A DNA stretch of 64,000 nt from Streptomyces mobaraensis NBRC 13819 = DSM 40847 (GTDB lineage: Bacteria; Actinomycetota; Actinomycetes; Streptomycetales; Streptomycetaceae), in the NCBI RefSeq assembly GCF_017916255.1, contig NZ_CP072827.1:5977501-6041500 (forward strand), in the 5' to 3' direction. The notes beneath the pieces are model-generated. The model was not told the origin of the DNA. It searched no databases and saw only the letters and a list, made by a program, of their open reading frames with translations. Shown in pieces: positions 1-64,000 of this stretch; within the stretch, counting starts at the first letter, position 1; each line of letters opens with the position of its first letter. Both the position numbers and the translations under genes were made by a program.

Positions 1-165
1 GGCAGCCACGCCAAGGCCGACATCGGCCTGGACGAGCTCACCCGGCAGATGGCGGGCGGCAGCGAGCTGGAGCAGCTCAGCCACGAGCTGGAGCGGGCCC
101 CCGCCCCCGACCTGGCGGCGCGGGAACCGGACGGCGGCCCGGGAAAGCCGGACGACGACGCATGA
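1..165 (+). CDS. Sugar ABC transporter ATP-binding protein, C-terminal fragment
   Basis: The window opens inside this gene; only the last 54 codons are visible, ending with TGA at 163-165. The visible protein starts GSHAKADIGLDELTRQMAGG and continues through an acidic and proline-rich tail. From memory, this kind of tail closes the ATPase of CUT2-type sugar importers in Streptomyces, often beside a ROK sugar kinase, which is the next gene here. No Walker or signature motif is in view, so the assignment rests on the tail and the neighbour. It would power import of a monosaccharide at the membrane. A 227-base gap with no gene separates it from the kinase. Confidence 0.6.
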   Translation, partial: GSHAKADIGLDELTRQMAGGSELEQLSHELERAPAPDLAAREPDGGPGKPDDDA

Positions 166-392
166 CCACCCCGCGGGGCCCGGCACCGGAAGCGGTGCGG
201 GCCCCGCCGCCCGTCGTCCGCCCGTTGTGCGGCGGACACCGCCGGTGAGGCACAATCGGCGACGCGGGCAGCACCCGCACCGACCGCATCCGCGAGGCCC
301 AGGGCCTCCCGAGACCACCGCAGGGACGACGACCTCGTGCGAGCACGCCCCCGATCTGCCGCCGGAGCCCACCGAGGCGCGGAGGTGCCGCG

Positions 393-1514
393 ATGAGCAT
401 CTACCGCGAGCGGGTCCACCGGGGCTCCGCACGGGCCACCGTCCTCCGGACCACCGGATCGCGCGAACGCCGTTCCCACCTCACCGCGCCCCGGGTGCCC
501 ACGGTCGGCATCGACATCGGCGGCACCAAGGTCATGGCCGGCGTCGTGGACGCCGACGGCACGATCCTGGAGAAGGTGCGCACCGAGACCCCGGACAAGT
601 CCAAGAGCCCCAAGGTCGTCGAGGACACCATCGTCGAGCTGGTCCTCGACCTCTCCGACCGGCACGACGTGCACGCCGTCGGCATCGGGGCGGCGGGCTG
701 GGTGGACGCCGACCGCAACCGCGTCCTGTTCGCCCCGCACCTGTCCTGGCGCAACGAGCCGCTGCGCGACCGGCTGGCCGGCCGGCTGGCCGTCCCCGTC
801 ATGGTCGACAACGACGCCAACACCGCCGCCTGGGCCGAGTGGCGCTTCGGCGCCGGCCGGGGCGAGGACCACCTGGTGATGATCACCCTGGGCACCGGCA
901 TCGGCGGCGCCATCCTGGAGGACGGGCAGGTCAAGCGCGGCAAGTACGGCGTCGCCGGCGAGTTCGGGCATATGCAGGTCGTCCCCGGCGGCCACCGCTG
1001 CCCGTGCGGCAACCGCGGCTGCTGGGAGCAGTACAGCTCCGGCAACGCCCTCGTCCGCGAGGCCCGCGAGCTGGCCGCCGCCGAGTCCCCGGTGGCGTAC
1101 GGGATCATCGACCGCGTCGGCGGCAACATCCCCGAGATCACCGGCCCGCTCATCACCGAGCTGGCCCGCGGCGGCGACGCCATGTGCGTCGAGCTGCTCC
1201 AGGACATCGGCCAGTGGCTGGGCGTCGGCATCGCCAACCTCGCCGCCGCCCTCGACCCGTCCTGCTTCGTCATCGGCGGTGGCGTCAGCGCCGCCGACGA
1301 CCTGCTGATCGGCCCCGCCCGGGACGCCTTCCGCCGCCACCTGACCGGCCGCGGCTACCGCCCCGAGGCCCGCATCGTCCGCGCCCAGCTCGGCCCCGAG
1401 GCCGGCATGGTCGGCGCCGCCGACCTCGCCCGGCTGGTCGCCCGCCGCTTCCGGCGCGCCAACCGGCGCCGTGTCGAACGGTACGAGCGCTACGCACGGG
1501 CCGGCCGCGGGTGA
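393..1514 (+). CDS. ROK-family glucokinase
   Basis: This 373-residue protein is a cytoplasmic ROK sugar kinase, expected to phosphorylate glucose with ATP. It has an N-terminal extension of about 35 residues, then the phosphate-binding motif GIDIGGTKVMAG. The sugar/ATP region DNDANTAAWAEW and TLGTGIGGAIL follows. The ROK zinc signature is clear: GHMQVVPGGHRCPCGNRGC, with His and clustered Cys, followed by WEQYSSGNAL. The start at ATG 393 has a good ribosome site (GGAGGTG about 8 bases upstream); a GTG at 495 would remove the extension, but the extension matches what I recall of Streptomyces homologues. The C-terminus is very basic. It could also be a regulator of the ROK family, but there is no N-terminal DNA-binding domain. 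Confidence 0.93.
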   Translation: MSIYRERVHRGSARATVLRTTGSRERRSHLTAPRVPTVGIDIGGTKVMAGVVDADGTILEKVRTETPDKSKSPKVVEDTIVELVLDLSDRHDVHAVGIGAAGWVDADRNRVLFAPHLSWRNEPLRDRLAGRLAVPVMVDNDANTAAWAEWRFGAGRGEDHLVMITLGTGIGGAILEDGQVKRGKYGVAGEFGHMQVVPGGHRCPCGNRGCWEQYSSGNALVREARELAAAESPVAYGIIDRVGGNIPEITGPLITELARGGDAMCVELLQDIGQWLGVGIANLAAALDPSCFVIGGGVSAADDLLIGPARDAFRRHLTGRGYRPEARIVRAQLGPEAGMVGAADLARLVARRFRRANRRRVERYERYARAGRG

Positions 1515-1519
1515 TCACC

Positions 1520-2086
1520 ATGGAGCACACGGACCGCCAGGAGGCCGCGGAGACGCCCGGGAGCACCCCGGGCGGCCCCCGCCCGCGCCGCTGGCTCAAA
1601 CCGCTGGTCGTCTTCCTGCTCGTCGCCATCCCGGCCGGCTACCTCTACATCTCCGCGCTGCAGAGCCGGAACGGCAACGGCGACAAGCAGGAGGAGCACA
1701 CCATCACCGGCCTGGAGGAGGGCTGGCCCTCCCGGCTCCAGCGGCGCATCTACGAGGTGACCGTCCCGGCGGACGCCGAGGACGTCGCCCATTTCGAGAC
1801 CAACTCCTGGAAGTCCAGCTCCCTCTTCCTCCAGTTCACCACCACCCAGGACAAGTTCGGCCAGTGGCTGAACGGCCACGGGATGAAGCCCTCCGACCTG
1901 GAAGAGGGCGATGTGACCATCGACGAGGGCGAGGCCGACACCGTCGGCTGGAAGTTCACCGGCAAGCACCACTGGGCGGGCACGGTCCGCGAGGAGGACA
2001 AGCCCAAGCCCAACATCGAGGTCACGGCGAACCTCGACGACCCGCGCTACCCGCGGGTGTTCGTCGTCTCGACGACGACTCCCTGA
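1520..2086 (+). CDS. Single-pass membrane-anchored hypothetical protein
   Basis: A 188-residue protein that I do not recognise. It has a short Pro/Arg-rich cytoplasmic head, one transmembrane helix at about residues 31-50 (PLVVFLLVAIPAGYLYISAL) and an extracytoplasmic domain of about 130 residues, rich in charged residues, with the segment GWKFTGKHHWAGTVREED. This topology fits a type II anchored surface protein. The start is ambiguous: GTG 1511 overlaps the stop of the kinase gene as GTGA, while ATG 1520 lies three codons in. Either implies co-transcription with the glucokinase. No catalytic motif was seen. Confidence 0.75.
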   Translation: MEHTDRQEAAETPGSTPGGPRPRRWLKPLVVFLLVAIPAGYLYISALQSRNGNGDKQEEHTITGLEEGWPSRLQRRIYEVTVPADAEDVAHFETNSWKSSSLFLQFTTTQDKFGQWLNGHGMKPSDLEEGDVTIDEGEADTVGWKFTGKHHWAGTVREEDKPKPNIEVTANLDDPRYPRVFVVSTTTP

Positions 2087-2198
2087 CGGGCCGTCCCGCA
2101 GCTCCGGGGGGTTTCCTTCGGCAAACCCGTGTCCCTGCGGCCCCACCGGTCCTAGGCTCGGCCCATGGCCCGAGCGGCGGGCCGTGGTGGAGGACGTC

Positions 2199-2597
2199 AT
2201 GGACCAGATAGCACCCGAACTGCTCATGGCCCTGGCCGGCGGGACCGCCGGTGCGGCGGGGGACCAGATGTGGCAGTCCCTGCGGAACCTCGTCGCGAGG
2301 TGGCGGGCGGGCGGGGAGCCGGAGGAGACGGGCGAGCCGGGCGCGTTGACCGCCCTGGACGAGGCGCCCGACGACGCGGAGCGGGCCGCCGAGCTGGCCG
2401 TGGCCCTGGACCGCCGGGCCCGGCAGGACCCCGCGTTCGCGCAGGCCCTCGCGGAGTGGCGGCGGCGGGCGGAGGCTCTGGAGGGCACCACCCGGACCGG
2501 CTCGGGCAACGTGCACAACTCCGTCTCCGGGGGCACGCAGAACACTGTCATCCAGGCCCGGGACGTGAGCGGCGGCATCCACCCCGGCGGCGGTTGA
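2199..2597 (+). CDS. Small protein with a C-terminal RHIM-like (BASS-type) amyloid motif
   Basis: A 132-residue protein. ATG 2199 is preferred over GTG 2184 because GGAGG lies just upstream of it. Residues 5-30 form a small-residue-rich hydrophobic helix (PELLMALAGGTAGAAGDQMW) followed by a charged helical middle. The last 30 residues contain N-S-V-S-G-G-T-Q-N-T-V-I-Q-A-R-D-V-S-G-G-I-H. That matches the Streptomyces pattern N-x-x-S-G-x(5)-V-I/V-Q-A-G-x-I-x-G-x-V-x, described as a bacterial amyloid signalling motif related to RHIM. Such short proteins can act as effectors whose N-terminal helix disrupts membranes once templated by an NLR-like NTPase; that role is inferred here. The NACHT protein at 10947-13553 carries a motif of identical spacing. 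A strong hairpin follows the gene. Confidence 0.7.
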   Translation: MDQIAPELLMALAGGTAGAAGDQMWQSLRNLVARWRAGGEPEETGEPGALTALDEAPDDAERAAELAVALDRRARQDPAFAQALAEWRRRAEALEGTTRTGSGNVHNSVSGGTQNTVIQARDVSGGIHPGGG

Positions 2598-2598
2598 G

Positions 2599-2621
2599 GA
2601 GGCCGCCCGGTGGGCGGCCTC
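2599..2621 (+). terminator. Hairpin terminator after the amyloid-motif gene
   Basis: A perfect 10-bp inverted repeat, GAGGCCGCCC and GGGCGGCCTC, with a 3-base loop, begins one base after the stop codon. There is no U tract, as is common for terminators in high-GC actinobacteria. It suggests the small gene is a separate transcription unit from the chaperone operon that starts 40 bases downstream, or that read-through is attenuated here. Confidence 0.65.
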
Positions 2622-2660
2622 GGCCCGCTCGGCTGACGCACGACACCCCCAGGGGCTACT

Positions 2661-3236
2661 GTGGGCGACGTGTCGGAACAAATCGAACTCTGTTCTCTCG
2701 CAGCCGAGTTCACCGAGGCCCTCGCCCGCCAGCAGCGGCTCGCCGAGCGCCGTGAGGCCATCGTGACCAGGCTGCACGACGAGGTCGAGCGGCTGCGCCA
2801 GGGCGAGATGGAGACGGCGCTCGACCTCGTGCGCCACTCCCTGATCCGGCTCCACGACCAGATCCTCCGCCAGGCCGAGCACGTCACCGGCCCGCTCGGC
2901 GTCGACGAACTGCGGGCCCTGCTGACCGCGCTGGCCGACGAGGCGGCGGACACCGTGGCCAGGACCGGCGTCGAGCGGTACGTCCCCCGGCCCGGCGAGG
3001 CGTTCGACCGGACGCTGCAGCGCCCGGTGGGCCGCGTCGCCGCCGAGTCGCCCGAGGCGGAACGGACGGTGGCGCGCGTCGTGGCGGCCGGGTTCGTCCA
3101 GGGGGAGCGGGTCGTGCGCAAGGCCGACGTCGTGGTGTGCCGGTGGGAACCGGACGCCCCGCCGGTCGCTTCCTCCCCGGCGACCCCTTCTTCCCCGGCA
3201 GACACGCAGAGCACGACGACACATCAGGGCAACTGA
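2661..3236 (+). CDS. GrpE-like nucleotide exchange factor (divergent)
   Basis: A 191-residue protein starting at GTG 2661. The first ~70 residues are a long charged helix (LARQQRLAERREAIVTRLHD and following) of the coiled-coil type seen in GrpE. After a second helical part comes a short beta-rich C-terminal section ending GERVVRKADVVVCRWE, like the beta wing of GrpE, then a Ser/Thr/Pro tail. Its position directly before an Hsp70 gene supports the call. It would release ADP from the partner Hsp70. Its sequence is far from housekeeping GrpE, so it is probably dedicated to this locus. It could instead be an unrelated coiled-coil protein. Confidence 0.65.
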   Translation: MGDVSEQIELCSLAAEFTEALARQQRLAERREAIVTRLHDEVERLRQGEMETALDLVRHSLIRLHDQILRQAEHVTGPLGVDELRALLTALADEAADTVARTGVERYVPRPGEAFDRTLQRPVGRVAAESPEAERTVARVVAAGFVQGERVVRKADVVVCRWEPDAPPVASSPATPSSPADTQSTTTHQGN

Positions 3237-3294
3237 CGGACAACGGACGGGACGGACCCGGACACGGGCCTCCCGGTGGCGGGAGAGAGACCCT

Positions 3295-4851
3295 ATGGCC
3301 GTGTACGGCATCGACCTCGGGACCACCTACTCCTGCGTCGCGCGGATCGACGACGTCGGCAGACCGGCCGTGCTGCGCAACCTCGAAGGAGCGGACACCA
3401 CCCCGTCCGTCGTCTACTTCGAGAGCGCCGACAGCGTCGTCGTCGGACAGAGCGCCAAGGACGCCACCGTCCTCGACCCCGACCACGTCGTCCAGCTCGT
3501 CAAGCGGGACATGGGCGAGCCGGTGCCGCGCGAGTTCCACGGCCGCGCCTACTCACCGGAGGAGATCTCCGCCCGCATCCTCCGCAAGCTCGTCGACGAC
3601 GCGAAGGCCGCCACCGGCGAGGAGGCGCGCGACGTGGTGATCAGCGTGCCCGCCTACTTCGGCCTCGCCGAGCGGGACGCCACCCGCAAGGCCGGCGAGA
3701 TCGCCGGGCTGCGGGTGCTGGACGTGGTGGCGGAGCCCATCGCCGCCGCCCTCGACTACGGAGCCCTGGAGGACGCCGCGGAGCACGGGGACCGGGCCAT
3801 CCTCGTGTACGACCTCGGCGGCGGCACCTTCGACACCACCGTGCTCACCCTGCGCGGCCGCGAACTGACCGTGCTCTGCACGGACGGCGCCAAGGAGCTG
3901 GGCGGCAGCGACTTCGACGACCGCGTCGTGGCGCACCTGGCCGACCGCTTCCGCGAGCGCTTCCCGGACGCCGACGACCCGCTGTCCGACCCCCAGTCCG
4001 AGACGCAGCTCCGCAAGGACGCCGAGGAGGCGAAGAAGGCGCTGTCCTTCCGGGAGCGCTACACCGTGCGCGTCATGCACCAGGGCAGGGTCGAGGCGGT
4101 GGAGCTGACCAGGGGGCTGGTCGAGGAGCTGACCCGCGACCTGCTCGACCGCACCGTCGACATCACCCGCCGTACCGTCGAACTGGCCGCCGAGCGCGGC
4201 GTATCGGCCTTCGACGAGGTGCTGCTCGTCGGCGGCGCCACCAAGATGCCGGCCGTCGCCGCCACCCTGCGCGCCCAGTTCGGCTTCGAGCCCAGGCTGC
4301 ACAACCCCGACCTCGCGGTGGCCCGCGGCGCCGCGCTCTACGCCCTCGACCGGGCCGAACGCGACCGGGCGGAAGAAGGGGCCGGCGCGGAGGAGACCGG
4401 CCTCACCCACCGCCCCTACGAGATCTCCACCGTCGCCTCGCGCGGCTACGGCATCAAGGTCACGGACATCGACACCGGCCGGGAGTACGTCACCCACCTC
4501 GTGCACGCCAACGACGTCCTGCCGGCCTCCGTGACCGACGACTTCCACACCATCCGCGACGACCAGCGGAAGGTCCGGATCGAGGTGATGGAGCAGGCGG
4601 GCGCGGTGGAGTCGGACGAGCCGGCGCACAACACCGCCGTCGCCGAGGGGACGTTGAAGATCCCGCCGGGCAAACCGAAGCGCTGGCCGTTCCAGTGCGT
4701 CTTCACCCTCGACACCTCCGGGCTGCTCAACGTCGTCGCCACCGAACGGGAGACCGGCGAGCGGATCGAGATCTCCGTGCGGATCGGGGGCCTGTCGCAG
4801 GAGGCCGTCGACGAGGCGCGGGTCGCGATGAGCCGCCAGCGGATCGGCTGA
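3295..4851 (+). CDS. Short Hsp70-family chaperone
   Basis: A 518-residue cytoplasmic Hsp70 with a complete ATPase domain: phosphate loops GIDLGTTYSCVA (near residue 5) and YDLGGGTFDTTV (near 170), and the adenosine motif LLVGGATKMPAV (near 315). After about residue 385 there is a beta-rich section resembling a reduced substrate-binding domain (SRGYGIKVTD to LLNVVATERETGE). The protein stops about 100 residues short of DnaK and lacks the helical lid and the EEVD-like tail. The linker is not the usual DVTPLSLG type. ATG 3295 has GGGAGAGAGA upstream. It sits between the GrpE-like gene and a large unknown gene, suggesting a specialised chaperone rather than the housekeeping DnaK, which normally comes with DnaJ; no DnaJ is seen here. 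Confidence 0.92.
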   Translation: MAVYGIDLGTTYSCVARIDDVGRPAVLRNLEGADTTPSVVYFESADSVVVGQSAKDATVLDPDHVVQLVKRDMGEPVPREFHGRAYSPEEISARILRKLVDDAKAATGEEARDVVISVPAYFGLAERDATRKAGEIAGLRVLDVVAEPIAAALDYGALEDAAEHGDRAILVYDLGGGTFDTTVLTLRGRELTVLCTDGAKELGGSDFDDRVVAHLADRFRERFPDADDPLSDPQSETQLRKDAEEAKKALSFRERYTVRVMHQGRVEAVELTRGLVEELTRDLLDRTVDITRRTVELAAERGVSAFDEVLLVGGATKMPAVAATLRAQFGFEPRLHNPDLAVARGAALYALDRAERDRAEEGAGAEETGLTHRPYEISTVASRGYGIKVTDIDTGREYVTHLVHANDVLPASVTDDFHTIRDDQRKVRIEVMEQAGAVESDEPAHNTAVAEGTLKIPPGKPKRWPFQCVFTLDTSGLLNVVATERETGERIEISVRIGGLSQEAVDEARVAMSRQRIG

Positions 4852-4876
4852 GCGCGGGCAGGACGGGGGTACGCTC

Positions 4877-7531
4877 GTGGGTTTCGACGAGGCACGGTAC
4901 CGGCGCGAGGTGCTCGACGCCGGGCTGCCCGTGACCGAGGACCTGCGCACCCGCTACCAACTGCCGCCGGACGCCGACGGGGACGCGGTCGCCGAGGCGG
5001 TCGCCGCCGTCCGCGCCTGCTGGCGCCGCAGCCGCGCCCGGCTCCGCTACCGCCCGGTGATCGAACAGCTGGAGGCCGGATACCTGGCCCACCGGCCGCT
5101 GTTCGACGCGGCCGCCGCCGGCGATCCCGGCCCCCTGCGGGCCGCCCTCCAGGAGCACGGCCGGCGCGCCGCGTCCCAACGGGCCCGGCTGCGCGCGGCC
5201 CTGGAGGAGGCCGCGGGCGGGCTCGGCCTGCTCGCCGAGAGCACGGTCGCGCACCTCGCCGCCGCCCACCGGGTGCCCGAGGACGAGGTACGGGCGGCGC
5301 TGTCCTCCGCCGGGCTGCGGACCGCCGAACCGGACGCGCTGCCGCGCTCGGTGCCGCACCCCGCGTACGCGCGCTGCGCCGGCCACCTGGAGGTCCTGGG
5401 CCTGCGCCACCTCGCCGACTTCCTCGCCACGGGCACCCCCGGGGGCCGGACCGGCCGGCCGGTGCGGATCTTCGGCCCGCCGCCCGCCGACCCGCCGGCC
5501 GTCGAGGCGGCGGCGCGCCGCTGGGGCCGGCTGCCGCACGGCGCCGCGCACACGGCGGCCCAGGCCGTGATCGCCGCCGTCCGCGGCGTCCTGGCCGAGC
5601 AGGGCCCGGAGGGACTCGCCCGGATCCTGCGCCACGAACTGGCGGCCCCGCTGCGGACGCGCCACGCCGCCCGCGCGGCCCCGGCCACGCTCCTCGCCCA
5701 CGCCGTGGGGGAGTTGGGCGTCGCCGAGGACGACGCGCGGCGCCTGGTGTTCGCGGTGCTGCACGAGCCGGCCGGGGACCCGGTGGCCGAGCGGCTGCGC
5801 CGGCTGGCCGCCGACGGCCGGCTCGCCGAGGCGGTGGCCGTGGCGGACCGGCTGCCGCCGGACGCGCTCCCCGACGACGTCCGCGCCCTGGCCGAGCGCC
5901 TGCGCGGCAGACTCGCCGACGCCCGCGCGGTACTGGAGCAGGCGCGCCGGCTGCCGCCGGCGGAGGCGGACCGGGCCTGGGACCTGCTGGAACAGGCGGA
6001 GGCGGCGGTACGCGACCTGCCCGGGACCGACGCCGTACGCCGCGGTCTCGCCGTTCAGCCGGTGCCGGAGCTCACCGCCGTCCGGGACGGCGCGGGCGTC
6101 GCGCTCCGCTGGCGGCCCTCGCCGTCCACCGCCGGCGAACCCGAGTACGTCCTGCTGCGCGCCGAGCGGCGCGCGCCGCGCGACGCGGCCGACGGCACGG
6201 TGCTGCCGCTGCCGTCGCCGCGCGCCACCTCGTACACGGACGGCGCTCCCCCGCCCTGCGTCCCGCTGTACTACGCGGTCGCCGTCCGCCGCGCCGCCGA
6301 ACCGGCGAGCGGGTTCTCGCCGCTCGCGGTGAGCGGCCCCCTCGTGCACTGGCCCGAGGTCACCGGCGTCCGCGTGGAGCCCGGGGACGGCCGGATCACC
6401 GTCGCGTGGACGTGCCCGGACCAGGCCCGGTCCGTCGAGGTCGTCCGCGTCCCGCCGGACGCGGCGGAGACGCGCGTCGCCGCCCGCCGCGACGGCTTCA
6501 CGGACGGCGGGCTCGCCAACGGCACCACGTACGGCTACCGCGTGGGCGTCGTCTACCGCACCGACTACGGAACGACCGTGCGCACGCCGGGCGTCCGGCT
6601 CACCGCCACCCCGCTCCCGCCGCCCGAACCGGTCGCGGCCCTGGAGATCCGCCCGCTGGACGGCCACCCCGACGGCCGGCTCCTGGCGCGTCTCGACCCG
6701 CCCGCCGGCGGGGAGGTACGGCTGTACGGCTTCGCCGGCGCACCCCCGTGGCCGGCCGGCACCCGGCTGCGCACGGCCGACCTGCCCGGGCCGCCGCTCG
6801 CGGTCCAACACGCTTCCGACGGGCTGGTGTTCGCGACACCGGACCGGCCCACCGCGGTCCTCGCGGTGACGGTCGCCGGCGACCACGCCGTCGTCGGCGC
6901 CCACGACGCGACCGGCGGGCCCGCGCTCGGCACCCCCACGCTCGTCCGGCACGGCGGCGCGGACGTGGTCGTCCTCTTCGACTGGCCGCCGGACGGCGGC
7001 GACGAGGCCGAGGTCGTCTGGCGGACCCCCGGCGAGGCGGCGGGACGGCGGCGTACGGTCACCCGCGCCGCCTATCGGCGGGAGGCGGGCGTCCGGCTGC
7101 CGGTCGCGGACGGCGCCGGGGTGGAGGTGCGGGTACGGGCGGTGGCCCGGCTCGGCGGGCGGCCCGTGTACGGCCGGCCGGGCACGGCGGCGCTGCCGGC
7201 GCGCACCGAGGCCCGCTACCGGCTGGAGCGGCACGGCCTGCCCGGACGCCGCACGGTCACCGCCGTGTTCACCGCCCGCGCCGCCGTACGCGCCGAACGT
7301 CTGCTGCTCGTACGGTCGCACGGCCCGTTCTGGCCGCTGGACCCCGCCGACGGGGACGTCCTCGCGGAGGCGGCCGACGTGACGCTCGGCCCCGGGAAGG
7401 ACGTGCGGCTGTCCGCGCGTCTCACCCGTGGCCCGGGCACCCGGCTGCGCTGCTTCGCCGTCGGCGCGGCGCTGGTACTGCGCGACCCGCCGCAGCACAC
7501 GCTCGGCGTCACCCGAAGGGAACGCGGGTGA
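4877..7531 (+). CDS. Large helical protein with fibronectin-III-like repeats, Hsp70-operon partner
   Basis: An 884-residue protein I cannot assign to a named family. Residues 1-390 are predicted helical and Ala/Arg/Leu-rich, with segments such as DRAWDLLEQAEAAVRDL that look like helical repeats. From about residue 395 there are beta-sandwich modules with fibronectin-III-like signatures: VALRWRPSPSTAGEPEYVLL, ITVAWTCPDQARSVEVVRV, YGYRVGVVYRTDYG. A further beta-rich part fills the C-terminal 300 residues. No signal peptide or membrane helix is evident, so it is probably cytoplasmic. It begins at GTG 4877, 25 bases after the Hsp70 gene, and its stop overlaps the GTPase start as GTGA. A scaffold or client-recognition role for the chaperone is inference only. 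Confidence 0.6.
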   Translation: MGFDEARYRREVLDAGLPVTEDLRTRYQLPPDADGDAVAEAVAAVRACWRRSRARLRYRPVIEQLEAGYLAHRPLFDAAAAGDPGPLRAALQEHGRRAASQRARLRAALEEAAGGLGLLAESTVAHLAAAHRVPEDEVRAALSSAGLRTAEPDALPRSVPHPAYARCAGHLEVLGLRHLADFLATGTPGGRTGRPVRIFGPPPADPPAVEAAARRWGRLPHGAAHTAAQAVIAAVRGVLAEQGPEGLARILRHELAAPLRTRHAARAAPATLLAHAVGELGVAEDDARRLVFAVLHEPAGDPVAERLRRLAADGRLAEAVAVADRLPPDALPDDVRALAERLRGRLADARAVLEQARRLPPAEADRAWDLLEQAEAAVRDLPGTDAVRRGLAVQPVPELTAVRDGAGVALRWRPSPSTAGEPEYVLLRAERRAPRDAADGTVLPLPSPRATSYTDGAPPPCVPLYYAVAVRRAAEPASGFSPLAVSGPLVHWPEVTGVRVEPGDGRITVAWTCPDQARSVEVVRVPPDAAETRVAARRDGFTDGGLANGTTYGYRVGVVYRTDYGTTVRTPGVRLTATPLPPPEPVAALEIRPLDGHPDGRLLARLDPPAGGEVRLYGFAGAPPWPAGTRLRTADLPGPPLAVQHASDGLVFATPDRPTAVLAVTVAGDHAVVGAHDATGGPALGTPTLVRHGGADVVVLFDWPPDGGDEAEVVWRTPGEAAGRRRTVTRAAYRREAGVRLPVADGAGVEVRVRAVARLGGRPVYGRPGTAALPARTEARYRLERHGLPGRRTVTAVFTARAAVRAERLLLVRSHGPFWPLDPADGDVLAEAADVTLGPGKDVRLSARLTRGPGTRLRCFAVGAALVLRDPPQHTLGVTRRERG

Positions 7532-8661
7532 GAACGCCGTGGCGGCGCCGCACCCGGGTGTGCCCGCACTGCCTCCGTACCCTCTCGCGCGAGCGGCTCG
7601 CCTACGTCTGCGCGGGCCGCCCGGCCTGCGCGGACGACCGGGCCCTGGCGTCCGCCGACCCTTGGGCCGGGTCCGCGGTGTGCGGCACCTGCGGCCGTAC
7701 CACCACCCGGCTGCGCTGCACCGCGTGCGACGGGCGGCTGCCGGAGGGCTATCTGCGCACTCCCGGCAGACTGGTCGCGCTCGTCGGGCCGGCCGGCTCC
7801 GGCAAGAGCACCTTCATCGGCGTCCTGCTGCACGAGTTGCTGCACGGCCTCGGCGCCGAACTCGACGCCGCGCTGCTCCCCTGCGACGACACCACCGTCC
7901 TCGCCTACCACGAGCGGTACGCACGCCACCTGTACGAGGAGCGGCACACCGTCCCCGAGACCGCCGGGCACGACACCGGCCGGCCCCTCGTCCACCGGCT
8001 CGGCCGCGTCCGCCGGGGCCGCTTCGGACGGGCGCGCGAGCGGGTGCTGACGCTGGTCTTCCTCGACACCGCCGGCGGGCACTTCGCCTCGCGAGAACAC
8101 CTGGAGACCCGGCTGCGCTACCTGGCCGCGGCCGACGCCGTCATCGTCCTCCTCGACCCGCGGGACCTGCCCGGGGCACCGGCGCCGGGCGGCGCCGGGG
8201 TGCCGGGTCGGTCGGGCGAGGTGCTCGCCCGGGTCCTGGCCCACCTGGGCGGCGGCGGGAAGGTGACCGTCCCGGTCGCGGTCGCCCTCACCAAGGCCGA
8301 CCTCCTGTGGCCGCACCTCCCGGAGCACTCCCCGCTGCACCGCGCCCGCCGCCCCGGACCCGTCTTCGACGCCGACGACCGGGCCGCCGTCCACGCCGAG
8401 CTGCGCGCCCTGCTGCGGCGCTGGCAGGAGCACCAACTCGACGCCCGGCTGGCCCGGTTCTGCACCGACTACCAGTTGTTCGCGGTGTCCATGCTCGGCG
8501 CCGCGCCCCGGCGGGACGGCGGCCTCGGACTCGGCGGCGTCGTACGCCCGCACCGCGTCGAGGACCCCCTGATGTGGCTGCTGCACCGCTTCGGCGCCCT
8601 CGACCGGGAGCGGAAAGGGAGCGGGGACGCGCGGCTGCCGTGGCGCCGGGGGAGGGGGTGA
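7528..8661 (+). CDS. Zinc-ribbon P-loop GTPase (TRAFAC-like, double-GTPase-system type)
   Basis: A 377-residue protein with two N-terminal zinc ribbons (CPHC at 12-15 with later Cys; CGTC at 52-55 paired with CTAC at 64-67), then the P-loop GPAGSGKST at 87-95. The switch-II-like motif VFLDTAGGHF and the base-recognition motif ALTKADLLW (TKxD) indicate guanine specificity. No membrane helix is seen. It overlaps the preceding gene by GTGA and is followed three bases later by a membrane paralogue. Similar zinc-ribbon GTPases occur in predicted bacterial conflict systems. The first half of the next protein aligns with it, which suggests a heteromeric pair. Regulation of the Hsp70 module by GTP is inference. 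Confidence 0.75.
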   Translation: MRTPWRRRTRVCPHCLRTLSRERLAYVCAGRPACADDRALASADPWAGSAVCGTCGRTTTRLRCTACDGRLPEGYLRTPGRLVALVGPAGSGKSTFIGVLLHELLHGLGAELDAALLPCDDTTVLAYHERYARHLYEERHTVPETAGHDTGRPLVHRLGRVRRGRFGRARERVLTLVFLDTAGGHFASREHLETRLRYLAAADAVIVLLDPRDLPGAPAPGGAGVPGRSGEVLARVLAHLGGGGKVTVPVAVALTKADLLWPHLPEHSPLHRARRPGPVFDADDRAAVHAELRALLRRWQEHQLDARLARFCTDYQLFAVSMLGAAPRRDGGLGLGGVVRPHRVEDPLMWLLHRFGALDRERKGSGDARLPWRRGRG

Positions 8662-8664
8662 GCC

Positions 8665-10914
8665 GTGACCAACCCCGTGCTGCTGCTCATCGTGATCGTC
8701 CTGCTGGTCCTCCTGGTCGTCGGGCACGGCGTCTGCGTCACCCTTCCCAGGCTGGTGTGGGCCCAATGGCGCACGGTCTGGCGGACGTTCGGCCGGGCGG
8801 CGCCCGTCCCGCCCGATCCGCGCGGCGAACCGGCCGTCCCCGCGTACCCGCGCGTCACCGCCTCCCGCGACCTCCGGGCGGCCTGGTGGGACGGGCTCGA
8901 ACAGCACGAACGGCTGATGGACGACGCCGAACGGTTCCTGGCCGACCGGGTCGGCGACGGGTTCCGGCGGCCGGGACGGAGCGGGACCGGCGGCCCAGGC
9001 TGCCTGATGGTCTTCCTGCGCCCGGCCTTCCTGCTCACGGCCGTCGCCGTCGTGCTGACCGCGACCGCGCTCAACGTCCTTCCGCTGCTGTTCACGCTGA
9101 CGCTGTGGGCGCTGTGCCGGGCCCTGTGGGGCCTGTGGTGGGCGGTGGGGGCGGGGGTCGCGCGGGCGGAGGGCGCACTGCGCCGGGGACGGGCGCCGTG
9201 CCCGTACGCGGACTGCGGACGCGTCATCGAGCGACCGGTCCGGCTGTGCCCGACGTGCCGGGCCCGGCACCGGCGGTTGGTGCCGGACCGGTACGGCGTC
9301 TTCCGGCGCCGCTGCCGCTGCGGTGCCCGCCTGCCCGTCGTCCTGCGCGCACACCGCCTGGACGCGTGCTGCCCGCACTGCGGAAAGGGGCTGCCTCCCG
9401 GGTACGAACGGGCGCGCGTCGTCGTGCTCGTCGGCGGCTCGGCCGCGCAGCGCGCGGGGGCGCACCGGCAGGGGCTGACCGACCTGGGCGTCCCGCCCGG
9501 CACCGAGCCGCCGCTCGTGCGCGCGGCGGGGACGCCCGTCCTGTGGTACGACCCGGCCGGTGACGCTTACGGCAGTCAGGAGTCGGCGGCGGCGCTGGAC
9601 GTCCTGCGCCGGGCCCACGGGGTGATGCTGGTCGTGGACGACCCCGCCGTCCACGGCGACGCCGTGCGTGCCGCCACCCGGGTCCTGCACGTCCTCTTCG
9701 CCCTGCCCCGGCGTTCCCGCCCGCGCCGGCTCGCGCTGCTGTACAGCAGGGCCGTGCGCGGCGACGACACCGCCGTGCGCGCGCGGTTGCGGGCGGCGGG
9801 CGGCGGCCATCTGCTGCGGGCGCTGGACGGTACGGGCATCCCGGTCCGCTGCGTCCCGGCCGCGGCGCTCGGGGGGACGGTGCGGTGGCTGGCCGGTACG
9901 GCCGATGCGGCGGGCACGGGCGCGAGCATGGCGCCGCCGCTCGCGCGCCCGCCGGTGAACGACGCGTTCCGCTTCCCCCGGCACCGCGTCCCCCGCCACG
10001 CACTCCTCCTCGCCCACCTGGCCGGATACCTGGTCGTCCCGCTCGTGCTGACGCTCCTGGAGACGAGCGCGCTGCCGCCGGGCTCCCTCGCGGGCCTGCC
10101 GCAGCGGTACGACAAGTGGCGCCACCCGTTGGCGGATACGGTCCACCAGGTCGACCTGGCCGCGGCCGCCACCCCCGACTGGCCGAAGCTCAGGGCGAGT
10201 TACTCGGCGCCCGGCCACCCGCCGTCCGCGGCGCTGCCGGGCCACGAGGGCTACTGGTCGGTCCGGGGATCCCCGCGGCAGAGCGGCTGGCTGCGGGCGG
10301 ACTTCGGGATGCCGCTGCCGCTGGACGAGGTGTCGGTGGACTTCGACCCGGACAGCGTCACGTCGTTCGCGGCGCCGGCCGACGTGGAGGCCCAGGTCGG
10401 CGCCCGTACGATCGTGCTTTCGGAGAAGCGGTCGCGCGGCGAGAAGTCGGGCCCCGTCCTCACGAAGACGTACGGCTACGACGTCAGGGTCCCGGAGCCC
10501 GTCGACTCGGTCCGCGTCGGCCTCAGTTCCCTCTTCGACAAGAGCGGCAGGGAGGCGCGGAAGCTCCGCCTGCGCGAGGTCAACCTCCGCTGGTCCAGCT
10601 CCGACGCCCTGCGCCTGCGCCCGATGGACGGCGGGGGGCTCGCCGTGCGGAACACCACCGCGCGCGACCTCGCCGTCGCGGTCCGCCCACCCCTGCTGCC
10701 CGCGGGCTGGCGCGCCACCCCGGTCGGGCGCCCGCCCCGGATCCTGCGGGCGCACGCCGCGTTCGAGGCGCGCTGGCGGATCACGGCCCCGGACGGGATC
10801 ACCGGCCGCGCGCCCGTCGCCTACGCCGTCGACATCACCGAGGACGGCCGCACCGTGACGGCACGCTGCCTGGCCCTCCTCACCGCCGCGCTGCGGGCCG
10901 AGCCGCTCTGCTGA
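8665..10914 (+). CDS. Membrane-bound pseudo-GTPase with discoidin-like C-terminal domain
   Basis: A 749-residue protein with an N-terminal transmembrane helix (residues 4-22), a helical hairpin in the membrane (about 117-162), two zinc ribbons (CPYADC and CPTC; CRC, CCPHC) and a third membrane segment at about 445-467. Between the ribbons and the last helix is a domain that parallels the preceding GTPase: LPPGYERARVVVLVGGSA mirrors LPEGYLRTPGRLVALVGPAG, but the GxGKS lysine and serine are gone. WYDPAGD replaces LDTAGG. The last ~280 residues contain GWLRADFGMPLPLDEVSVDF, reminiscent of a discoidin/F5-8C beta sandwich, probably outside the membrane. It likely anchors the system. It ends 32 bases from the convergent NACHT gene. 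Confidence 0.65.
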   Translation: MTNPVLLLIVIVLLVLLVVGHGVCVTLPRLVWAQWRTVWRTFGRAAPVPPDPRGEPAVPAYPRVTASRDLRAAWWDGLEQHERLMDDAERFLADRVGDGFRRPGRSGTGGPGCLMVFLRPAFLLTAVAVVLTATALNVLPLLFTLTLWALCRALWGLWWAVGAGVARAEGALRRGRAPCPYADCGRVIERPVRLCPTCRARHRRLVPDRYGVFRRRCRCGARLPVVLRAHRLDACCPHCGKGLPPGYERARVVVLVGGSAAQRAGAHRQGLTDLGVPPGTEPPLVRAAGTPVLWYDPAGDAYGSQESAAALDVLRRAHGVMLVVDDPAVHGDAVRAATRVLHVLFALPRRSRPRRLALLYSRAVRGDDTAVRARLRAAGGGHLLRALDGTGIPVRCVPAAALGGTVRWLAGTADAAGTGASMAPPLARPPVNDAFRFPRHRVPRHALLLAHLAGYLVVPLVLTLLETSALPPGSLAGLPQRYDKWRHPLADTVHQVDLAAAATPDWPKLRASYSAPGHPPSAALPGHEGYWSVRGSPRQSGWLRADFGMPLPLDEVSVDFDPDSVTSFAAPADVEAQVGARTIVLSEKRSRGEKSGPVLTKTYGYDVRVPEPVDSVRVGLSSLFDKSGREARKLRLREVNLRWSSSDALRLRPMDGGGLAVRNTTARDLAVAVRPPLLPAGWRATPVGRPPRILRAHAAFEARWRITAPDGITGRAPVAYAVDITEDGRTVTARCLALLTAALRAEPLC

Positions 10915-10946
10915 AGGCCGGGAGGCCGCTGATGGCACCGGAGGCT

Positions 10947-13553
10947 TCAACCGCCGCCGGACGGCGGGGTCCACCGGGGCCCGGCGAAGTCGGCGAGCGC
11001 CGCGGCGAGCCCGGGATCCACGTGCGGCGACGGGCCGGTCGAGAGGACGAAGTACCACCCCTCACCCATGCGGGAGCGGCGGGGCGGACGCGGGGCGTCG
11101 GCGAGGAGCCGGACCTGGAGCGCGTGGAAGCGCGCGTCCCGGCCCCGGACGATCGCGCGGCGCACGGTGATCTCCTCGACGTGCCGCCACGCGTAGGAGC
11201 GCCGCCTGCGCCCGAACACGGAGGTGACCCCGTCCCGGGTCAGCTCCAGTTCCAGCGGCCGTCGCGGCTTGAGGAAGCCCACCGCGGTGATCAGCGCACC
11301 GAGGAAGGGCCAGAAGACCAGGCTCAGCCACGCCATCGGCTGGTGCCACTGCCCGCTCACGCTCATCCGGACGACGAAGGTGCCCATGATCACCCCGACC
11401 ACGGCCCAGTGGGCCAGCGGAAGCGTCCGCGACCGGCCGCGCAGGCGGTAGTGGTCCGCCGTGCGTTCCACCGTGGACTCGCGGGGGTCCGAGAGCTTGG
11501 GGAAGGGGACCGCCCAGGGGGCGGACCCGGCCGTTCCGCGGGCCTCGGCCCGCCGCCCGGCCAGATGCTCCTGGAGCCTGCGGTTGCGGAAGCGGTAGGT
11601 GCCGCCCGACACCTGCAACAGGCCCGCCGCGCGCGCGTCCCGCAGGAACGCCATCAGCGACCAGGGCACCCGGCCCGCCACCGCGAGGGAGCACTTGGCC
11701 AGCAGCCAGCGGCTCCACGGGCTGAGCAGCACCAGCATGGCCGAGGCACCCGCGCAGGAGCCGATCACCGCCTTCCAGCCGCCGCTCCCGCCGTCGAGCC
11801 AGAGGAACGCGCTGGTGCCCACCCCGATCAGCGGGGCCACCAGCGTCAGCGTCGTGACGAGCGCGCTCCGCTCGCCGCGCAGGAGTTCGTCGGGGGTCGC
11901 GGCGTCCACGGTGTCGGCGGGGGCCGCGTACACGATCATCAGCAGGACGGGCAGGACGCCGCCGACGGACAGCGACACCAGTAGGGGGTCCCCCGCCACG
12001 GCGTACAGGGCCAGGAGGAGGACGACGAGGACGGGACCGCCCGTGAGCACCGCGAGGCGGACCAACGGGCCCACGCGCGCGTGCCGGTCGAGAGAGCGCA
12101 GGGCCCGGACGAACAGCAGCGGATTGGCGCTGCGGCGCGGTTCGGCCAGGCGCTCGCCGAACCACGCGGTGGTCACGGTCCGGGCGAGGGCCGCGGTGAC
12201 GACCCCGATCGCCACCTCGGTCGAGCCGAGGAAGTCGGTCGACGGCGAACCGCCCGCCGCGCCGGACATGCCCGCCTTGACGGCGAAGGACAGCAGGATC
12301 CCGGTCACCAGCAGCGCCGGCAGGGCCAGCAGCCGGGGCAGCGGCGCCGTGTGCAGCCGCCACCAGGCCAGTTCGGACTCGCCGCGCCGGTTCAGCAGCA
12401 GCGCCAGGTACGACAGCCAGGCGTGGGCCCGTTCGGCGTCCCAGGTGCGCGGCGCGTGCAGCCGGCCGGGGTGCGCGGGCACCGGGGGGAACGCGGCGGG
12501 CACGATCCGGTCGAGCAGGTGCGCCTCGACGGCATCCCGGGTCGGGAAGCGCTCGCGGTCCGCCAGCGTGCCCGGGTCGGCGGGGCCCTGCTCGTACGCC
12601 CGGCGCGCCAGCCACACCATCAGCGGGCTGCTCAGGGCCCAGGCGGCCGGCGCGGCGGGTTCTTCGCGCAGGGTTTTCAGCAGCGGTGCCCACGCGGCGG
12701 CGCGGGACCGGGGCCGGGCCTTGCGGAGGTACTCCGCCACCTCGCCGGGGCGCAGCGGCAGCGACTCGATCACCGTGGAGTGCCGCAGCCCCTTGCCCTG
12801 CCGGTCGAGGTGGGCGTACTCGGCCGTCCGGGAGACCAGGACCACGTCGCCCCCGCCGCCGAGGCCCGTGTCGAGCGCGTCGAGGACCTCGGCGCGGCGG
12901 TGCTCGGGCAGTTCGTCGAGGCCGTCGAGGACGGGCAGTACGCGGCGTTCGAGGACGAGCCGGCGGGCCGGGTGGACGCCGTCCACGGACGGCAGGCCGG
13001 GGTGGTCCCGGCGCAGCCGGTCGACCAGCCACTCGGCGAGCGACTGCCGCCGGGCGTCCCAGGACTCCAGCGACAGCATGAGCGGGACCGGCACGTCGTC
13101 CTCGCCCTGGGTGAGCCGGCGGGCGAGGAGTTCGAGGGTGAGCAGGACGGACAGCACGGTCTTGCCGGACCCGGCGGTGCCCAGGACGACCAGCCGCCGC
13201 CGGGGCCCGAGCCCGAGGAACGTCCCGGCGATGGTGTCGGTCCCGGAGCCGGCGGGCGGGTGCTTCCCGGCGGACGCCACGCGCCGGCTGGGCGTCCAGC
13301 GCACGGGCAGCGGCTCGGGGTCCGTCATGTCCCAGGCGTCGGCCTCGGCCCGCCACCGGTGGAGGAGGCTGCGGGCGAGTCGTCGCTCGGCCGCGGCGAG
13401 CGGGGCGTCGTCGTCGGGCGGCGGGTGCTCCATCCGCAGCGTCACGTTGAGGTCGCCCCGGAGGATCCCGATCTGGATCAGGTACTCGGCCGTGCAGTCG
13501 ACCGCGGTGTTGATGATGTCCGGCTCGCCGCCGGTGCCCGTCCGCCTCACCAT
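10947..13553 (-). CDS. NACHT-family NTPase with membrane segments and N-terminal amyloid-like motif
   Basis: An 868-residue STAND/NACHT NTPase. Residues 15-37 hold N-x(10)-I-Q-I-G-x-x-x-G-D-L-N-V, the spacing of RHIM-like amyloid motifs. Walker A is VVLGTAGSGKT (residues 122-132) and Walker B is VLPVLDGLDELPEH. The middle carries about six hydrophobic helices (for example ALPALLVTGILLSFAV), followed by the element PWSLMAFLRDARAAGLLQ and YRFRNRRLQEHLAGR usual after NACHT-TM modules. Two more membrane helices and a PH-like beta domain (LELELTRDGVTSVFGRRRRS) end the protein. Such proteins are sensors or switches in antiphage and self/non-self responses. ATG 13553 follows the 280-residue gene by 43 bases on the same strand. 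What it senses is unknown. Confidence 0.85.
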   Translation of the reverse strand: MVRRTGTGGEPDIINTAVDCTAEYLIQIGILRGDLNVTLRMEHPPPDDDAPLAAAERRLARSLLHRWRAEADAWDMTDPEPLPVRWTPSRRVASAGKHPPAGSGTDTIAGTFLGLGPRRRLVVLGTAGSGKTVLSVLLTLELLARRLTQGEDDVPVPLMLSLESWDARRQSLAEWLVDRLRRDHPGLPSVDGVHPARRLVLERRVLPVLDGLDELPEHRRAEVLDALDTGLGGGGDVVLVSRTAEYAHLDRQGKGLRHSTVIESLPLRPGEVAEYLRKARPRSRAAAWAPLLKTLREEPAAPAAWALSSPLMVWLARRAYEQGPADPGTLADRERFPTRDAVEAHLLDRIVPAAFPPVPAHPGRLHAPRTWDAERAHAWLSYLALLLNRRGESELAWWRLHTAPLPRLLALPALLVTGILLSFAVKAGMSGAAGGSPSTDFLGSTEVAIGVVTAALARTVTTAWFGERLAEPRRSANPLLFVRALRSLDRHARVGPLVRLAVLTGGPVLVVLLLALYAVAGDPLLVSLSVGGVLPVLLMIVYAAPADTVDAATPDELLRGERSALVTTLTLVAPLIGVGTSAFLWLDGGSGGWKAVIGSCAGASAMLVLLSPWSRWLLAKCSLAVAGRVPWSLMAFLRDARAAGLLQVSGGTYRFRNRRLQEHLAGRRAEARGTAGSAPWAVPFPKLSDPRESTVERTADHYRLRGRSRTLPLAHWAVVGVIMGTFVVRMSVSGQWHQPMAWLSLVFWPFLGALITAVGFLKPRRPLELELTRDGVTSVFGRRRRSYAWRHVEEITVRRAIVRGRDARFHALQVRLLADAPRPPRRSRMGEGWYFVLSTGPSPHVDPGLAAALADFAGPRWTPPSGGG

Positions 13554-13596
13554 GTCCGTCCGCCCCCGTCGTCACGCTGTCCGTTGCCGCGAAGCC

Positions 13597-14439
13597 TCAG
13601 CCCTTCTTCGGCGTTCCGTGGAGGCGCACCGTGCCGAGGATCCGCATGACCGTCGAGTCCGGCAGCTCGTCCCGTACGCCCGTGGCGCCGTAGAGGACCC
13701 AGGCGACGTAGCCGCCCGCGGAGTTCCTGAACCCGAAGGCGACGGCCTTGCCGTCGGTCGAGCACCTGTTCTTCCGGGGCGCGTTCCTGGACCGGGCCCA
13801 GGCGATGCTGCCCTTGACGCCGGACTTGGTGGTGTACGGCCTGGCCGTCCTGTCGGAGATGATGCTCTTCTTGTCCGGCTGTGTGTAGCCGCCGTACACC
13901 CACACGGCGGCCTCGTTGACGGCGACGCGGTCGGTGTCCGGCGCCCCCTTGGCTCCCTTGGTGCCGGCCCCCGCCAGCTCGGTGCCCACCACGCGGCCGT
14001 TCGTGTCGATGTCGGGCACGCACCACTCGTCCCGGAGGGACGCGAATCCGCTCGCCAGAACGATGAACTTGCCCCAGTTCGCGGGGACGTCGGGGTCGAT
14101 CGCGCTGTCCCGGAAGCCGTAGTGCGCGGCCGGATCCTTGACGTCCCACTCCGGCGGCACGTCGAAAGCGGTGCCGAACTCGGGGTTGACGACGACCTTC
14201 CAGCCCGGGACGGTCGGCCGTTCGGCCGCACCGGCGCGCGGAGTGGTGCTCGGCGACGCGGACGCGGACGCCGACGCTCTCGGGCCGGGCGAAGCGCCCG
14301 CCGCCTCCTCCGCCGTCCCGCCGCCGCCCAGCAGCGGGGCTCCGGCGACGCCGACGGCCGCGAGCACGGTCACGACGGCGGCGACCGCGACGGCCTTCGC
14401 CCGGCGCCCGGTCCCCGTGGACGGCTCTCGTAACGGCAT
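13597..14439 (-). CDS. Membrane-anchored extracytoplasmic hypothetical protein
   Basis: A 280-residue protein with a basic N-terminus (REPSTGTGRRAK), a hydrophobic helix at residues 15-37 (AVAVAAVVTVLAAVGVAGAP), a low-complexity Ala/Ser/Pro linker (about 40-75), and a folded domain with Trp-rich segments and two Cys (EWCVPDID, KNRCSTDGKAV) that could pair outside the cell. There is no lipobox, so it is an anchor or uncleaved signal. I do not recognise the domain. It precedes the NACHT gene by 43 bases and may be its co-transcribed partner. No ribosome site is evident at ATG 14439; TATCGT lies 7 bases upstream on the minus strand, so a leaderless transcript is possible. Confidence 0.7.
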   Translation of the reverse strand: MPLREPSTGTGRRAKAVAVAAVVTVLAAVGVAGAPLLGGGGTAEEAAGASPGPRASASASASPSTTPRAGAAERPTVPGWKVVVNPEFGTAFDVPPEWDVKDPAAHYGFRDSAIDPDVPANWGKFIVLASGFASLRDEWCVPDIDTNGRVVGTELAGAGTKGAKGAPDTDRVAVNEAAVWVYGGYTQPDKKSIISDRTARPYTTKSGVKGSIAWARSRNAPRKNRCSTDGKAVAFGFRNSAGGYVAWVLYGATGVRDELPDSTVMRILGTVRLHGTPKKG

Positions 14440-14491
14440 GGTCAGTACGATAGCGCCTGCTCTTACGAGGGAGCCGTTGCCGGGAGAAGCG

Positions 14492-15571
14492 CTACGAGGC
14501 GGGCCAAGGCGGCCGGGAACCGCCCGGGTTCGCCCTCACGGCCGGGTACGAGGTGATCGCCGGCCCCGGCCCGTTTCCGGTCCTGTCGGAGCGGTCCGCC
14601 GCCTGGCCGGTCGCCGCCAGCAGGTCGAGCCCGAGCGGGGTGCACCAGTGCCAGGCGACGTTGCCGTCCCGCTGGGTGCAGATCAGCCGGGCGGCACGCA
14701 GGGCTTTGGCGTGTTCCGAGGCGGAGGACTTGCCGATGCGCAGTTCCCTGGCTATCTCGGTGGTGGTGCGCTGCCGCACGAGCAGGTGGAGCACGGCGGC
14801 CCGGGTCCGTCCGAGCAGGGCGGCGAGACCGGTGGGCGAGGCGCTGTCGGGTCCCGGGCCGAGCAGGGGGAGGGTGGCCGTCGAGGCGTAGAGCAGGACG
14901 CTGGGGCCGTCGTCCCGCAGCGCCACCAGCGGCCGTCCCTGCCAGAGGACGGAGGGGAGCAGGACGACGCCGTGCCCGGACAGGTGCCCTTCCGCGTCCT
15001 CGGGGCAGTCGTAGATCAGCGTGGTGCCCTCCCACCGGCCTCCGGGACCCAGACCCGCGAGCGTCGTGAGGAGGCCGTGGTCGGCCAACAGCCGGGTACG
15101 CCAGGCCCGTTCGGTGTCGAACGCGGACCGCACATGGTTCCAGGAGCCGGCCAGGACGGTGTCGTAGGCGTCCCGCAGGGCGTCCTCGAGCAACTGCCAG
15201 GCTTCCCGGTCCTGGCAGGCCAGCCGCCGTACCCACGGCGTCCGCGGACGGACGGCCGGGCAGACGTGGTCCAGATCCGACCGGACGCGCGCGGCCGGGC
15301 TGCGGAGCACGGTGTCCAGCCCGTCCTCCAGCCCCCGGCTGAGGGGATCGAGGAACATGGGGCCGCGCGCCGAGGGCGGGACGAGGGACGTCAGGATCCC
15401 GGCCCGGACGGGAAGCGCCCGCCGCGTCCGGCGCTGCCATCCGCTCAATACCGGCGGTAAGGAACGGCGTTGCAGCAGGGCCATGGCGGTGACCAGTTCC
15501 GTCAACGGCGCCGGTTCCGCCGCGAAGGACACGCGCAGCAGGTCCTCCGCGGTGAAGTGGAGACGCAGCAT
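14492..15571 (-). CDS. ArsR-like winged-helix transcriptional regulator
   Basis: A 359-residue cytoplasmic regulator of the long ArsR-like type common in Streptomyces. The first ~250 residues (from LHFTAEDLLRVSFA) form an effector domain with the segment HGVVLLPSVLWQGRPLV. The DNA-binding domain follows: RTRAAVLHLLVRQRTTTEIA then LRIGKSSASEHAKALRAARL, a textbook recognition helix, then the wing TQRDGNVAWHWCTPLG. ATG 15571 is chosen because MLRLHF is the usual start and AGAGAGG lies upstream; an in-frame start at 15694 would add 41 Arg/Gly-rich residues that look like translated leader. It diverges from the next plus-strand gene. Its target is unknown; autoregulation is plausible. Confidence 0.85.
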   Translation of the reverse strand: MLRLHFTAEDLLRVSFAAEPAPLTELVTAMALLQRRSLPPVLSGWQRRTRRALPVRAGILTSLVPPSARGPMFLDPLSRGLEDGLDTVLRSPAARVRSDLDHVCPAVRPRTPWVRRLACQDREAWQLLEDALRDAYDTVLAGSWNHVRSAFDTERAWRTRLLADHGLLTTLAGLGPGGRWEGTTLIYDCPEDAEGHLSGHGVVLLPSVLWQGRPLVALRDDGPSVLLYASTATLPLLGPGPDSASPTGLAALLGRTRAAVLHLLVRQRTTTEIARELRIGKSSASEHAKALRAARLICTQRDGNVAWHWCTPLGLDLLAATGQAADRSDRTGNGPGPAITSYPAVRANPGGSRPPWPAS

Positions 15572-16019
15572 CCCGTACCTCTCTCTTCCGCGGGCACCTG
15601 CCCGCGCCCCGCGCGACCGGTGCGCGCCGGCCGCGGTTCGGCCAGGACCGAACCGCTCGTACCACAGGGGTCCCGCCACGATTATGAGAAGCACGGTCAG
15701 CCGACCGGAAGCGGTAATCGGACGATGTGGCGGAGCCGCGCCCGGTGCTCGTGCGCCGGGCTCGGGCTCCCCCGGGGGACGGAGCTCCCGTCCGGCCGGG
15801 GCCCGGGTCCCGGCCGCGCCGCTCTCGGCGGGGCCGCCCGGCGGTCACGGGGGTGCCGCCGGGCCCTCGCCGGGACCACCGACGACGACCCGGCCCGCGT
15901 CACCCTCGTCACGGACGCGGGCTCCGGCTACCCGGGGGTGCCCTGTCGTCGGGAGTCCGCCCGGACGGGCGGGGCGCCGCCCGTCCGGGCGGACGGTACG
16001 GCGCATAGAATCCGATTCC
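15572..16019. other. 448-base divergent intergenic region
   Basis: This stretch separates the ArsR-like gene from the small gene at 16020. Several overlapping ORFs cross it on both strands, but their Pro/Arg/Gly-rich translations and lack of ribosome sites make them unlikely genes. Two features stand out at its right end: a perfect 12-bp inverted repeat at 15961-15988 and a consensus-like -10 element TAGAAT at 16006-16011. The remainder shows nothing I can interpret. Confidence 0.5.
15961..16011 (+). promoter_or_regulatory. Candidate leaderless promoter overlapped by a palindrome
   Basis: CCGGACGGGCGG and CCGCCCGTCCGG form a perfect 12-bp inverted repeat (15961-15972 and 15977-15988, 4-base loop). 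Eighteen bases after it comes TAGAAT (16006-16011), a good -10 hexamer located 8 bases before ATG 16020. Transcription would start about 7 bases past the -10, at or next to the ATG, giving a leaderless mRNA; no ribosome site is visible. The palindrome covers the -35 position and could be a repressor operator, for instance of the divergent ArsR-like protein, or simply a stable stem. Confidence 0.4.
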
Positions 16020-16379
16020 ATGCCGAAGCCTGATGAGCTGATCGTCCGGATCGCCGCCCGCGTGGAGTCCGGGCAGAACAGTCGGATGTCCCTGACCGTC
16101 GTCACTGGTGGTGCCGTCATCACCGGCCGACTGGCCCCTGAGGCCATGTGGCGGCGGAGGGTGTCGGAGGTGCTGGGGGACTCCGCCGAACTGGGCGAGT
16201 TCGCCGACGTCTTCGACGCCCCCGCGAAGAAGGAAGGGCCGCCCACGCACCTGCACTTTCACGTCGCCCGGATTCTGCAGGGCACGGTGGGCATCCCGGA
16301 GACGGGTGGGATGTACCGCGTGGCGATCGAGGACGTCAGTGCCTGGACCATGGGCGACTTCAGCTATTCCGATCAGTGA
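16020..16379 (+). CDS. Small hypothetical protein
   Basis: A 119-residue protein of unknown function, probably cytoplasmic. It begins MPKPDELIVRIAARVESG, has a beta-rich core (SLTVVTGGAVITGRLAPEAM) and ends GMYRVAIEDVSAWTMGDFSY, a small alpha/beta fold without a known motif. The phrase PPTHLHFHVARI is His-rich and could bind metal, but that is speculative. It has no ribosome site and may be translated from a leaderless transcript. A strong bidirectional hairpin lies between it and the convergent DNA-binding gene. In Streptomyces I recall similar small proteins near EspR-like regulators, but cannot name a family. Confidence 0.7.
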   Translation: MPKPDELIVRIAARVESGQNSRMSLTVVTGGAVITGRLAPEAMWRRRVSEVLGDSAELGEFADVFDAPAKKEGPPTHLHFHVARILQGTVGIPETGGMYRVAIEDVSAWTMGDFSYSDQ

Positions 16380-16499
16380 CCGCCCCTTCCGCCCCTTCCG
16401 TCTCTTCCGGCTCTCCCGACTCTTCCGACCGGTGATCCGTCGTCCCGTCGTCTGACCCGTCGTCGGCGGCCCGCCGGTGACGAGCGGCCCGCCGGTGAC

Positions 16500-16533
16500 G
16501 AGGGGCCCGCCGGGACGCGCCGGCGGGCCCCTC
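16500..16533. terminator. Bidirectional hairpin terminator
   Basis: GAGGGGCCCGCCGG (16500-16513) and its exact complement CCGGCGGGCCCCTC (16520-16533) form a 14-bp stem with a 6-base loop, centred between two convergent genes. The preceding bases contain two direct copies of CGGCCCGCCGGTGACGAG-like sequence that partly repeat the left arm. The position and symmetry fit a terminator serving both genes. Confidence 0.75.
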
Positions 16534-16625
16534 GGCCCTTCGAACGGTCTTCCGGGGCCGCCCGGACGGGTTGCCCCGGGCCGCACCGTCGTGCCCGAGG
16601 GGCGCGAGCGGCCGGGCCCGTCCGG

Positions 16626-17057
16626 TCAGCGGTCCTCGCCGGCCTGACGCTCGCGTACCGCCCGCTCGACGAACTCCACCAGGTCCGCGTGCGAGCTCGA
16701 CAGCCGGCCCGTGCCGGTGATGTCGCCGGAGTGCAGCGCGATGAGGTAGCGCAGCCGCAGGGCGATCTCGTCGACGATCTCCTCCCTGCTCCGCTGGAGG
16801 AAGAGCGGGTCGACCCCGAAGTATTCGGCGAGCGCGGCCAACCGGGCGTCGGTGGTGGCCACTTGTTCGCCCTTGCGGAGCTTGCCGAGCGTCACGTGAG
16901 AGACGACCGTCTCGCCCGCCGCCTTGTTGACGGCGTCGGCGATGTGGCGGTCCGACGGCGGTTCCGCGCCGTCGGGGCCGCCTCGCGCCCGCAGGTAGTC
17001 CAGCTTCTGCGCGAGGGGCAACGAGGCTGCGGCGCAAGCTGAGTTCACGTCTCTCAT
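16626..17057 (-). CDS. EspR-like helix-turn-helix DNA-binding protein
   Basis: A 143-residue protein with an N-terminal XRE-type domain of the actinobacterial EspR-like class: LAQKLDYLRARG, then PSDRHIADAVNKAAGETVVS (first helix pair) and HVTLGKLRKGEQVATTDARL, then ALAEYFGVDPLFLQ. The C-terminal half (EEIVDEIALRLRYLIALHSG and onward) is a dimerisation-type helix. ATG 17057 starts just before the conserved domain; ATG 17093 would add 12 residues, and neither has a strong ribosome site. EspR proteins act as nucleoid-associated or local regulators. It faces away from the biosynthetic cluster and might influence it across the shared control region, but that is inference. Confidence 0.8.
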   Translation of the reverse strand: MRDVNSACAAASLPLAQKLDYLRARGGPDGAEPPSDRHIADAVNKAAGETVVSHVTLGKLRKGEQVATTDARLAALAEYFGVDPLFLQRSREEIVDEIALRLRYLIALHSGDITGTGRLSSSHADLVEFVERAVRERQAGEDR

Positions 17058-17239
17058 GACCACTTTTTTACTCGGTTGCCGCCGGTTACCCATAGGTATG
17101 GTCCAAAGCTGTGGGGATGGTCACCGGAGATTGCCGACAAATCATCCCTGGAAGGTGACGTTCCGGTTACCGGGTGTGTGTCATGCGATGGGCTGCACAT
17201 GAACGGATGGCTGCATTCCACTTGCAGAACAACGCAGTT

Positions 17240-17269
17240 GACGTACCGTCAGGCACCTGACGGTGCGTC
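17240..17269. promoter_or_regulatory. Near-perfect palindromic operator candidate
   Basis: ACCGTCAGG and CCTGACGGT (17245-17253 and 17256-17264) are exact inverted copies separated by CA. The outer GACG and CGTC extend the dyad to 14-bp arms with one mismatch (T against G). TTGACG (17238-17243) overlaps its left edge and would serve as a -35 box. This is the architecture of a dimeric repressor site. There is no trailing T run and no gene ending nearby, so a terminator is less likely. Confidence 0.45.
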
Positions 17270-17384
17270 GGCGCGCGGGGCTCCGGGCGGGTTCGCCGGT
17301 CTCTCGGCCGGGGTGTCGCCGCCTCCCGCGAGCGGGTGCCCGAAATAGTTACTGACCAGTCGGTTCAACGGCATTGAGACGATC

Positions 17385-17413
17385 TTGCATTCTCGGCCGG
17401 ATCTGCCTAAGCT
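17385..17413 (+). promoter_or_regulatory. Candidate sigma-70-like promoter for the L-Dap/PKS cluster
   Basis: TTGCAT (17385-17390) and TAAGCT (17408-17413) are spaced by 17 bases and point toward sbnA. TG dinucleotides precede the -10 box. It matches the consensus only moderately and the predicted 5' leader is about 510 bases, so other start sites closer to the gene are possible. Confidence 0.3.
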
Positions 17414-17929
17414 CACCGGCGTTAAGTGGGGTTAACAGCTCGACGCACCGCCTTCCGGAGTCATGGAAGTGTGCGGGGGTCGGGCATACGGGGGAGAGTT
17501 TTGAAAGGTATCGGGCCGGAATCCGTCCGTACGGGGATTCCAGGGGGACGTGTCTCGATCGACGAACGGCCGAACGGAGCCGACCGGTGGTGTGCCCCGG
17601 TCGTGGAAACCGTCCGTTCTTCACGGGTTCACCGCTTTCACGGGCTGCCGTCAACGCGTCCGTCGCACGCTGATCTCCGCGCGCCCGGCGCGCGGGACTG
17701 ACTGACTCACCTTCACTTCCGGGTCCGCCGGGCTGCCTGACGCCGCCCTGTCGTGCCCGGGAATCGACCAAGCCTTTTTCATTCGGCCGTGCCGTGGCGG
17801 TCCGGGCTACCCGGATCCGGTCGCGCCGCCGTTTCTTCCGACGTCGATCCGTGCTGCCCGCAGGCCGGCCGGCGTCCCGTGTTCACGACGTCATGCGGTC
17901 ATTCGCCGCGCCAAGGGGGAACCTTTCGC

Positions 17930-18973
17930 ATGCTCGCGCAAGCGATGCCGAGTCGAGGGATCGGGGGAGTGCTCGACACAATCGGCGGCACTCCTCTGAT
18001 AGAACTCGACAGGATCTTTCCGGACCGGTTGTTCCGCGTCTTCGCCAAGCTCGAGAAGTTCAACCCGGGCGGCAGCGTCAAGGACCGCGTCGCGCTCAAC
18101 ATGCTGCTGCACAAGGTGAGTTCGGGCGAGCTGGTGCCCGGGAGGTCCACGGTCGTGGAGTCCAGTTCGGGTAATCTGGCGATCGGGCTCGCCCAGGTCT
18201 GCCGGTATTTCGGGCTGCGGTTCGTCTGCGTCGTGGACGCCAAGACGACGGAACAGAACATCGCCATCATCCGCTCCTACGGGGCGGAGGTGGAGGTCAT
18301 CACCGAACCGGATGCCGAGACCGGGGAATACCTCCCGAGCCGCATTCGCCGGGTACGGGAACTGGTACGGTCCCTGCCGGACGCCTACTGGCCCAACCAG
18401 TACGGCAATCCACTCAACGCGGCGGCGCACGAACAGACGATGCGGGAGATCGTCACGGCCCTGGACGGGCGTGTGGACTACCTTTTCTGCGCGACGAGTT
18501 CATGTGGCACACTGCGTGGCTGCGCCGACTTCGCGAGGGAGTCGGGGCTTTCCACGAAAATCGTCGCGGTCGACGCCGTCGGCAGCGCGATATTCGGCGG
18601 ACAGCCGCCCACCACACGGTTGTTGCCGGGACACGGCGCCGCTCTCCGGCCCGCTCTGTTCGATCCCCGGGCGGCGGACCACGTGGTGCACGTGTCGGAC
18701 CTCGAATGCGTGAGCATGTGCCGGCGCCTGGTGGACCGCGAGGCCATTCTGGCCGGCGGTTCGTCGGGAGCGGTCGTCGCGGCTGTTCACCGGATGCGCG
18801 ACGAGATTCCGGACGGCTCCCGCGTCGCGGTCATCTTCCCGGACAGCGGCGAGCGTTATCTGGAGACCATCTATTCGGATTCCTGGGTCGCCCGGAAATT
18901 CGGTGACGTCTCCCATCTGTGGCAAGAGAACCCGGGCCCGGTGCCCGAGACCGTAGGAGCAATTCCGTGCTGA
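17930..18973 (+). CDS. sbnA: SbnA-type N-(2-amino-2-carboxyethyl)-L-glutamate synthase
   Basis: A 347-residue PLP enzyme of the cysteine synthase fold II. It joins O-phospho-L-serine and L-glutamate, the first step to L-2,3-diaminopropionate. Visible motifs are GGTPLIELDRIF, the PLP lysine in NPGGSVKDR (Lys51), the substrate loop ESSSGNLAIGLAQ, the phosphate loop TSSCGTLRGCADF, and GGSSGAVVAAV near the C-terminus. ATG 17930 is well supported by AAGGGGGA 10 bases upstream. The stop overlaps the GTG of the next gene. The pair with an SbnB homologue makes the assignment much stronger than for a lone cysteine synthase. It is the first gene of the biosynthetic operon. Confidence 0.93.
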   Translation: MLAQAMPSRGIGGVLDTIGGTPLIELDRIFPDRLFRVFAKLEKFNPGGSVKDRVALNMLLHKVSSGELVPGRSTVVESSSGNLAIGLAQVCRYFGLRFVCVVDAKTTEQNIAIIRSYGAEVEVITEPDAETGEYLPSRIRRVRELVRSLPDAYWPNQYGNPLNAAAHEQTMREIVTALDGRVDYLFCATSSCGTLRGCADFARESGLSTKIVAVDAVGSAIFGGQPPTTRLLPGHGAALRPALFDPRAADHVVHVSDLECVSMCRRLVDREAILAGGSSGAVVAAVHRMRDEIPDGSRVAVIFPDSGERYLETIYSDSWVARKFGDVSHLWQENPGPVPETVGAIPC

Positions 18974-19995
18974 TCGCCAGACACGCCGACGTCCACGAGG
19001 TGCTCGCCGGACGCGAGGAGGAGATCCTCGCCCTCGTCCAGGAGACCTACGGGACCCACGAGGACGGCCGGACCGCCGTCCCGCACTCGACCTTCCTCCG
19101 CTTCCCGGGCGACGACCGCAACCGCGTCATCGGGCTCCCCGCGTTCGCCGGCGGCGACAGCCCGGTCGCCGGGATGAAGTGGATCGCCTCCTTCCCGGGG
19201 AACATCGACGAGGGCCTGCCGCGCGCCAGCGCCGCCATCGTCCTGAACTCCCTGGAGAACGGCTTCCCCGTGGCCCTCCTGGAGGGCTCGCAGATCTCCG
19301 CCAAGCGCACCGCCGCGAGCGCCGCCCTCGCCGCCCGCCTGCTCACCGAGGGCGACGAGCCCACCGGCGTCACCCTCGTCGGCGGCGGCGTCATCAACAC
19401 CGAGGTGCTGCGCTTCCTCCTGGTGGCCCTGCCCTCGCTCCGCGAGGTCACCGTCTTCGACCTCGACGCCGGGCGCGCCGAGGCGTTCGCCGCGCGCTGC
19501 CGCGCGCTGGGCCCGGACCTGACCGTCGAGGTCGTCGCCGACCGCCCCACCGCACTCGCGCGGCACCGCCTGGTCGCCCTGGCCACCACCAGCGGCACCC
19601 CCCACCTCGGCTCCGACGAGCTCCGCCCCGGCACCGTCGTGCTGCACGTCTCGCTGCGCGACCTGCACCCCGAGGTGATCCTCGGCGCGCAGAACATCGT
19701 CGACGACGCCGACCACGTCTGCCGCGAGCGCACCTCGCTGCACCTCGCCGAACAGCAGGCCGGCAACCGGGACTTCATCGACGCGAGCATCGGCGCGCTC
19801 GTCCGCGGCACCGTGCCGTTCACCCGCGACCCCGGGCGGATCACCGTCTTCTCGCCGTTCGGCCTGGGCATCCTTGACATGGCGCTGGCCGAGTACGTCC
19901 GCGCGCGGGCCGCCGAGCGCGGGCTGGGTGTGCGCGTCGACGGCTTCCTCGGCCACGACGCGGCGAAGGCCGAAGCGGCGGAGTCCGCCCGATGA
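18967..19995 (+). CDS. sbnB: SbnB-type N-(2-amino-2-carboxyethyl)-L-glutamate dehydrogenase
   Basis: A 342-residue member of the ornithine cyclodeaminase/mu-crystallin family. It oxidatively cleaves the SbnA product with NAD to give L-2,3-diaminopropionate and 2-oxoglutarate. The Rossmann motif is [20 protein letters not shown]; substrate-binding residues sit in [20 protein letters not shown]. The start GTG 18967 has GGAG upstream and overlaps the sbnA stop; its own stop overlaps the acyltransferase start as ATGA. Tight coupling indicates that L-Dap is made in step with the acyl chain, as a building block of the product rather than for primary metabolism. Confidence 0.93.
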
Positions 19996-20918
19996 GCACC
20001 GGCCCCCGCGTCCTCGCCCTTTTCCCCGGCCAGGGCAGCCAGACCCCCGGCATGGGCCGCGCCTTCGCCACGGCCCGCCCGGAGGCGGCGGCCGTCTTCG
20101 ACGCCGCCTCGGACGCGCTCGGCATCGACATGCGCGCCCTGTGCTGGGACGCCCCCGCACCGGAACTCGCGTCGACGGACAACGCCCAACCGGCCCTGCT
20201 GACCGCCTCCATCGCGGCCTGGCGGGTGCTGGAGCACCACGGCGTGACCGCTGCCGCCGCCGCGGGCCACAGCGTCGGCGCCGTGGCCGCGCTGGTCGCC
20301 ACCGGGCGGCTGGAGTTCACGGACGCCGTGCGCCTGGTCCGGCTGCGCGGCGAGCTGATGGCCGCCGCGCCCGGCGAGGGCGGCATGTGCGCCGTCCTCG
20401 CCACCGGCGACGAGCGGGAGAAGGCGCTGGCCGAGGCGGCCGAGCGCGGCCTGGACATCGCCGCCGACAACAGCCCGCGCCAGTTCGTCGCCTCCGGAGA
20501 CCTGGCCGCGATCGGGGAGTTCGCGGCGGCCGTCGGCGCCCGGGCCAAGCCGCTGGAGGTCTCGCACGCCTTCCACAGCCGGCTGATGGCGCCCGCCGCC
20601 GCCGACTGGGAGGCCGCCGTCGCCGAGGTCCGGCTGCGGCCCGCCACCGCCCCCGTCGGGCTGATCACCACCGGCGCCTTCGGCACCGACGACGCGGACC
20701 TGCGCCGGGACCTCGCCGACGCGCTCTGCGCGCCGGTCCGCTGGCGGGAGCTGATGGAGGCGGCGGGCGAACGGCCCGAACCCGCCGCCCCGACGGCGGC
20801 CGTCGGCCCCGCCAAGGCCCTCGTCGGCCTGGCCAAGCACTTCCCCGCCAAACCGCAGGTGTCCCTGGTGGACACGCCGACCTCCCTCACCGCGCTGCTG
20901 CGCCGCCTGGGGGCCTGA
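19992..20918 (+). CDS. Stand-alone malonyl-CoA:ACP acyltransferase (FabD-like)
   Basis: A 308-residue acyltransferase. [12 protein letters not shown] opens the fold, the nucleophile is Ser94 in GHSVG, and the base is the His in VSHAFHS. It would load malonyl units onto the cluster ACP encoded downstream. The length equals FabD. It is encoded between sbnB and a ketoreductase with an ATGA overlap, so it is dedicated to this pathway rather than general fatty acid synthesis. A preference for a substituted extender unit cannot be judged from sequence alone. Confidence 0.92.
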
Positions 20919-20923
20919 CAACA

Positions 20924-21679
20924 GTGAGTACAGCCATGCAGTTCGAACCGTCCACCGTGGCCCTGGTCACCGGCGCCTCCCGGGGCATCGGCCGGGCCTG
21001 CGCCCTGGCCCTGGCCGAGGCCGGCTGCGACGTGGTCGTGCACTACGTCTCCCGCACCGAGGCCGCCGAGGAAGTGGCCGAGCGCATCCGGGAGATGGGG
21101 CGCAAGGCACTGGTGGTACGCGCGGACATCGGCGTCGAGGCCGAGGTCAAGGCGATGTTCAAGACCATCCGCGCCGAGTGGAAGCGGCTCGACGTCGTCG
21201 TCGCCAACGGCGGCATCACGGCCGACGGCTTCCTCGCCACCATGAGCCTCGACAAGTGGCAGCGGGTCATCGACACCAACCTCACCGGCGCGTTCCTCAC
21301 CTGCCGCGAGTCCGTCAAGATGATGCACCGCACCGGCGGTTCGATCGTCCTGATGGGCTCCACCAGCGGCGTCACCGGCCAGCCCGGCCAGGCCAACTAC
21401 AGCGCCAGCAAGGGCGGCCTGATCAGCCTCGGCAAGGGCCTCGCCCGCGAGGTCGCCGAGCGCGGCATCCGCGTCAACATCGTCGCCCCCGGGTTCACGG
21501 ACACCGACATGGTGCGCGACATGCCGCCCGCGGTGCGCGAGCGGCTGATCGGCACGGTGCCCATGAAGCGCGCCGGCACCCCCGAGGAGGTGGCCTCGGC
21601 GGTCACCTTCCTGGCCTCGCCGGCCGCGAGCTACATCACGGGGAAGGTCCTCGTCGTCGACGGCGGACTCGTCCCGTAA
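20924..21679 (+). CDS. 3-oxoacyl-ACP reductase (FabG-like)
   Basis: A 251-residue short-chain dehydrogenase. [15 protein letters not shown] is the NADP(H) loop, and NGGITADGF is a variant of the NAG motif. The active site is Ser in GSTSGVTGQ with YSASKGG (Tyr and Lys). The C-terminus, [17 protein letters not shown], is typical of FabG. GTG 20924 is taken as the start; ATG 20936, four codons on, is an alternative. It would reduce the beta-ketone after each extension by the KS-CLF fusion. Confidence 0.93.
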
Positions 21680-21720
21680 CTCCCGGCAAGCCACCCACCA
21701 CTAGACACAGGAGTACCGCC

Positions 21721-22032
21721 ATGACCGCCACCTACGAGGAACTGCTGGCGACCGCCGAGGCGCGCACCGCCCTGAACAACCACGTCAAGGCCCAGCTCGT
21801 GGAGAGCCTCGGCCTGGAGATCCGCCCCGAGCTGATCGGCGACGACCAGCCGCTGTTCGGCCGGGGCCTGGAGCTGGACTCGCTCGACACCCTGGAGATC
21901 GTCGTCATGGTCGAGGAGCAGCTCGACGTCACGATCAGCGACGACGACCGCTCCGCGTTCGGCTCGATCAACCGCCTCATCGACTTCGTCGTCGCCGACC
22001 GCGGCGAGATCCCGCAGGTGGAGGCGGCGTGA
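21721..22032 (+). CDS. Acyl carrier protein
   Basis: A 103-residue acidic carrier protein. The phosphopantetheine serine is Ser54 in LELDSLDTLE; the preceding helix and the following EIVVMVEEQLDVTISDDD are typical of ACPs. It is somewhat longer than FabC-type ACPs at the N-terminus. The start at ATG 21721 follows GGAGTACCGCC. It should carry the growing chain, and a PPTase is encoded in the cluster for activation. Its stop overlaps the dehydratase start as GTGA. Confidence 0.93.
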   Translation: MTATYEELLATAEARTALNNHVKAQLVESLGLEIRPELIGDDQPLFGRGLELDSLDTLEIVVMVEEQLDVTISDDDRSAFGSINRLIDFVVADRGEIPQVEAA

Positions 22033-22544
22033 CCACCCCTGCCACTCCCACTTCCGCCCCGCTGAGCTTCGACGCCAACGCGATCCGCGCGCTGCTGCCG
22101 CACCGCTGGCCGATGCTGCTCGTCGACCGCGCGTACGACGTCATCCCGGGCAAGTCCGGCTACGGCATCAAGAACGTCACCATCTCGGAGCCGTATTTCG
22201 CCGGTCACTACCCCGACCAGTCGATCATGCCGGGCGTCCTCATCGTCGAGGCGATGGCCCAGCTGACCGCCGTCGTCTACGCCTCCGCGTGGCTGGCCGA
22301 GGCCGGGCAGAGCGGCGAGGCCGAGGTCGCGGCCCGGGTCGGCTACCTCGGGGCGATCCGGCAGATGAAGTTCAGCCGCCTCGTCGTCCCCGGCGACCGG
22401 CTCACCATGAAGGTCGAACTCGGCCGCCCCTTCGACCGGCTGACGCCCGTCACCGTCCAGGCCAGCGTCGACGGCGAGCTGGCCGCCAAGGGCTCGCTGA
22501 CCGTCAGCGAGCGCACCGCGGGGGACCCGAGTGGACTCCAGTGA
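22029..22544 (+). CDS. FabZ-type 3-hydroxyacyl-ACP dehydratase
   Basis: A 171-residue hotdog-fold dehydratase. IRALLPHRWPMLLVDRAYDV and EPYFAGHYPDQSIMPGVLIV match FabZ, with catalytic His60 and Glu74 (VEAMAQ). It removes water from the 3-hydroxyacyl-ACP to leave a trans double bond. No enoyl reductase is encoded in the cluster, so double bonds should remain and accumulate as a conjugated polyene. The gene overlaps the ACP gene and the following GNAT gene. Confidence 0.92.
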   Translation: MTTPATPTSAPLSFDANAIRALLPHRWPMLLVDRAYDVIPGKSGYGIKNVTISEPYFAGHYPDQSIMPGVLIVEAMAQLTAVVYASAWLAEAGQSGEAEVAARVGYLGAIRQMKFSRLVVPGDRLTMKVELGRPFDRLTPVTVQASVDGELAAKGSLTVSERTAGDPSGLQ

Positions 22545-24735
22545 GCTGGTGATCCGGCCCTACGAGGAGTCGGACGCGGCGGCGATCGCCGAGCTCTACA
22601 ACCGGTACGCCGACGTCCCCAACCCGGTGGACCGGAAGCTCGACGCGGAACTCGTCCGCGGCGAGCTGGCGGAACGCGGCACCCGGCTGTTCCTCGTGGT
22701 CGAGGCGGACGGGGAGATCCACGGCACCATCGGCTTCTTCCAGGGCCACGTCCGGCGGGCGTACGCCCCGGGCGAGGTGTTCGGGGACATGTTCTTCCTG
22801 AGCCCCGCGCTGCGTGGCGGTTCGGTGGCCGGCCGGATCTTCTCGCAGGCCATCCGCACCCTGCGGCTGGCCGGCGTCGAGGTCATCCGGCTCACCGCCA
22901 ACCCCGGCAACAAGCTGGCCTTCCCGCTCTACCGCCAGGTCGGGTGCAGCGTCACCGGGCCGGTGGAGGCCACCGAGGACGGCAACATCGAGCTGGTCAG
23001 CTACATGCCGCGGGTCATGGCCCGGCTGCGCCGGGACTACGCCCACCTCATCCCGCAGTCCCTCCAGCTGAACGCCAGTTGGCGGTACATGGTCGGCGGC
23101 GGGGAGCGCGCCCTCGGTGACGACACCGAGGAGCTGGGCGGCCGGACCGTCCTGCGCACCGAACTCGCCATCGAGGGCACGGTGTTCACCGTCCTGCTCG
23201 ACCCCGAGGACGGCGAGCTGCTGCACGTCGGCACGGACGCGGAGGAGGCGCCCGCCCTGGCGCCGAAGCCCGTGCCCGCGCCGCCGGCCGTCAGCACCGT
23301 CGAGGCGGACGGCCTCCGCCTCGAACTGCACCACGGCGACGGCCGGATCGAGCTGCACGGCGCCGGCCACCTCGGCCCGCTGCTGCGCGAGACCTGGCCG
23401 GTCTTCGGACCGCCCTTCGTCACCGGCTTCCGCCGCGCCCTGCGGCGGGAGGACGCCCTCACGGTCACCCCGCGCGCCGACGGCTGGCTGGTCGCGGAAC
23501 GGCACCCGGACGGTGTGCTGTACCGCGAGACGACGCTGGTCGGCGGCGTCCTGGAGAACCGTTTCCGCTGGGAGGGCGGCGAGCCGCCCGCGGACACCCT
23601 GCGGACGATCGTCGAAGGCGGCCTGCGCAAGGGGCTGCTGCTCACGGAGGACGGCCATGTGCCGGCCGGCCGCGGGCTGCACCCCGTCGACGCCACCGAG
23701 TTCGCCACCGCCGGTGCCGAACTCGGCCGGGACGCGCGGATCGGCTGGTGGGACGAGGCGGCCTCGGTCGGCCTCGACGTCCTGGGCGGCGACGCCCGGG
23801 CCCGGCTGGTCACCGACGCGCTGGTGCTGCTGGACTTCGCCCCCGGCGCGTCCGGTACTCCGGGACACGCTCACTCCGTCACCGTCCGCACCGAGTGGTC
23901 CGGCGGCGCCCCCATGGCCGCCGACGGGATGGAGCCGCTCGCCGCGCAGGCGGCGGAGCCCGTCGTGGCCCCTCCCCCCGTGCTCCCCGTGGCCGACCGC
24001 GCGGCGTGGACGGCGGACACCGTGGCCCGCCGCCCGGTCCACCGGGCGGCCGTCGGCGCGGACACGCTGCTGGTCAGCGCCGAGGCGGGCGGGATCGCCG
24101 CCTGGCGGTCGGCGGGGAAGTCCGTGCTCGCCACCCCGTTCCCCAAGGAACGGGTGCTGGGCAGCAACCCGCGCTGGCGGGCCGGCCTCTGGGCCGTCCG
24201 CCAGGGGCCGCGCGAGGACCCCGACCGCGGCCTCGGCTGGGGCGCCGAGCGGCACGAGTGGCGCTTCGACGAGGCGACGGGCCGACTGCGCGCGGACGGT
24301 CTGGACTGGTCCGTCGCGGCCCCCGCCGACGGCCCGGCCGACCGGCTCGACCTGGACCTGCGGGCCGAGGCGCGCGACGACGAGAGCGAGGTCGTCGTCT
24401 GGCTGACCCCGGCCGCGCCCCGGCAGCCCGAGGCCCTGGTGCCCGGCAGGCCCGGCGAGCTCTGGCGGATCCGGAAGCCCGGCGCGTGGCAGCGCTGGAG
24501 CGACCGGCTCGCCCTCCGGCTCGCCGACGGCCGTTGGCTGTCCGTCGCGCCGGGAGAAGGGCACGGCACCGAGGTCTTCCTCCGCACCACCAAGGCGGGA
24601 CCGCTGGTCGGCCTGGTCGCCCGGCAGCCGCGCGGCACGGCCCTCGCGGCCCGCTGGTCGCTCGCGGTCCTGCCCGGCCCCGCCGTCGACGCGCCGCCGC
24701 GCGCCGGCGCCGCTGAGACCGCCGCGGGCCGCTGA
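22531..24735 (+). CDS. GNAT acetyltransferase fused to a large beta-rich domain
   Basis: A 734-residue protein starting at GTG 22531. The first ~165 residues are a GNAT domain: LVIRPYEESDAAAIAELYNR, GTIGFFQGHV, the acetyl-CoA strand and helix near DMFFLSPALRGGSVAGRIFS, and IRLTANPGNKLAFPLYRQVG. The remaining ~560 residues have no family I know. They are rich in beta strands, Trp and Arg (for example RETWPVFGPPFVTGFRRALR, GAERHEWRFDEATGRL). It might be an N-acyltransferase that moves the chain or an acetyl group onto the Dap amine, with the rest binding substrate or carrier protein. It ends the first half of the cluster and is followed by a hairpin. Confidence 0.6.
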   Translation: MDSSELVIRPYEESDAAAIAELYNRYADVPNPVDRKLDAELVRGELAERGTRLFLVVEADGEIHGTIGFFQGHVRRAYAPGEVFGDMFFLSPALRGGSVAGRIFSQAIRTLRLAGVEVIRLTANPGNKLAFPLYRQVGCSVTGPVEATEDGNIELVSYMPRVMARLRRDYAHLIPQSLQLNASWRYMVGGGERALGDDTEELGGRTVLRTELAIEGTVFTVLLDPEDGELLHVGTDAEEAPALAPKPVPAPPAVSTVEADGLRLELHHGDGRIELHGAGHLGPLLRETWPVFGPPFVTGFRRALRREDALTVTPRADGWLVAERHPDGVLYRETTLVGGVLENRFRWEGGEPPADTLRTIVEGGLRKGLLLTEDGHVPAGRGLHPVDATEFATAGAELGRDARIGWWDEAASVGLDVLGGDARARLVTDALVLLDFAPGASGTPGHAHSVTVRTEWSGGAPMAADGMEPLAAQAAEPVVAPPPVLPVADRAAWTADTVARRPVHRAAVGADTLLVSAEAGGIAAWRSAGKSVLATPFPKERVLGSNPRWRAGLWAVRQGPREDPDRGLGWGAERHEWRFDEATGRLRADGLDWSVAAPADGPADRLDLDLRAEARDDESEVVVWLTPAAPRQPEALVPGRPGELWRIRKPGAWQRWSDRLALRLADGRWLSVAPGEGHGTEVFLRTTKAGPLVGLVARQPRGTALAARWSLAVLPGPAVDAPPRAGAAETAAGR

Positions 24736-24740
24736 GACCG

Positions 24741-24773
24741 CCGCCCCGGGCCGAACCCCCGGGCCCGGGGCGG
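24741..24773 (+). terminator. Hairpin between the two halves of the PKS cluster
   Basis: CCGCCCCGGGCC (24741-24752) and GGCCCGGGGCGG (24762-24773) form a perfect 12-bp stem with a 9-base loop just after the GNAT gene. The following 90 bases are C/A-rich with loose direct repeats of CACCACCCCAC and CCGAAC, and lead to the ribosome site of the next gene. It could end the first transcript or reduce read-through into the second operon. Confidence 0.55.
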
Positions 24774-24865
24774 CACCCGGCTCCGTACCACCCGACCCCG
24801 CACCACCCCACCGAACTTCGCACCACCCCACAGAACCGACACACCGGACACCCCAAGGAGACGAC

Positions 24866-25900
24866 ATGACCAGCGCCACCCCGGCCACCGTCGCCGAGCA
24901 GTACGCGTACCTGCGCACCACCGTCGGCGTCTACACCCCGGGCGCCGCCCTGGCGACCCTCGGCGGCCTGGAGCGCGGTGAGGTCCTCTCCCGCGCCCTG
25001 GCCCGCGACAGCGAGTACGTCGAGCCCGACACCGCCCGCGAGAGCCTGATCCTCGACGAGGACGCCACCGTCTGGGACGCCGTCACCCACATCGAGCTGG
25101 ACGACACCAGCTGGCTGCTCGCCCACTCCCGCGACGACCTGGCCGGCCTGCTGGAGAAGACCGTCGCCGACGCCGGCGTCCAGGACGTCGAGATCACCGG
25201 CGCCACCGACCACGTCGCCATCGCCTTCGAGGGCCCCAAGTCCTGGCGGATCGCCGCCGACCTGCTGGACTTCGAGATCTCCAGCCTGGTGCTGCACGGC
25301 GCCACCACCGTCACCCTGCCGGGCGACGGCGGCGCCGAGGGCGTCCTCGCCCGCATCGGCACCACCGGCGAGTACGGCTACCTCCTGATCGCCCCGGCCG
25401 GCTCCGGCGCCGCCGAGTGGGTCGCCGCCCGCGCCGCCGAGCTGGACGGCGGCCCCGCCGGCGCCGAGGCGCTGCTGCGCGCCCGCACCGAGGTCCGCCA
25501 CCCGCAGATCCCCGCCCAGTCCGAGGGCCTGACCGTGCGCGAGGCCGGCCTGGAGTGGCTGGTGAGCTGGGGCCGCGAGGACGAGTTCCGCGGCGGCGAG
25601 GCGCTGGCCGCCGCCGAGGAGGCCGGGCGCGGCCTGATCACCGTCCTCGCCGAGGCCGGCCAGGCGCCCGCCGCCGGCAGCACCGTCGAGGCCGGCGACC
25701 GCGCGATCGGCACCGTCCACCTCGTCGCCCCGCTCGCCGGCACCGACCAGGAGATCGCCCTGGCCCTGCTCGACAAGCCCTTCGACGTCCCCGGCCTGGA
25801 GCTCACCGGCCGCACCGCGGACGGCACCGCCGTCACGCTGCGCACCGCCGCCTCCCCGGTCGTCATCCCGCAGTCCTGGAACGAGCGGCTCGGAGCCTGA
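24866..25900 (+). CDS. GcvT/YgfZ-like folate-binding protein
   Basis: A 344-residue protein of the aminomethyltransferase superfamily. Features are LARDSEYVEPDTARESLILD near residue 50 (equivalent to the first substrate loop of GcvT), the folate-domain strand GEYGYLLIAP, the helix LEWLVSWGREDEFRGGEAL, and the C-terminal barrel with AIGTVHLVAPLAGTDQEIAL. ATG 24866 has AAGGAGA. It opens the second operon, two bases before the KS-CLF gene. In this setting it could transfer or remove a one-carbon unit, or support an oxidoreductase as YgfZ does. The exact reaction is unknown; no glycine-cleavage partner is nearby. Confidence 0.75.
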   Translation: MTSATPATVAEQYAYLRTTVGVYTPGAALATLGGLERGEVLSRALARDSEYVEPDTARESLILDEDATVWDAVTHIELDDTSWLLAHSRDDLAGLLEKTVADAGVQDVEITGATDHVAIAFEGPKSWRIAADLLDFEISSLVLHGATTVTLPGDGGAEGVLARIGTTGEYGYLLIAPAGSGAAEWVAARAAELDGGPAGAEALLRARTEVRHPQIPAQSEGLTVREAGLEWLVSWGREDEFRGGEALAAAEEAGRGLITVLAEAGQAPAAGSTVEAGDRAIGTVHLVAPLAGTDQEIALALLDKPFDVPGLELTGRTADGTAVTLRTAASPVVIPQSWNERLGA

Positions 25901-25902
25901 CC

Positions 25903-28311
25903 ATGCGCATCGTCATCACCGGCCTGGGCATGATCTCGGCCGTCGGCTCCACCGCCGACGAGTGCTGGACCGCCATCCGGGCCGCCCGGAGCGGCATCGG
26001 CACGGTCACCGAGGTCGACACCACGGGCCTGATCACCACCCAGGGCGGCCAGTCGCCCGTCAAGGAGGTGCCCGGCGTCGACCGCTGTCTGACGCTGGCC
26101 CTCACCGCCGCCACCGAGGCCGTCGAGCACGGCCGCCTCGCCGAGGCCGGCTACGCCCCCGAGCGGGTCGGCGTCGTCATCGGCAGCAGCCTCGGCACCA
26201 GCCGCAGCGTCGGCACGTTCCACCAGCAGTGGCTCCGCGAGGGCCTGCGGAAGGCGGACGTCCGGCTGCTCAAGGGCTACGCCCTGCACAGCGTCGCCGA
26301 CGCCGTCGCGGAGAAGCTCGGCCTGGGCGGCCCCCGTTCGCTGCTCTCCAACGCCTGCGCCGCCGGCGCGGTGGCCATCGGCTACGCGCTGGAGCTCATG
26401 TGGAGCGGCGAGGCCGACGCCGTGCTCGTCGGCGGCGTGGACCCGCTGGCCGAGCTGTCCTTCAACGGCTTCAACTCGCTGGGCGCGCTGGACTCCGGCG
26501 GCTGTTCCCCGTACACCCGCTCCGAGGGCCTCAACCTCGGCGAGGGCGCGGGCTTCCTGCTGCTGGAGAAGGCGGACACCGCCGCGGCCCGCGGCATGTC
26601 CGCGGTCGCCGAGGTGGCCGGCTACGGCCTGTCCGCCGACGCCTACCACCAGACCGCCCCGGACCCCGGCGGCGAGGGCGCCCAGCGCGCCATGGCCGCC
26701 GCCCTGCACAGCGCCGGGCACACGGTCGAGGACGTCGACTACATCAATGGCCACGGCACGGGCACCCCGACCAACGACAAGGTCGAACCCAAGGCGATCA
26801 AGACGCTGTTCAAGACGCCGCCGCCGGTCAGCTCCACCAAGTCGATGATCGGCCACACCCTGGGCGCGGCCGGCGCGGTCGAGGCCGTGGTCTGCGCCCT
26901 GGCCGTGCGCGACGGCGTCCTGCCGCCCACCGCCAACACCGGTGGCGCCGAGGCCCCGAGCGGCCTCGACATCGTCCCGGAGGCCGCGCGCGAGCAGGAC
27001 GTCGACGTCGTCGTCTCCAACTCCTTCGCCTTCGGCGGCAACAACGCCGCCCTGGTGATCCGGCACCCCGAGCGCGTCACCACCGAGCCGCCGGCCGCCG
27101 CCGCGGCCGCGGCCGGCCGGGACGTCGTCATCACCGGCGTCGCGGGCATCGCGGGCGCCGCCACCGGCAACGACGAGCTGTTCGCCGCGCTCGCCGAGGG
27201 CACGCCCGTCTACCAGGGCGAGGTCGAACTCGACGGCTTCGGCACCCGCCGGGCCGGCACGGTCGACTTCAAGGCCATCGCCGCCGGCATCAACCCCGCC
27301 GTGCTCCGCCGGATGGACCCCACCAGCCGGCTGGCCGCGGCCGTGGTCGCCGAACTGCACCGCGCGTACGGCAAGCCGAGCCGCCAGGAGGCCGCGGGGA
27401 CCGGGCTCATCTTCGCGACCGGACTGGCCCCGATCACCCCGGTCCAGGAGTTCGACAGCGGCGTCGTGCTCGCCGGCGGACCCACCGGCGCCAACCCGAA
27501 GTTCTTCCCGAACACCGTGGTCAACGCCGCCGCCGGACACGTCGCCATCCTGCACCGGTTCAAGGGCATCACCGCCACCGTGTGCAGCGGCGGCACCAGC
27601 GCCCTGAGCGCGCTGCACTACGCCTACCGGCTGATCGCCCGCGGCGCCGCCGAGCGCATCGTCGTGGTCGTCGCGGACGAGTGCCCCGACGCGCTGGTCG
27701 CCGGGCACGTCAAGGTCCCCGGTTTCCTGGGGAGTTCGGACGTCCGTCCGTTCGCGGGCGGCGGCACGGTGCTGTCCGCCGGCGCGGTCGCCATCGCGCT
27801 GGAGTCCACGGACGCGGCCCGCGCGTCCGGCCGCCGGGTCCTGGGCCGCGTCGCCGGCTTCGGTCTCACCGGCGACGACAGCGGTATCGCCGGGCTCCGC
27901 CCGGACGGCGCCGCCTGGGCCCGCTCGATGACCGAGGCGCTGCGCGCCGCGGACCTCTCGCCCGAGGACATCGGCCTGGTCGCCTCGGCGGCCATGGGCC
28001 GCCCGGCCGTCGACGACGCCGAGATCGCCGCGCTCCGCGCCGGCGGCCTGGCGGAACGTCCCGTCACCGCCACCAAGTCGGTGTTCGGCGAGACCTACGG
28101 CTCCGCCCCGGGCCTGGCCCTCGCCGCCGCGCTGCGCGCGATGGCCGACGGCGTGCTCCCGGGCACGGCCGGTGTCCCGGACGCGCCGGAGGAACTGCCC
28201 GGCCTGGTCCCGCAGGGCGGCCGTCAGGGCGGCGTCGACCACGCATTGATCTCCAGCTTCGCCTACGGCGGCAGTTACGTGTCGCTGGTCGTCTCGAAGG
28301 GGGACGTGTGA
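25903..28311 (+). CDS. Single-chain ketosynthase-chain length factor fusion (KS-CLF)
   Basis: An 802-residue protein made of two thiolase-fold ketosynthase units. The first (1-390) is intact: Cys152 in NACAAG, His284 in GHGTGTP and His318 in SMIGHTLGAAG. An Ala-rich linker (PPAAAAAAAGR) leads to the second (about 405-802), which keeps a Cys (residue 561, VCSGGTS). It lacks both histidines: ASAAMGRPAVDD stands where HGTGT belongs, and SVFGETYGSAPG replaces the GH motif. This is the pattern of a KS-alpha/KS-beta pair as in type II PKS, here on one chain. It should condense malonyl-ACP iteratively, with the second half setting the length. Confidence 0.88.
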   Translation: MRIVITGLGMISAVGSTADECWTAIRAARSGIGTVTEVDTTGLITTQGGQSPVKEVPGVDRCLTLALTAATEAVEHGRLAEAGYAPERVGVVIGSSLGTSRSVGTFHQQWLREGLRKADVRLLKGYALHSVADAVAEKLGLGGPRSLLSNACAAGAVAIGYALELMWSGEADAVLVGGVDPLAELSFNGFNSLGALDSGGCSPYTRSEGLNLGEGAGFLLLEKADTAAARGMSAVAEVAGYGLSADAYHQTAPDPGGEGAQRAMAAALHSAGHTVEDVDYINGHGTGTPTNDKVEPKAIKTLFKTPPPVSSTKSMIGHTLGAAGAVEAVVCALAVRDGVLPPTANTGGAEAPSGLDIVPEAAREQDVDVVVSNSFAFGGNNAALVIRHPERVTTEPPAAAAAAAGRDVVITGVAGIAGAATGNDELFAALAEGTPVYQGEVELDGFGTRRAGTVDFKAIAAGINPAVLRRMDPTSRLAAAVVAELHRAYGKPSRQEAAGTGLIFATGLAPITPVQEFDSGVVLAGGPTGANPKFFPNTVVNAAAGHVAILHRFKGITATVCSGGTSALSALHYAYRLIARGAAERIVVVVADECPDALVAGHVKVPGFLGSSDVRPFAGGGTVLSAGAVAIALESTDAARASGRRVLGRVAGFGLTGDDSGIAGLRPDGAAWARSMTEALRAADLSPEDIGLVASAAMGRPAVDDAEIAALRAGGLAERPVTATKSVFGETYGSAPGLALAAALRAMADGVLPGTAGVPDAPEELPGLVPQGGRQGGVDHALISSFAYGGSYVSLVVSKGDV

Positions 28312-29324
28312 TGACCGCCACCACGACGGCGGCCCGGACCGGCACACGGACGGACGACGTCCTCACCGCCACCGGCCTGGTCAAGAAGTTCGGCGACCGC
28401 GCCGTGGTCGACGGCGTCTCGCTGCGCGTCGGCACCGGCGAGATCCTCGGCTTCCTCGGCCCCAACGGCGCCGGCAAGTCGACGACCATCGCCATGCTGA
28501 CCGGCGCCCTCAAGCCCGACGGCGGCACCATCCAGGTGGACGGCGCCGACTTCGCGGCCGGACCGATGCGCGCCAAGGCCCTCATCGGCGTCGTCCCGCA
28601 GGAGATCGCGCTCTACCCGACGCTCAGCGCCCGGCAGAACCTGACCTTCTTCGCGGGCGCCTACAAGCTGTCCCGCGGCGAGCGCCGCGAGCGCATCGAC
28701 TGGGCGCTCGACGTGGTCGGGCTCGCCGACCGGGCCGGCGACAAGGTCGCGTCCTACTCCGGCGGCATGCAGCGCCGCGTCAACATCGCGGCGGCCCTGC
28801 TGCACATGCCGCGGCTGCTCTTCCTGGACGAGCCCACCGTGGGCGTGGACGCGCAGAGCCGCAACCAGATCTTCGAGACGGTGCTGCGGCTGCGCGCCGA
28901 GTTCGGCATGTCGGTGGTCTACACGAGCCACTACATGCCCGAGGTCGAGCAGCTCTGCGACCGCATCGTCATCGTCGACCACGGCAAGGTGCTCGCCGAG
29001 GGCACCCAGGAGGAACTGCTCCGGCCGCTCGGCGAGGGGCTGCTCGAATGGGCGCCCACCGCCGAGGAGCTGGGGAAGCTCCCCGGCGGCATGTCCTGGC
29101 TGGAGGCGCGGTTCGCGGGCCACGGGCAGATCTCCGTGGCCGCGTCCGGCGACGGCTCGTCCGTCCTGCGCATCCGGGTCAACGACATGCCGGCCACCCT
29201 GCGCGAGGTCTCCGAGATCGCGGCCGGGACCGGCCTCGGCCTGGGCGGCATCCGCCTCGGCCGCCCCGACCTCGAATCCCTCTTCCTCGACCTGACCGGC
29301 CGCCAGATCAGGGACGGTGCCTGA
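28311..29324 (+). CDS. DrrA-type ABC transporter ATP-binding protein
   Basis: A 337-residue cytoplasmic ATPase. Walker A is GPNGAGKSTT, the signature is YSGGMQRRVN, and Walker B is RLLFLDEPTVGVDAQ; the length and C-terminal ~100-residue extension fit the DrrA/antibiotic exporter class. It pairs with the permease encoded immediately after (ATG of that gene overlaps this stop) to export the product or give self-resistance. Its own start overlaps the KS-CLF stop. Confidence 0.95.
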   Translation: MTATTTAARTGTRTDDVLTATGLVKKFGDRAVVDGVSLRVGTGEILGFLGPNGAGKSTTIAMLTGALKPDGGTIQVDGADFAAGPMRAKALIGVVPQEIALYPTLSARQNLTFFAGAYKLSRGERRERIDWALDVVGLADRAGDKVASYSGGMQRRVNIAAALLHMPRLLFLDEPTVGVDAQSRNQIFETVLRLRAEFGMSVVYTSHYMPEVEQLCDRIVIVDHGKVLAEGTQEELLRPLGEGLLEWAPTAEELGKLPGGMSWLEARFAGHGQISVAASGDGSSVLRIRVNDMPATLREVSEIAAGTGLGLGGIRLGRPDLESLFLDLTGRQIRDGA

Positions 29325-30520
29325 TGTTTGCCATGATCCGTAAGGAGCTGCTGGTCCTGTTGCGGGACCGCGCCTCCCTGATCACGCTGTTCGTCTCGCC
29401 GATGCTCTTCATCACGGTGATGAGCCTCGCCCTGTCGAACTCCTTCGACACGCTCGGCTCCGCGCCGAAGATGAGCATCTCGATCGTCGACCAGGACGGC
29501 GGCGCCGCCGCCAGGAACGTCGCCAAGGCGCTGAAGAGCAGCGACGAACTGGACGTCACCACCGGGCTGAAGAGCGACGCCGCGGACAAGCGGGTGCGGG
29601 ACGGCAAGGACTCGTTCGCCGTCGTCATCCCGGCCGGCTTCGAGAAGGAGGTGGAGAGCGGCCGGAAGCCGCACTTCTCCTTCGTGGTGGACCCCTCGTC
29701 CTCCCGCCAGGTCGTCGACCCGCTCCAGGCCGCCATCCGCAGCGCGGTGCTGACGGTCACCTCCAGCACCCGCACGGCCGTCTCGCTGGAGAAGCAGCGC
29801 GCGGCCGAGCGCGACCCGGTCCGCCGGGCCGAGCTGAAGAAGCAGATCGACAAGATCGACGAGACGTGGAGCGGGGTGACCTCGACCAGCACCTTCCCCA
29901 AGGGCATGACGGGGGTGAAGTACCCCTCGGTGTACCAGCAGAACGTCCCCGGCTACACCGTGATGTACGTCTTCTTCATCGTCACCGTCATGGCGGGCTC
30001 GATCATGGTCGAGCGCCGTGAGGGAACGTTCCGACGGCTGCTCTCCGCGCCCGTACCGCGCTGGCAGTTGCTGCTGGGCAAGGTGCTGCCGTACCTGTTC
30101 GTCGCGGTGGCGCAGGTGGGCGTGCTGATGGCCTTCGGCAAGCTCGTCTTCGGCATGGACCTCGGCGTCCACCCGCTCGCCCTGGTGCCGATCACCGTGG
30201 CGCTGGGCTGCTGCGCGGTGGCGCTCGGCCTGCTGCTGGCCTCGTTCGCCAAGAGCGAGTCCCAGGTCAACGGCATGGGCACCATCGTCATCCTGGTGCT
30301 GGCCGCGCTCGGCGGCTGCATGGTGCCCGGCGTCTTCATGCCGGAATTCATGCGGAACATCGCCGAGTTCACCCCGCACGGCAAGGCGCTCAACGCCTTC
30401 CAGGAGGTCATGGTCAAGGGCGCCGACCTCGGGACGGTGCTGCCGGCCAGCGGCTTCCTGCTGGGCCTGGCCGCGCTGTTCTTCGTCCTGGCCGTGCCGC
30501 GGTTCCGGTTCGTCAAGTGA
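29324..30520 (+). CDS. ABC-2 type permease
   Basis: A 398-residue integral membrane protein of the ABC-2/YhgE-like layout. One helix lies near the N-terminus (LLRDRASLITLFVSPMLFIT), then an extracytoplasmic domain of about 180 residues, then five helices: VMYVFFIVTVMAGSIMVERR, LPYLFVAVAQVGVLMAFG, LVPITVALGCCAVALGLLLA, IVILVLAALGGCMVPGVFMP and LLGLAALFFVLAVPRF. The motif EGTFRRLLSAPV is typical. With the preceding ATPase it forms a drug-type exporter. Confidence 0.93.
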   Translation: MFAMIRKELLVLLRDRASLITLFVSPMLFITVMSLALSNSFDTLGSAPKMSISIVDQDGGAAARNVAKALKSSDELDVTTGLKSDAADKRVRDGKDSFAVVIPAGFEKEVESGRKPHFSFVVDPSSSRQVVDPLQAAIRSAVLTVTSSTRTAVSLEKQRAAERDPVRRAELKKQIDKIDETWSGVTSTSTFPKGMTGVKYPSVYQQNVPGYTVMYVFFIVTVMAGSIMVERREGTFRRLLSAPVPRWQLLLGKVLPYLFVAVAQVGVLMAFGKLVFGMDLGVHPLALVPITVALGCCAVALGLLLASFAKSESQVNGMGTIVILVLAALGGCMVPGVFMPEFMRNIAEFTPHGKALNAFQEVMVKGADLGTVLPASGFLLGLAALFFVLAVPRFRFVK

Positions 30521-31404
30521 TCCCCGCCGAGGAGCGGACCGGGACGCTGTACGTCCGCCTCACCGCCGCCCCTCGGCTCCCACGCGACGCCTTCGGCCGC
30601 CGCTCCAGCCCGCCCGGGCGGGTGCTGCTCCGCGCGGCGGCAGGGGCGGCGGCCGGACTCCACCAGCCGCCGGAGCGGCTGCCGGACGGCCGCTGGCACT
30701 GGCCGGACTCCGGCTGGCGCGGCTCCGTCTCGCACACCGGGGCCCTCGGCCTGGTGGCCCTCGCCCGGGGCGTCTGGGTCGGGGCGGACGTCCAGGAGCA
30801 CCGGGAACGGCCCGCCGCGCTGCGGTGGCTGGCCCGCGTGCTGGGCCGGCCGCCCGGGGCCGTGGCCACGGTCCGCGAGTGGACCGAGGTCGAGGCCCTG
30901 CTCAAGGCCCGGGGCACGGCGGGCGTCCGGCCGGAGCGGCTGGACCCGCTGCCCGGGTGGCGGCCGGGGTGGCGGGACGCGGGCGGGGGGTGGTGGCTGT
31001 GGAGCGGGACGCTGGCGGGGGCGGGCTTCGACTGCCACTCCGGTCCCGGTCCCGGTCCCGGTCCTGACTCCGGCTCTGGTCCGGGCCTTGGCTCCGGCCT
31101 CGGTCCTGGTCTCGGTCGTGGCCCCGGTCCTGACTCCGGCTCCGGTCCGGGCCTCGGCTCCGGCCTCGGCCCTGGCCCCCGTCCCGGCCCCGGCCCCGGT
31201 CCCTGCCCCGAGACGTACGTCGCGCTGGCGGCCCGGGCACCGCTGGCCGTCCGCCCGCTGCCGCCGTACGACGGCGACGGGCACCCCGCCTTCCCCGCGG
31301 TGCCATCCGGGGCCGACGGCCCTGGTGACCCCGCCGGCCCCGCCAGTCTCACCGGCCCTGCCGGCCCCCGCAGTCCCAGCAGAACGAAAGGAACGCAGAG
31401 ATGA
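30517..31404 (+). CDS. Sfp-like 4'-phosphopantetheinyl transferase with repeat tail
   Basis: A 295-residue protein starting with GTGA overlap. The region GSVSHTGALGLVALARGVWV followed by GADVQEHRERPAALRWLARV matches the P1-P2 core of Sfp-type PPTases, and TEVEALLKARG matches the P3 helix. The usual Lys of WxxKEAxxK is Val here, so activity should be tested. Residues about 170-230 are an unusual Gly/Pro/Ser/Leu repeat coded by a 66-base tandem duplication (31061 onward). It would convert the cluster ACP and PCP to holo forms. The family call rests on these motifs and the cluster context. Confidence 0.7.
   Translation: MIPAEERTGTLYVRLTAAPRLPRDAFGRRSSPPGRVLLRAAAGAAAGLHQPPERLPDGRWHWPDSGWRGSVSHTGALGLVALARGVWVGADVQEHRERPAALRWLARVLGRPPGAVATVREWTEVEALLKARGTAGVRPERLDPLPGWRPGWRDAGGGWWLWSGTLAGAGFDCHSGPGPGPGPDSGSGPGLGSGLGPGLGRGPGPDSGSGPGLGSGLGPGPRPGPGPGPCPETYVALAARAPLAVRPLPPYDGDGHPAFPAVPSGADGPGDPAGPASLTGPAGPRSPSRTKGTQR
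31061..31192 (+). repeat. In-frame 66-base tandem repeat in the PPTase gene
   Basis: Two near-identical copies, starting at 31061 and 31127, each begin GTCCTGACTCCGGCT and encode a 22-residue Gly/Pro/Ser/Leu block. Flanking sequence is made of shorter GGTCCC hexamer runs. The register keeps the reading frame. It looks like slippage-prone coding repeat in a spacer region rather than a folded domain. Confidence 0.75.
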
Positions 31405-32624
31405 CCGCCGTCAGCCGCGCACGCCGCGCCGACGCCGGCTACAGCCGGCCGATCTCGCCCACCGAACGGGGCTACCTCGCCGGCGCCCTGGTGACACCGC
31501 CGATGGCCATCCAGATCTTCGTCGAGGGCGAGGGCGCCGTCACCGCCGACGAGCTCCGGCGCGCCGTCGCCGTGGCGTCGGAGGCATGCCCCGGCGCCCG
31601 TCTGGTCAAGCGGGGCAACCGCTGGGCGGACAGCGGGATCACCCCGCCCGTCCTGGAGGTGGACGGCGCCGCGCTCGACCGCCGGACCTTCGACACGGCC
31701 GGCAGCGAGGTGCTGCGCCGGCCGTTCAGCCCGGTCAAGGGCCCCAACTGCGAGGTGCTGCTGCTCTCCGGCGAGCCCGCCACGATCGTCTTCCGCGCCT
31801 TCCACGCTGTCATGGACGGCAAGGGCGTGATGACCTGGGCGCAGGAGGTCTTCCGCGCCCTGCGCGGCGAGGAGCCGGTGGGCGCGCCCTCGACGGAGAC
31901 CGAGTCGGGCGTCGTCAAGCGCTTCGGCACCGGTGCTCCCGCCCCGGGCCCGGCCCCCGAGTGCCCCAACCCCTTCGACCGGCTGCCGGCCGGCCGGGAC
32001 ACCGGGGACGTCTCCGACGTGCCCTGGCTGTGGCGCCGCAGGACCGTCGAGGGCAACCACAACGCCGTGGTGGCCAGGACGGCCGCCGCGCTGTGCGCGC
32101 TGCTGCCGGACGAGGACTGCCGCTTCATGGTCCCGGTCAACATCCGCCGCCACGACCCGTCCCTCGCCTCCACGGCCAACCTCAGCCTCCCGCTGTTCGT
32201 CGACGTCCCCGCGGGCGCCGACCGGGCGCAGATCCAGGGGCGGCTGCTGCGGGCCATGTTCGAGCGGCAGGAGCTGTCGTCGATCGGCGCGTTCCCCGTC
32301 ACGTCGTCCGGCATGGCGCCCACCCTCGGCGCGGCCCGCGCGACCCGGGAGCACCGCGAGACGTACCCCTGCACGCTCGTCGTCTCCGACCTGGGCAAGG
32401 TCGACCTGGACGCGCTCTCCGGCGGCGGTTTCACGGCCGCGACCGCGTACTCGCTGCCCATGCACGTGCCGTACGCCCCGGCCTTCCTCACCGTCTACCA
32501 GCCGCCGGGCCGCACCGAGATCGGCCTCTCGTGCCGTAACGAGCCGGGCATGGCCGCCCGGGCGGACGCCCTGCTCGACCTGATCGCAGAAGAACTGACC
32601 GGTCTGCCGGCCCGGACCGGCTGA
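31401..32624 (+). CDS. PapA-like condensation-fold acyltransferase
   Basis: A 407-residue enzyme of the chloramphenicol acetyltransferase/condensation superfamily. The catalytic motif HxxxDG is HAVMDG (His135, Asp139), placed as expected. The segment CRFMVPVNIRRHDPSLASTA and the later TLVVSDLGKVDLD resemble PapA/WES and free-standing condensation enzymes. It could transfer the polyenoyl chain from ACP to an amine or alcohol, such as Dap or a PCP-bound amino acid, and so release or join the two halves. ATGA overlap with the PPTase gene shows it belongs to the operon. Confidence 0.85.
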   Translation: MTAVSRARRADAGYSRPISPTERGYLAGALVTPPMAIQIFVEGEGAVTADELRRAVAVASEACPGARLVKRGNRWADSGITPPVLEVDGAALDRRTFDTAGSEVLRRPFSPVKGPNCEVLLLSGEPATIVFRAFHAVMDGKGVMTWAQEVFRALRGEEPVGAPSTETESGVVKRFGTGAPAPGPAPECPNPFDRLPAGRDTGDVSDVPWLWRRRTVEGNHNAVVARTAAALCALLPDEDCRFMVPVNIRRHDPSLASTANLSLPLFVDVPAGADRAQIQGRLLRAMFERQELSSIGAFPVTSSGMAPTLGAARATREHRETYPCTLVVSDLGKVDLDALSGGGFTAATAYSLPMHVPYAPAFLTVYQPPGRTEIGLSCRNEPGMAARADALLDLIAEELTGLPARTG

Positions 32625-32640
32625 CGAAGGAGTGACCACC

Positions 32641-34539
32641 ATGGGGGACAACGGGCACCTGCCCGGTGAGCAGTGGGACGCGGTCGTCGTCGGCAGCGGC
32701 TTCGGCGGCCTGGTCTGCGCCGGCTACCTGGCGGCCTGCGGGCGCCGGGTGCTCGTGCTGGAACAGCACGACGTGGCCGGCGGCAACGCCCACGCCTTCC
32801 GGCGCCGCCGCGCCTACGAGTTCGACGTCGGCCTGCACTACGTCGGCGACTGCGGACCCGGCGGCATCCTGCCCGCCATCCTCTCCGGCCTCGGCCTCGC
32901 CGACCGGGTCGCCTTCCGCTCCCTGGACCCGGACGGCTTCGACGAACTCGCCCTCCCCGGCCTCGACGTCCGCGTCCCGGCCGGCTGGGACCGCTACCGG
33001 GACCGGCTGAAGCGGGCCCTGCCCGGGGACGCCGAGGGCATCGACGCCTTCGCCGCGATCTGCGAGGCCATCGGCAAGGAGAAGCACGAGGCCCTCCTCG
33101 CCGACATGGACCTCGACGACCCGCGGATGCTCAAGCTGATGCCGCTCACCGGGCGGTGGGGCCGCCGGACGCTGCACGACCTGTTCGAGCACTGCGGGCT
33201 GTCGGCCCGGGCCCGCGCGGTGCTGGCCGCGCAGTCGGCCAACTACGGTTCGCCGCCCAGCGCCACCACGGTCTTCACGCACGTCTCGGTGCTCGACCAC
33301 TATCTGCGCGGCGCGTACTACCCGATGGGCGGCGCGCAGGGGCTCGTCGCGGCGCTCGTCGAGGCGCTGGAGGCGCGCGGCGGCGAACTGCGCACCCGCA
33401 GCCGCGTAGAGCGCATCCTCGTCGAGCGCGGTACCGCGCGCGGCGTCCGGCTCGCGGACGGTACGGAGATCGAGGCGCCGCTCGTCGTCTCGAACGCCGA
33501 CTACCCGCGCACCATCCTGGAGCTGACCGGCGCCGAGCACTTCCCGCCCGCGCTGGTCAAGCGCACGCGCGGCGCGACCATGCGGCTGCCGGTGGCGGTC
33601 CTGTACGCGGGCCTGGACCGCGACTTCTCCGACCGCCCCAACGCCAACGTGTGGTGGCACCGCGGCTGGGACGTCGAGGCCGCCTACCGCGAGGTCGCCG
33701 AGGGCTGCCCGTCCGGCGAACTGCCCTTCGCCTTCCTCTCCTTCGCCTCCCTGAAGGACCCCGAGTCGCCGCACGTCTGCCCGCCCGGGCACACCAACCT
33801 GCAGGTCATGGCACCGCTGGCGCTGCGCTACGGTGGTCCCGAGCAGGGCGGTTACCGGCGCGACCCCGCCTACGCGGCGGAGAAGGAACGGGTCACCGAG
33901 CTGCTGCTGACGGCCGCCGAGCGGGCGCTCGGACCGATCCGCGACAGCGTGGTGCACCTGGAGACGGCCACCGCGCTCACCCACCAGCGGTACATCTCCT
34001 CGACCGGCGGCACCCCGTACGGGCTCGCCACCTGGGGGCCGTTCGGCATGCGGCCGGAGGCGCGCACCAGCGTCAAGGGCCTGTACGTCGTCGGCCAGAG
34101 CAGCCGCTACGGCAGCGGCATCGTGGGCGTGGCGATCAGCGGCATCCTGTGCGCGGCCCGCGTCACCGGCCGCCGGCTGCTCGCGGAGGCGCACGCGGGC
34201 GCGGTCTTCACCGACCCCGCGCTGCTGCCCGAACGCCCCGCCGACTGGGACCCGATGGCGGTGTCCCGCGGCGCGGCCCGACGGGACCGCTCCGTGGCCC
34301 GCACCGGGCGGGGGACGCGTGGCGGCGGCGAGCCCGCCGTTCGCGCCGAGGGAGCCGACCGGACCGGGGGAGCGGCCCGCATCGAGGGGGCGGCCCGCGA
34401 CGCGAGCGCCCCCGCCGGGCGCGCGCCCCGCACCCGTACCGACGCCGCCACCCGCCCCGACCCCGCCACCCGCCCCGACCGGGTGGCCCGCACCCGTACC
34501 GACAACGCACCGGCCACCGTGGGGGACCAGCCGACATGA
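32641..34539 (+). CDS. CrtI/retinol saturase-like FAD oxidoreductase
   Basis: A 632-residue flavoprotein. The FAD loop is VVVGSGFGGLVCAGYLA, followed by LEQHDVAGGNAHAFRRRRAY. The C-terminal FAD-binding motif is GLYVVGQSSRYGSGIVGVAI. This layout is shared by phytoene desaturases and all-trans-retinol saturases, which act on conjugated polyenes; here the substrate may be the polyene chain. ATG 32641 is favoured by GAAGGAG, since GTG 32632 lies too near it. The last ~110 residues are a low-complexity Arg/Ala/Thr/Asp/Pro tail that is unlikely to be catalytic. Confidence 0.87.
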   Translation: MGDNGHLPGEQWDAVVVGSGFGGLVCAGYLAACGRRVLVLEQHDVAGGNAHAFRRRRAYEFDVGLHYVGDCGPGGILPAILSGLGLADRVAFRSLDPDGFDELALPGLDVRVPAGWDRYRDRLKRALPGDAEGIDAFAAICEAIGKEKHEALLADMDLDDPRMLKLMPLTGRWGRRTLHDLFEHCGLSARARAVLAAQSANYGSPPSATTVFTHVSVLDHYLRGAYYPMGGAQGLVAALVEALEARGGELRTRSRVERILVERGTARGVRLADGTEIEAPLVVSNADYPRTILELTGAEHFPPALVKRTRGATMRLPVAVLYAGLDRDFSDRPNANVWWHRGWDVEAAYREVAEGCPSGELPFAFLSFASLKDPESPHVCPPGHTNLQVMAPLALRYGGPEQGGYRRDPAYAAEKERVTELLLTAAERALGPIRDSVVHLETATALTHQRYISSTGGTPYGLATWGPFGMRPEARTSVKGLYVVGQSSRYGSGIVGVAISGILCAARVTGRRLLAEAHAGAVFTDPALLPERPADWDPMAVSRGAARRDRSVARTGRGTRGGGEPAVRAEGADRTGGAARIEGAARDASAPAGRAPRTRTDAATRPDPATRPDRVARTRTDNAPATVGDQPT

Positions 34540-36011
34540 GCCACACACCCGTCTACGACCTCCTGACCCGCGCGGCCGGCGAGCACCCCGACCGCCCGGC
34601 CGTCCGCGACGCCGCCGGCCGCTGGAGCTACGCGCAGCTCGCCGCGCACAGCCGCAGGACCGCCGCCTGGCTCGCCGGGCGCGGCGTCGGCCACGGCGAC
34701 CGCGTCATGGTCCGCCTGGCGAGCGGCCGCGAGTACCTGGCGCTGCTCTACGGCACGCTGGCCCTCGGAGCCGTCCTCGTCCCGGTCAACCCGGCGATGC
34801 GGGACTTCCAGCTCCGCGGCGTGATCGAGGACGCCGAGCCCGCGCTCGTCGTCACCGACCCGGCGCACACCGACGCCGTCCGCGCCCTCACCGGCCGGCC
34901 CGTGCTCGGCCTCGACGAGGCGTGGGCGGAGATCGCCGAGCAGGAGCCGGCCCCCGTCACCACCACGGCCATCTCCCGTGACGTGGCACTCCTGATGTAC
35001 ACCTCCGGCACCACCTCCCGCCCGAAGGCCGTCGTCTCCGAGCACGCCCAGGTGCTGGCCGCGACCCGGGCCGTCGCCGCCCGGCTGCGCTACCGCGCCG
35101 ACGACGTGGTGTACTGCCGGCTGCCGCTCTCCTTCGACTACGGTCTCTACCAGGTCTTCCTCGCCGCGCTGGCCGGCGCGGAGATCGTGGTGCCGGGCGA
35201 GGTCCCGGACGTGATGCTGCTGCGCGGCATCCGGGAGACGGCGGCGACCGTCGTGCCCCTCGTGCCGTCCCTCTCGGAGATGCTGGTACGGCTGGCCGCC
35301 CGGGACCCGGAGCCCACCTCCGTCCGGCTGTTCACCAACACCGGCGCCGCCCTGCCGCCGCCCTCCGTGGCGGCGCTCCGCGCGGCCTTCCCGGGCGCCT
35401 CGGTCTCGCTGATGTACGGCATCACCGAGTGCAAGCGCGTCTCGATCCTGGAGCCCGACGAGGACCTGGACCGTCCGGGCTCCGTCGGCCGGCCGCTGCC
35501 GGACACCGAGGTCCTGGTGGTGGACGACGAGGGCCGGCCGCTGCCGCCCGGCGAGACCGGGGAGTTCGTCGTCCGGGGACCGCACGTGATGTCCGGCTAC
35601 TGGCGGGCCCCCGAGCAGACGGCGCGGCGCTTCCGGCGCTGCGAACGGACCGGCGAGGTACGGCTGTTCACCGGCGACTACGGCCACCGGGACGCCGAGG
35701 GACACCTCTACTTCTCCGGCCGGCGCGACGACATCTTCAAGCGCCTCGGCATGCGGGTGAGCACCCTGGAGGTCGAGGCCGCCGCGCTGGACGTCCCGGG
35801 CGTCCGGGAGGCCGTGGCCCTCGCGCCCGACGGCAGCCGGGACCTCACCCTCTTCGTCGTCGGCGGTCCGGAACCGGCCGAGGTCCGGCGCGAGTTGCGC
35901 GCCCGGCTGGAGGCCGCCAAGGTCCCGGCCGCCGTCCTGACCGTGCCCGCCATCCCGCTCACCGGAAACGGCAAGCCGGACCGGAAGGCGCTCGCCGCGG
36001 GCCTGGCCTGA
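34536..36011 (+). CDS. AMP-dependent ligase (adenylation enzyme)
   Basis: A 491-residue stand-alone adenylating enzyme of the ANL superfamily. Core motifs are MYTSGTTSRPKAVV (A3), LMYGITECKR (A5), TGDYGHRDAEGHLYFSGRRD (A7/A8) and LTGNGKPDRKAL (A10 with catalytic Lys). It activates a carboxylate as acyl-AMP and should pass it to the carrier protein encoded next. The short length and the paired PCP suggest an amino or fatty acid loader; the pocket cannot be read reliably here. It overlaps the oxidoreductase gene as ATGA. Confidence 0.9.
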   Translation: MSHTPVYDLLTRAAGEHPDRPAVRDAAGRWSYAQLAAHSRRTAAWLAGRGVGHGDRVMVRLASGREYLALLYGTLALGAVLVPVNPAMRDFQLRGVIEDAEPALVVTDPAHTDAVRALTGRPVLGLDEAWAEIAEQEPAPVTTTAISRDVALLMYTSGTTSRPKAVVSEHAQVLAATRAVAARLRYRADDVVYCRLPLSFDYGLYQVFLAALAGAEIVVPGEVPDVMLLRGIRETAATVVPLVPSLSEMLVRLAARDPEPTSVRLFTNTGAALPPPSVAALRAAFPGASVSLMYGITECKRVSILEPDEDLDRPGSVGRPLPDTEVLVVDDEGRPLPPGETGEFVVRGPHVMSGYWRAPEQTARRFRRCERTGEVRLFTGDYGHRDAEGHLYFSGRRDDIFKRLGMRVSTLEVEAAALDVPGVREAVALAPDGSRDLTLFVVGGPEPAEVRRELRARLEAAKVPAAVLTVPAIPLTGNGKPDRKALAAGLA

Positions 36012-36086
36012 CGGCGTCACGACCAACAGGCCGCAAAAAGGCGGCGCAAGCAGGCAACAGCAGTCACAGAACGACAGGAGCCGCAC

Positions 36087-36341
36087 ATGAGCACCCAGTG
36101 GGACGACCGTTTCGAGCAGGTCCTCCGCCGCAACCTCCCCGACCTCCCCGCCGAGGACGCCCTCCTGCCCGAGGCCGACCTCATGGACCTCGGCCTGGAC
36201 TCCATGGGCATGATCAGCCTGCTGATGGACCTGGAGACCGAGTACGGGGTGCGCATCCCCGAGTCCGAGCTGACCTTCGAGGCGTTCGCCTCGGTCGCCG
36301 GCCTGTGGGCCGTCGTCGGCTCCGTCACCTCGGCCGCGTAG
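36087..36341 (+). CDS. Carrier protein (PCP/ACP)
   Basis: An 84-residue carrier protein with the phosphopantetheine site Ser39 in LGLDSMGMISLL. The site and the helix after it (LMDLETEYGVRIPESEL) look more like a peptidyl or aminoacyl carrier than the ACP at 21721. It follows the adenylating enzyme by 75 bases with the ribosome site GACAGGAG, and is probably its acceptor. Two carrier proteins of different type imply two chains that are joined later, which fits a hybrid product. Confidence 0.9.
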   Translation: MSTQWDDRFEQVLRRNLPDLPAEDALLPEADLMDLGLDSMGMISLLMDLETEYGVRIPESELTFEAFASVAGLWAVVGSVTSAA

Positions 36342-36352
36342 GGGGAGCCCGC

Positions 36353-37594
36353 ATGACCACGACCACCCCGCCGCGCCCGGGCGAGCGGCACCTCGCCCGG
36401 ATGGCCCGCGGCGCCGAGGGCATCAAGCCCTCGGAGATCCCCACCCTCTTCGCCGTGCGCGGCCGCACCGACGTGGTGTCGCTCGCCGGCGGCATGCCCA
36501 ACCTGGAGGGCCTGCCGCAGCGCGCGATCGCCGACGAGACGGCCGGCCTGGTCGCCCTCGGCGGCAAGGTCGTGCTCCAGTACGGCTCCGCCCAGGGCCT
36601 GCCCAAACTGCGCGAGCAGATCTGCGAGGTGATGTCCCTGGAGGGCATCGCCGCCGACCCGGACGACGTCGTCGTCACCGTCGGCTCGCAGATGGCCCTG
36701 GACTTCGTCACCCGCATCTTCTGCGACCCGGGCGACCTCGTCCTCACCGAGGCCCCCAGCTACATCGGCGCCCTCGGCGTCTTCGCCTCGTACCGGGCCG
36801 ACGTCGTCCAGGTGCCGGTGGACGACCGGGGCCTCGTCCCGGACGCACTGCGCGTCGCGCTGGAGGACGCCGAACGCGCCGGACGGCGGCCCAAGTTCCT
36901 CTACACCGTGCCGAACTTCCACAACCCCGCCGGCGTGACGCTCGCCGTCGAACGGCGCGCCGAGGTGCTGGAGATCTGCGCCGCGCACGACGTCCTCGTC
37001 GTCGAGGACAACCCGTACGGCATGCTGGCGCTCGACGGACGGACGTTCCCCGCGCTCCGCTCGATGGACGCCGAGAACGTCGTCTACCTGGGCTCCTTCT
37101 CCAAGACCATCGCGCCGGGCCTGCGCATCGGCTGGGTCACCGCCCCGGCCGCCGTCCGCGAGAAGCTGGTGCAGGCCGCCGAGTCCACGACCCTCTGCCC
37201 GCCCGCCTTCACCCAGGCCGTCCTCTCGCGCTACCTGGCCCGGCACGACTGGCGCGCGCAGATCGACACCTACCGGGACAGCTACCGCGTCCGCCGCGAC
37301 GCCATGCTCGCCGCGCTGGCGGAGCACCTGCCCGAGGGCAGCCGCTGGACCCGGCCCGAGGGCGGCTTCTTCGTCTGGGTCACCGTCCCGGACGGCGTCG
37401 ACACCGACGCGCTCATGCCCTACGCCGACCGGCACAAGGTCGCCTACGTCCCCGGCAGTGCCTTCTACGCGGAGGGCAGCGGACGCGGCCGGAGCGAACT
37501 GCGGCTCTCCTTCAGCTACCCCACCCCGGAACGCATCGCGGAAGGGGTCCGCCGCCTGGGCCTCGCGATCACCGACTACCAGTCGGCGCACTAA
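36353..37594 (+). CDS. Class I/II PLP-dependent aminotransferase
   Basis: A 413-residue aminotransferase of the 2-aminoadipate/LysN-like subgroup. Motifs are VSLAGGMPNLEGLP, QYGSAQGLPKLREQI, NFHNPAGVTL, EDNPYGMLAL and the PLP lysine in LGSFSKTIAPGLRIGW; the C-terminal Arg is in RLSFSYPTPERI. ATG 36353 is preceded by GGGGGAG. It may make or use an amino donor for the product, for example to form an unusual amino acid or to install an amine on the chain. The substrate is not predictable. Confidence 0.9.
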   Translation: MTTTTPPRPGERHLARMARGAEGIKPSEIPTLFAVRGRTDVVSLAGGMPNLEGLPQRAIADETAGLVALGGKVVLQYGSAQGLPKLREQICEVMSLEGIAADPDDVVVTVGSQMALDFVTRIFCDPGDLVLTEAPSYIGALGVFASYRADVVQVPVDDRGLVPDALRVALEDAERAGRRPKFLYTVPNFHNPAGVTLAVERRAEVLEICAAHDVLVVEDNPYGMLALDGRTFPALRSMDAENVVYLGSFSKTIAPGLRIGWVTAPAAVREKLVQAAESTTLCPPAFTQAVLSRYLARHDWRAQIDTYRDSYRVRRDAMLAALAEHLPEGSRWTRPEGGFFVWVTVPDGVDTDALMPYADRHKVAYVPGSAFYAEGSGRGRSELRLSFSYPTPERIAEGVRRLGLAITDYQSAH

Positions 37595-37649
37595 GCCGCC
37601 GGCACCGCCGAACGACCATCACGACCCCAGGATTGGGTGAAGAAAAACC

Positions 37650-39494
37650 ATGTGCGGAATTGCAGGCTGGCTCTCCTACGGCCGCGACCTCGAGCGCGAG
37701 CGCCCCACCGTCGAGGCGATGACCGCCACCATGGCGCTGCGCGGCCCCGACGCCTTCGGCGTCTGGACCGACCGCCACATCGCGCTCGGCCACCGGCGGC
37801 TGTCCATCATCGACCTGGAGGGCGGCAAGCAGCCCATGGTCGAGGAGACGCCCGCCGGCACCGTCGCCCTCACCTACAGCGGTGAGGCGTACAACTTCAC
37901 CGAGCTGCGGGACGAACTGGTGCGGCGCGGCCACCGGTTCCGCACCACCAGCGACACCGAGGTCGTGCTCCACGCCTATCTGGAGTGGGGCGAGCGGGTC
38001 GCCGAGCACCTCAACGGCATGTACGCCTTCGCCGTCTGGGACGGCCGCACCGAGAAGCTGGTCCTCGTCCGGGACCGGCTCGGCATCAAGCCGCTCTACT
38101 TCTACCCGACCGCCGACGGCGTGCTGTTCGGCTCCGAGCCCAAGGCGATCCTCGCCAACCCGCTGGCCGAGCGCGTCGTCGACGTCGCGGGCCTGCGCGA
38201 GCTGCTGACCTTCACCAAGGACCCGGGCCAGGCCGTGTGGGCCGGCATGTCCGAGGTCAAGCCGGGCACGATCGTCACGGTCGACCGCAACGGCCACCGG
38301 GAGCACACGTACTGGCGCCTGGAGGCCAACCGCCACACGGACGACACCGACAAGACCGTCGCCCGCGTCGGCGAGCTGCTGGAGGACGCCGTCGCCCGCC
38401 AGCTCGTCGCCGACGTCCCGCGCTGCGTCCTGCTCTCCGGCGGCCTGGACTCCAGCAGCATCACCGCCCTCGCGGCCGGGCACCTGAGCGCCCAGGGCGA
38501 GCGGCTGCGCAGCTTCGCCGTGGACTTCACCAGCCACGACGAGAGCTTCACCCCCGACCAACTGCGCGTCGCCCGGGACACCCCGTTCGCGCACGACGTG
38601 GCCGGGCACGTGGACTCCGACCACACCGACATCCTCATCGACCACCGCCAGCTCGCCGACCCGGAGCTGCGCCGCGCCGTCGTCGCCGCCCGCGACCTGC
38701 CGGCCGGCATGGGCGACATCGACATGTCGCTGCTGCTCCTCTTCCGCGCCGTGCGCGAGCGCTCCACGGTCGCCCTCTCCGGCGAGTCCGCCGACGAACT
38801 GTTCGGCGGCTACCGCTGGTTCCACGACCCGGCGGCCCAGCAGGCGGACTTCTTCCCCTGGCTGATCAACCTCGGCGAGAACGGCGACTACAGCCCCCTC
38901 GGCGTCGTCCGCCCCGAGGTCCTCGGCGCCCTGGACCTGGGCGGCCACCTGCACGAGAGCTTCGCGCGCGTCACCGCCGAGGTCGGCACGGTCGAGGGCG
39001 AGAGCGACTTCGAGTACCGGATGCGCCGCAGCTCCTACGTCCACCTGACCCGCTTCGTCCGCACCATGCTCGACCGCAAGGACCGCATGAGCATGGCCGC
39101 CGGCCTGGAGGTCCGGGTGCCGTTCTGCGACCACCGCCTGGTCGAGTACGTCTACAACACCCCCTGGTCGATGAAGACCTTCGACGGCCGCGAGAAGAGC
39201 CTGCTGCGCGCCGCCACCCGTGACCGCCTGCCGCGCTCGGTGGTCGAGCGGGCGAAGAACTTCTACCCCTCCACCCAGGACCCGGACTACGTCGCGGCCC
39301 TCCAGAAGCAGGCCCGCGACCTGCTCGCCGACTCCGACCACCCGGCCTTCCAGCTCGTCAACGAGGGCTGGCTGCGCCAGGTGCTCGCCATCGACGCCAC
39401 GGAGATGCCGCTGGGCGCCCGCAACGGCATCGAGCGCGCGCTGGACGTCGCGGTCTGGTTCGACCTCTACAACCCGGAACTGCGCCTGGCCTGA
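37650..39494 (+). CDS. Glutamine-hydrolysing asparagine synthetase-like amidotransferase
   Basis: A 614-residue enzyme with complete AsnB layout. The N-terminal glutaminase has Cys2 (MCGIAGW) and RGPDAFGVW; the C-terminal synthetase has the ATP pyrophosphatase loop LLSGGLDSSSI and GESADELFGGYRW. Because Cys2 is present it should be a true amidotransferase rather than a beta-lactam synthetase, which usually lacks it. In the cluster it likely converts a carboxylate of the product or an intermediate to a primary amide. A terminator hairpin follows, so this is probably the last cluster gene. Confidence 0.93.
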   Translation: MCGIAGWLSYGRDLERERPTVEAMTATMALRGPDAFGVWTDRHIALGHRRLSIIDLEGGKQPMVEETPAGTVALTYSGEAYNFTELRDELVRRGHRFRTTSDTEVVLHAYLEWGERVAEHLNGMYAFAVWDGRTEKLVLVRDRLGIKPLYFYPTADGVLFGSEPKAILANPLAERVVDVAGLRELLTFTKDPGQAVWAGMSEVKPGTIVTVDRNGHREHTYWRLEANRHTDDTDKTVARVGELLEDAVARQLVADVPRCVLLSGGLDSSSITALAAGHLSAQGERLRSFAVDFTSHDESFTPDQLRVARDTPFAHDVAGHVDSDHTDILIDHRQLADPELRRAVVAARDLPAGMGDIDMSLLLLFRAVRERSTVALSGESADELFGGYRWFHDPAAQQADFFPWLINLGENGDYSPLGVVRPEVLGALDLGGHLHESFARVTAEVGTVEGESDFEYRMRRSSYVHLTRFVRTMLDRKDRMSMAAGLEVRVPFCDHRLVEYVYNTPWSMKTFDGREKSLLRAATRDRLPRSVVERAKNFYPSTQDPDYVAALQKQARDLLADSDHPAFQLVNEGWLRQVLAIDATEMPLGARNGIERALDVAVWFDLYNPELRLA

Positions 39495-39500
39495 CGACGC

Positions 39501-39535
39501 AGGGGGCGCGCCGCGACGCGGGCGACGCGCCCCCT
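39501..39535 (+). terminator. Terminator at the end of the L-Dap/PKS cluster
   Basis: AGGGGGCGCG (39501-39510) pairs with CGCGCCCCCT (39526-39535) across a 15-base loop, directly after the asparagine synthetase gene, and is followed by a long pyrimidine-rich run (CCCTCCCCCTTTCC). The position suggests the end of the second operon. Confidence 0.7.
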
Positions 39536-39621
39536 CCCTCCCCCTTTCCGTCCCTCTCCTCCCTACCCTCCGTCCGGCACATCCGGATCGCCCAGTTCCG
39601 CCTGACGATAGGATCAAGCGC

Positions 39622-40092
39622 GTGACCAAGCTCGACAGAACCCAGCTCCGCATCGGCGACGACGAGCGCGAGGCAGCCCTCGATGCTTTGACCACGCACA
39701 GCCGCGAGGGCCGGCTGACCATCGACGAGTACGGCGAGCGCGCCGAGGCCCTCCAAGAGGCCCGCACCCAGGCGGACATCCTGGCCCTCTTCAAGGACCT
39801 CCCCGAACCCCGCCCGACCCTCGCCCCCACCACCCCGGACACCTCCCTCACCCCGGCCGCCGGCCGCCCCGCCACCCCGGAGACCCGCCGCGGCCCCCTC
39901 GGCCTCCCCGACCGCACCGACCGCCCGACCCGCGCCACCGACCGCTTCGCCGGCACCCTCCTCGGCGTCCCCGTCGGCGCCGTCGCCGCCGCGGGCGTCA
40001 GCTACGCCACGGGCAGTTGGCTCTTCATGTTCCTGGCCCCGCCGATCGCCTACGCGGCGGACCGCCTGTCCCGCCGGGGGCGGAAGGACTGA
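39622..40092 (+). CDS. DUF1707 membrane-associated protein
   Basis: A 156-residue protein from GTG 39622. The first 50 residues are the DUF1707 domain: LRIGDDEREAALDALTTHSR followed by EGRLTIDEYGERAEAL. A Pro/Thr-rich linker leads to a C-terminal hydrophobic hairpin (VPVGAVAAAGVSYATGSWLF and MFLAPPIAYAADRL). Such proteins are common and uncharacterised in actinobacteria. It lies outside the cluster after the terminator and is probably chromosomal background. Confidence 0.88.
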   Translation: MTKLDRTQLRIGDDEREAALDALTTHSREGRLTIDEYGERAEALQEARTQADILALFKDLPEPRPTLAPTTPDTSLTPAAGRPATPETRRGPLGLPDRTDRPTRATDRFAGTLLGVPVGAVAAAGVSYATGSWLFMFLAPPIAYAADRLSRRGRKD

Positions 40093-40238
40093 CAGCGGGG
40101 AGCGGGGCGCGAACGGCGGGAGTGGCGCGACGCGTTGACACACGCCGGCCCGGCGAGGCGTGTCCGGCCACGCGAGGCCCGCGAGAAGCGGTGGCGAGGC
40201 CATTTCTTCGCCGCTTCTTCCCGGCACGGGACGCGGTT

Positions 40239-40778
40239 TCAGCCGCGGCGTCTACGAGGGCGGGGCCCACCCCTGAATCCCGCCAGCCCTGACACCCTGA
40301 GCACCGCGTGGGCCGTCACCGCGTCCAGCGCGCGGGTCAGCTGCTCCAGGTCGGCGGAGCCGATGCGCAGGGTGCCGTGGGTGCGGGAGTGACGGAGGGC
40401 GGTGTCGAGGCGGTGCCAGAGCGCCGGGTTGGCGGCGAGGACCTGGAGGTCGAGCTCCAGCCGGTTGCCGGCGGCGTCGCGCAGGACGAGCCGCTGGGCG
40501 AACGCGCCGCCCCAGTGCACGGCGACCAGCCGGCCGGTGAGCACGCGGCGTCGGCGCAGCAGCCCGCGCGAGGCGAGCCAGCCGTCCCCGGCCGTCACAT
40601 GTGGCGGTAGCAGGATCGCCAGCAGCACCACGGCGAGGGCCGCCCACAGCAGCGTACGCGGGCCGGTCAGCCCCAGTGTGCCCGCGTCCAGCGCGATCAG
40701 CACCGCGAAGAGCAGGGCGGCGCAGCACGCCGCGCCCCGGGCCCTGGCCGGCCAGCCGGTGTCCGCTACGGGTCCCAT
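40239..40778 (-). CDS. Two-helix membrane protein with PH-like domain
   Basis: A 179-residue protein with two transmembrane helices (about 15-32 and 40-58: AACCAALLFAVLIALDAG, LLWAALAVVLLAILLPP) and a cytoplasmic beta domain (GLLRRRRVLTGRLVAVHWGG and RLVLRDAAGNRLELDLQVL) of the bacterial PH-like type. The start lies only five bases downstream of the SagB stop on the same strand, so it may be co-transcribed with the RiPP operon. From memory, similar proteins are widespread in Streptomyces, which argues against a specific role in the RiPP pathway; an immunity role is possible but unsupported. Confidence 0.75.
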   Translation of the reverse strand: MGPVADTGWPARARGAACCAALLFAVLIALDAGTLGLTGPRTLLWAALAVVLLAILLPPHVTAGDGWLASRGLLRRRRVLTGRLVAVHWGGAFAQRLVLRDAAGNRLELDLQVLAANPALWHRLDTALRHSRTHGTLRIGSADLEQLTRALDAVTAHAVLRVSGLAGFRGGPRPRRRRG

Positions 40779-40783
40779 ACCGC

Positions 40784-42196
40784 CTACCGTAGGCGCCGCC
40801 CGGCGGCGCTGCCCAGGACGAAGGCGCCGACGGGGATCTCGGTGTGGGGCCGCAGGCCGAGGGCCCGGGCGGGGATCTCGCCGTCACCGCCGCCCAGGAT
40901 GCAGCCGGACAGGCCCATGGCCGTGGCCACCAGGTGGAGCGTCTGGAGCAGCACCCCGGTGTTCTTCAGGGTGAGGGCGTAGGCGTGCGCCGCGTACTTC
41001 CACGACAGGCGCTTGAAGCGCGACGCCACGGTGACGTGCACGTCCGGCGGCGGCCCACCGGTCGCGGCCGTTCCCTCCCGCACCAGCGCGTCCACCTCCG
41101 CCGGGCCGCCCGGCAGGACGGTCAGCGCGTGGGCGAGCGCGTCGTAGTGGTACAGGCCGCGGCCGAGCCCGGCACAGCGGTGCACGGCCACGTACAGTTC
41201 CAGCTCGTACGCCGAGCCGGCGCTGGGGTACGGGCGGCTGGTGACCGCGTACGGCCGGTCGTGCCCGGGCCGGGCGTCCAGCACCGTACGGACACGGGCG
41301 GCGCGGTACAGCCACCCCGCCAACTCGTCCACGTCCAGCGGGCTTTCACCGTAGGCGCGGACCGATGCGCGGGACTCCAGGACGTCGGTGAACGTGCGGT
41401 CCTCGCGCCGCGCCTCGTCCGGGTCGGGACGGCGCAGGGGGATGGTGCGGCCCGGACGGGCGGGTGCGACGGGCGGGGCCGGCGCCTCGGTGGCGCGCAG
41501 GGGGAAGACGGGGCCGTAGAGGCGGTCGCGGAGGCCGGCCCGGCTGCCGTCGTGGGCCAGCAGCTCGTGGAACGACCAGCCCGGCGGGAGCGCGGCCGTG
41601 CCGGGACCGTCGCCGTGCACCGGGTGCAGAAAGCCGGCGACGTGCAGCAAGGACAGGACCTCGGTGAGCTCGTCCTCCGTCAAGTCCGGTAGCGCCGACA
41701 GGAGTTCCTGACGCGTCGTGGGCCCGGCCAAGGGGGCGAACACCGCTGCCGCCCGCGCGTCGTCGAGGCGGATCCGGAACCGGGACCGCGGTGACTCGGC
41801 CACGAGCGTGCCGTCCAGCGGGCGCAGATGAGCGGCCTGGTCGAGCGTCACCGCGCCCGGTGGCGGGGGGCCGGGGCGTGGGGCCGCCTCCGGCGCCAGC
41901 GGTACGGCGGTGGCCAGTGGGCGCGTTCCGGCAGCGGTGGCGTGATGGCACAGCGAGTGGCCGAGGTGGTCCAGGCAGTACCGGAGCAGGGCGACTCCGG
42001 TGTCCGGAAACCGGCCGGTGAGGTCATCCAGAGCCACCGGGCCCCGCGTGAGCGCCGTCAGCATCTCCGCCAGCGGCCGGCCACCCGGGCCGGCCGGCGT
42101 GCTGCCCCAGCGGTGGCGCACGGTCACGAGCCCCTGATCGTCACCGTCGTGGTGCACCGTCGTGCCGGGTGCCAGGGACAGGAAGAGCGCACTCAC
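40784..42196 (-). CDS. SagB-type FMN dehydrogenase (azoline oxidase)
   Basis: A 470-residue protein with an N-terminal domain of about 230 residues and a C-terminal nitroreductase fold of the SagB/McbC type. Visible motifs are SRASVRAYGESPLDVDELAG, RPYPSAGSAYELELYVAVHR, GLYHYDALAHALTVLPGG, KNTGVLLQTLHLVATAMGLS and GCILGGGDGEIPARALGLRP. It oxidises thiazoline and oxazoline rings to azoles using FMN. GTG 42196 overlaps the stop of the elimination-domain gene as GTGA. The longer upstream reading frame is only a shadow of that gene. It is the last modifying gene of the minus-strand RiPP operon. Confidence 0.9.
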   Translation of the reverse strand: MSALFLSLAPGTTVHHDGDDQGLVTVRHRWGSTPAGPGGRPLAEMLTALTRGPVALDDLTGRFPDTGVALLRYCLDHLGHSLCHHATAAGTRPLATAVPLAPEAAPRPGPPPPGAVTLDQAAHLRPLDGTLVAESPRSRFRIRLDDARAAAVFAPLAGPTTRQELLSALPDLTEDELTEVLSLLHVAGFLHPVHGDGPGTAALPPGWSFHELLAHDGSRAGLRDRLYGPVFPLRATEAPAPPVAPARPGRTIPLRRPDPDEARREDRTFTDVLESRASVRAYGESPLDVDELAGWLYRAARVRTVLDARPGHDRPYAVTSRPYPSAGSAYELELYVAVHRCAGLGRGLYHYDALAHALTVLPGGPAEVDALVREGTAATGGPPPDVHVTVASRFKRLSWKYAAHAYALTLKNTGVLLQTLHLVATAMGLSGCILGGGDGEIPARALGLRPHTEIPVGAFVLGSAAGRRLR

Positions 42197-43206
42197 GGGC
42201 GGCTGTCCCCCAGGGCGGCGGCGGCCCGTGCCGCGAAGTGGCGCAGCATGGCCTCCTGAGCGGCATCCAGGCCGAGCCGATTGCACATCAGGTGGGCGCA
42301 CCGGTTGGCGGTGAGGGCCGTGCGGGGGCTGGGCAGGGCGAGCAGCGAGGGGTCGTCGCGCAGGGCGGCGAGGTCGGGGGCGAAGGCACCGGCGCGCTCC
42401 AGGCCCGCGAGGCTCGCGTGGAGCCGCGCGACGCTGTGGTGCCACGCGGCGAGCGGCCCGTCGCCCGGCGCCGCGGGGACCGGTGTGGCCAGCAGCCCCG
42501 CCGCGCGCCGCAGCAGACCGGGGCGCGCGCGCTCGTACGCCCGGTCGAAGCCCTCCGTGTCGTACGCGGCCCCGAGCATGCGGCGCCACGACTCCGCCCC
42601 GGCCCGCAACGCTGCCAGGCGCTGCCCGGCGTCCGACGCCGTCACGGTCCACGTCAGCAGCAGGACCGCGAAAGCGGCCGACAACCGCTCGGCGGGGGAG
42701 GGGCGGCGGGCGAGCAGGGCCCGGGCGCAGTCGCTCGCCTCGACGAAATGCCGCTCGACGGCGGCGAGGGAGGCGCCGGTGCCGTAGCGGTCGTGCTCGG
42801 GCCGGTACGGGCGGATCTGCGCGGTGTCGTGCAGGCCGCGCCACGGCTCGTGGGCCGGCAGGTGCTCCTGCTGCGCCGCCGCCGTGGCGAAGCGGTGGTA
42901 GGCCGCCTCGTCGACCGTGCACGGCGAGGGGTGGCGGGCCAGCCAGTCGTTCCACCGCTCCACGAGGTGGCCGGCGGCATCCCCGAGGGGTTTCGCGGAC
43001 CGGACGCGGACCCGCAGATGGGGGCCGCCCTCCCAGTAGCGGAGGAAGAAGTGGCCGCCGACGGTCCCGGTCCGGGCGAGCCGGCCGAGTTCGGGTACGA
43101 CGGCGTCGAGCAGCAGGACGTCGAGGTCGCCCTGGTGGAAGAGGTGCACGGCCGTCCAGTGGCCGGACGGCGGTGAGATGTCGGGTGAGGCGTCAGGCGC
43201 CGGCAC
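42193..43206 (-). CDS. LanB C-terminal/elimination-domain protein (TbtC- or GodG-like)
   Basis: A 337-residue protein of the lantibiotic dehydratase C-terminal (SpaB_C, thiopeptide-type) family. It starts with HWTAVHLFHQGDLDVLLLDA and GGHFFLRYWEGGPHLRVRVR, has RYGTGASLAAVERHFVEASD, and closes with HLMCNRLGLD, the conserved NRLG element of glutamate elimination domains. It removes glutamate from glutamylated Ser/Thr to give dehydroamino acids. Pyridine synthases of thiopeptides share this fold; only one such protein is present, and the partner LanB requires an elimination enzyme, so I assign elimination. GTG 43206 overlaps the LanB stop. Confidence 0.82.
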   Translation of the reverse strand: MPAPDASPDISPPSGHWTAVHLFHQGDLDVLLLDAVVPELGRLARTGTVGGHFFLRYWEGGPHLRVRVRSAKPLGDAAGHLVERWNDWLARHPSPCTVDEAAYHRFATAAAQQEHLPAHEPWRGLHDTAQIRPYRPEHDRYGTGASLAAVERHFVEASDCARALLARRPSPAERLSAAFAVLLLTWTVTASDAGQRLAALRAGAESWRRMLGAAYDTEGFDRAYERARPGLLRRAAGLLATPVPAAPGDGPLAAWHHSVARLHASLAGLERAGAFAPDLAALRDDPSLLALPSPRTALTANRCAHLMCNRLGLDAAQEAMLRHFAARAAAALGDSRP

Positions 43207-45763
43207 GGTGCTCCCCGGGGAGGCCGGACGGGGGTCCGGCGGGCAGTTCGATGACGAGTTCGGTGGTGTACGGGCCCGTACCGGGGCCCTGGTCGGCGGC
43301 CGGGTCGGGCAGCGCTTCCTCGATGTGGACGACGGTGTCGGGCGCGGTGAGCGCGCGCGTGAAGGCGGCGGTCAGCAGGGGCGAGGCGAAGTCGACGTAG
43401 GCGGGCTTGTAGCCCTTGTCCGCGAACGGGTCCGGTGCCGGCCCCCCGGCCGGGCGGGTCCGCGCGAAGCAGCGCTGCGGAAGGCCCACCGCGCGCTGCC
43501 AGGCGAGCAGCCGCAGCAGGTGGTCGTGGCCGTGCTCGCCGGGCCGCGGCAGCGGTACGGACGCGGCCCGGGTGAGCCAGCCGCGGCGGCGCAGGACCAC
43601 GTTCCCGGCGCGGAGGCGGGGCAGGTGGCGGATGCCGTCGGCCGGCACGTCGTCCGTGAAGGGGCCCGGCTGGAGGGGGTGCCCGGTACGAAAGAGGGTG
43701 TGCGGGTCGCCGAACAGCCGCAGCACGGTGGCGAGCGGGGGTGGCAGCAGCTGCGGGCTCATCAGCCCGAGGTGCACGGGGACGAGGTCGACTGCTGGGC
43801 GCGGCGCGTGGAGGGCGGGCAGGCCGGTGGCCGTGTCGACGTGCACCGTCACCTCGCCCAGCGCGATGCGCTGGTGGGCGGGGCGGCTGTCGCGGGTGAA
43901 GGGGTGGTCGAAGACGTGCGGCACGGTGGGGCGGCGCAGGTTGGTGTTGGAGGCGTACAGCCCGCCGAGGTCGACCGGGAGCGGGTCGCATACGGAGGCG
44001 GGGGCGGCGGGGCCCGGCGGCACCGGGCGGCCCGTGGCGCGCGCGTGGATGCGGTCGAGGCGGCCCTGCCAGTGGCCGTGCCCGGCGGTGACGGCGTTGA
44101 GGACGGCGTACGGCCGCCCGTCCGGGCCGGCCAGCGGCTGCACGTAGTGGGCGAGGGACAGCGGCGGACGCGGGAGGGCGAGGCCGGTGGGCAGGTCACC
44201 GGCGTGCAGGGCGGCCGTCACGCGGCGCCGCTCGCCGGCGAGCCGGCGCAGGACGGGCAGGGGGCTCGCGGCCAGCAGCTCGTCGTCCGTGCCGAATCCG
44301 GGGTCGAGCAGGTCGCGTACGCGCTGCGCGGCGGGGGACTGCTCGTCCTGGAGCTGGTGCAGGACGAGCAGCAGCGGCACCCGGGCGGCCGGGCCGTGGC
44401 GTTCGGTGAGCCACGCCGCGGCGGCGTGCCGGGCGGGCAGGTCGCGGTCGAGGACCGCCAGGGCGCGGCCCGTGGCGGTGAGATCGGCCAGCAGGGGCCG
44501 CCAGTGCGGATGACCGAGCGTGGCGGCGTCACCGCCGAGCACGCTGTCCTCGTGGAACGGCCGGCGCTCGTAGCTCTCGCGCGGGGCGGGAAGGCCCAGG
44601 GTGTCCTCGACGGACCGCAACCGCTCGCGGACGGCACGGTCACGGCGGCGACGCTCACTGTGGGTGGACGCGGACTGATGCCGCGTCAGTTCCATGCGCA
44701 GGCCGTGCAATGCGGCGCCTACGGGCGCGAGTTCCGGCGCCGCCTCCTCCAGCCAGGCGGTCAGCGCCGTCAGGTGGCAGGGCGCCGCGTCGTCCAGCGG
44801 CAGATCCTCCTGGAGGATGCCGGCGGCCAGGAAGCGCCCTACCGCGGGCCCGGCCTCGGCGGCGGTGAGCCCGTCGACCTGCCGCACGGCCTCCATCAGC
44901 CGGGACAGCTGTCCCGGTGCCGGCAGGGCGGTGATCCTCGCCCCGGCGGTGGGCGGGATCAGGCGTATCGCCTCCGGGGAGGCGTGCAGGGCCGGATTGG
45001 AGCGCAGGCGCAGGGTGGCGCGCAGTTCGGGGCGGGTGCGCAGCAGGGCGTCGGCGATGCGGCGCAGGCGCGCCAGGTTGATCTCCGCCTGCACCGGTCG
45101 CCGAGTCATGTCCCCGAAGTCCAGCCAGGGCCCGGACGGGCGCCACCGGGCCTGCCCGGTGGCGGTGAAGGTGCTGTACGGGCTGGTCTTCGCGGCCGCA
45201 CGGGACAGGTAACGGGCCAGGCTCACCAGGACCTTGGTGCCCGGCGCTCGGCCGTGGGGGGTATCGAGCCAGCGTTCCAGGACGTCGTCGAGGCCCCGGC
45301 TGCCGTGCAGCAGCCCCTGCCGGAAGGAGGGGTCGGTCAGCGGACCGCGCAGCGCCCCGAGCACGGCCTCGGTCTCGCGCGCGAGCGTGTCCGCCAGCGC
45401 CGCGCGGCGCTGTTCCTGGCGGGCCCGTGCCGCGAGCCAGCCCTCGACACGGGCGGCGAGCGGCGCCGGCAGCGCGGCCTGTACGGCGGCGTCCCACTCG
45501 GTGGTACGGGGAGTACGGCCCTGGTGGGCGGCGCGGCGCAGGCCGATGACGCGGGGGCGCGGCGCCGGGTCGGGCAGCGCCCCGATGACGGCATGCAGCG
45601 CGTCGGCGACGGCCCGGCCCTCGGCGTCGATCCGTTCCTGCTCGGCGAGGACGGTCTCGGCCAGGGCGTGGCTTTCGGGGGTGTTGAGGGCGGCCAGCAC
45701 GGACCGGGGGACGCCGGCGACGCGTAGCACCGGGTCGGGCGGCATGGCGGCAGCGGTGTTCAC
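43193..45763 (-). CDS. LanB N-terminal glutamylation enzyme (tRNA-dependent, TbtB-like)
   Basis: An 856-residue protein matching the lantibiotic dehydratase N-terminal domain. Hallmarks are VLVSLARYLSRAAAKTSPYS followed by TFTATGQARW (the KxSPxST motif), RSNPALHASPEAIRLIPP, and a C-terminal region with GNVVLRRRGWLTR. It uses glutamyl-tRNA(Glu) to glutamylate Ser/Thr side chains of the precursor. GTG 45763 is set by GTGA overlap with the upstream stop; upstream in-frame codons belong to the neighbouring gene. The family in thiopeptide and goadsporin pathways is split, as here, with elimination on a separate protein. Confidence 0.9.
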   Translation of the reverse strand: MNTAAAMPPDPVLRVAGVPRSVLAALNTPESHALAETVLAEQERIDAEGRAVADALHAVIGALPDPAPRPRVIGLRRAAHQGRTPRTTEWDAAVQAALPAPLAARVEGWLAARARQEQRRAALADTLARETEAVLGALRGPLTDPSFRQGLLHGSRGLDDVLERWLDTPHGRAPGTKVLVSLARYLSRAAAKTSPYSTFTATGQARWRPSGPWLDFGDMTRRPVQAEINLARLRRIADALLRTRPELRATLRLRSNPALHASPEAIRLIPPTAGARITALPAPGQLSRLMEAVRQVDGLTAAEAGPAVGRFLAAGILQEDLPLDDAAPCHLTALTAWLEEAAPELAPVGAALHGLRMELTRHQSASTHSERRRRDRAVRERLRSVEDTLGLPAPRESYERRPFHEDSVLGGDAATLGHPHWRPLLADLTATGRALAVLDRDLPARHAAAAWLTERHGPAARVPLLLVLHQLQDEQSPAAQRVRDLLDPGFGTDDELLAASPLPVLRRLAGERRRVTAALHAGDLPTGLALPRPPLSLAHYVQPLAGPDGRPYAVLNAVTAGHGHWQGRLDRIHARATGRPVPPGPAAPASVCDPLPVDLGGLYASNTNLRRPTVPHVFDHPFTRDSRPAHQRIALGEVTVHVDTATGLPALHAPRPAVDLVPVHLGLMSPQLLPPPLATVLRLFGDPHTLFRTGHPLQPGPFTDDVPADGIRHLPRLRAGNVVLRRRGWLTRAASVPLPRPGEHGHDHLLRLLAWQRAVGLPQRCFARTRPAGGPAPDPFADKGYKPAYVDFASPLLTAAFTRALTAPDTVVHIEEALPDPAADQGPGTGPYTTELVIELPAGPPSGLPGEHRAGA

Positions 45764-46797
45764 GACAGGGCTCCGGGGACGAGGACGGGAACGCGGAGGC
45801 GTGGTTCGGGCGCCGCGTGGCCGAGGGTGACGTGACAGGCCACCGCGCCCTCGCCGGGCTCCACCCGCAGCAGGGCTGCCGCCGCGGGTGTCGGGCGGTC
45901 GTCGCACCAAGCCGTCAGCCCCGTCTCGTGCGCGGCGACCCGCAGACGCAGTGCCTCGGCCGCGCGCAGCGGCAGTTCGCCCAGCAGATGCACGGTGACG
46001 GGCGCGTCGGCGAGGGCCGCGACGGCGGCGGGGCCACTGCGCGTGAGGACGTACGCCAGGGAGGCGGTGTCGCCCGGCCGCACGGGCTCCGGACCGTCTG
46101 TCACCGGCCCGTACAGACCGGCCTCCAGGCCCGCGACGTCCCGTACGGTCACCCGGTACGGTGCCCGTACGCCGGCCGCGGCCAGTACCCGGACCAGCTT
46201 CTCGCGGGTGACCGCCGCACCGGTACGCAGGTGCGCCGGGGGGCCGGTGGGCAGGTCCGCCAGCACGGCGTCGAGCCCGGCGCCCGCGGCGGCGGGCGGT
46301 GGGGCGGCCGGCCCCCCGTGCAGAAGCAGCGTGCCGGGCCCGGCGCCCGACTGCCGCGTACACAGTCCGCAGGCCGCCGCCACCAGGGCGGCCCGGGCGG
46401 CCCGTTCGCCCGTGTCGTCACCGGGCAGGTGCAGCACGAGGCCCGCCCCGCTCTCCGGGAGGGCGCCGGCGCCGGGTACGAGAGCGTGGGCGACCGGGTC
46501 GTAGGCGTACCTGCCCCGGGGCACAGGGGCGTCATCCCCTGCGGCGAGCAGCGGCCGTGGGACGTGGGCGTGGGCGAGCCCCGGGGACGTACCGGGGCGG
46601 GCTTCGAAGGGGCCCGGTCCACAGGCGTGCCCCAGGACGGCGGCCAGGTGGTGCGGCGTCACCGGGCCGGACGCCGGGGGACAGCCGCACGTCCGGGCGG
46701 CGCGCAGCGCGTCACCGGCCGTGCCCAGTGGCGGGAGCGGCGGTAGGGACAGCGGGAGGCCGGGCGGGGGCGTCATGAGCGTCACGGACCTCGTCAC
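45760..46797 (-). CDS. Unassigned RiPP-cluster protein, possibly a degenerate nitroreductase-like protein
   Basis: A 345-residue protein starting at GTG 46797 (GTGA overlap; ATG 46776 also possible). I do not recognise it with certainty. The segment VTPHHLAAVLGHACGPGPFE and, later, RGRYAYDPVAHALVPGAGAL, follows the order seen in SagB proteins (helix, then YxYDxxxHAL). The FMN-binding residues are not evident, and its C-terminal half (TVHLLGELPLRAAEALRLRV) is different. Cys occur in RTCGCPP and CGLCTRQS. It lies between the YcaO fusion and LanB and overlaps both, so it is almost certainly part of the pathway: a scaffold, an inactive oxidase subunit or a new tailoring enzyme. Confidence 0.55.
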   Translation of the reverse strand: MTRSVTLMTPPPGLPLSLPPLPPLGTAGDALRAARTCGCPPASGPVTPHHLAAVLGHACGPGPFEARPGTSPGLAHAHVPRPLLAAGDDAPVPRGRYAYDPVAHALVPGAGALPESGAGLVLHLPGDDTGERAARAALVAAACGLCTRQSGAGPGTLLLHGGPAAPPPAAAGAGLDAVLADLPTGPPAHLRTGAAVTREKLVRVLAAAGVRAPYRVTVRDVAGLEAGLYGPVTDGPEPVRPGDTASLAYVLTRSGPAAVAALADAPVTVHLLGELPLRAAEALRLRVAAHETGLTAWCDDRPTPAAAALLRVEPGEGAVACHVTLGHAAPEPRLRVPVLVPGALS

Positions 46798-48662
46798 GGG
46801 AACGGGTGCGGGTCGGTGGACAGCTCGCCGGTGAGCCGGGGCAGGCCCTCGGTGCGCCGCATCAGGTGCCCGTACGTCACCGGGGCGGTGCCGGGGACGA
46901 CGACCTTGACCGCCGTCAGGTCCAGCGCCGTGAGCTCGGCGGTCGTCTGGTCCACGGCGAGCACGTCGAACCCCGTGTCGAGGTAGCGGCGGACCAGGTC
47001 GCGCAGGTCGTCCGTCAGGTCGTCGTGGTGCCGGGGCAGCCGCCGGCCGCGGTGCACCTCGGCGAAGCCGCGGGGCGGCCGGCCCTCCAGGAGGAACGCC
47101 AGCCGCCCGGAGAACTCGGGCGCGGCGGCCACGAGGGCGTGGTCGGCGGGGTGGGTGATGCCGGAGGGGTCGAGGGCCAGCTGCCGGGCGCGTTCCTGCC
47201 GGGCCGGGTAACGGGCGGCGAGCAGGGACAGGTGCGGGCCGAGCTCCATCAGCGCGCGCACCGCGGCCTGTTCGGGGTCGGGGTGGGCGCCCGCGGCGAG
47301 GGCCGCGCGCGGCGTGCCCGGCCGTTGGTCCTCGTCGACGGCGAGCGCCACGACGCACGGGATCTCCTGCTCCAGGGTGGCGTCGAGGAGGTGGACGCGG
47401 TGCCCGGTCAGCTGGGCCAGGTGCTCCACGAGGAGCGGCACGGTGCGGTCGCGCGCGCTGCCCGGGTCGATGGCGTCGAGCGGGGCGCGCCGGTACCACG
47501 CCGTGAAGAAGGCGTCCCGCTCGGCGACTTCGAGCAGGCCGTGCAGTTGCGCCTCCTCGGCACAGCTGCCGAGCGCGCAGCCGTTGGAGACCTCGAAGAC
47601 GAATCCCCGGTCGCCCGGGTCCCGCTCGTCCGCGGAGAGGAAGTACGCGTACGAGCGGGGCAGCAGCACCGGCCGCGCCCGCCCGTGGGACCACGCCCAC
47701 ACCCACTCCGTCACCCGGTCCTCCGCGAACCGGCGGAACGGGAAGCCCGGCACGTCGTAGTGGCTGTCGGGGTGCAGACCCAGCGTGCGCGGGTCGACGG
47801 CGTCGTCGCGTACGTCGGCGTACGCGGCCCGGACCACGGTGCGGCGGGCCCGCGGCCGGACACTCGCGTAGCGTTCGGCCCCTTCGAGGAGCGCGGCGGC
47901 CGTCGCCGTGTCCCGGTCGGGGCCGGCGCCCAGGCCCGCCTCGGCCTCGCCGCCGTCCGGCAGCGCGAGCGGTGCCCGGGCCAGCGGGACCGCCGCCGTC
48001 GCCTGCGTCACACCGCGCACCAGCCCCGTCTCCGGGTCGGCCAGGAGCGCGCGGAGCAGCGCGGTGTCCGGCCGCCGCAGCCGCAGGCCGGGGCGCGGCT
48101 TGGGCCGGGGCACGAGCGCGCGCGGCACGGCGGTGGGCGCGTCGTCGGGGAGCCCACCGCACACCGGACAGCACGGGTCGGGGAGGAAGGCGTGCGTGCT
48201 CACGTCGAGGGCACGCAGGCCGACCACCGTCATGGAGCGGGCCGCGCGGGCGTCGGGGGCGGTGAGGCGCTCGGCCACGAGGCGGGCGGTGAGGGTGACG
48301 GCGGGCGCGGTGAGCAGGGGCGAGGGCAGCGCGTACAGGTCGGGGGCGTGGCCGAGCACGGCCCGGGCGACGGCCCGGTCCGGTGCGTGTGCGCGCCGCA
48401 TGCCGAGGCAGCGGTGGCAGCCGGGCACGCCGGGCCGTACGACCGGCCCGACCACCGCGCGGTCGCCCTCGGTCCACACCGGCAGGAAGGGCACGCCGAG
48501 CGCGGTCGCCCGCCGCAGGGCGCCGTCGTGCTCGTCGTCGGTGGCGCGGGCGTCGGTGACCGTTACGACGGCGGCCACCGCGGGCCGCCCGCCGAGGACC
48601 TCGTCGACCGCGTGGTGCAGCACGCCGCCGTCACCCGACACGAGAACGTCAGTGCGCGCCAA
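46794..48662 (-). CDS. Cyclodehydratase: E1-like C-protein fused to YcaO (TbtG-like)
   Basis: A 622-residue fusion. The first ~190 residues are the E1/ThiF-like part, with RTDVLVSGDGGVLHHAVDEV, PVVRPGVPGCHRCLGMRR and a second CPVC near DPCCPVCGG, a structural zinc site. The rest is a YcaO domain: LRALLADPETGLVRGVTQAT, EVSNGCALGSCAEEAQLHGL, LEVAERDAFFTAWY, and a Pro-rich C-terminus DPHPFP that organises the ATP site. It converts Cys/Ser to azolines with ATP. The start is uncertain: TTG 48662 keeps the first beta strand and overlaps the upstream gene; GTG 48641 would remove seven residues. Confidence 0.88.
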   Translation of the reverse strand: MARTDVLVSGDGGVLHHAVDEVLGGRPAVAAVVTVTDARATDDEHDGALRRATALGVPFLPVWTEGDRAVVGPVVRPGVPGCHRCLGMRRAHAPDRAVARAVLGHAPDLYALPSPLLTAPAVTLTARLVAERLTAPDARAARSMTVVGLRALDVSTHAFLPDPCCPVCGGLPDDAPTAVPRALVPRPKPRPGLRLRRPDTALLRALLADPETGLVRGVTQATAAVPLARAPLALPDGGEAEAGLGAGPDRDTATAAALLEGAERYASVRPRARRTVVRAAYADVRDDAVDPRTLGLHPDSHYDVPGFPFRRFAEDRVTEWVWAWSHGRARPVLLPRSYAYFLSADERDPGDRGFVFEVSNGCALGSCAEEAQLHGLLEVAERDAFFTAWYRRAPLDAIDPGSARDRTVPLLVEHLAQLTGHRVHLLDATLEQEIPCVVALAVDEDQRPGTPRAALAAGAHPDPEQAAVRALMELGPHLSLLAARYPARQERARQLALDPSGITHPADHALVAAAPEFSGRLAFLLEGRPPRGFAEVHRGRRLPRHHDDLTDDLRDLVRRYLDTGFDVLAVDQTTAELTALDLTAVKVVVPGTAPVTYGHLMRRTEGLPRLTGELSTDPHPFP

Positions 48663-50472
48663 GGAGCACCACCCGGGCCACGAACGGGGCGTGCGCCGCG
48701 AACGCGCTGTCGTGGTCCAGCGGCACCGCGTACGCGGTCCAGCCCCGCGCCGCCAGCCGGTCGGCGAGGAGCCGGCACCGGCCGGCCGGGTCCAGGCCGG
48801 GCAGGGCGGCGGGCACCGGTGCCGGCGCGCCGGTCCGCACGGCCGGCGTCGTACCGGCGGGCGGGCACGCGCCCTGTCGGCGGGCGAGCAGGGCCCGCGC
48901 CGCCTCGGCGAACGCCTCGGCGGCCGGCGCGGCGCACCCGACGGCGACCCCGTCCTCCGCGACCAGCGCGACGACGGGCGCGCCCAGGCCCCCGGAGACG
49001 TCCAGGACGGGGGGAAGGGGGCCGAGGGCGTCCACCAACCGCCAGTGCCGGGCCGCCTCACTGTGGTGCGGCAGCACGGCCGGGTCGAGCACGGGGTACG
49101 GCCCGGCGTCCGGCGCCGCCATGCGCCGCAGGGCCAGCTGCCGCACGGCACCGAACAGCGCCGCCTCGACGGCGGCGTCCCAGCTCTCGGCACAGGCGGT
49201 GCCGGCGGGGGCGGGCGTGGCGTGGGCGGCGGGGGCCCGCTCGTCGAGCGGGAGAACGACGGAGGCGGGCAGGGGCTCCGTACGGCCGTCGGCCAGTCGT
49301 TCGGCGAGGAGGTGGTCCGTCGCCGTCCGCTCCACCGCCGCCGCCAGCGCGTGGGCGGCGGCCGCACGGCGCAGTGCCTCGTCGTGGGCGGCGCGCGGGT
49401 CGAGGGCGGCGCCGGTGACCGTGCCGCCGCCGGGCAGGTCGCAGCGGGCCACCGTCAGGGGGATCTGTGTGCCGTACGCCGTGGTGGGCGGCCCGTAGGG
49501 GCCCGTCAGTCCGTCGGCACAGGCCGACAGGCGCCGGGTCAGGTCGTCGGGGGCGAGGGCCGGCGCTTCGCGCAGTTCCTTCAGGCGTACGGCGAAGTCC
49601 TTGTCCGCCGCTCCGGCCGGGGGTGCTGCCAGGACGCGGTGCCGGTGGGAGGCGAGCGTTTGCCAGTCGATGCGCAGGACGCCGGTGTCGTCCTCTTCGG
49701 GTATGCCCGTCAGCAGCCGGAACACCGCCAGGGCCACGCGCCCGCCCACCAGAGCCGTCGCGGCCGCCGTGGGCTCCGGGGCCTGCGCGGGCGCGGGACG
49801 GTGCCGCAGGCGGTGCAGGACGTCGGCCCAGCGCTGGGCACCGTCGTACGGCAGCAGCCAGCAGCCGTCGTACCGGGCCAGGGCGCGGAACAACGGCGTA
49901 CCCGTGGCCCGGCACGCGTCCTCGATCGCGGCGACCGCCCGTACGCCGTCGGGCCCTTCGCCGTCGCCCGCGTAGACGACGGCGTCCACCCGCCCGGCCG
50001 CTTCCCGCGGGTCCGCGGCGTGCACGCGGCGCAGCCCGCACGCGAGCAGGGCGTGCCGGGCGGCGTCGGCGAGGGGGCCGTCGCCGGCCGACAGGACACG
50101 CGCGGCGCGGTAGCGCTCGAAGTGGTGCTCGGGGGAGTCGAGCCAGTTCCCGACGTACGCGATCTCGGGTGCGTGGACCCGCAGTTCGTCGTCGGTCAGG
50201 CCGTGCGGCAGCGGATCGGCTGCCTCGCGGACGAAGCCGTGTGCCCGGAGCGTGTCGAGCAGGCGCAGCGCGACCGTCCGGTGGCCGTCGGGGAGGGGCG
50301 CCAGCGCGGCGTCCACGTCCTGCCGGCCGTCGAGCAGGGGCCGTAGCCGCTCCAGCCACGCGTGGACGGTCGCGCCGCGGAGGGCCACGGCGGACGACGG
50401 GCCCAGGACCGCGGCACCGTCGGCGGTCGGCGCGTACCGCACCTGCGGTGCCAGTGTCAGTCGGCGGCCCAC
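48649..50472 (-). CDS. Ocin-ThiF-like leader-binding protein (TbtF-like)
   Basis: A 607-residue protein with GTG 50472 and the ribosome site GGGGGAGGAAG. The N-terminus (LAPQVRYAPTADGAAVLGPS) and the following helix resemble an RRE wing for leader binding. Next comes a ThiF-like part (PLADAARHALLACGLRRVHA). The second half carries a degenerate YcaO-like arrangement: YGPPTTAYGTQIPLTVARCD and AHDEALRRAAAAHALAAAVE. In thiopeptide and goadsporin systems this class of protein binds the precursor leader and activates the cyclodehydratase. It is encoded next to the precursor and before the YcaO fusion, the expected order. Confidence 0.82.
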   Translation of the reverse strand: MGRRLTLAPQVRYAPTADGAAVLGPSSAVALRGATVHAWLERLRPLLDGRQDVDAALAPLPDGHRTVALRLLDTLRAHGFVREAADPLPHGLTDDELRVHAPEIAYVGNWLDSPEHHFERYRAARVLSAGDGPLADAARHALLACGLRRVHAADPREAAGRVDAVVYAGDGEGPDGVRAVAAIEDACRATGTPLFRALARYDGCWLLPYDGAQRWADVLHRLRHRPAPAQAPEPTAAATALVGGRVALAVFRLLTGIPEEDDTGVLRIDWQTLASHRHRVLAAPPAGAADKDFAVRLKELREAPALAPDDLTRRLSACADGLTGPYGPPTTAYGTQIPLTVARCDLPGGGTVTGAALDPRAAHDEALRRAAAAHALAAAVERTATDHLLAERLADGRTEPLPASVVLPLDERAPAAHATPAPAGTACAESWDAAVEAALFGAVRQLALRRMAAPDAGPYPVLDPAVLPHHSEAARHWRLVDALGPLPPVLDVSGGLGAPVVALVAEDGVAVGCAAPAAEAFAEAARALLARRQGACPPAGTTPAVRTGAPAPVPAALPGLDPAGRCRLLADRLAARGWTAYAVPLDHDSAFAAHAPFVARVVLLGAH

Positions 50473-50566
50473 GGTCGGCTTCCTCCCCCAGATCTGTGGG
50501 CGGTTCGGGAGTGCGAGGCCGGGCCCCGGCGGCGCGTCCTCCGCACCGCCGGGGACCGGCCCGGTA

Positions 50567-50722
50567 TTACGACAGCGCGCAGGAGCTGCTGGCGCTGCGA
50601 CAGCAGGCGTACGCCCAGGCGGCGTTGTCGTCGCTCTCGACGGCGTCGTCCTGCACGACCTCGAACATCTCGTCGCCGAGCTGCTCCAGGTCGAGGAGGG
50701 CTGCGTTCGCTGCGTTCTCCAT
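50567..50722 (-). CDS. RiPP precursor peptide
   Basis: A 51-residue acidic peptide with a good ribosome site (GAAAGGAG) at ATG 50722. The leader, residues 1-35, contains LLDLEQLGDEMFEVVQDDAV, similar in pattern to thiopeptide leaders (LDL..LP..VFEL.D..VAVES). The C-terminal part reads WAYACCRSASSSCALS, with Cys at 40, 41 and 48 and Ser at 43, 45-47 and 51: substrates for azole formation and dehydration. The ASSSCA stretch recalls the lactazole core, but the Ser needed at the start of the core for pyridine formation is absent. It lies 94 bases before the leader-binding gene and is divergent from the YcaO-TfuA genes. Confidence 0.85.
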   Translation of the reverse strand: MENAANAALLDLEQLGDEMFEVVQDDAVESDDNAAWAYACCRSASSSCALS

Positions 50723-51017
50723 GGACCGCTCCTTTCGTCCGATCAACGATGAACAGCGCATTGATAACCCGGGACGCGCGACAGCAGCCACCCATGCCGC
50801 ATACTCGCGCGCCCCACCCCGCACTCGCCGCCGCACCCCGTCCGACCTGCGTATTCACCGACGTCAACCTCCCTGCTTTCCCTCCGTCTTCGATTCCTCT
50901 CACCTTCGCCTCCCGCATTTTTTCGGCAGTCTTCATGGCCCTCTTCCCGTCGCCTTCCATCGCGTTGCGGTGCCGCGTCCGATGCTGGAGGCGGACCACC
51001 GAGCGGAGGAGGGCCGG
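50723..51017. promoter_or_regulatory. Divergent promoter region of the RiPP cluster
   Basis: The 295 bases between the precursor gene (minus) and the YcaO gene (plus) must hold promoters for both arms. It is less GC-rich than the flanks, with pyrimidine-rich stretches (CCCTGCTTTCCCTCCGTCTT) on the plus strand. I could not identify a convincing -35/-10 pair. GGAGGAGGG at 51005-51013 is the ribosome site of the YcaO gene. Confidence 0.5.
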
Positions 51018-52196
51018 GTGAGGAAGGTTCATTTCGACGGCACGCACCGGGTGCGGCGCCCCGAGGAGACGTGGGCCGTCATCGACGGCCGGCGAAGCGC
51101 CTTCGGCGTCACCCGGGTCGCCGACGTGACGGGGCTGGACCGGCTGGGCGTACCGGTGGTGATGGCGGTCCGCCCGGCGGCGAAGACGCTCACCGTCTCG
51201 CAGGGCAAGGGCACGTCTCTGCTGCTGGCCCGGATCTCCGCCGTCATGGAGAGCGTGGAGCTGTGGCACGCCGAGTACGCCTGCCCGGCCGCCGAGGTGA
51301 CGCGCGTTCCCGCCCGCGAGCTGGAGCTGCCGTACGACGTCACGGACCTCCAGCAGCACCACGGGAGCCTGCTGGGTGAGCACACCCCGCTGGACTGGCT
51401 GACCGGCAAGAACGCCGTGACCGGCGCGCGGACCTTCGTCCCCCGGTCGTACGTCGCCATGGACTACCAGGTGTCCGACGCCTGGGAGCCCCCGCTGCTG
51501 CACGGCTCGACCAACGGGCTGGCCGGCGGCAACAGTTACGACGAGGCCGTCACGCACGCGCTGTACGAGGTCGTCGAGCGCGACTGCACGGCGGCGATCG
51601 GCTCGGTGCCCGTCACCGAGCGGCGGCACGTCGACCCGGCGAGCGTCGACGACCCGATGTGCGCCGGCGTCCTGGAGCGGATGGCCGACGCGGGGGCGTG
51701 GGTGGAGATCGTGGACGTGCCCAACCGCTGGGGGCTGCCCTGCTTCGTCACCTACGTGTGGTCCGAGGACTTCCCCGCGCTGGCCGTCGGTTCGGGCGTG
51801 CACAGTTCCGCCGCGGTGGCCCTCAGCCGGGCGGTCACGGAGTCGGCGCAGAGCCGGCTCACCGCCATCGCCGGCAGCCGCGACGACCTGGCCGACGCGC
51901 TGTTCCCGCACGAGCCGTCCGTCCCCGGTGAACCGCCCGTCACGGCGGGGGAGGTCGTGCCGTGGAAGGACGTCTCCGCTGCCGGGCCCGACTTCGCCGA
52001 GGACACCGAGGAGACGCGGTGGCTGGCCGAGCGGGTGCTGGAGGTGACCGGTCGGCCGCCGGTGGTGGTCGACCTCAGCACCGAGGAGGACTTCAGCGTG
52101 GTCAAGGTGGTCGCCGCCGGGCTGGAGTTCGACGGCCGGCACGAGATCACCCGGCCCCTGTCCGCCCCCGCGCCGCTCCTGAAGGAGGCATCGTGA
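51018..52196 (+). CDS. Stand-alone YcaO protein of the TfuA-associated (thioamidation) type
   Basis: A 392-residue YcaO enzyme. Nucleotide-binding features are SQGKGTSLLLARISAVMESV with ELWHAEYA, and HGSTNGLAGGNSYDEAVTHA followed by LYEVVERDCTAA. It lacks the E1-like domain of azoline-forming YcaO fusions and lacks a Pro-rich C-terminus. Directly after it, with GTGA overlap, lies a TfuA-type gene, and YcaO-TfuA pairs install thioamides in ribosomal peptides and methyl-coenzyme M reductase. So this second YcaO probably replaces a backbone amide oxygen of the precursor with sulfur. A role in azoline formation alongside the fusion cannot be excluded. Confidence 0.85.
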   Translation: MRKVHFDGTHRVRRPEETWAVIDGRRSAFGVTRVADVTGLDRLGVPVVMAVRPAAKTLTVSQGKGTSLLLARISAVMESVELWHAEYACPAAEVTRVPARELELPYDVTDLQQHHGSLLGEHTPLDWLTGKNAVTGARTFVPRSYVAMDYQVSDAWEPPLLHGSTNGLAGGNSYDEAVTHALYEVVERDCTAAIGSVPVTERRHVDPASVDDPMCAGVLERMADAGAWVEIVDVPNRWGLPCFVTYVWSEDFPALAVGSGVHSSAAVALSRAVTESAQSRLTAIAGSRDDLADALFPHEPSVPGEPPVTAGEVVPWKDVSAAGPDFAEDTEETRWLAERVLEVTGRPPVVVDLSTEEDFSVVKVVAAGLEFDGRHEITRPLSAPAPLLKEAS

Positions 52197-53587
52197 CGAT
52201 CCACGTGTTCCTCGGCCCCACGCTGTCCCCGGAGGAGGCCCGGCAGGCGGTCCCCGGTGCGGTCGTGCACCCGCCGATCCGCCACGGCGACCTGCTCGCC
52301 CTGCACCTGGGCCCCGGCGACACCGTCGTCGTCATCGACGGGGTGTTCCACCAGACCGCTCCCGTGCGGCACAAGGAGATCACCGACGCCCTGCGCCGCG
52401 GCGCGCGGGTGATCGGCGCCTCCAGCATGGGCGCGCTGCGCGCCGCCGAGCTGTGGCAGTGCGGCATGGAGGGCGTCGGCCTGGTCTTCGGCATGTACGC
52501 CCGGGGCGACCTGGACGCCGACGACGAGGTCGCCGTCGGCCACCTTCCGTCCGGCGACTACCGGGCGCTGACGGTACCGCTGGTCAACATCCGCTGGACG
52601 ATCGCCAACGCGGTCGCCGAGGACGCGCTGACCGCCGGCGCCGGCGACGTGCTGCTGGAGGTGGCGCGTTCCCTGCACTACACCCAGCGGTCCTGGGGCG
52701 CGCTCGTGCACACCGCGAGCCGGACGCACCCGGAGGCGGCCGAAGCCGCCGTCGCCCTGCGCGCGTTCGCCGAACGCCGGCCCGACCTGTCCGACCTCAA
52801 GCACAGGGACGCCCTGCTGGCCCTGGCGCACGCCCGCGAGCCGCGCCCCGGCGGACCGGTCCCGGCCGACATCCCGGCCCCGCTGGTGCCCCGGACGATG
52901 TACCTCGAACGGTGGCGCGCCCTGCACCGCCCGGCCACCGCCGCCCCCGGCGGGCAGGTCGCGGACGTGGGCGAACTGGATCAACTGCGCTTCCAGCAGT
53001 TGTACGCGCCGGACTTCCCGGGGCGCTACCGGCGGTTGGCGCTGCGCCGCATCGCCGGCGGCGGGGCGGGGCGTGCCGACGTCGCGTCGACGGACGACTC
53101 CGCGCTGGCCGACGCCGCGCTCAAGGCGGCGGAGGAGCGCGGTCTCACCGCCGACCGCCTGCCGGACGGCGCCTGGGCCTCCTGGCTGACGGAGGAGGAA
53201 CGGGCCTCCGGCGACGCCCGGAGCCGGCTGCTCACCCTCCTCGTCCGGTCGTTCCGCGTCGGGCCCGGAGCCGCACCGTTCAACGACGTGCCCGCCGAGC
53301 TGCGGGACGAGGACGGGGAGTGGGTGCTCAGCGCCGGCGCGGTGGCCGCCGCCGACCGGCTCAACACGCAGATGGCCCGCACCGGCAGACGGCGCACCCC
53401 GCGGCACCTGCCCGGCGCCCTGGTACGGCGCCACCTCGCGGACGTCTGGCGTGCCACCGGCCCGGACGGGCTCGCGGCCGCCGCCCACGACCGGGGCTTC
53501 TTCTCCCTGGAGGAGGCCGAGGAGGCCGCACGGCGCTTCGTCCTGCTGCACCGCGTCGGGGCCGCGCCCCGCACGGCCGCCGGCTGA
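52193..53587 (+). CDS. TfuA-like protein (YcaO partner for thioamidation)
   Basis: A 464-residue protein. The N-terminal TfuA domain is clear: IHVFLGPTLSPEEARQAVPG, VVVIDGVFHQTAPVRHKEIT, GARVIGASSMGALRAAELWQ and GMEGVGLVFGMYARGDLDAD. The C-terminal ~240 residues are helical and Ala/Arg-rich, with no known motif, and are longer than in minimal TfuA proteins. TfuA is thought to help deliver sulfide or activate the YcaO in thioamide formation. The GTG start overlaps the YcaO stop. The gene ends 11 bases from the convergent response regulator gene. Confidence 0.88.
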   Translation: MTIHVFLGPTLSPEEARQAVPGAVVHPPIRHGDLLALHLGPGDTVVVIDGVFHQTAPVRHKEITDALRRGARVIGASSMGALRAAELWQCGMEGVGLVFGMYARGDLDADDEVAVGHLPSGDYRALTVPLVNIRWTIANAVAEDALTAGAGDVLLEVARSLHYTQRSWGALVHTASRTHPEAAEAAVALRAFAERRPDLSDLKHRDALLALAHAREPRPGGPVPADIPAPLVPRTMYLERWRALHRPATAAPGGQVADVGELDQLRFQQLYAPDFPGRYRRLALRRIAGGGAGRADVASTDDSALADAALKAAEERGLTADRLPDGAWASWLTEEERASGDARSRLLTLLVRSFRVGPGAAPFNDVPAELRDEDGEWVLSAGAVAAADRLNTQMARTGRRRTPRHLPGALVRRHLADVWRATGPDGLAAAAHDRGFFSLEEAEEAARRFVLLHRVGAAPRTAAG

Positions 53588-53598
53588 GGGCCAGGGGG

Positions 53599-54264
53599 TC
53601 AGGTCCCGTCTCTCCGGGGCGACGGGATGAGGGAGGAGGCCACGGCCTTGTTCACCGCGTCCATGCGCGAGACCGCGCTCAGCTTGCCGTAGATGCTGCG
53701 CAGATGGCGCTTCACAGTGCCCTCGGCGATCGACAGGCGGCGCGCGATCTGGGCGTTGCTCAGCGCCTCCGCGGCCAGGGCGAGCACCTCGCGCTCCCGG
53801 GCCGACAGACTCTCGCCGGGCGCCCGGTCGAGGCGGTCGAGCCCCTGCCGTGACACCGACAGGATCACGTGGCCGGGGCCCCGCTCGACCTGGACGCTGT
53901 GGATGGCGGCGATCAGTTCGTGCCGCGTCGACCCCTTCACCAGGTACGCCCCGGCGCCCAGGCCGAGCAGCTCCCGGGCCAGCGCGACGTCGTCGTGCAT
54001 GGTGAGCACGACGACTCGGCAGCCCGGCACGACGGCGCGCAGCTGCGCCAGCGTCTCGCGGACGCCCTGGCCCGGCATCTCGACGTCGAGGAGGACCACG
54101 TCGGGGCGCAGCTCGGCGGCCTTCTCGCACGCGTCCTTGCCGTCGTGGGCCTCGCCGGCGACCTCCAGGCCGGGCGACGCGGCGAGGATCTCGGCGACGC
54201 CCTCGCGGAACAGCGTGTGGTCGTCGGCCAGCAGGATCCGGACGGGCCTAGCCGCGCTCGCCAC
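53599..54264 (-). CDS. NarL/LuxR-family response regulator
   Basis: A 221-residue regulator. The receiver domain has ADDHTLFREGVAEIL, the phosphoacceptor Asp in VVLLDVEMPGQGVRE and Lys in GAYLVKGSTRHELIAAI. The LuxR-type DNA-binding domain has LSAREREVLALAAEALSNAQ and RRLSIAEGTVKRHLRSIYGK. GTG 54264 overlaps the histidine kinase gene by 17 bases; a longer start at 54309 is less likely. With the kinase it forms a two-component system beside the RiPP cluster, which it may control. Confidence 0.92.
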   Translation of the reverse strand: MASAARPVRILLADDHTLFREGVAEILAASPGLEVAGEAHDGKDACEKAAELRPDVVLLDVEMPGQGVRETLAQLRAVVPGCRVVVLTMHDDVALARELLGLGAGAYLVKGSTRHELIAAIHSVQVERGPGHVILSVSRQGLDRLDRAPGESLSAREREVLALAAEALSNAQIARRLSIAEGTVKRHLRSIYGKLSAVSRMDAVNKAVASSLIPSPRRDGT

Positions 54265-55060
54265 TGGCGTTCCCGTGGGGCCTGTCGAGCGGTACGCGGA
54301 GCCGGACACGGGTGCCGTGCCCGGGGCGGCTGTCCACGGTCAGGCTGCCGCCGAGAAGCGCGGCACGCTCGCGCATGCCGAGGAGACCGCCGTGCCGGCC
54401 GGACGCGGCGGGATCCAGGTCCGTGAAGCCGCGGCCGTCGTCCTCCACGGTGGCGCGCACCTCGGCCGGGGTCACCTCCACGGTGACGGTGATGCGGCCG
54501 GCGTGGGCGTGGCGCAAGGCGTTGCGCTGGGCCTCGCGGAGTACGAGGCGGACCTCGCGGGCGGTGCGGGACTGCATCAGGGACTCGTCGCCGGTGACCA
54601 GGACGCGTACGGTGCCGGGGACTCGGCCCGTGGTGCCGAGGTCGCGGGCCGGATCGGACGCGAGGGGGAGGGCGTCGGGGGTGCCGGCTGTCGTGCCGGC
54701 GCCGGCCGTATCGGTCTTGTCGGCCGTGTCGGTCTTGTCGGCTGTGCCGGCGGTCCGTGTGGTCCCGGTGGGTTCGGCAGGGGCGCGTAATCCGGCCATG
54801 ACGGTGCGCAGGTTCTCCAGCGAGGCGCGGACGGCGTCCCGGGCCGCCGCGAGCTTGCGTTGTGCCAGCTCCGGGCGGGTGTCGCGGTACATGTCGTACA
54901 GCTCGAAGGAGGTGAGGGCCGAGCCGAGGCCGGCGGCGACCTCGTCGTGCAGGTCCCGGGCGATGCGACGGCGTTCGCCGGCCAGGGTCCCGGCCTCCGC
55001 CGCGGCGTCCGGGGAACGGTCCACGGGGCGCTCCGTCACCATGCCCGGCACCCCCGCCAC
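54248..55060 (-). CDS. Soluble histidine kinase (HisKA_3 type)
   Basis: A 270-residue kinase without membrane segments or sensor domain. It has the HisKA_3 motif ERRRIARDLHDEVAAGLGSA (phospho-His) and a GHKL ATPase part: LREAQRNALRHAHAG (N box), VEDDGRGF (G1) and GLLGMRERAALLGG (G2). A Thr/Ala/Gly-rich stretch with the repeated TADKTD unit separates the two. Because no sensor is present, input must come from a partner protein or from a cytoplasmic ligand. The gene is upstream of the response regulator on the same strand. Confidence 0.9.
   Translation of the reverse strand: MAGVPGMVTERPVDRSPDAAAEAGTLAGERRRIARDLHDEVAAGLGSALTSFELYDMYRDTRPELAQRKLAAARDAVRASLENLRTVMAGLRAPAEPTGTTRTAGTADKTDTADKTDTAGAGTTAGTPDALPLASDPARDLGTTGRVPGTVRVLVTGDESLMQSRTAREVRLVLREAQRNALRHAHAGRITVTVEVTPAEVRATVEDDGRGFTDLDPAASGRHGGLLGMRERAALLGGSLTVDSRPGHGTRVRLRVPLDRPHGNASGERG
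54708..54743 (-). repeat. 18-base tandem duplication in the histidine kinase gene
   Basis: Two adjacent 18-base units, differing at two positions, encode the repeated hexapeptide TADKTD in the linker between the phospho-His helix and the ATPase domain. The linker is otherwise Thr/Gly/Ala-rich, so expansion here is probably neutral. Confidence 0.7.
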
Positions 55061-55377
55061 TCCGTACGCCTGCAGCTTCCCGGCCTGAACCTTTGTTCGA
55101 TCCGTGCAGCGTACCCCGATGTTGCTGAGGGCGCGTCAGGAAGCGGTCAACATCACGCCGTTGTGGTGGCGGCCTGACCGGGGGGCCGGTGTGCGCCGAA
55201 AGAGGCACGTCCCGTTGTTCCCTTCGGTGCCGTCGCAATGCCCCGCGTTGAGCCCCGCCCGCCGGCTTGATAGACAGCGCTCCGGAAACAATCGGGAAGC
55301 GTGGGGCGGGAGTTCCGGTGCGCCACGGGGTGTCCGGGGTAGCGGCGGGGTGGTCCGTCAGCGGGGGAGGCTGATCG
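55061..55377. other. 317-base divergent intergenic region
   Basis: This lies between the histidine kinase (minus) and the OmpR-type regulator (plus). It should hold both promoters. I saw TTGATA at 55269-55274 in the plus direction but no matching -10 at usual spacing. GGGGGAGG precedes ATG 55378 as a ribosome site. No gene is supported here. Confidence 0.4.
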
Positions 55378-56148
55378 ATGAACGTGCTGATCGTCGAGGA
55401 CGACGACGGAGTGGCCGAGGCGCTGGAACGCACGCTGGTGGCGCACGGCTACGGGACGCACCGCGTCGGCACCGGCGCAGAGGCCCTGGACCGGCTCGGT
55501 GAGGAGCAGTTGGTCCTGCTCGACCTGGGCCTGCCCGACCTGGACGGCTTCGAGGTGTGCCGGCGGATGCGGAAGGCGTCCTGCGTACCGGTGATCGCCC
55601 TCAGCGGCCGGAGCCGGGAACTCGACCGGGTGCTGGCCCTGCACCTGGGAGCCGACGACTTCGTCGCCAAGCCCTTCAGCCGCTACGAGTTGGTGGCCCG
55701 CATCGAGGCCGTCCTCCGCCGGGCCGCGGGCTGCGTCCGGCACGGCACCGCGCCCGCCGCGGAGACGGTCCCGGACGCCACCGCGCCGTCGGCCACGTCG
55801 CCGGGATGCGGGTCCGGGCCGGGGGCGCGCCGGGCCGGGCCCGACCCGCTGGAGGCCGGCCCTCTGCGGGTCGACCCGCGCACACGGAAGGTATTCGTCC
55901 GCGGTCAAGAGGTACGGATCACGCGCAAGGAGTTCGACCTGCTGCTCCTGCTGATGCGGGAGCCCGGCACGGTGATGGAGCGCCAGGAGATCATGTCCCG
56001 GGTGTGGGACGAGAACTGGTTCGGCTCCAGCCGCACCCTCGACGTCCACGTGCGCTCCCTGCGCGGCAAGCTCGGCGACCGGCAGTGGATCGAGACGATC
56101 CGCGGCGTCGGCTACCGGCTGGCCGTGCCGGCGACCGCCCAGGCGTGA
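55378..56148 (+). CDS. OmpR/PhoB-family response regulator (orphan)
   Basis: A 256-residue regulator. The receiver has [18 protein letters not shown], the Asp in [16 protein letters not shown], and [20 protein letters not shown]. After a linker of about 45 residues rich in Ala/Pro/Thr comes the winged-helix domain: [39 protein letters not shown], and [20 protein letters not shown] with VGYRLAVP. No kinase gene is adjacent on the same strand, so it is an orphan or works with a distant kinase. The unrelated permease gene follows after 667 bases. Confidence 0.93.
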
Positions 56149-56815
56149 GATGGGGCGCACGGGACGGACGGCGCGGTGTGCGGAGGCGCCGCCGGGCGTA
56201 CGCCTCGCCCGGCCCTCGCCCGGGTCTCCACCCGGGGCCTTGACCGGGTGCCGCCCCGGGCCGGCGGCACCGACGGCACGGAACCGGCCACGGAGGCCGT
56301 CGGCGCCCGGCCGGCCACCGGCCGCGCCCGCGACGTACGGCTCGGCCCGGACGGGAGCGCTGCCGTGGCCACGCAGGCCACGCGGGTCGACGTCCTGCTG
56401 CACAGCACCGCCCGAGCCACGCCGGCCGGCCATGAATCCTCCTCGCCGTGCGGACCGCCGAACCGCGGGTACACGTGGCCATGTGCGACCAGAGGCCCCG
56501 CACGACCGCCGCGGAGACCGCCCGCGCCCGCGCACCGTCACGGCGCGGCAGTGCCGCGGCCGGCCGGCCGGGCTCGGGTCCCGGCCCGGGCGTCGCGGTG
56601 GCTCTCCCGGCTTTCTCCGGCCTCTAGTTGGGGCTGGCCCGCGCCGCGGCCGGAAGGCCGCGGGCGGTCGCGGTGATGCCGCTCCTGCGGCCGGCCCGCG
56701 CCGCCCGCACGATGACCGGAAACGAAGCCGACCGGGCGTCGAGCCCGGTTCCGGCATGGTGAATACTCGCTCCTCATTGCCTCCCCACAGCGCGAAGAAC
56801 GGCAGGGAAAGAGCC
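56149..56815. other. 667-base stretch without a supported gene
   Basis: ORFs cross this stretch in several frames, but all give Arg/Pro/Gly/Ala-rich products with no ribosome site or recognisable motif. It is as GC-rich as coding DNA. It might contain decayed coding sequence; I found no repeat, tRNA or hairpin worth reporting. The last 20 bases include GGCAGGGAAAGAG, the ribosome site for the permease gene. Confidence 0.4.
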
Positions 56816-58792
56816 ATGACTGTCACGCCGGTGAAACCCGCTCATACCGAGCCGGAGCGGCCGGTCCGCCGCCGCTGGCGCGCCTGGTTACTGGAGGGTC
56901 TGAGCGAGCAGTCGGCACGTCATCCGGGCCCCCATGGCACACCGCCGGAGGAGCACGAGGGACACAGCTGGTGGCGCGTCATGTGCCTGACCGGTGTCGA
57001 CTACTTCTCCACCCTCGGGTACCAGCCGGGCATCGCCGCGCTCGCCGCCGGCCTGCTCTCGCCGCTGGCGACCCTCGTCCTCATCGCCCTCACGCTGCTG
57101 GGCGCGCTCCCCGTCTACCGCCGGGTGGCCAGGGAGAGTCCGCACGGCGAGGGCTCCATCGCCATGCTGGAACGGCTGCTGCCCTGGTGGGCGGGGAAGC
57201 TCTTCGTCCTCGTCCTGCTCGGCTTCGCCGCCACCGACTTCATGATCACCATCACGCTGTCGGCGGCCGACGCCTCCGCCCACGTGGTGGAGAATCCTTT
57301 CGCCCCGTCGTGGATGCGGCACGCCAACGTGTGGATCACGCTGCTGCTCCTCGCCGGCCTCGGTGCCGTGTTCCTCAAGGGCTTCCGCGAGGCGATCCGG
57401 GTCGCCGTCCTCCTCGTCGGCGTCTACCTCGTGCTCAACCTGGTGGTCCTGGCCACCGCGGTGTGGCACGTGGCGGCCGGGCCCGAGGTGGTCGGCGACT
57501 GGTGGCGCTCCCTGACCACCGACTACTCGTCGCCGTTCGCCATGATCGGCGTGGCGCTCCTCGTCTTCCCACGGCTCGCGCTCGGCATGTCGGGCTTCGA
57601 GACGGGCGTCGCCGTCATGCCGCAGATCCGCGGCGGCACCGGCGACACCTACGACAACCCCGCCGGCCGCGTCCGGGACACGCGCCGGCTGCTCACCACC
57701 GCCGCCCTGTTCATGAGCTGCTTCCTCCTGGTGAGCAGCCTGGCCACCACGTTCCTCATCCCCGCCGAGGAGTTCGAGAAGGGCGGCGAGGCCAACGGCC
57801 GCGCGCTCGCCTACCTCGCGCACCGGTACCTCGGCGAGGTCTTCGGCACGGTCTACGACGTCTCGACCATCGCCATCCTCTGGTTCGCCGGCGCGTCCGC
57901 GCTCGCCGGCCTGCTCAACCTCGTACCGCGGTTCCTGCCGCGCTACGGCATGGCCCCCGAGTGGACTCGGGCGGTGCGGCCTCTGGTGCTGCTCTTCATG
58001 GCCGTCTCGGTCACGATCACCATCCTGTTCGACGCCGACGTCGACGCGCAGGGCGGCGCCTACGCCACGGGAGTGCTCGTCCTCATCCTCTCGGCGTCCT
58101 TCTCGGCGACCATCGCGGCCCGCCACCGAGGGCACAGGGCGGCCACCGCCGGCTTCGCCGTGATCAGTGCGGTCTTCGCGTACACCCTGGTCACCAACGT
58201 CATCGAGCGGCCCGACGGCCTGAAGATCGCCTCGTTCTTCATCGCCGGCATCCTGCTGTCCTCCCTGGGCTCGCGGATCAGCCGCTCCTTCGAACTACGG
58301 GCCGTGAACGTGACGTTCGACGAGGGGGCCGAGCGCCTCATCGACGAGGTGGCCTCCACCGGCCCGCTGCGGATCATCGCCAACGAGCCGGACGAACGCG
58401 ACGAGGCCGCGTACCGCGAGAAGGAGTACAGCCAGCGCGAGGAGACCCACATACCCGACGGCTCGCCCGTCCTGTTCCTGGAGGTGACGGTCCAGGACTC
58501 CTCCGACTTCACCGCCGACCTCAACGTCACCGGCGAACACCGCCACGGCGCGCGCATCCTGCGCGTCGAGGGGCCCGGCGTGCCCAACACGATCGCGGCC
58601 GTCCTGATGGAACTGCGCAACCGCACCGACCGGGTGCCGCACGCGTACTTCAACTGGACCGAGGGCCACCCGCTCAGCCACCTGCTGCGCTTCCTGGTCT
58701 TCGGCGACGGTGAGGTGGCCCCGGTCACCCGCGAGGTACTGCGCCGCGCGGAACCGGACCTGTCCCGGCGCCCGCGGATCCACGTGGGGTGA
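56816..58792 (+). CDS. APC-superfamily permease (KimA-like or amino-acid transporter)
   Basis: A 658-residue integral membrane protein. An N-terminal cytoplasmic stretch of ~60 residues leads to [20 protein letters not shown], the first helix of an APC transporter with the broken-helix sequence. Roughly 11-12 helices follow (for example [40 protein letters not shown]), then a cytoplasmic domain of about 190 residues ([20 protein letters not shown] and onward). The architecture resembles KimA-type potassium importers as well as amino-acid permeases; the cytosolic domain favours the former, but I cannot decide. ATG 56816 has AGGGAAAGAG upstream. Confidence 0.85.
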
Positions 58793-58834
58793 CACGTGGC
58801 GCGACGAGATCCGGTCAGTGGGCGTGGCGGCCCG

Positions 58835-59081
58835 GGTTACGGTCGGGGCGTCGGTTCCGGTGGCCTCGGAGCCAGTGTGGCCCACAGGAAGCGCGGCGGC
58901 GGAAACGAACGCGTGGTGTCACGGCTCCGACGGCGTGAGCCGCACCTACGGCGAACGGCGGACCCCGCACCCGCTGCACCTCGATGTGGCGGCCGGGGCG
59001 TGCACGGCACTCTTCGGGCGCAACCGCTCCGGAAAGTCGACGCTCCTGCGCATCGCCGACGACCGCGACCGGCCGACGTGA
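58835..59081 (+). pseudogene. ABC transporter ATP-binding protein, N-terminal remnant
   Basis: One frame ending at 59081 reads DGVSRTYGERRTPHPLHLDV then ALFGRNRSGKSTLLRIADDR and stops. This is the start of an ABC ATPase with a Walker A whose usual GPNGxGKST has become GRNRSGKST. The gene breaks off right after the P-loop; no signature or Walker B follows. There is no clear ribosome site. It is a decayed fragment next to integrase remnants. Confidence 0.7.
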
Positions 59082-59166
59082 CTCGTCGTCTGGTTGCGGT
59101 GAACGTTGCGCAAGAGGTCACGATTCCACGGAGAGTACGCAAGGCGGAACGGAAGACAAGGCATCC

Positions 59167-59644
59167 ATGCTCCCCTGGGCCTGGGCCCCTGGTGAAGTCC
59201 AGGCGTTCCTCGCGGCGGCCGGAGGGGAAGGCCACAGGCGGTTCTTCGCGGCCCTGCTGCTCTCGCTCATGGGGCTCCGTCCTGCCGAGGTGTGCGGCCT
59301 GCGCCGGGAGGACGCAGACCTGGAAGCGGAGACGTCGAACGTTGCCAACGCGCGGACGCTGTCCGGGAACAGGCGGGGGAGCGGCTGATACCCCTCCCGC
59401 CGATGGCGTGCGACGCCAGAGTGGTCCCCGTCGCGTACGCCTGTACGATGCCCGCGCCGCGGGCCTCACGTACTTGGCGAACAAGGGCGTGCTGGGTCAC
59501 ATCCTCGCCCGGTGGGCCGGCCACGCGAACGTCAAGACGACGGAGAAGTGGTACGTGAAGCCCGGCGTGGATGACCTCCGTCCTGCGGCGGAAGCCTGGG
59601 GCGGCGTGGTGGAGGCCGGCACCCCCGTCCGTGAGATTTTGTGA
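59167..59644 (+). pseudogene. Tyrosine recombinase (integrase), frameshifted C-terminal remnant
   Basis: Pieces of an actinobacterial integrase are spread over three frames. The first, from 59167, has PGEVQAFLAAAGGEGHRRFF and SLMGLRPAEVCGLRREDADL, containing the first catalytic Arg. The second has AGERLIPLPPMACDA. The third, ending at 59644, has ANKGVLGHILARWAGHANVK and TTEKWYVKPGVDDLRPAAEA, with the late His and catalytic Tyr. The residue where the HxxR His belongs is Tyr (LYDARAAGLTYLA). At least two frameshifts and a deletion make it inactive. It points to an old integrated element at this site. Confidence 0.8.
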
Positions 59645-59663
59645 GGTGTGGGAGCGTGAGCGG

Positions 59664-59852
59664 GTGAGCGAGAGTACGCCGAACACCCTGCAATACCGCT
59701 TCGACGGGCCGGAAGACGCCCCGGTCCTGATCCTGGGTCCCGCCCTGGGTACCACATGGCACAGGTCGTCGGAAGCGCCTTCTGGCGTCCACGTGGTCTA
59801 CGTCGCTGCTGTTCATGCAGGTGGGGCCTCTGTGGTCCGGGTGCATCGATGA
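59664..59852 (+). pseudogene. pcaD: Truncated 3-oxoadipate enol-lactonase (pcaD), 5' remnant
   Basis: From GTG 59664 the frame reads TLQYRFDGPEDAPVLILGPA followed by LGTTWH, the conserved start of PcaD or PcaDC (beta-ketoadipate pathway). After codon 34 the sequence turns into unrelated residues and stops at 59852. The alpha/beta hydrolase nucleophile and the rest are missing. The break marks the left end of the lower-GC segment, so the gene was probably cut by insertion or deletion. Confidence 0.7.
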
Positions 59853-60023
59853 TGTTGGTGACAGCAACGTGACGCGTGATGGTTCCACTGAGGCCCCCTG
59901 CCGGGCAGGTGCTGGCAGAGGCCTGCGGGAGCGGGTGAGGACGGATTGTGGCGGTATGCAGCGTTCGGTGACGGTGCCGTTGTATTCCGGCTCTCGGCAG
60001 TGCGTCGGGACTTGCACGATCTC

Positions 60024-61313
60024 TCAGATGCGACCCGACGTGGTGACGGGGGAAATCGTGACTCGCGCCGCCGAGTCGGGGCGCAGCCATCTGTGCGCCG
60101 CCTGGTGGAGCTGGTCAGGAGTGACCGCCTGCAGGGTTCGAGGCCATTCCCATAGCCAGGTGTGGGCCAGGCCAAGTGACTGGATATGGGTCAGCATGGC
60201 TGCCAGTCCACTCTGTGGGGCGAGGGACGCTGCCAGAGTGCCACAAGCGTGGCCTACCGCGCGGGTCAGCTCATCGAGCGGAACCTGATGGGTTCGTAGC
60301 TGCTCGACTTCCTCGAGGAGGATGCGCTGAGCAGCGGATCGGTGGGCGGCCGGGACGTCCACGTTGGCTTCGAGCAGGGAGTGGTCGGTGTAATGGTGGA
60401 GGCGGCTCCAAGGTGAGTAGCTCCAGCGAAGGGTTTGCCGGAATTTCCGCATGAGGCGGGCGTTGTATCCGCCGCCGAGGACCAGGTGAGCGGCGTAGAG
60501 CGCGGGATGATCCGGGGCAGAGCGGCCGGGGACGGTCCAGGCTGCTCTGACGCAGGCGCTTTCCCCTCCGCCTGCCTGGACTTGCTGCCATCCACGGCGT
60601 GGATTCTGCACAGAGGATTGGCTGGGGGATGTCGCAGGAGCAGCGTCGGTCGGCCCCAAGCCTCCAATGAAGTCCGTCAGGACGGAAATAGCCTCATGAG
60701 GGTCTATCGAACCTACTGCGGTGAAGCAGGATCGACCAGCATCCAGCGATGCTGTCAGCGGTTCACCGCTCAGGAGTTGTACGGCGAGGTCAATGTCAGC
60801 ATCGGCCAGTGAGGCCAGGTCGACGTCTGCTGTGTGCCTGCTGTGGAGCATCCGGCGGACTGCGGCGCCCGCGAGGGCGTCGTGGTCGCCTTTCTCCTCG
60901 TCCGCGCGGGCTTTGAGGACCGCGGCGTGGCCGGCGAGCTCGTCAGGGGCGCCGGTTGCCTGGGCGAAAGCGCTGGCGAGTTGATGTAGCAGGGTGGTCC
61001 AGTTGTGCGCAAGGCAGGTGAGTGACCAGAGCAGGCCCTGGTTGTGTGTGGCAACGGTGAGGCGTCCGCCGTGGTGGGCCACGGCAGGGGCCAGCCCAGC
61101 AATTGGGCCGTCGGGGGACGGGAGGGACTCTGCTAACAAGCTGGCGCGTGCGGAGGCCACCTCGGGCGTATTCGGCGTGAGGCGTAGAGGTGTGAAGCCG
61201 GTGATCTCGACAAGAGGTACGTCCCCGTAACGGACGGCGGTGACGCTTTGCTGAGGTGTCGGCCTATGAGTAACGAGAGATGCCAGGGGAAGGACAGGTG
61301 CACCGGTGATCAC
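60024..61313 (-). CDS. M16-family peptidase-like protein, non-catalytic partner
   Basis: A 429-residue protein of the insulinase/M16 fold without the zinc motif HxxEH. Late features are GGGYNARLMRKFRQTLRWSY (the R/Y region usual in the C-domain: normally RExxGLxY), followed by TDHSLLEANVDVPAAHRSAA. GTG 61313 overlaps the stop of the catalytic subunit gene as GTGA. In two-subunit M16B peptidases one protein carries zinc and the other binds substrate; this should be the latter. The surrounding DNA is lower in GC than the rest of the window, suggesting separate origin. Confidence 0.82.
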   Translation of the reverse strand: MITGAPVLPLASLVTHRPTPQQSVTAVRYGDVPLVEITGFTPLRLTPNTPEVASARASLLAESLPSPDGPIAGLAPAVAHHGGRLTVATHNQGLLWSLTCLAHNWTTLLHQLASAFAQATGAPDELAGHAAVLKARADEEKGDHDALAGAAVRRMLHSRHTADVDLASLADADIDLAVQLLSGEPLTASLDAGRSCFTAVGSIDPHEAISVLTDFIGGLGPTDAAPATSPSQSSVQNPRRGWQQVQAGGGESACVRAAWTVPGRSAPDHPALYAAHLVLGGGYNARLMRKFRQTLRWSYSPWSRLHHYTDHSLLEANVDVPAAHRSAAQRILLEEVEQLRTHQVPLDELTRAVGHACGTLAASLAPQSGLAAMLTHIQSLGLAHTWLWEWPRTLQAVTPDQLHQAAHRWLRPDSAARVTISPVTTSGRI

Positions 61314-62569
61314 TGGGCTGCCTCCAAGGAGAGTACCGCGACGTGTTGCTGGGCGAGGAAGGGAGCAACTGCGCCCACTTCTTCGGGTGTGACGGTGAGG
61401 ATCTGCAGGGGAAGTTCCTGGACTGCCTCGGCTGCACCGTGCAGCAGCTCCATCGAGCCCACGAGCAGGAGGCGTCCCAATGGCTGGTCCTGGGAGCGCC
61501 ACATCTGGGAGGCAAGACGCCGGGCCGTACGTGCCACTTCGTCCTGGGACGGACCAGTCCGCGCGATGGTGGCGAGTTCGTCGCGTATCTCGGTGACCAG
61601 TTGCTGCGGTGTGATGGTCTCGGCGTGCAGAGCCTCGATGATCCACGGGAGCGGAGCCCGCCCGTCGAAGGGGTTGCCGAACAGGCCGATATAGGTTCCC
61701 AGGTCTGTCACTCCCGTCGTGGGGCAGAGTCTGCGGTCCAGTCGGCCTAGCGGGTCATCGACAAGGACGTCGGCGAGTACGACTGCAGCAAGCAGCTCAC
61801 GTGTGGGACGAGCCGCCTCGGGAGCGCGGAAGGCGATGGCCGTCGCTGGATGAGGGGCGTGAGGGTCGGACCGGCGCAAGAAGCGGTCTTCGGCGAGGGG
61901 CGGATCGGCCACGGGAGAGTCCTCGGAGCGCTCAAAGCGTTTGCTGATGGCTCCGAAGGCTTCGTGGATCTGGTCAGCGATGGATGCCTGGTCAAATGAT
62001 CCACTGACCGTGAGTACAGCATTCGCCGGAGCGTAGAACTTCTGCAAGAAATGATCTAGCTGCTGGGGGGTGAGGGTCTCCACCCGGTCGACACCGTATC
62101 CGTTATGGGTGTTTTCTGGTGCGTTGAAGGCAATTTCCGAGATCCACATCCAGGGGAACCCGCCGAACGGTTGGCCGTCAATATTGGCCCGGATTTCGTC
62201 TTTGACTATCTGGACCTCTCTGCGCATCACGGCAGGTGACGTCTCCTCGACCGACATTCGCTGTGCTTCGAGCCTCAGCAGTGCTCCGACTTCCGCTTTC
62301 GGTAGCACTCCGTAGTAGTCGGTGTGGTCGGCCTGGGTGGTGGCGTTCAGCATGCCACCGCTCTGGAGTATGTGGTTGACCTGCGCCTTCGGAACACCGT
62401 CCCATAGCACGTGCTCGCAGAGGTGGGCGATCCCGTTGAGGTCCCTGGGCTCTGTACGGAAGCCGACGTCGTAGTGAACGGCGACGCCGACCAAGCCGTG
62501 AGCGTCGTATGGATCAAGAACCACTCGCAGGCCGTTGTCGAGTTTCAGTCGTTCGAAGCCACTGGCCAT
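61310..62569 (-). CDS. M16-family zinc peptidase, catalytic subunit
   Basis: A 419-residue M16B peptidase. The inverted zinc motif is HLCEH (His49, Glu52, His53), and the third ligand is in the helix REVQIVKDEIRANID, about 70 residues on. Other typical elements are LDNGLRVVLDPYDAHGLVGV, GMLNATTQADHTDYYGVLPK and FYAPANAVLTVSGSFD. ATG 62569 has the strong ribosome site GGAGGTGACA. It forms a heterodimer with the product of the overlapping gene. Such pairs process RiPP leaders or degrade peptides; no precursor peptide is recognised beside it. Confidence 0.93.
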   Translation of the reverse strand: MASGFERLKLDNGLRVVLDPYDAHGLVGVAVHYDVGFRTEPRDLNGIAHLCEHVLWDGVPKAQVNHILQSGGMLNATTQADHTDYYGVLPKAEVGALLRLEAQRMSVEETSPAVMRREVQIVKDEIRANIDGQPFGGFPWMWISEIAFNAPENTHNGYGVDRVETLTPQQLDHFLQKFYAPANAVLTVSGSFDQASIADQIHEAFGAISKRFERSEDSPVADPPLAEDRFLRRSDPHAPHPATAIAFRAPEAARPTRELLAAVVLADVLVDDPLGRLDRRLCPTTGVTDLGTYIGLFGNPFDGRAPLPWIIEALHAETITPQQLVTEIRDELATIARTGPSQDEVARTARRLASQMWRSQDQPLGRLLLVGSMELLHGAAEAVQELPLQILTVTPEEVGAVAPFLAQQHVAVLSLEAAQ

Positions 62570-62619
62570 GGCTGTCACCTCCGGGTGTATCGAGCCAAGT
62601 TCCTGTACATGAAACACTC

Positions 62620-62650
62620 TTGACTCGTTGCTGGCTCCTGCACAAGGTGG
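62620..62650 (+). promoter_or_regulatory. Weak promoter candidate in the M16/hypothetical divergent gap
   Basis: TTGACT (62620-62625) is a fair -35 box facing the gene at 62684, but the -10 position (near 62643, CAAGGT) is poor. The 114-base gap between the divergent M16 and hypothetical genes must hold promoters for both. The ribosome site AGCGGAGGGAT precedes GTG 62684. Confidence 0.25.
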
Positions 62651-62683
62651 CCCAGACATCAAACTGAAAAGCGGAGGGATCAC

Positions 62684-63283
62684 GTGACGAGCGTCCACGA
62701 AAAACCGCTGCTTGCGGGTTCATTGAGGGCCAAGGACATCCAGATGGCCGCCACTGCCGATCTGGACCGGCGTGTCGTGCTCATCAGCGGTGCGATCGAC
62801 GTGAACACGCACGACATCGTCGTGACCTTCGAACTGCCGGAACCCGGCAAGTGGCAGATCATCAAGAGTGAGTCGAACCTGACCGATCTGCCTTGGCTCA
62901 CCTGGCAGATGACCTGTGACGAACACACCCGCTTCTCTGCCGACAGCGACGCCATGATCGTCTCGCGTCAGTTCGCCAAAACCTTCATGACGCCGGACCA
63001 GGACCGCATCACCTTCTATGACGGTGAAGTCAGGCCGGGTGAGGCGGTGTTGAAGATGTTCACGATCGAGGCTGCTCGACGACGGACGACCATCAACCAC
63101 AACCGGTTCGTTCCCCCGCCCACTGACGTGCCCGGCACGAGTCCTCAACGTCCGGAGCAGCCCACTCAGCCCCGTCCCATCAAACAACAGCTGGAGGAGC
63201 AGATCCGGCTGGTGGTGGAGAACGGGATGCCGCCGCGCCCCGCGATCGAGCTCTACATTCCTGTGACGTCGATCAAGGGATGA
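62684..63283 (+). CDS. Hypothetical protein beside the M16 peptidases
   Basis: A 199-residue protein from GTG 62684 with a good ribosome site. I do not recognise it. Residues 1-145 appear to be an alpha/beta domain (RRVVLISGAIDVNTHDIVVT, LTWQMTCDEHTRFSADSDAM, TFYDGEVRPGEAVLKMFTIE). A Pro/Gln/Thr-rich linker leads to a short helix and beta end (QLEEQIRLVVENGMPPRPAI). No signal peptide or membrane helix is present. It is followed by a strong hairpin, then the MFS gene. A role with the peptidase pair is likely only by position. Confidence 0.8.
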   Translation: MTSVHEKPLLAGSLRAKDIQMAATADLDRRVVLISGAIDVNTHDIVVTFELPEPGKWQIIKSESNLTDLPWLTWQMTCDEHTRFSADSDAMIVSRQFAKTFMTPDQDRITFYDGEVRPGEAVLKMFTIEAARRRTTINHNRFVPPPTDVPGTSPQRPEQPTQPRPIKQQLEEQIRLVVENGMPPRPAIELYIPVTSIKG

Positions 63284-63291
63284 AGGCTGAT

Positions 63292-63329
63292 GTCCTTCGG
63301 GGGGTGCGAGCAGGCACCCCCCGAAGGAC
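63292..63329 (+). terminator. Strong hairpin terminator
   Basis: GTCCTTCGGGGGGTGC (63292-63307) and GCACCCCCCGAAGGAC (63314-63329) form a perfect 16-bp stem with a 6-base loop, eight bases after the stop of the hypothetical gene. No T run follows. The MFS gene starts 16 bases on, so this may act as a terminator or attenuator between the two. Confidence 0.75.
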
Positions 63330-63344
63330 TGACCGAGGACGTGA

Positions 63345-64000
63345 ATGAAGACCGCTTACCTTCACCGCTTTGTTGTTGCCCGCACTGTCTCCATGCTCGG
63401 CGACCGTGCCGCAGAGAGCGCACTGCCGATCATCCTGCTGCTGGTCACGGACGACCCACTGGTAGCCGGGCTGGTCACCGCCTCCAACATTCTCCCCGCA
63501 TTGCTCTTTTCCCTTCCGGTGGGCCACCTTGCTGATACCCGGGAACGCCGCGGGCTCTTGATCACGGCTGATGTGTGGCGGGCGGTTCTGGGGCTTGGGC
63601 TCGCCCTGGTCCTCCTTGCGCCCGAACCTTCCGTCGCGTTGCTGGTCAGCATCACGTTCCTCATGGGATGCGGTGACGTCCTCTTTTCCGTGGCCTCGCA
63701 CACCTATCTGCCTGCGCTTGTCCCGTCGACGCGAATCATGCGTGCCAATACCGCTCTGGAGGCCGGGGACGCGGCGGCTACGCTCACCGGCCCGGCGCTC
63801 GCCGGCGTTCTCGTCTCCCGGTTCCCGCATCCAGTCGCACTGGTGGTGAACGCCGGTTCCTTCGTCGTTTCCGCGGTATTGCTGGCTCGGCTGCCCACCG
63901 CAAGGGCCCCGCATGCCGACGACCACAGGGTAAGCAGCAACTGCCGGACCGCGCGGAGACACGGGGATGTGCTTGCCGGCTTTCGTCTGCTCATCTCCGA
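63345..64000 (+). CDS. MFS transporter, N-terminal part (runs off the window)
   Basis: An open frame from ATG 63345 continues to the window edge (218 codons, no stop). It is hydrophobic with MFS layout: RTVSMLGDRAAESALPIILL (helix 1), LVAGLVTASNILPALLFSLP (helix 2), then the cytoplasmic loop GHLADTRERRGLLITADVWR, which matches the MFS motif A (GxLaDrxgrr). Further helices are LGLALVLLAPEPSVALLVSI and LVVNAGSFVVSAVLLARL. GAGGAC lies upstream as a weak ribosome site. It is probably an exporter of the drug or macrolide type related to the M16 locus. Confidence 0.88.
   Translation, partial: MKTAYLHRFVVARTVSMLGDRAAESALPIILLLVTDDPLVAGLVTASNILPALLFSLPVGHLADTRERRGLLITADVWRAVLGLGLALVLLAPEPSVALLVSITFLMGCGDVLFSVASHTYLPALVPSTRIMRANTALEAGDAAATLTGPALAGVLVSRFPHPVALVVNAGSFVVSAVLLARLPTARAPHADDHRVSSNCRTARRHGDVLAGFRLLIS

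Follow-up and report, generated by a model that had tools for sequence, protein, structure and literature searches.

A Streptomyces mobaraensis gene cluster predicted to direct a linear azole/dehydroalanine/thioamide peptide

The locus described here occupies positions 40784-53587 of a 64,000-nucleotide stretch of DNA from Streptomyces mobaraensis NBRC 13819 = DSM 40847 (the window; Table 1). An azole operon on the minus strand encodes, in this order, a precursor peptide, an Ocin-ThiF-like protein, an E1-YcaO fusion, a protein with a predicted nitroreductase fold (45760-46776), the glutamylation and elimination halves of a split LanB, and a SagB-family dehydrogenase, while a YcaO-TfuA pair lies divergently on the plus strand. 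Every gene listed in an earlier sequence-only reading is present, but that list had overlooked 45760-46776. The same genes with a near-identical precursor are also found in S. mashuensis and, within the extent of the loci compared, in three more Streptomyces, indicating that the gene set is more than a chance assembly; the operon adjoins YcaO-TfuA in all five operon loci (the window genome and four other Streptomyces).

Table 1. Features of the locus (window coordinates)
Feature	Position	Strand	Basis or remark
Membrane protein adjoining operon	40239-40778	-	Probably outside operon
SagB-family FMN azoline dehydrogenase	40784-42196	-	TIGR03605 2e-42, PF00881, PF22767; start estimated
LanB elimination half (predicted dehydroalanine formation)	42193-43206	-	PF14028 1e-39; motifs, tree, profiles
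LanB glutamylation half (predicted Ser O-glutamylation)	43193-45763	-	PF04738 4e-20
Nitroreductase-fold operon protein	45760-46776	-	Predicted structure; orthologues in L112, L109, L113
E1-YcaO fusion (azoline-forming cyclodehydratase)	46794-48656	-	Start not fixed; C-terminus PHPFP
Ocin-ThiF-like protein, presumed leader-binding partner of cyclodehydratase	48649-50472	-	TIGR03693 partial
Precursor, 51 aa	50567-50722	-	AAAGGAG (RBS) upstream; orthologues in four further Streptomyces
TfuA-type YcaO, presumed backbone thioamidation	50982-52196	+	PF02624 5e-56
TfuA, presumed sulfur-delivery partner of YcaO	52193-53587	+	PF07812 4e-43
Flanking LuxR-type response regulator + histidine kinase	53599-55060	-	Pfam; possibly regulatory

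The response regulator and histidine kinase adjoin YcaO-TfuA in S. mashuensis and S. lilacinus and also in LHD-70, which has the pair and no operon, and they thus go with the locus, not specifically with the operon. Since the membrane protein at the opposite end has homologues in 14 of 41 genomes (its own counted) and none was found in NBS 14/10, a role as a dedicated immunity protein is thought unlikely. No dedicated transporter or leader peptidase was recognised among the scanned genes of 40239-55060, as had been noted from the sequence. A polyketide-type cluster at 18967-39494 was rejected as part of the pathway, since the 34 kb compared around the S. mashuensis cluster show only 30-33% matches of its gene at 28311-29324. 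A GNAT gene (22549-24735) belongs to this neighbouring cluster.

The E1-YcaO fusion scores above cut-off with TIGR03882 (1e-29), PF02624 (2e-81) and TIGR03604 (5e-88) and is 39-43% identical to thiopeptide-type homologues. The Ocin-ThiF-like protein gave no Pfam match and matches TIGR03693 over residues 19-152 only (E 6e-13; score 47.8 bits, cut-off 561.9); its matches in seven thiopeptide-type loci are 25-34% identical. For 45760-46776 there was no Pfam or NCBIfam match, a PDB sequence search gave nothing at E up to 1, and strong matches were absent from the 296 other family genomes searched. A medium-confidence AlphaFold2 model (pLDDT 69.6, pTM 0.77) retrieved 3eo7 as its best Foldseek match (E 1.8e-5), followed by BmdC, McbC and ThcOx (E up to 6e-3, query TM-scores 0.3-0.4). 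This modelled fold led us to reject a second SpaB_C protein and suggests that 45760-46776 is probably a degenerate SagB-type dehydrogenase, even though a profile comparison with SagB is weak (probability 5.8%).

The precursor carries the leader block LLDLEQLGDEMFEVV, identical in all five precursors, and likely the core AWAYACCRSASSSCALS; a match to the thiazolyl_B profile is weak (E 0.0056, under the cut-off), and no literature on the precursor's sequence was found. Across precursors the core consensus is AWAYACC[RH]SASSSC[AR]LS, and the five pairs compared differ by 0-2 replacements over the 17 residues, plus synonymous changes. The core resembles that of lactazole, sharing Trp2 and SSSCA, but the ring-forming Ser1 of lactazole is replaced by Ala. 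Since the S1A change in lactazole abolished thiopeptide formation (PMC7210931), this Ala counts in favour of a product that has no pyridine. Judged by the two ring serines, Ala occupies the Ser1 place in the window and in S. mashuensis, whereas the three relatives have a Ser one residue upstream, directly before AWAYA; this Ser is a candidate substitute for Ser1 and counts against a linear product.

A thiopeptide ring would call for a pyridine synthase, and 42193-43206 is the sole SpaB_C-type protein in the cluster. In a tree of 12 proteins, eliminases were split at 100/100 from the pyridine synthases encoded in thiopeptide clusters, and 42193-43206 fell among the eliminases, where a motif comparison also places it. 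Together with three orthologues it scored 145.8-166.1 bits with an eliminase profile compared with 35.4-43.3 bits with a pyridine-synthase profile; the S. mashuensis protein (L140) was judged by eye, outside this scoring. Two results count against an eliminase-only reading: the NCBIfam TbtD/PbtD pyridine-synthase model matches the protein at 79 bits (cut-off 325), and in a search of solved structures the best match was the pyridine synthase TbtD (E 4.5e-6), with no eliminase chain among the matches listed. The partner glutamylation half is 30-32% identical to thiopeptide glutamylation proteins. We conclude from these sequence comparisons that the lone SpaB_C protein is an eliminase and not a pyridine synthase. 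Motifs, tree and profiles revealed no pyridine synthase inside the cluster, and a whole-genome profile search found none in three of the five operon genomes, where only the operon eliminase matched (41-45 bits); a pyridine synthase acting in trans is accordingly thought unlikely. The earlier reading had named a pyridine-synthase identity of this protein as the outcome that would overturn it, and the evidence points the other way.

Adjacent YcaO and TfuA genes with intact conserved motifs stand beside a precursor gene, the arrangement that serves as gene criterion for a thioamidated RiPP. The best NCBIfam models for the YcaO are TIGR00702 and, under cut-off, the McrA-glycine thioamidation model; it also matches M. 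jannaschii MJ1094 (6pe3). Columns invariant in the outgroup are kept at Lys76, Glu90, Glu287 and Gln290 of the YcaO and at 39 of 39 positions in TfuA. YcaO Lys76 and TfuA Ser78 are both kept in 5/5 operon-linked and 11/11 outgroup pairs, but lost in all four of the nearest operon-less pairs. This retention ties a YcaO-TfuA pair predicted to be active to the operon, a coupling that had previously been assumed, although it may reflect a single evolutionary loss since the dead operon-less pairs are mostly of one clade. The co-occurrence itself is favoured by the search, as YcaO matches led to three of the five operon loci, and the existence of the YcaO-TfuA locus without the operon counts against coupling.

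From the gene content, the identity of the eliminase, the conservation and the co-occurrence we infer the following chemical steps, order and sites. The Ocin-ThiF-like protein would bind the invariant leader block, and E1-YcaO would form azolines at Cys6, Cys7, Cys14 and, probably, a single Ser within SSSC. Their oxidation to thiazole or oxazole rings would fall to SagB, perhaps assisted by the nitroreductase-fold protein, while the glutamylation and elimination proteins would convert Ser residues nearby to dehydroalanine. The divergent YcaO-TfuA would thioamidate the backbone at one or more amides; the likeliest site appears to be the conserved AWAYA block, in which the azole and dehydration enzymes would find no Cys, Ser or Thr. 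No pyridine ring would be formed, and leader removal and export would be left to host enzymes. We therefore favour, with a probability of about 0.6, a linear azole/dehydroalanine/thioamide peptide derived from AWAYACCRSASSSCALS. This supports the sequence-only reading, which had proposed a linear or otherwise cyclised peptide with these modifications.

The YcaO-TfuA pair might instead thioamidate another substrate, leaving the operon to make a goadsporin-like azole/dehydroalanine peptide that has no thioamide, with adjacency reflecting a shared chromosomal locus. LHD-70 and S. triticagri each carry a related pair, without the operon, close to the same response-regulator and metK-like genes, and in G073 such a pair adjoins that response regulator. 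However, these pairs have lost the motif residues kept in every operon-linked pair, which disfavours a common catalytic role independent of the operon, and their surroundings showed no precursor-like ORF: tblastn gave no match, and no look-alike was seen by eye among RBS-preceded small ORFs in part of the L115, L111 and G073 flanks. We regard this explanation as unlikely.

Two other routes would close the peptide. In one, a Tyr, Trp or Cys side chain would add to dehydroalanine, perhaps aided by 45760-46776. This would suit a core holding dehydroalanines and nucleophiles together and a protein that lacks both an assigned role and strong matches in other family genomes; but domain scans recognised no cyclase, and the modelled fold suggests a dehydrogenase relative, making such a cross-link improbable. 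A thiopeptide-like macrocycle, formed by a pyridine synthase encoded at another locus or by the sole SpaB_C protein acting in both roles, draws on the SSSC block shared with lactazole, the Ser before AWAYA in three of five precursors, a true pyridine synthase (719.7 bits; G000:C1:7348844-7350037) in a separate cyclothiazomycin-like cluster of G000, and an S. mashuensis related protein matching the pyridine-synthase profile at 84 bits. Each of the three genomes whose precursor has this Ser, however, gives the eliminase as its only match to that profile, and the remaining two precursors have Ala at the Ser1 place; a macrocycle is thus very improbable.

The linear thioamidated peptide may be extended into a bolder proposal, which we advance as a speculation: that it is the first linear RiPP with azoles, dehydroalanines and a thioamide (in AWAYA), from a lactazole-like lineage that has lost the pyridine ring, and that operon-less relatives have retained the pair in a catalytically dead form with a new non-catalytic job. 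No literature on YcaO pseudoenzymes in a RiPP context was found. Nor did the literature searched yield a characterised RiPP with azoles, dehydroalanine and a thioamide but no pyridine ring; a 2026 preprint names, as characterised thioamidated classes, thioviridamide-like compounds, thiovarsolins, thioamidated thiopeptides, chimeric lanthipeptides and its own (PMC13174530). Within the literature searched, the combination is therefore new with respect to characterised compounds only, since an in silico study had already described these genes together (PMC8120280), and another publication a relative that uses a different dehydratase (PMC10676384). Eight proteins and five natural precursors would give in vitro access to the order of three modifications and show if two YcaO enzymes work through one leader, and the dead pairs, as natural mutants, would reveal which residues are lost once the substrate is lost.

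The closest gene sets are TfuA-related clusters labelled LAP by Malit et al. 2021 (PMC8120280), described in silico only, which share YcaO-TfuA, a fused YcaO cyclodehydratase, a dehydrogenase and a split LanB with our cluster; four species names searched for are absent from the main text of that paper. The Nakamurella TfuA dehydrazole cluster (PMC10676384) likewise combines predicted azoles, dehydration and YcaO-TfuA, but with a DUF4135/LanM-like dehydratase in place of the split LanB; among our ten scanned proteins only LanB-type dehydratase domains were present. Saalfelduracin and thiopeptin, compared here by their description in PMC8120280, also have YcaO-TfuA with azole and dehydration enzymes, but need a cycloaddition enzyme that is missing from the cluster. 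Goadsporin, to which the cluster is likened by gene content, is a linear azole/dehydroalanine product made with a YcaO cyclodehydratase, an FMN dehydrogenase and a split LanB (GodF, GodG) (PMC5303826). The cluster differs in its separate Ocin-ThiF-like protein and in TfuA, which the available text of PMC5303826 does not mention, whereas counterparts of the peptidase-ABC transporter GodB and acetyltransferase GodH were not recognised at 40239-55060. Lactazole- and cyclothiazomycin-like thiopeptides (PMC7210931) share the Ocin-ThiF, YcaO, glutamylation and elimination proteins; relative to these, the cluster is distinguished by having no pyridine synthase and by the addition of YcaO-TfuA.

The window (bases 5977501–6041500 of a single-contig genome of 7.57 Mb) carries a RiPP cluster that is real, intact and conserved. 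At 40784–53587, domain searches upheld the precursor, Ocin-ThiF-like protein, E1-YcaO fusion, two LanB halves, SagB and divergent YcaO and TfuA named in the sequence-only reading, although its operon was incomplete, the gene at 45760–46776 having been missed. The E1-YcaO fusion terminates in PHPFP, and a PxPxP C-terminal end is typical of azoline-forming YcaOs; the plus-strand YcaO has a different C-terminus. The 45760–46776 protein gave no Pfam or NCBIfam match in domain searches. Its AlphaFold2 model, built from a four-sequence alignment (mean pLDDT 69.6), matched nitroreductases in a structure comparison (top E 1.8e-5), with azoline oxidases among the matches (BmdC 2e-4, McbC 1e-3, ThcOx 6e-3; query TM-scores 0.3–0.4), while comparing its profile directly with that of SagB gave a weak result. 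A 543-aa gene occupies the equivalent position, between YcaO and LanB, in the thiopeptide-type locus of another genome, G125. Judging from the predicted fold, we take the protein to be a degenerate relative of SagB.

The nearest copy in a named species is that of S. mashuensis, where all 10 genes of 40239–53587 were found at 83–97% identity (97% for the plus-strand YcaO) and the RiPP cluster is not adjoined by the polyketide-type cluster listed in the table. Matches above 60% identity to the eliminase, the elimination half of the split LanB, were confined to the window genome and S. mashuensis among 392 genus genomes, and to the window genome among 297 family genomes. Scanning genome contigs with an alignment of four YcaO copies yielded seven loci. 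The operon is present, as far as the loci extend, in four of these (S. mashuensis, Streptomyces sp. NBS 14/10, S. milbemycinicus and S. lilacinus); the S. milbemycinicus locus covers only the precursor, Ocin and a partial E1-YcaO, its eliminase sitting on a different contig, and the S. lilacinus locus has assembly gaps, with SagB cut off. It is absent from S. triticagri, LHD-70 and a Micromonospora locus (43% identity) that served as outgroup. An operon without the YcaO-TfuA pair was not seen, most of the named loci having been located via YcaO. All five precursors have an identical leader block, and the 17-residue core shows 0–2 replacements (R/H, A/R) in the five pairs compared, other changes being synonymous; the spacer drifts.

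TfuA matches occurred in 52 of 295 genus genomes, exceeding 50% identity in four (the window genome, S. mashuensis, S. triticagri and G073), and 11 of 394 family genomes passed E 1e-60, two of them above 50% (the window genome and G560). Near YcaO-TfuA pairs without the operon are found in S. triticagri, G073, LHD-70 and G560. Whole-genome searches for the eliminase gave no match in the first three and only a LanB at 29% in G560. As a yardstick, 11 outgroup pairs (10 genome loci plus the Micromonospora locus) were used, and 58 YcaO columns invariant across outgroup and window were compared. Operon-linked YcaOs retain all 58 (40 of 40 readable in S. lilacinus); the operon-less proteins have changed at 7 (LHD-70), 8 (S. 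triticagri), 11 (G073) and 5 (G560). Lys76 is gone in all four, replaced by Q, G, R or A, and each additionally lacks at least one of Glu90, Glu196, Arg200, Glu287 and Gln290. In an alignment, the lost columns correspond to the GKG, MEAIE, LEIIER and TEVAQ stretches of M. jannaschii YcaO (6pe3), which we take to bind nucleotide and Mg. According to the available text of one study on E. coli YcaO, thioamidation is impaired when residues that bind ATP are substituted (PMC13063428). TfuA Ser78 is likewise gone in all four, which have lost 2, 2, 5 and 5 of 39 TfuA columns; none of the operon-linked proteins has lost any of the 39. Weakening this comparison, five more outgroup-invariant YcaO columns (P36, L38, L230, A288 and P379) are not conserved in the four operon-linked proteins that are readable in full, and in leave-one-out comparisons outgroup proteins deviate at 0–7 YcaO and 0–5 TfuA columns, with Lys76 and Ser78 unchanged in every one. 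On these residue losses, the operon-less pairs are probably dead enzymes; since their reading frames are still open, they may serve another use. Because LHD-70, S. triticagri and G073 form a single clade (94/99 and 93/96, tree without G560), the losses may reflect one loss followed by decay. Near the pair in G073 (~3 kb) lies a YcaO protein (L038 13469–15781; 29% to the window E1-YcaO), with ketosynthase-like genes 8–13 kb off. An OmpR-like response-regulator gene occurs near the pair with or without the operon (window 55378–56148; S. lilacinus, LHD-70, S. triticagri and, on L039, G073), indicating a preferred chromosomal neighbourhood, with G560 as the exception.

Coordinates of the neighbouring cluster and of the operon-less pairs
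Feature	Location	Content
Polyketide-type cluster	window 18967–39494	ornithine cyclodeaminase family, acyltransferase, double ketosynthase, GNAT, GCV_T-like, AMP-ligase, aminotransferase
Operon-less YcaO-TfuA pair	L115 10022–12612 (LHD-70)	open frames, lost motif residues
Operon-less YcaO-TfuA pair	L111 9995–12528 (S. triticagri)	open frames, lost motif residues
Operon-less YcaO-TfuA pair	L038 18798 to L039 (G073)	open frames, lost motif residues
Operon-less YcaO-TfuA pair	L126 16386–18961 (G560)	open frames, lost motif residues

That the lone SpaB_C protein of the cluster is not a pyridine synthase was borne out by tree, motifs and profile scores, all of which agree with an eliminase. Reference eliminase/pyridine synthase couples came from thiopeptide-type loci of other genomes and the cyclothiazomycin-like locus of the window genome. 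In a tree of four operon proteins, four eliminases and four pyridine synthases, which omits the eliminases of G136, G063 and G125 and the pyridine synthases of G389 and G136 (gene calls cut or shifted), the eliminases and operon proteins fall on one side with 100/100 support. The operon proteins keep the eliminase-type motifs RYWEGGPH, Y..EH..YG and RCAHL, not the pyridine-synthase forms HWLRGPH and VNYLYxHL, and score 145.8–166.1 bits with the eliminase profile versus 35.4–43.3 bits with that of pyridine synthases. Against this, the NCBIfam TbtD/PbtD model matches the window eliminase at 79 bits (cut-off 325), and its top solved-structure match is TbtD (E 4.5e-6), with no eliminase among the structures listed.

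A pyridine synthase encoded in trans was sought in the five operon genomes with a pyridine-synthase alignment. The window genome has a true one (719.7 bits) in its other RiPP cluster (L095 ~8845–19901; G000:C1 ~7348.8–7359.9 kb), which is of thiopeptide type with eliminase and pyridine synthase, and whose precursor core ends SNCTSRGTPASCCSCCCC; we presume a likeness to cyclothiazomycin. S. mashuensis gave an 84-bit match on a contig other than the operon's (L140; G035:C8 ~196646–197737), a second SpaB_C-type protein with a LanB-like frame upstream, perhaps marking a separate thiopeptide-like cluster. In S. lilacinus, NBS 14/10 and S. milbemycinicus no pyridine synthase was detected, the operon eliminase being the sole match (41–45 bits), and these same three genomes have a Ser immediately upstream of AWAYA.

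Overall, the main point of the sequence-only reading stands, while its novelty is less than had been thought because the gene combination had been predicted before. Malit et al. (2021) labelled TfuA clusters as LAP, the majority with split LanB and fused YcaO, and in the text available likened this arrangement to goadsporin biosynthesis (PMC8120280). The RiPPER study covers actinobacterial TfuA clusters, its main text, as available, being without goadsporin or dehydratases (PMC6511847); the available text of the dehydrazole paper notes one TfuA cluster (PMC10676384), and that of a 2026 preprint enumerates the characterised thioamidated classes (PMC13174530). No characterised linear azole/dehydroalanine/thioamide peptide was found in the available text of open-licence PMC literature. 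What the present analysis adds is the family, its core, the extra gene of predicted nitroreductase fold and the probably dead YcaO-TfuA relatives. The available texts on goadsporin and lactazole point to azoles forming first and dehydroalanine after (PMC5303826, PMC7210931); the lactazole ring is made from Ser1 and Ser12, with S1A abolishing thiopeptide formation (PMC7210931). The window core shares Trp2 and the SSSCA pattern with lactazole but has Ala at the place of Ser1, and its spacing from Trp2 to SSSCA is one residue longer.
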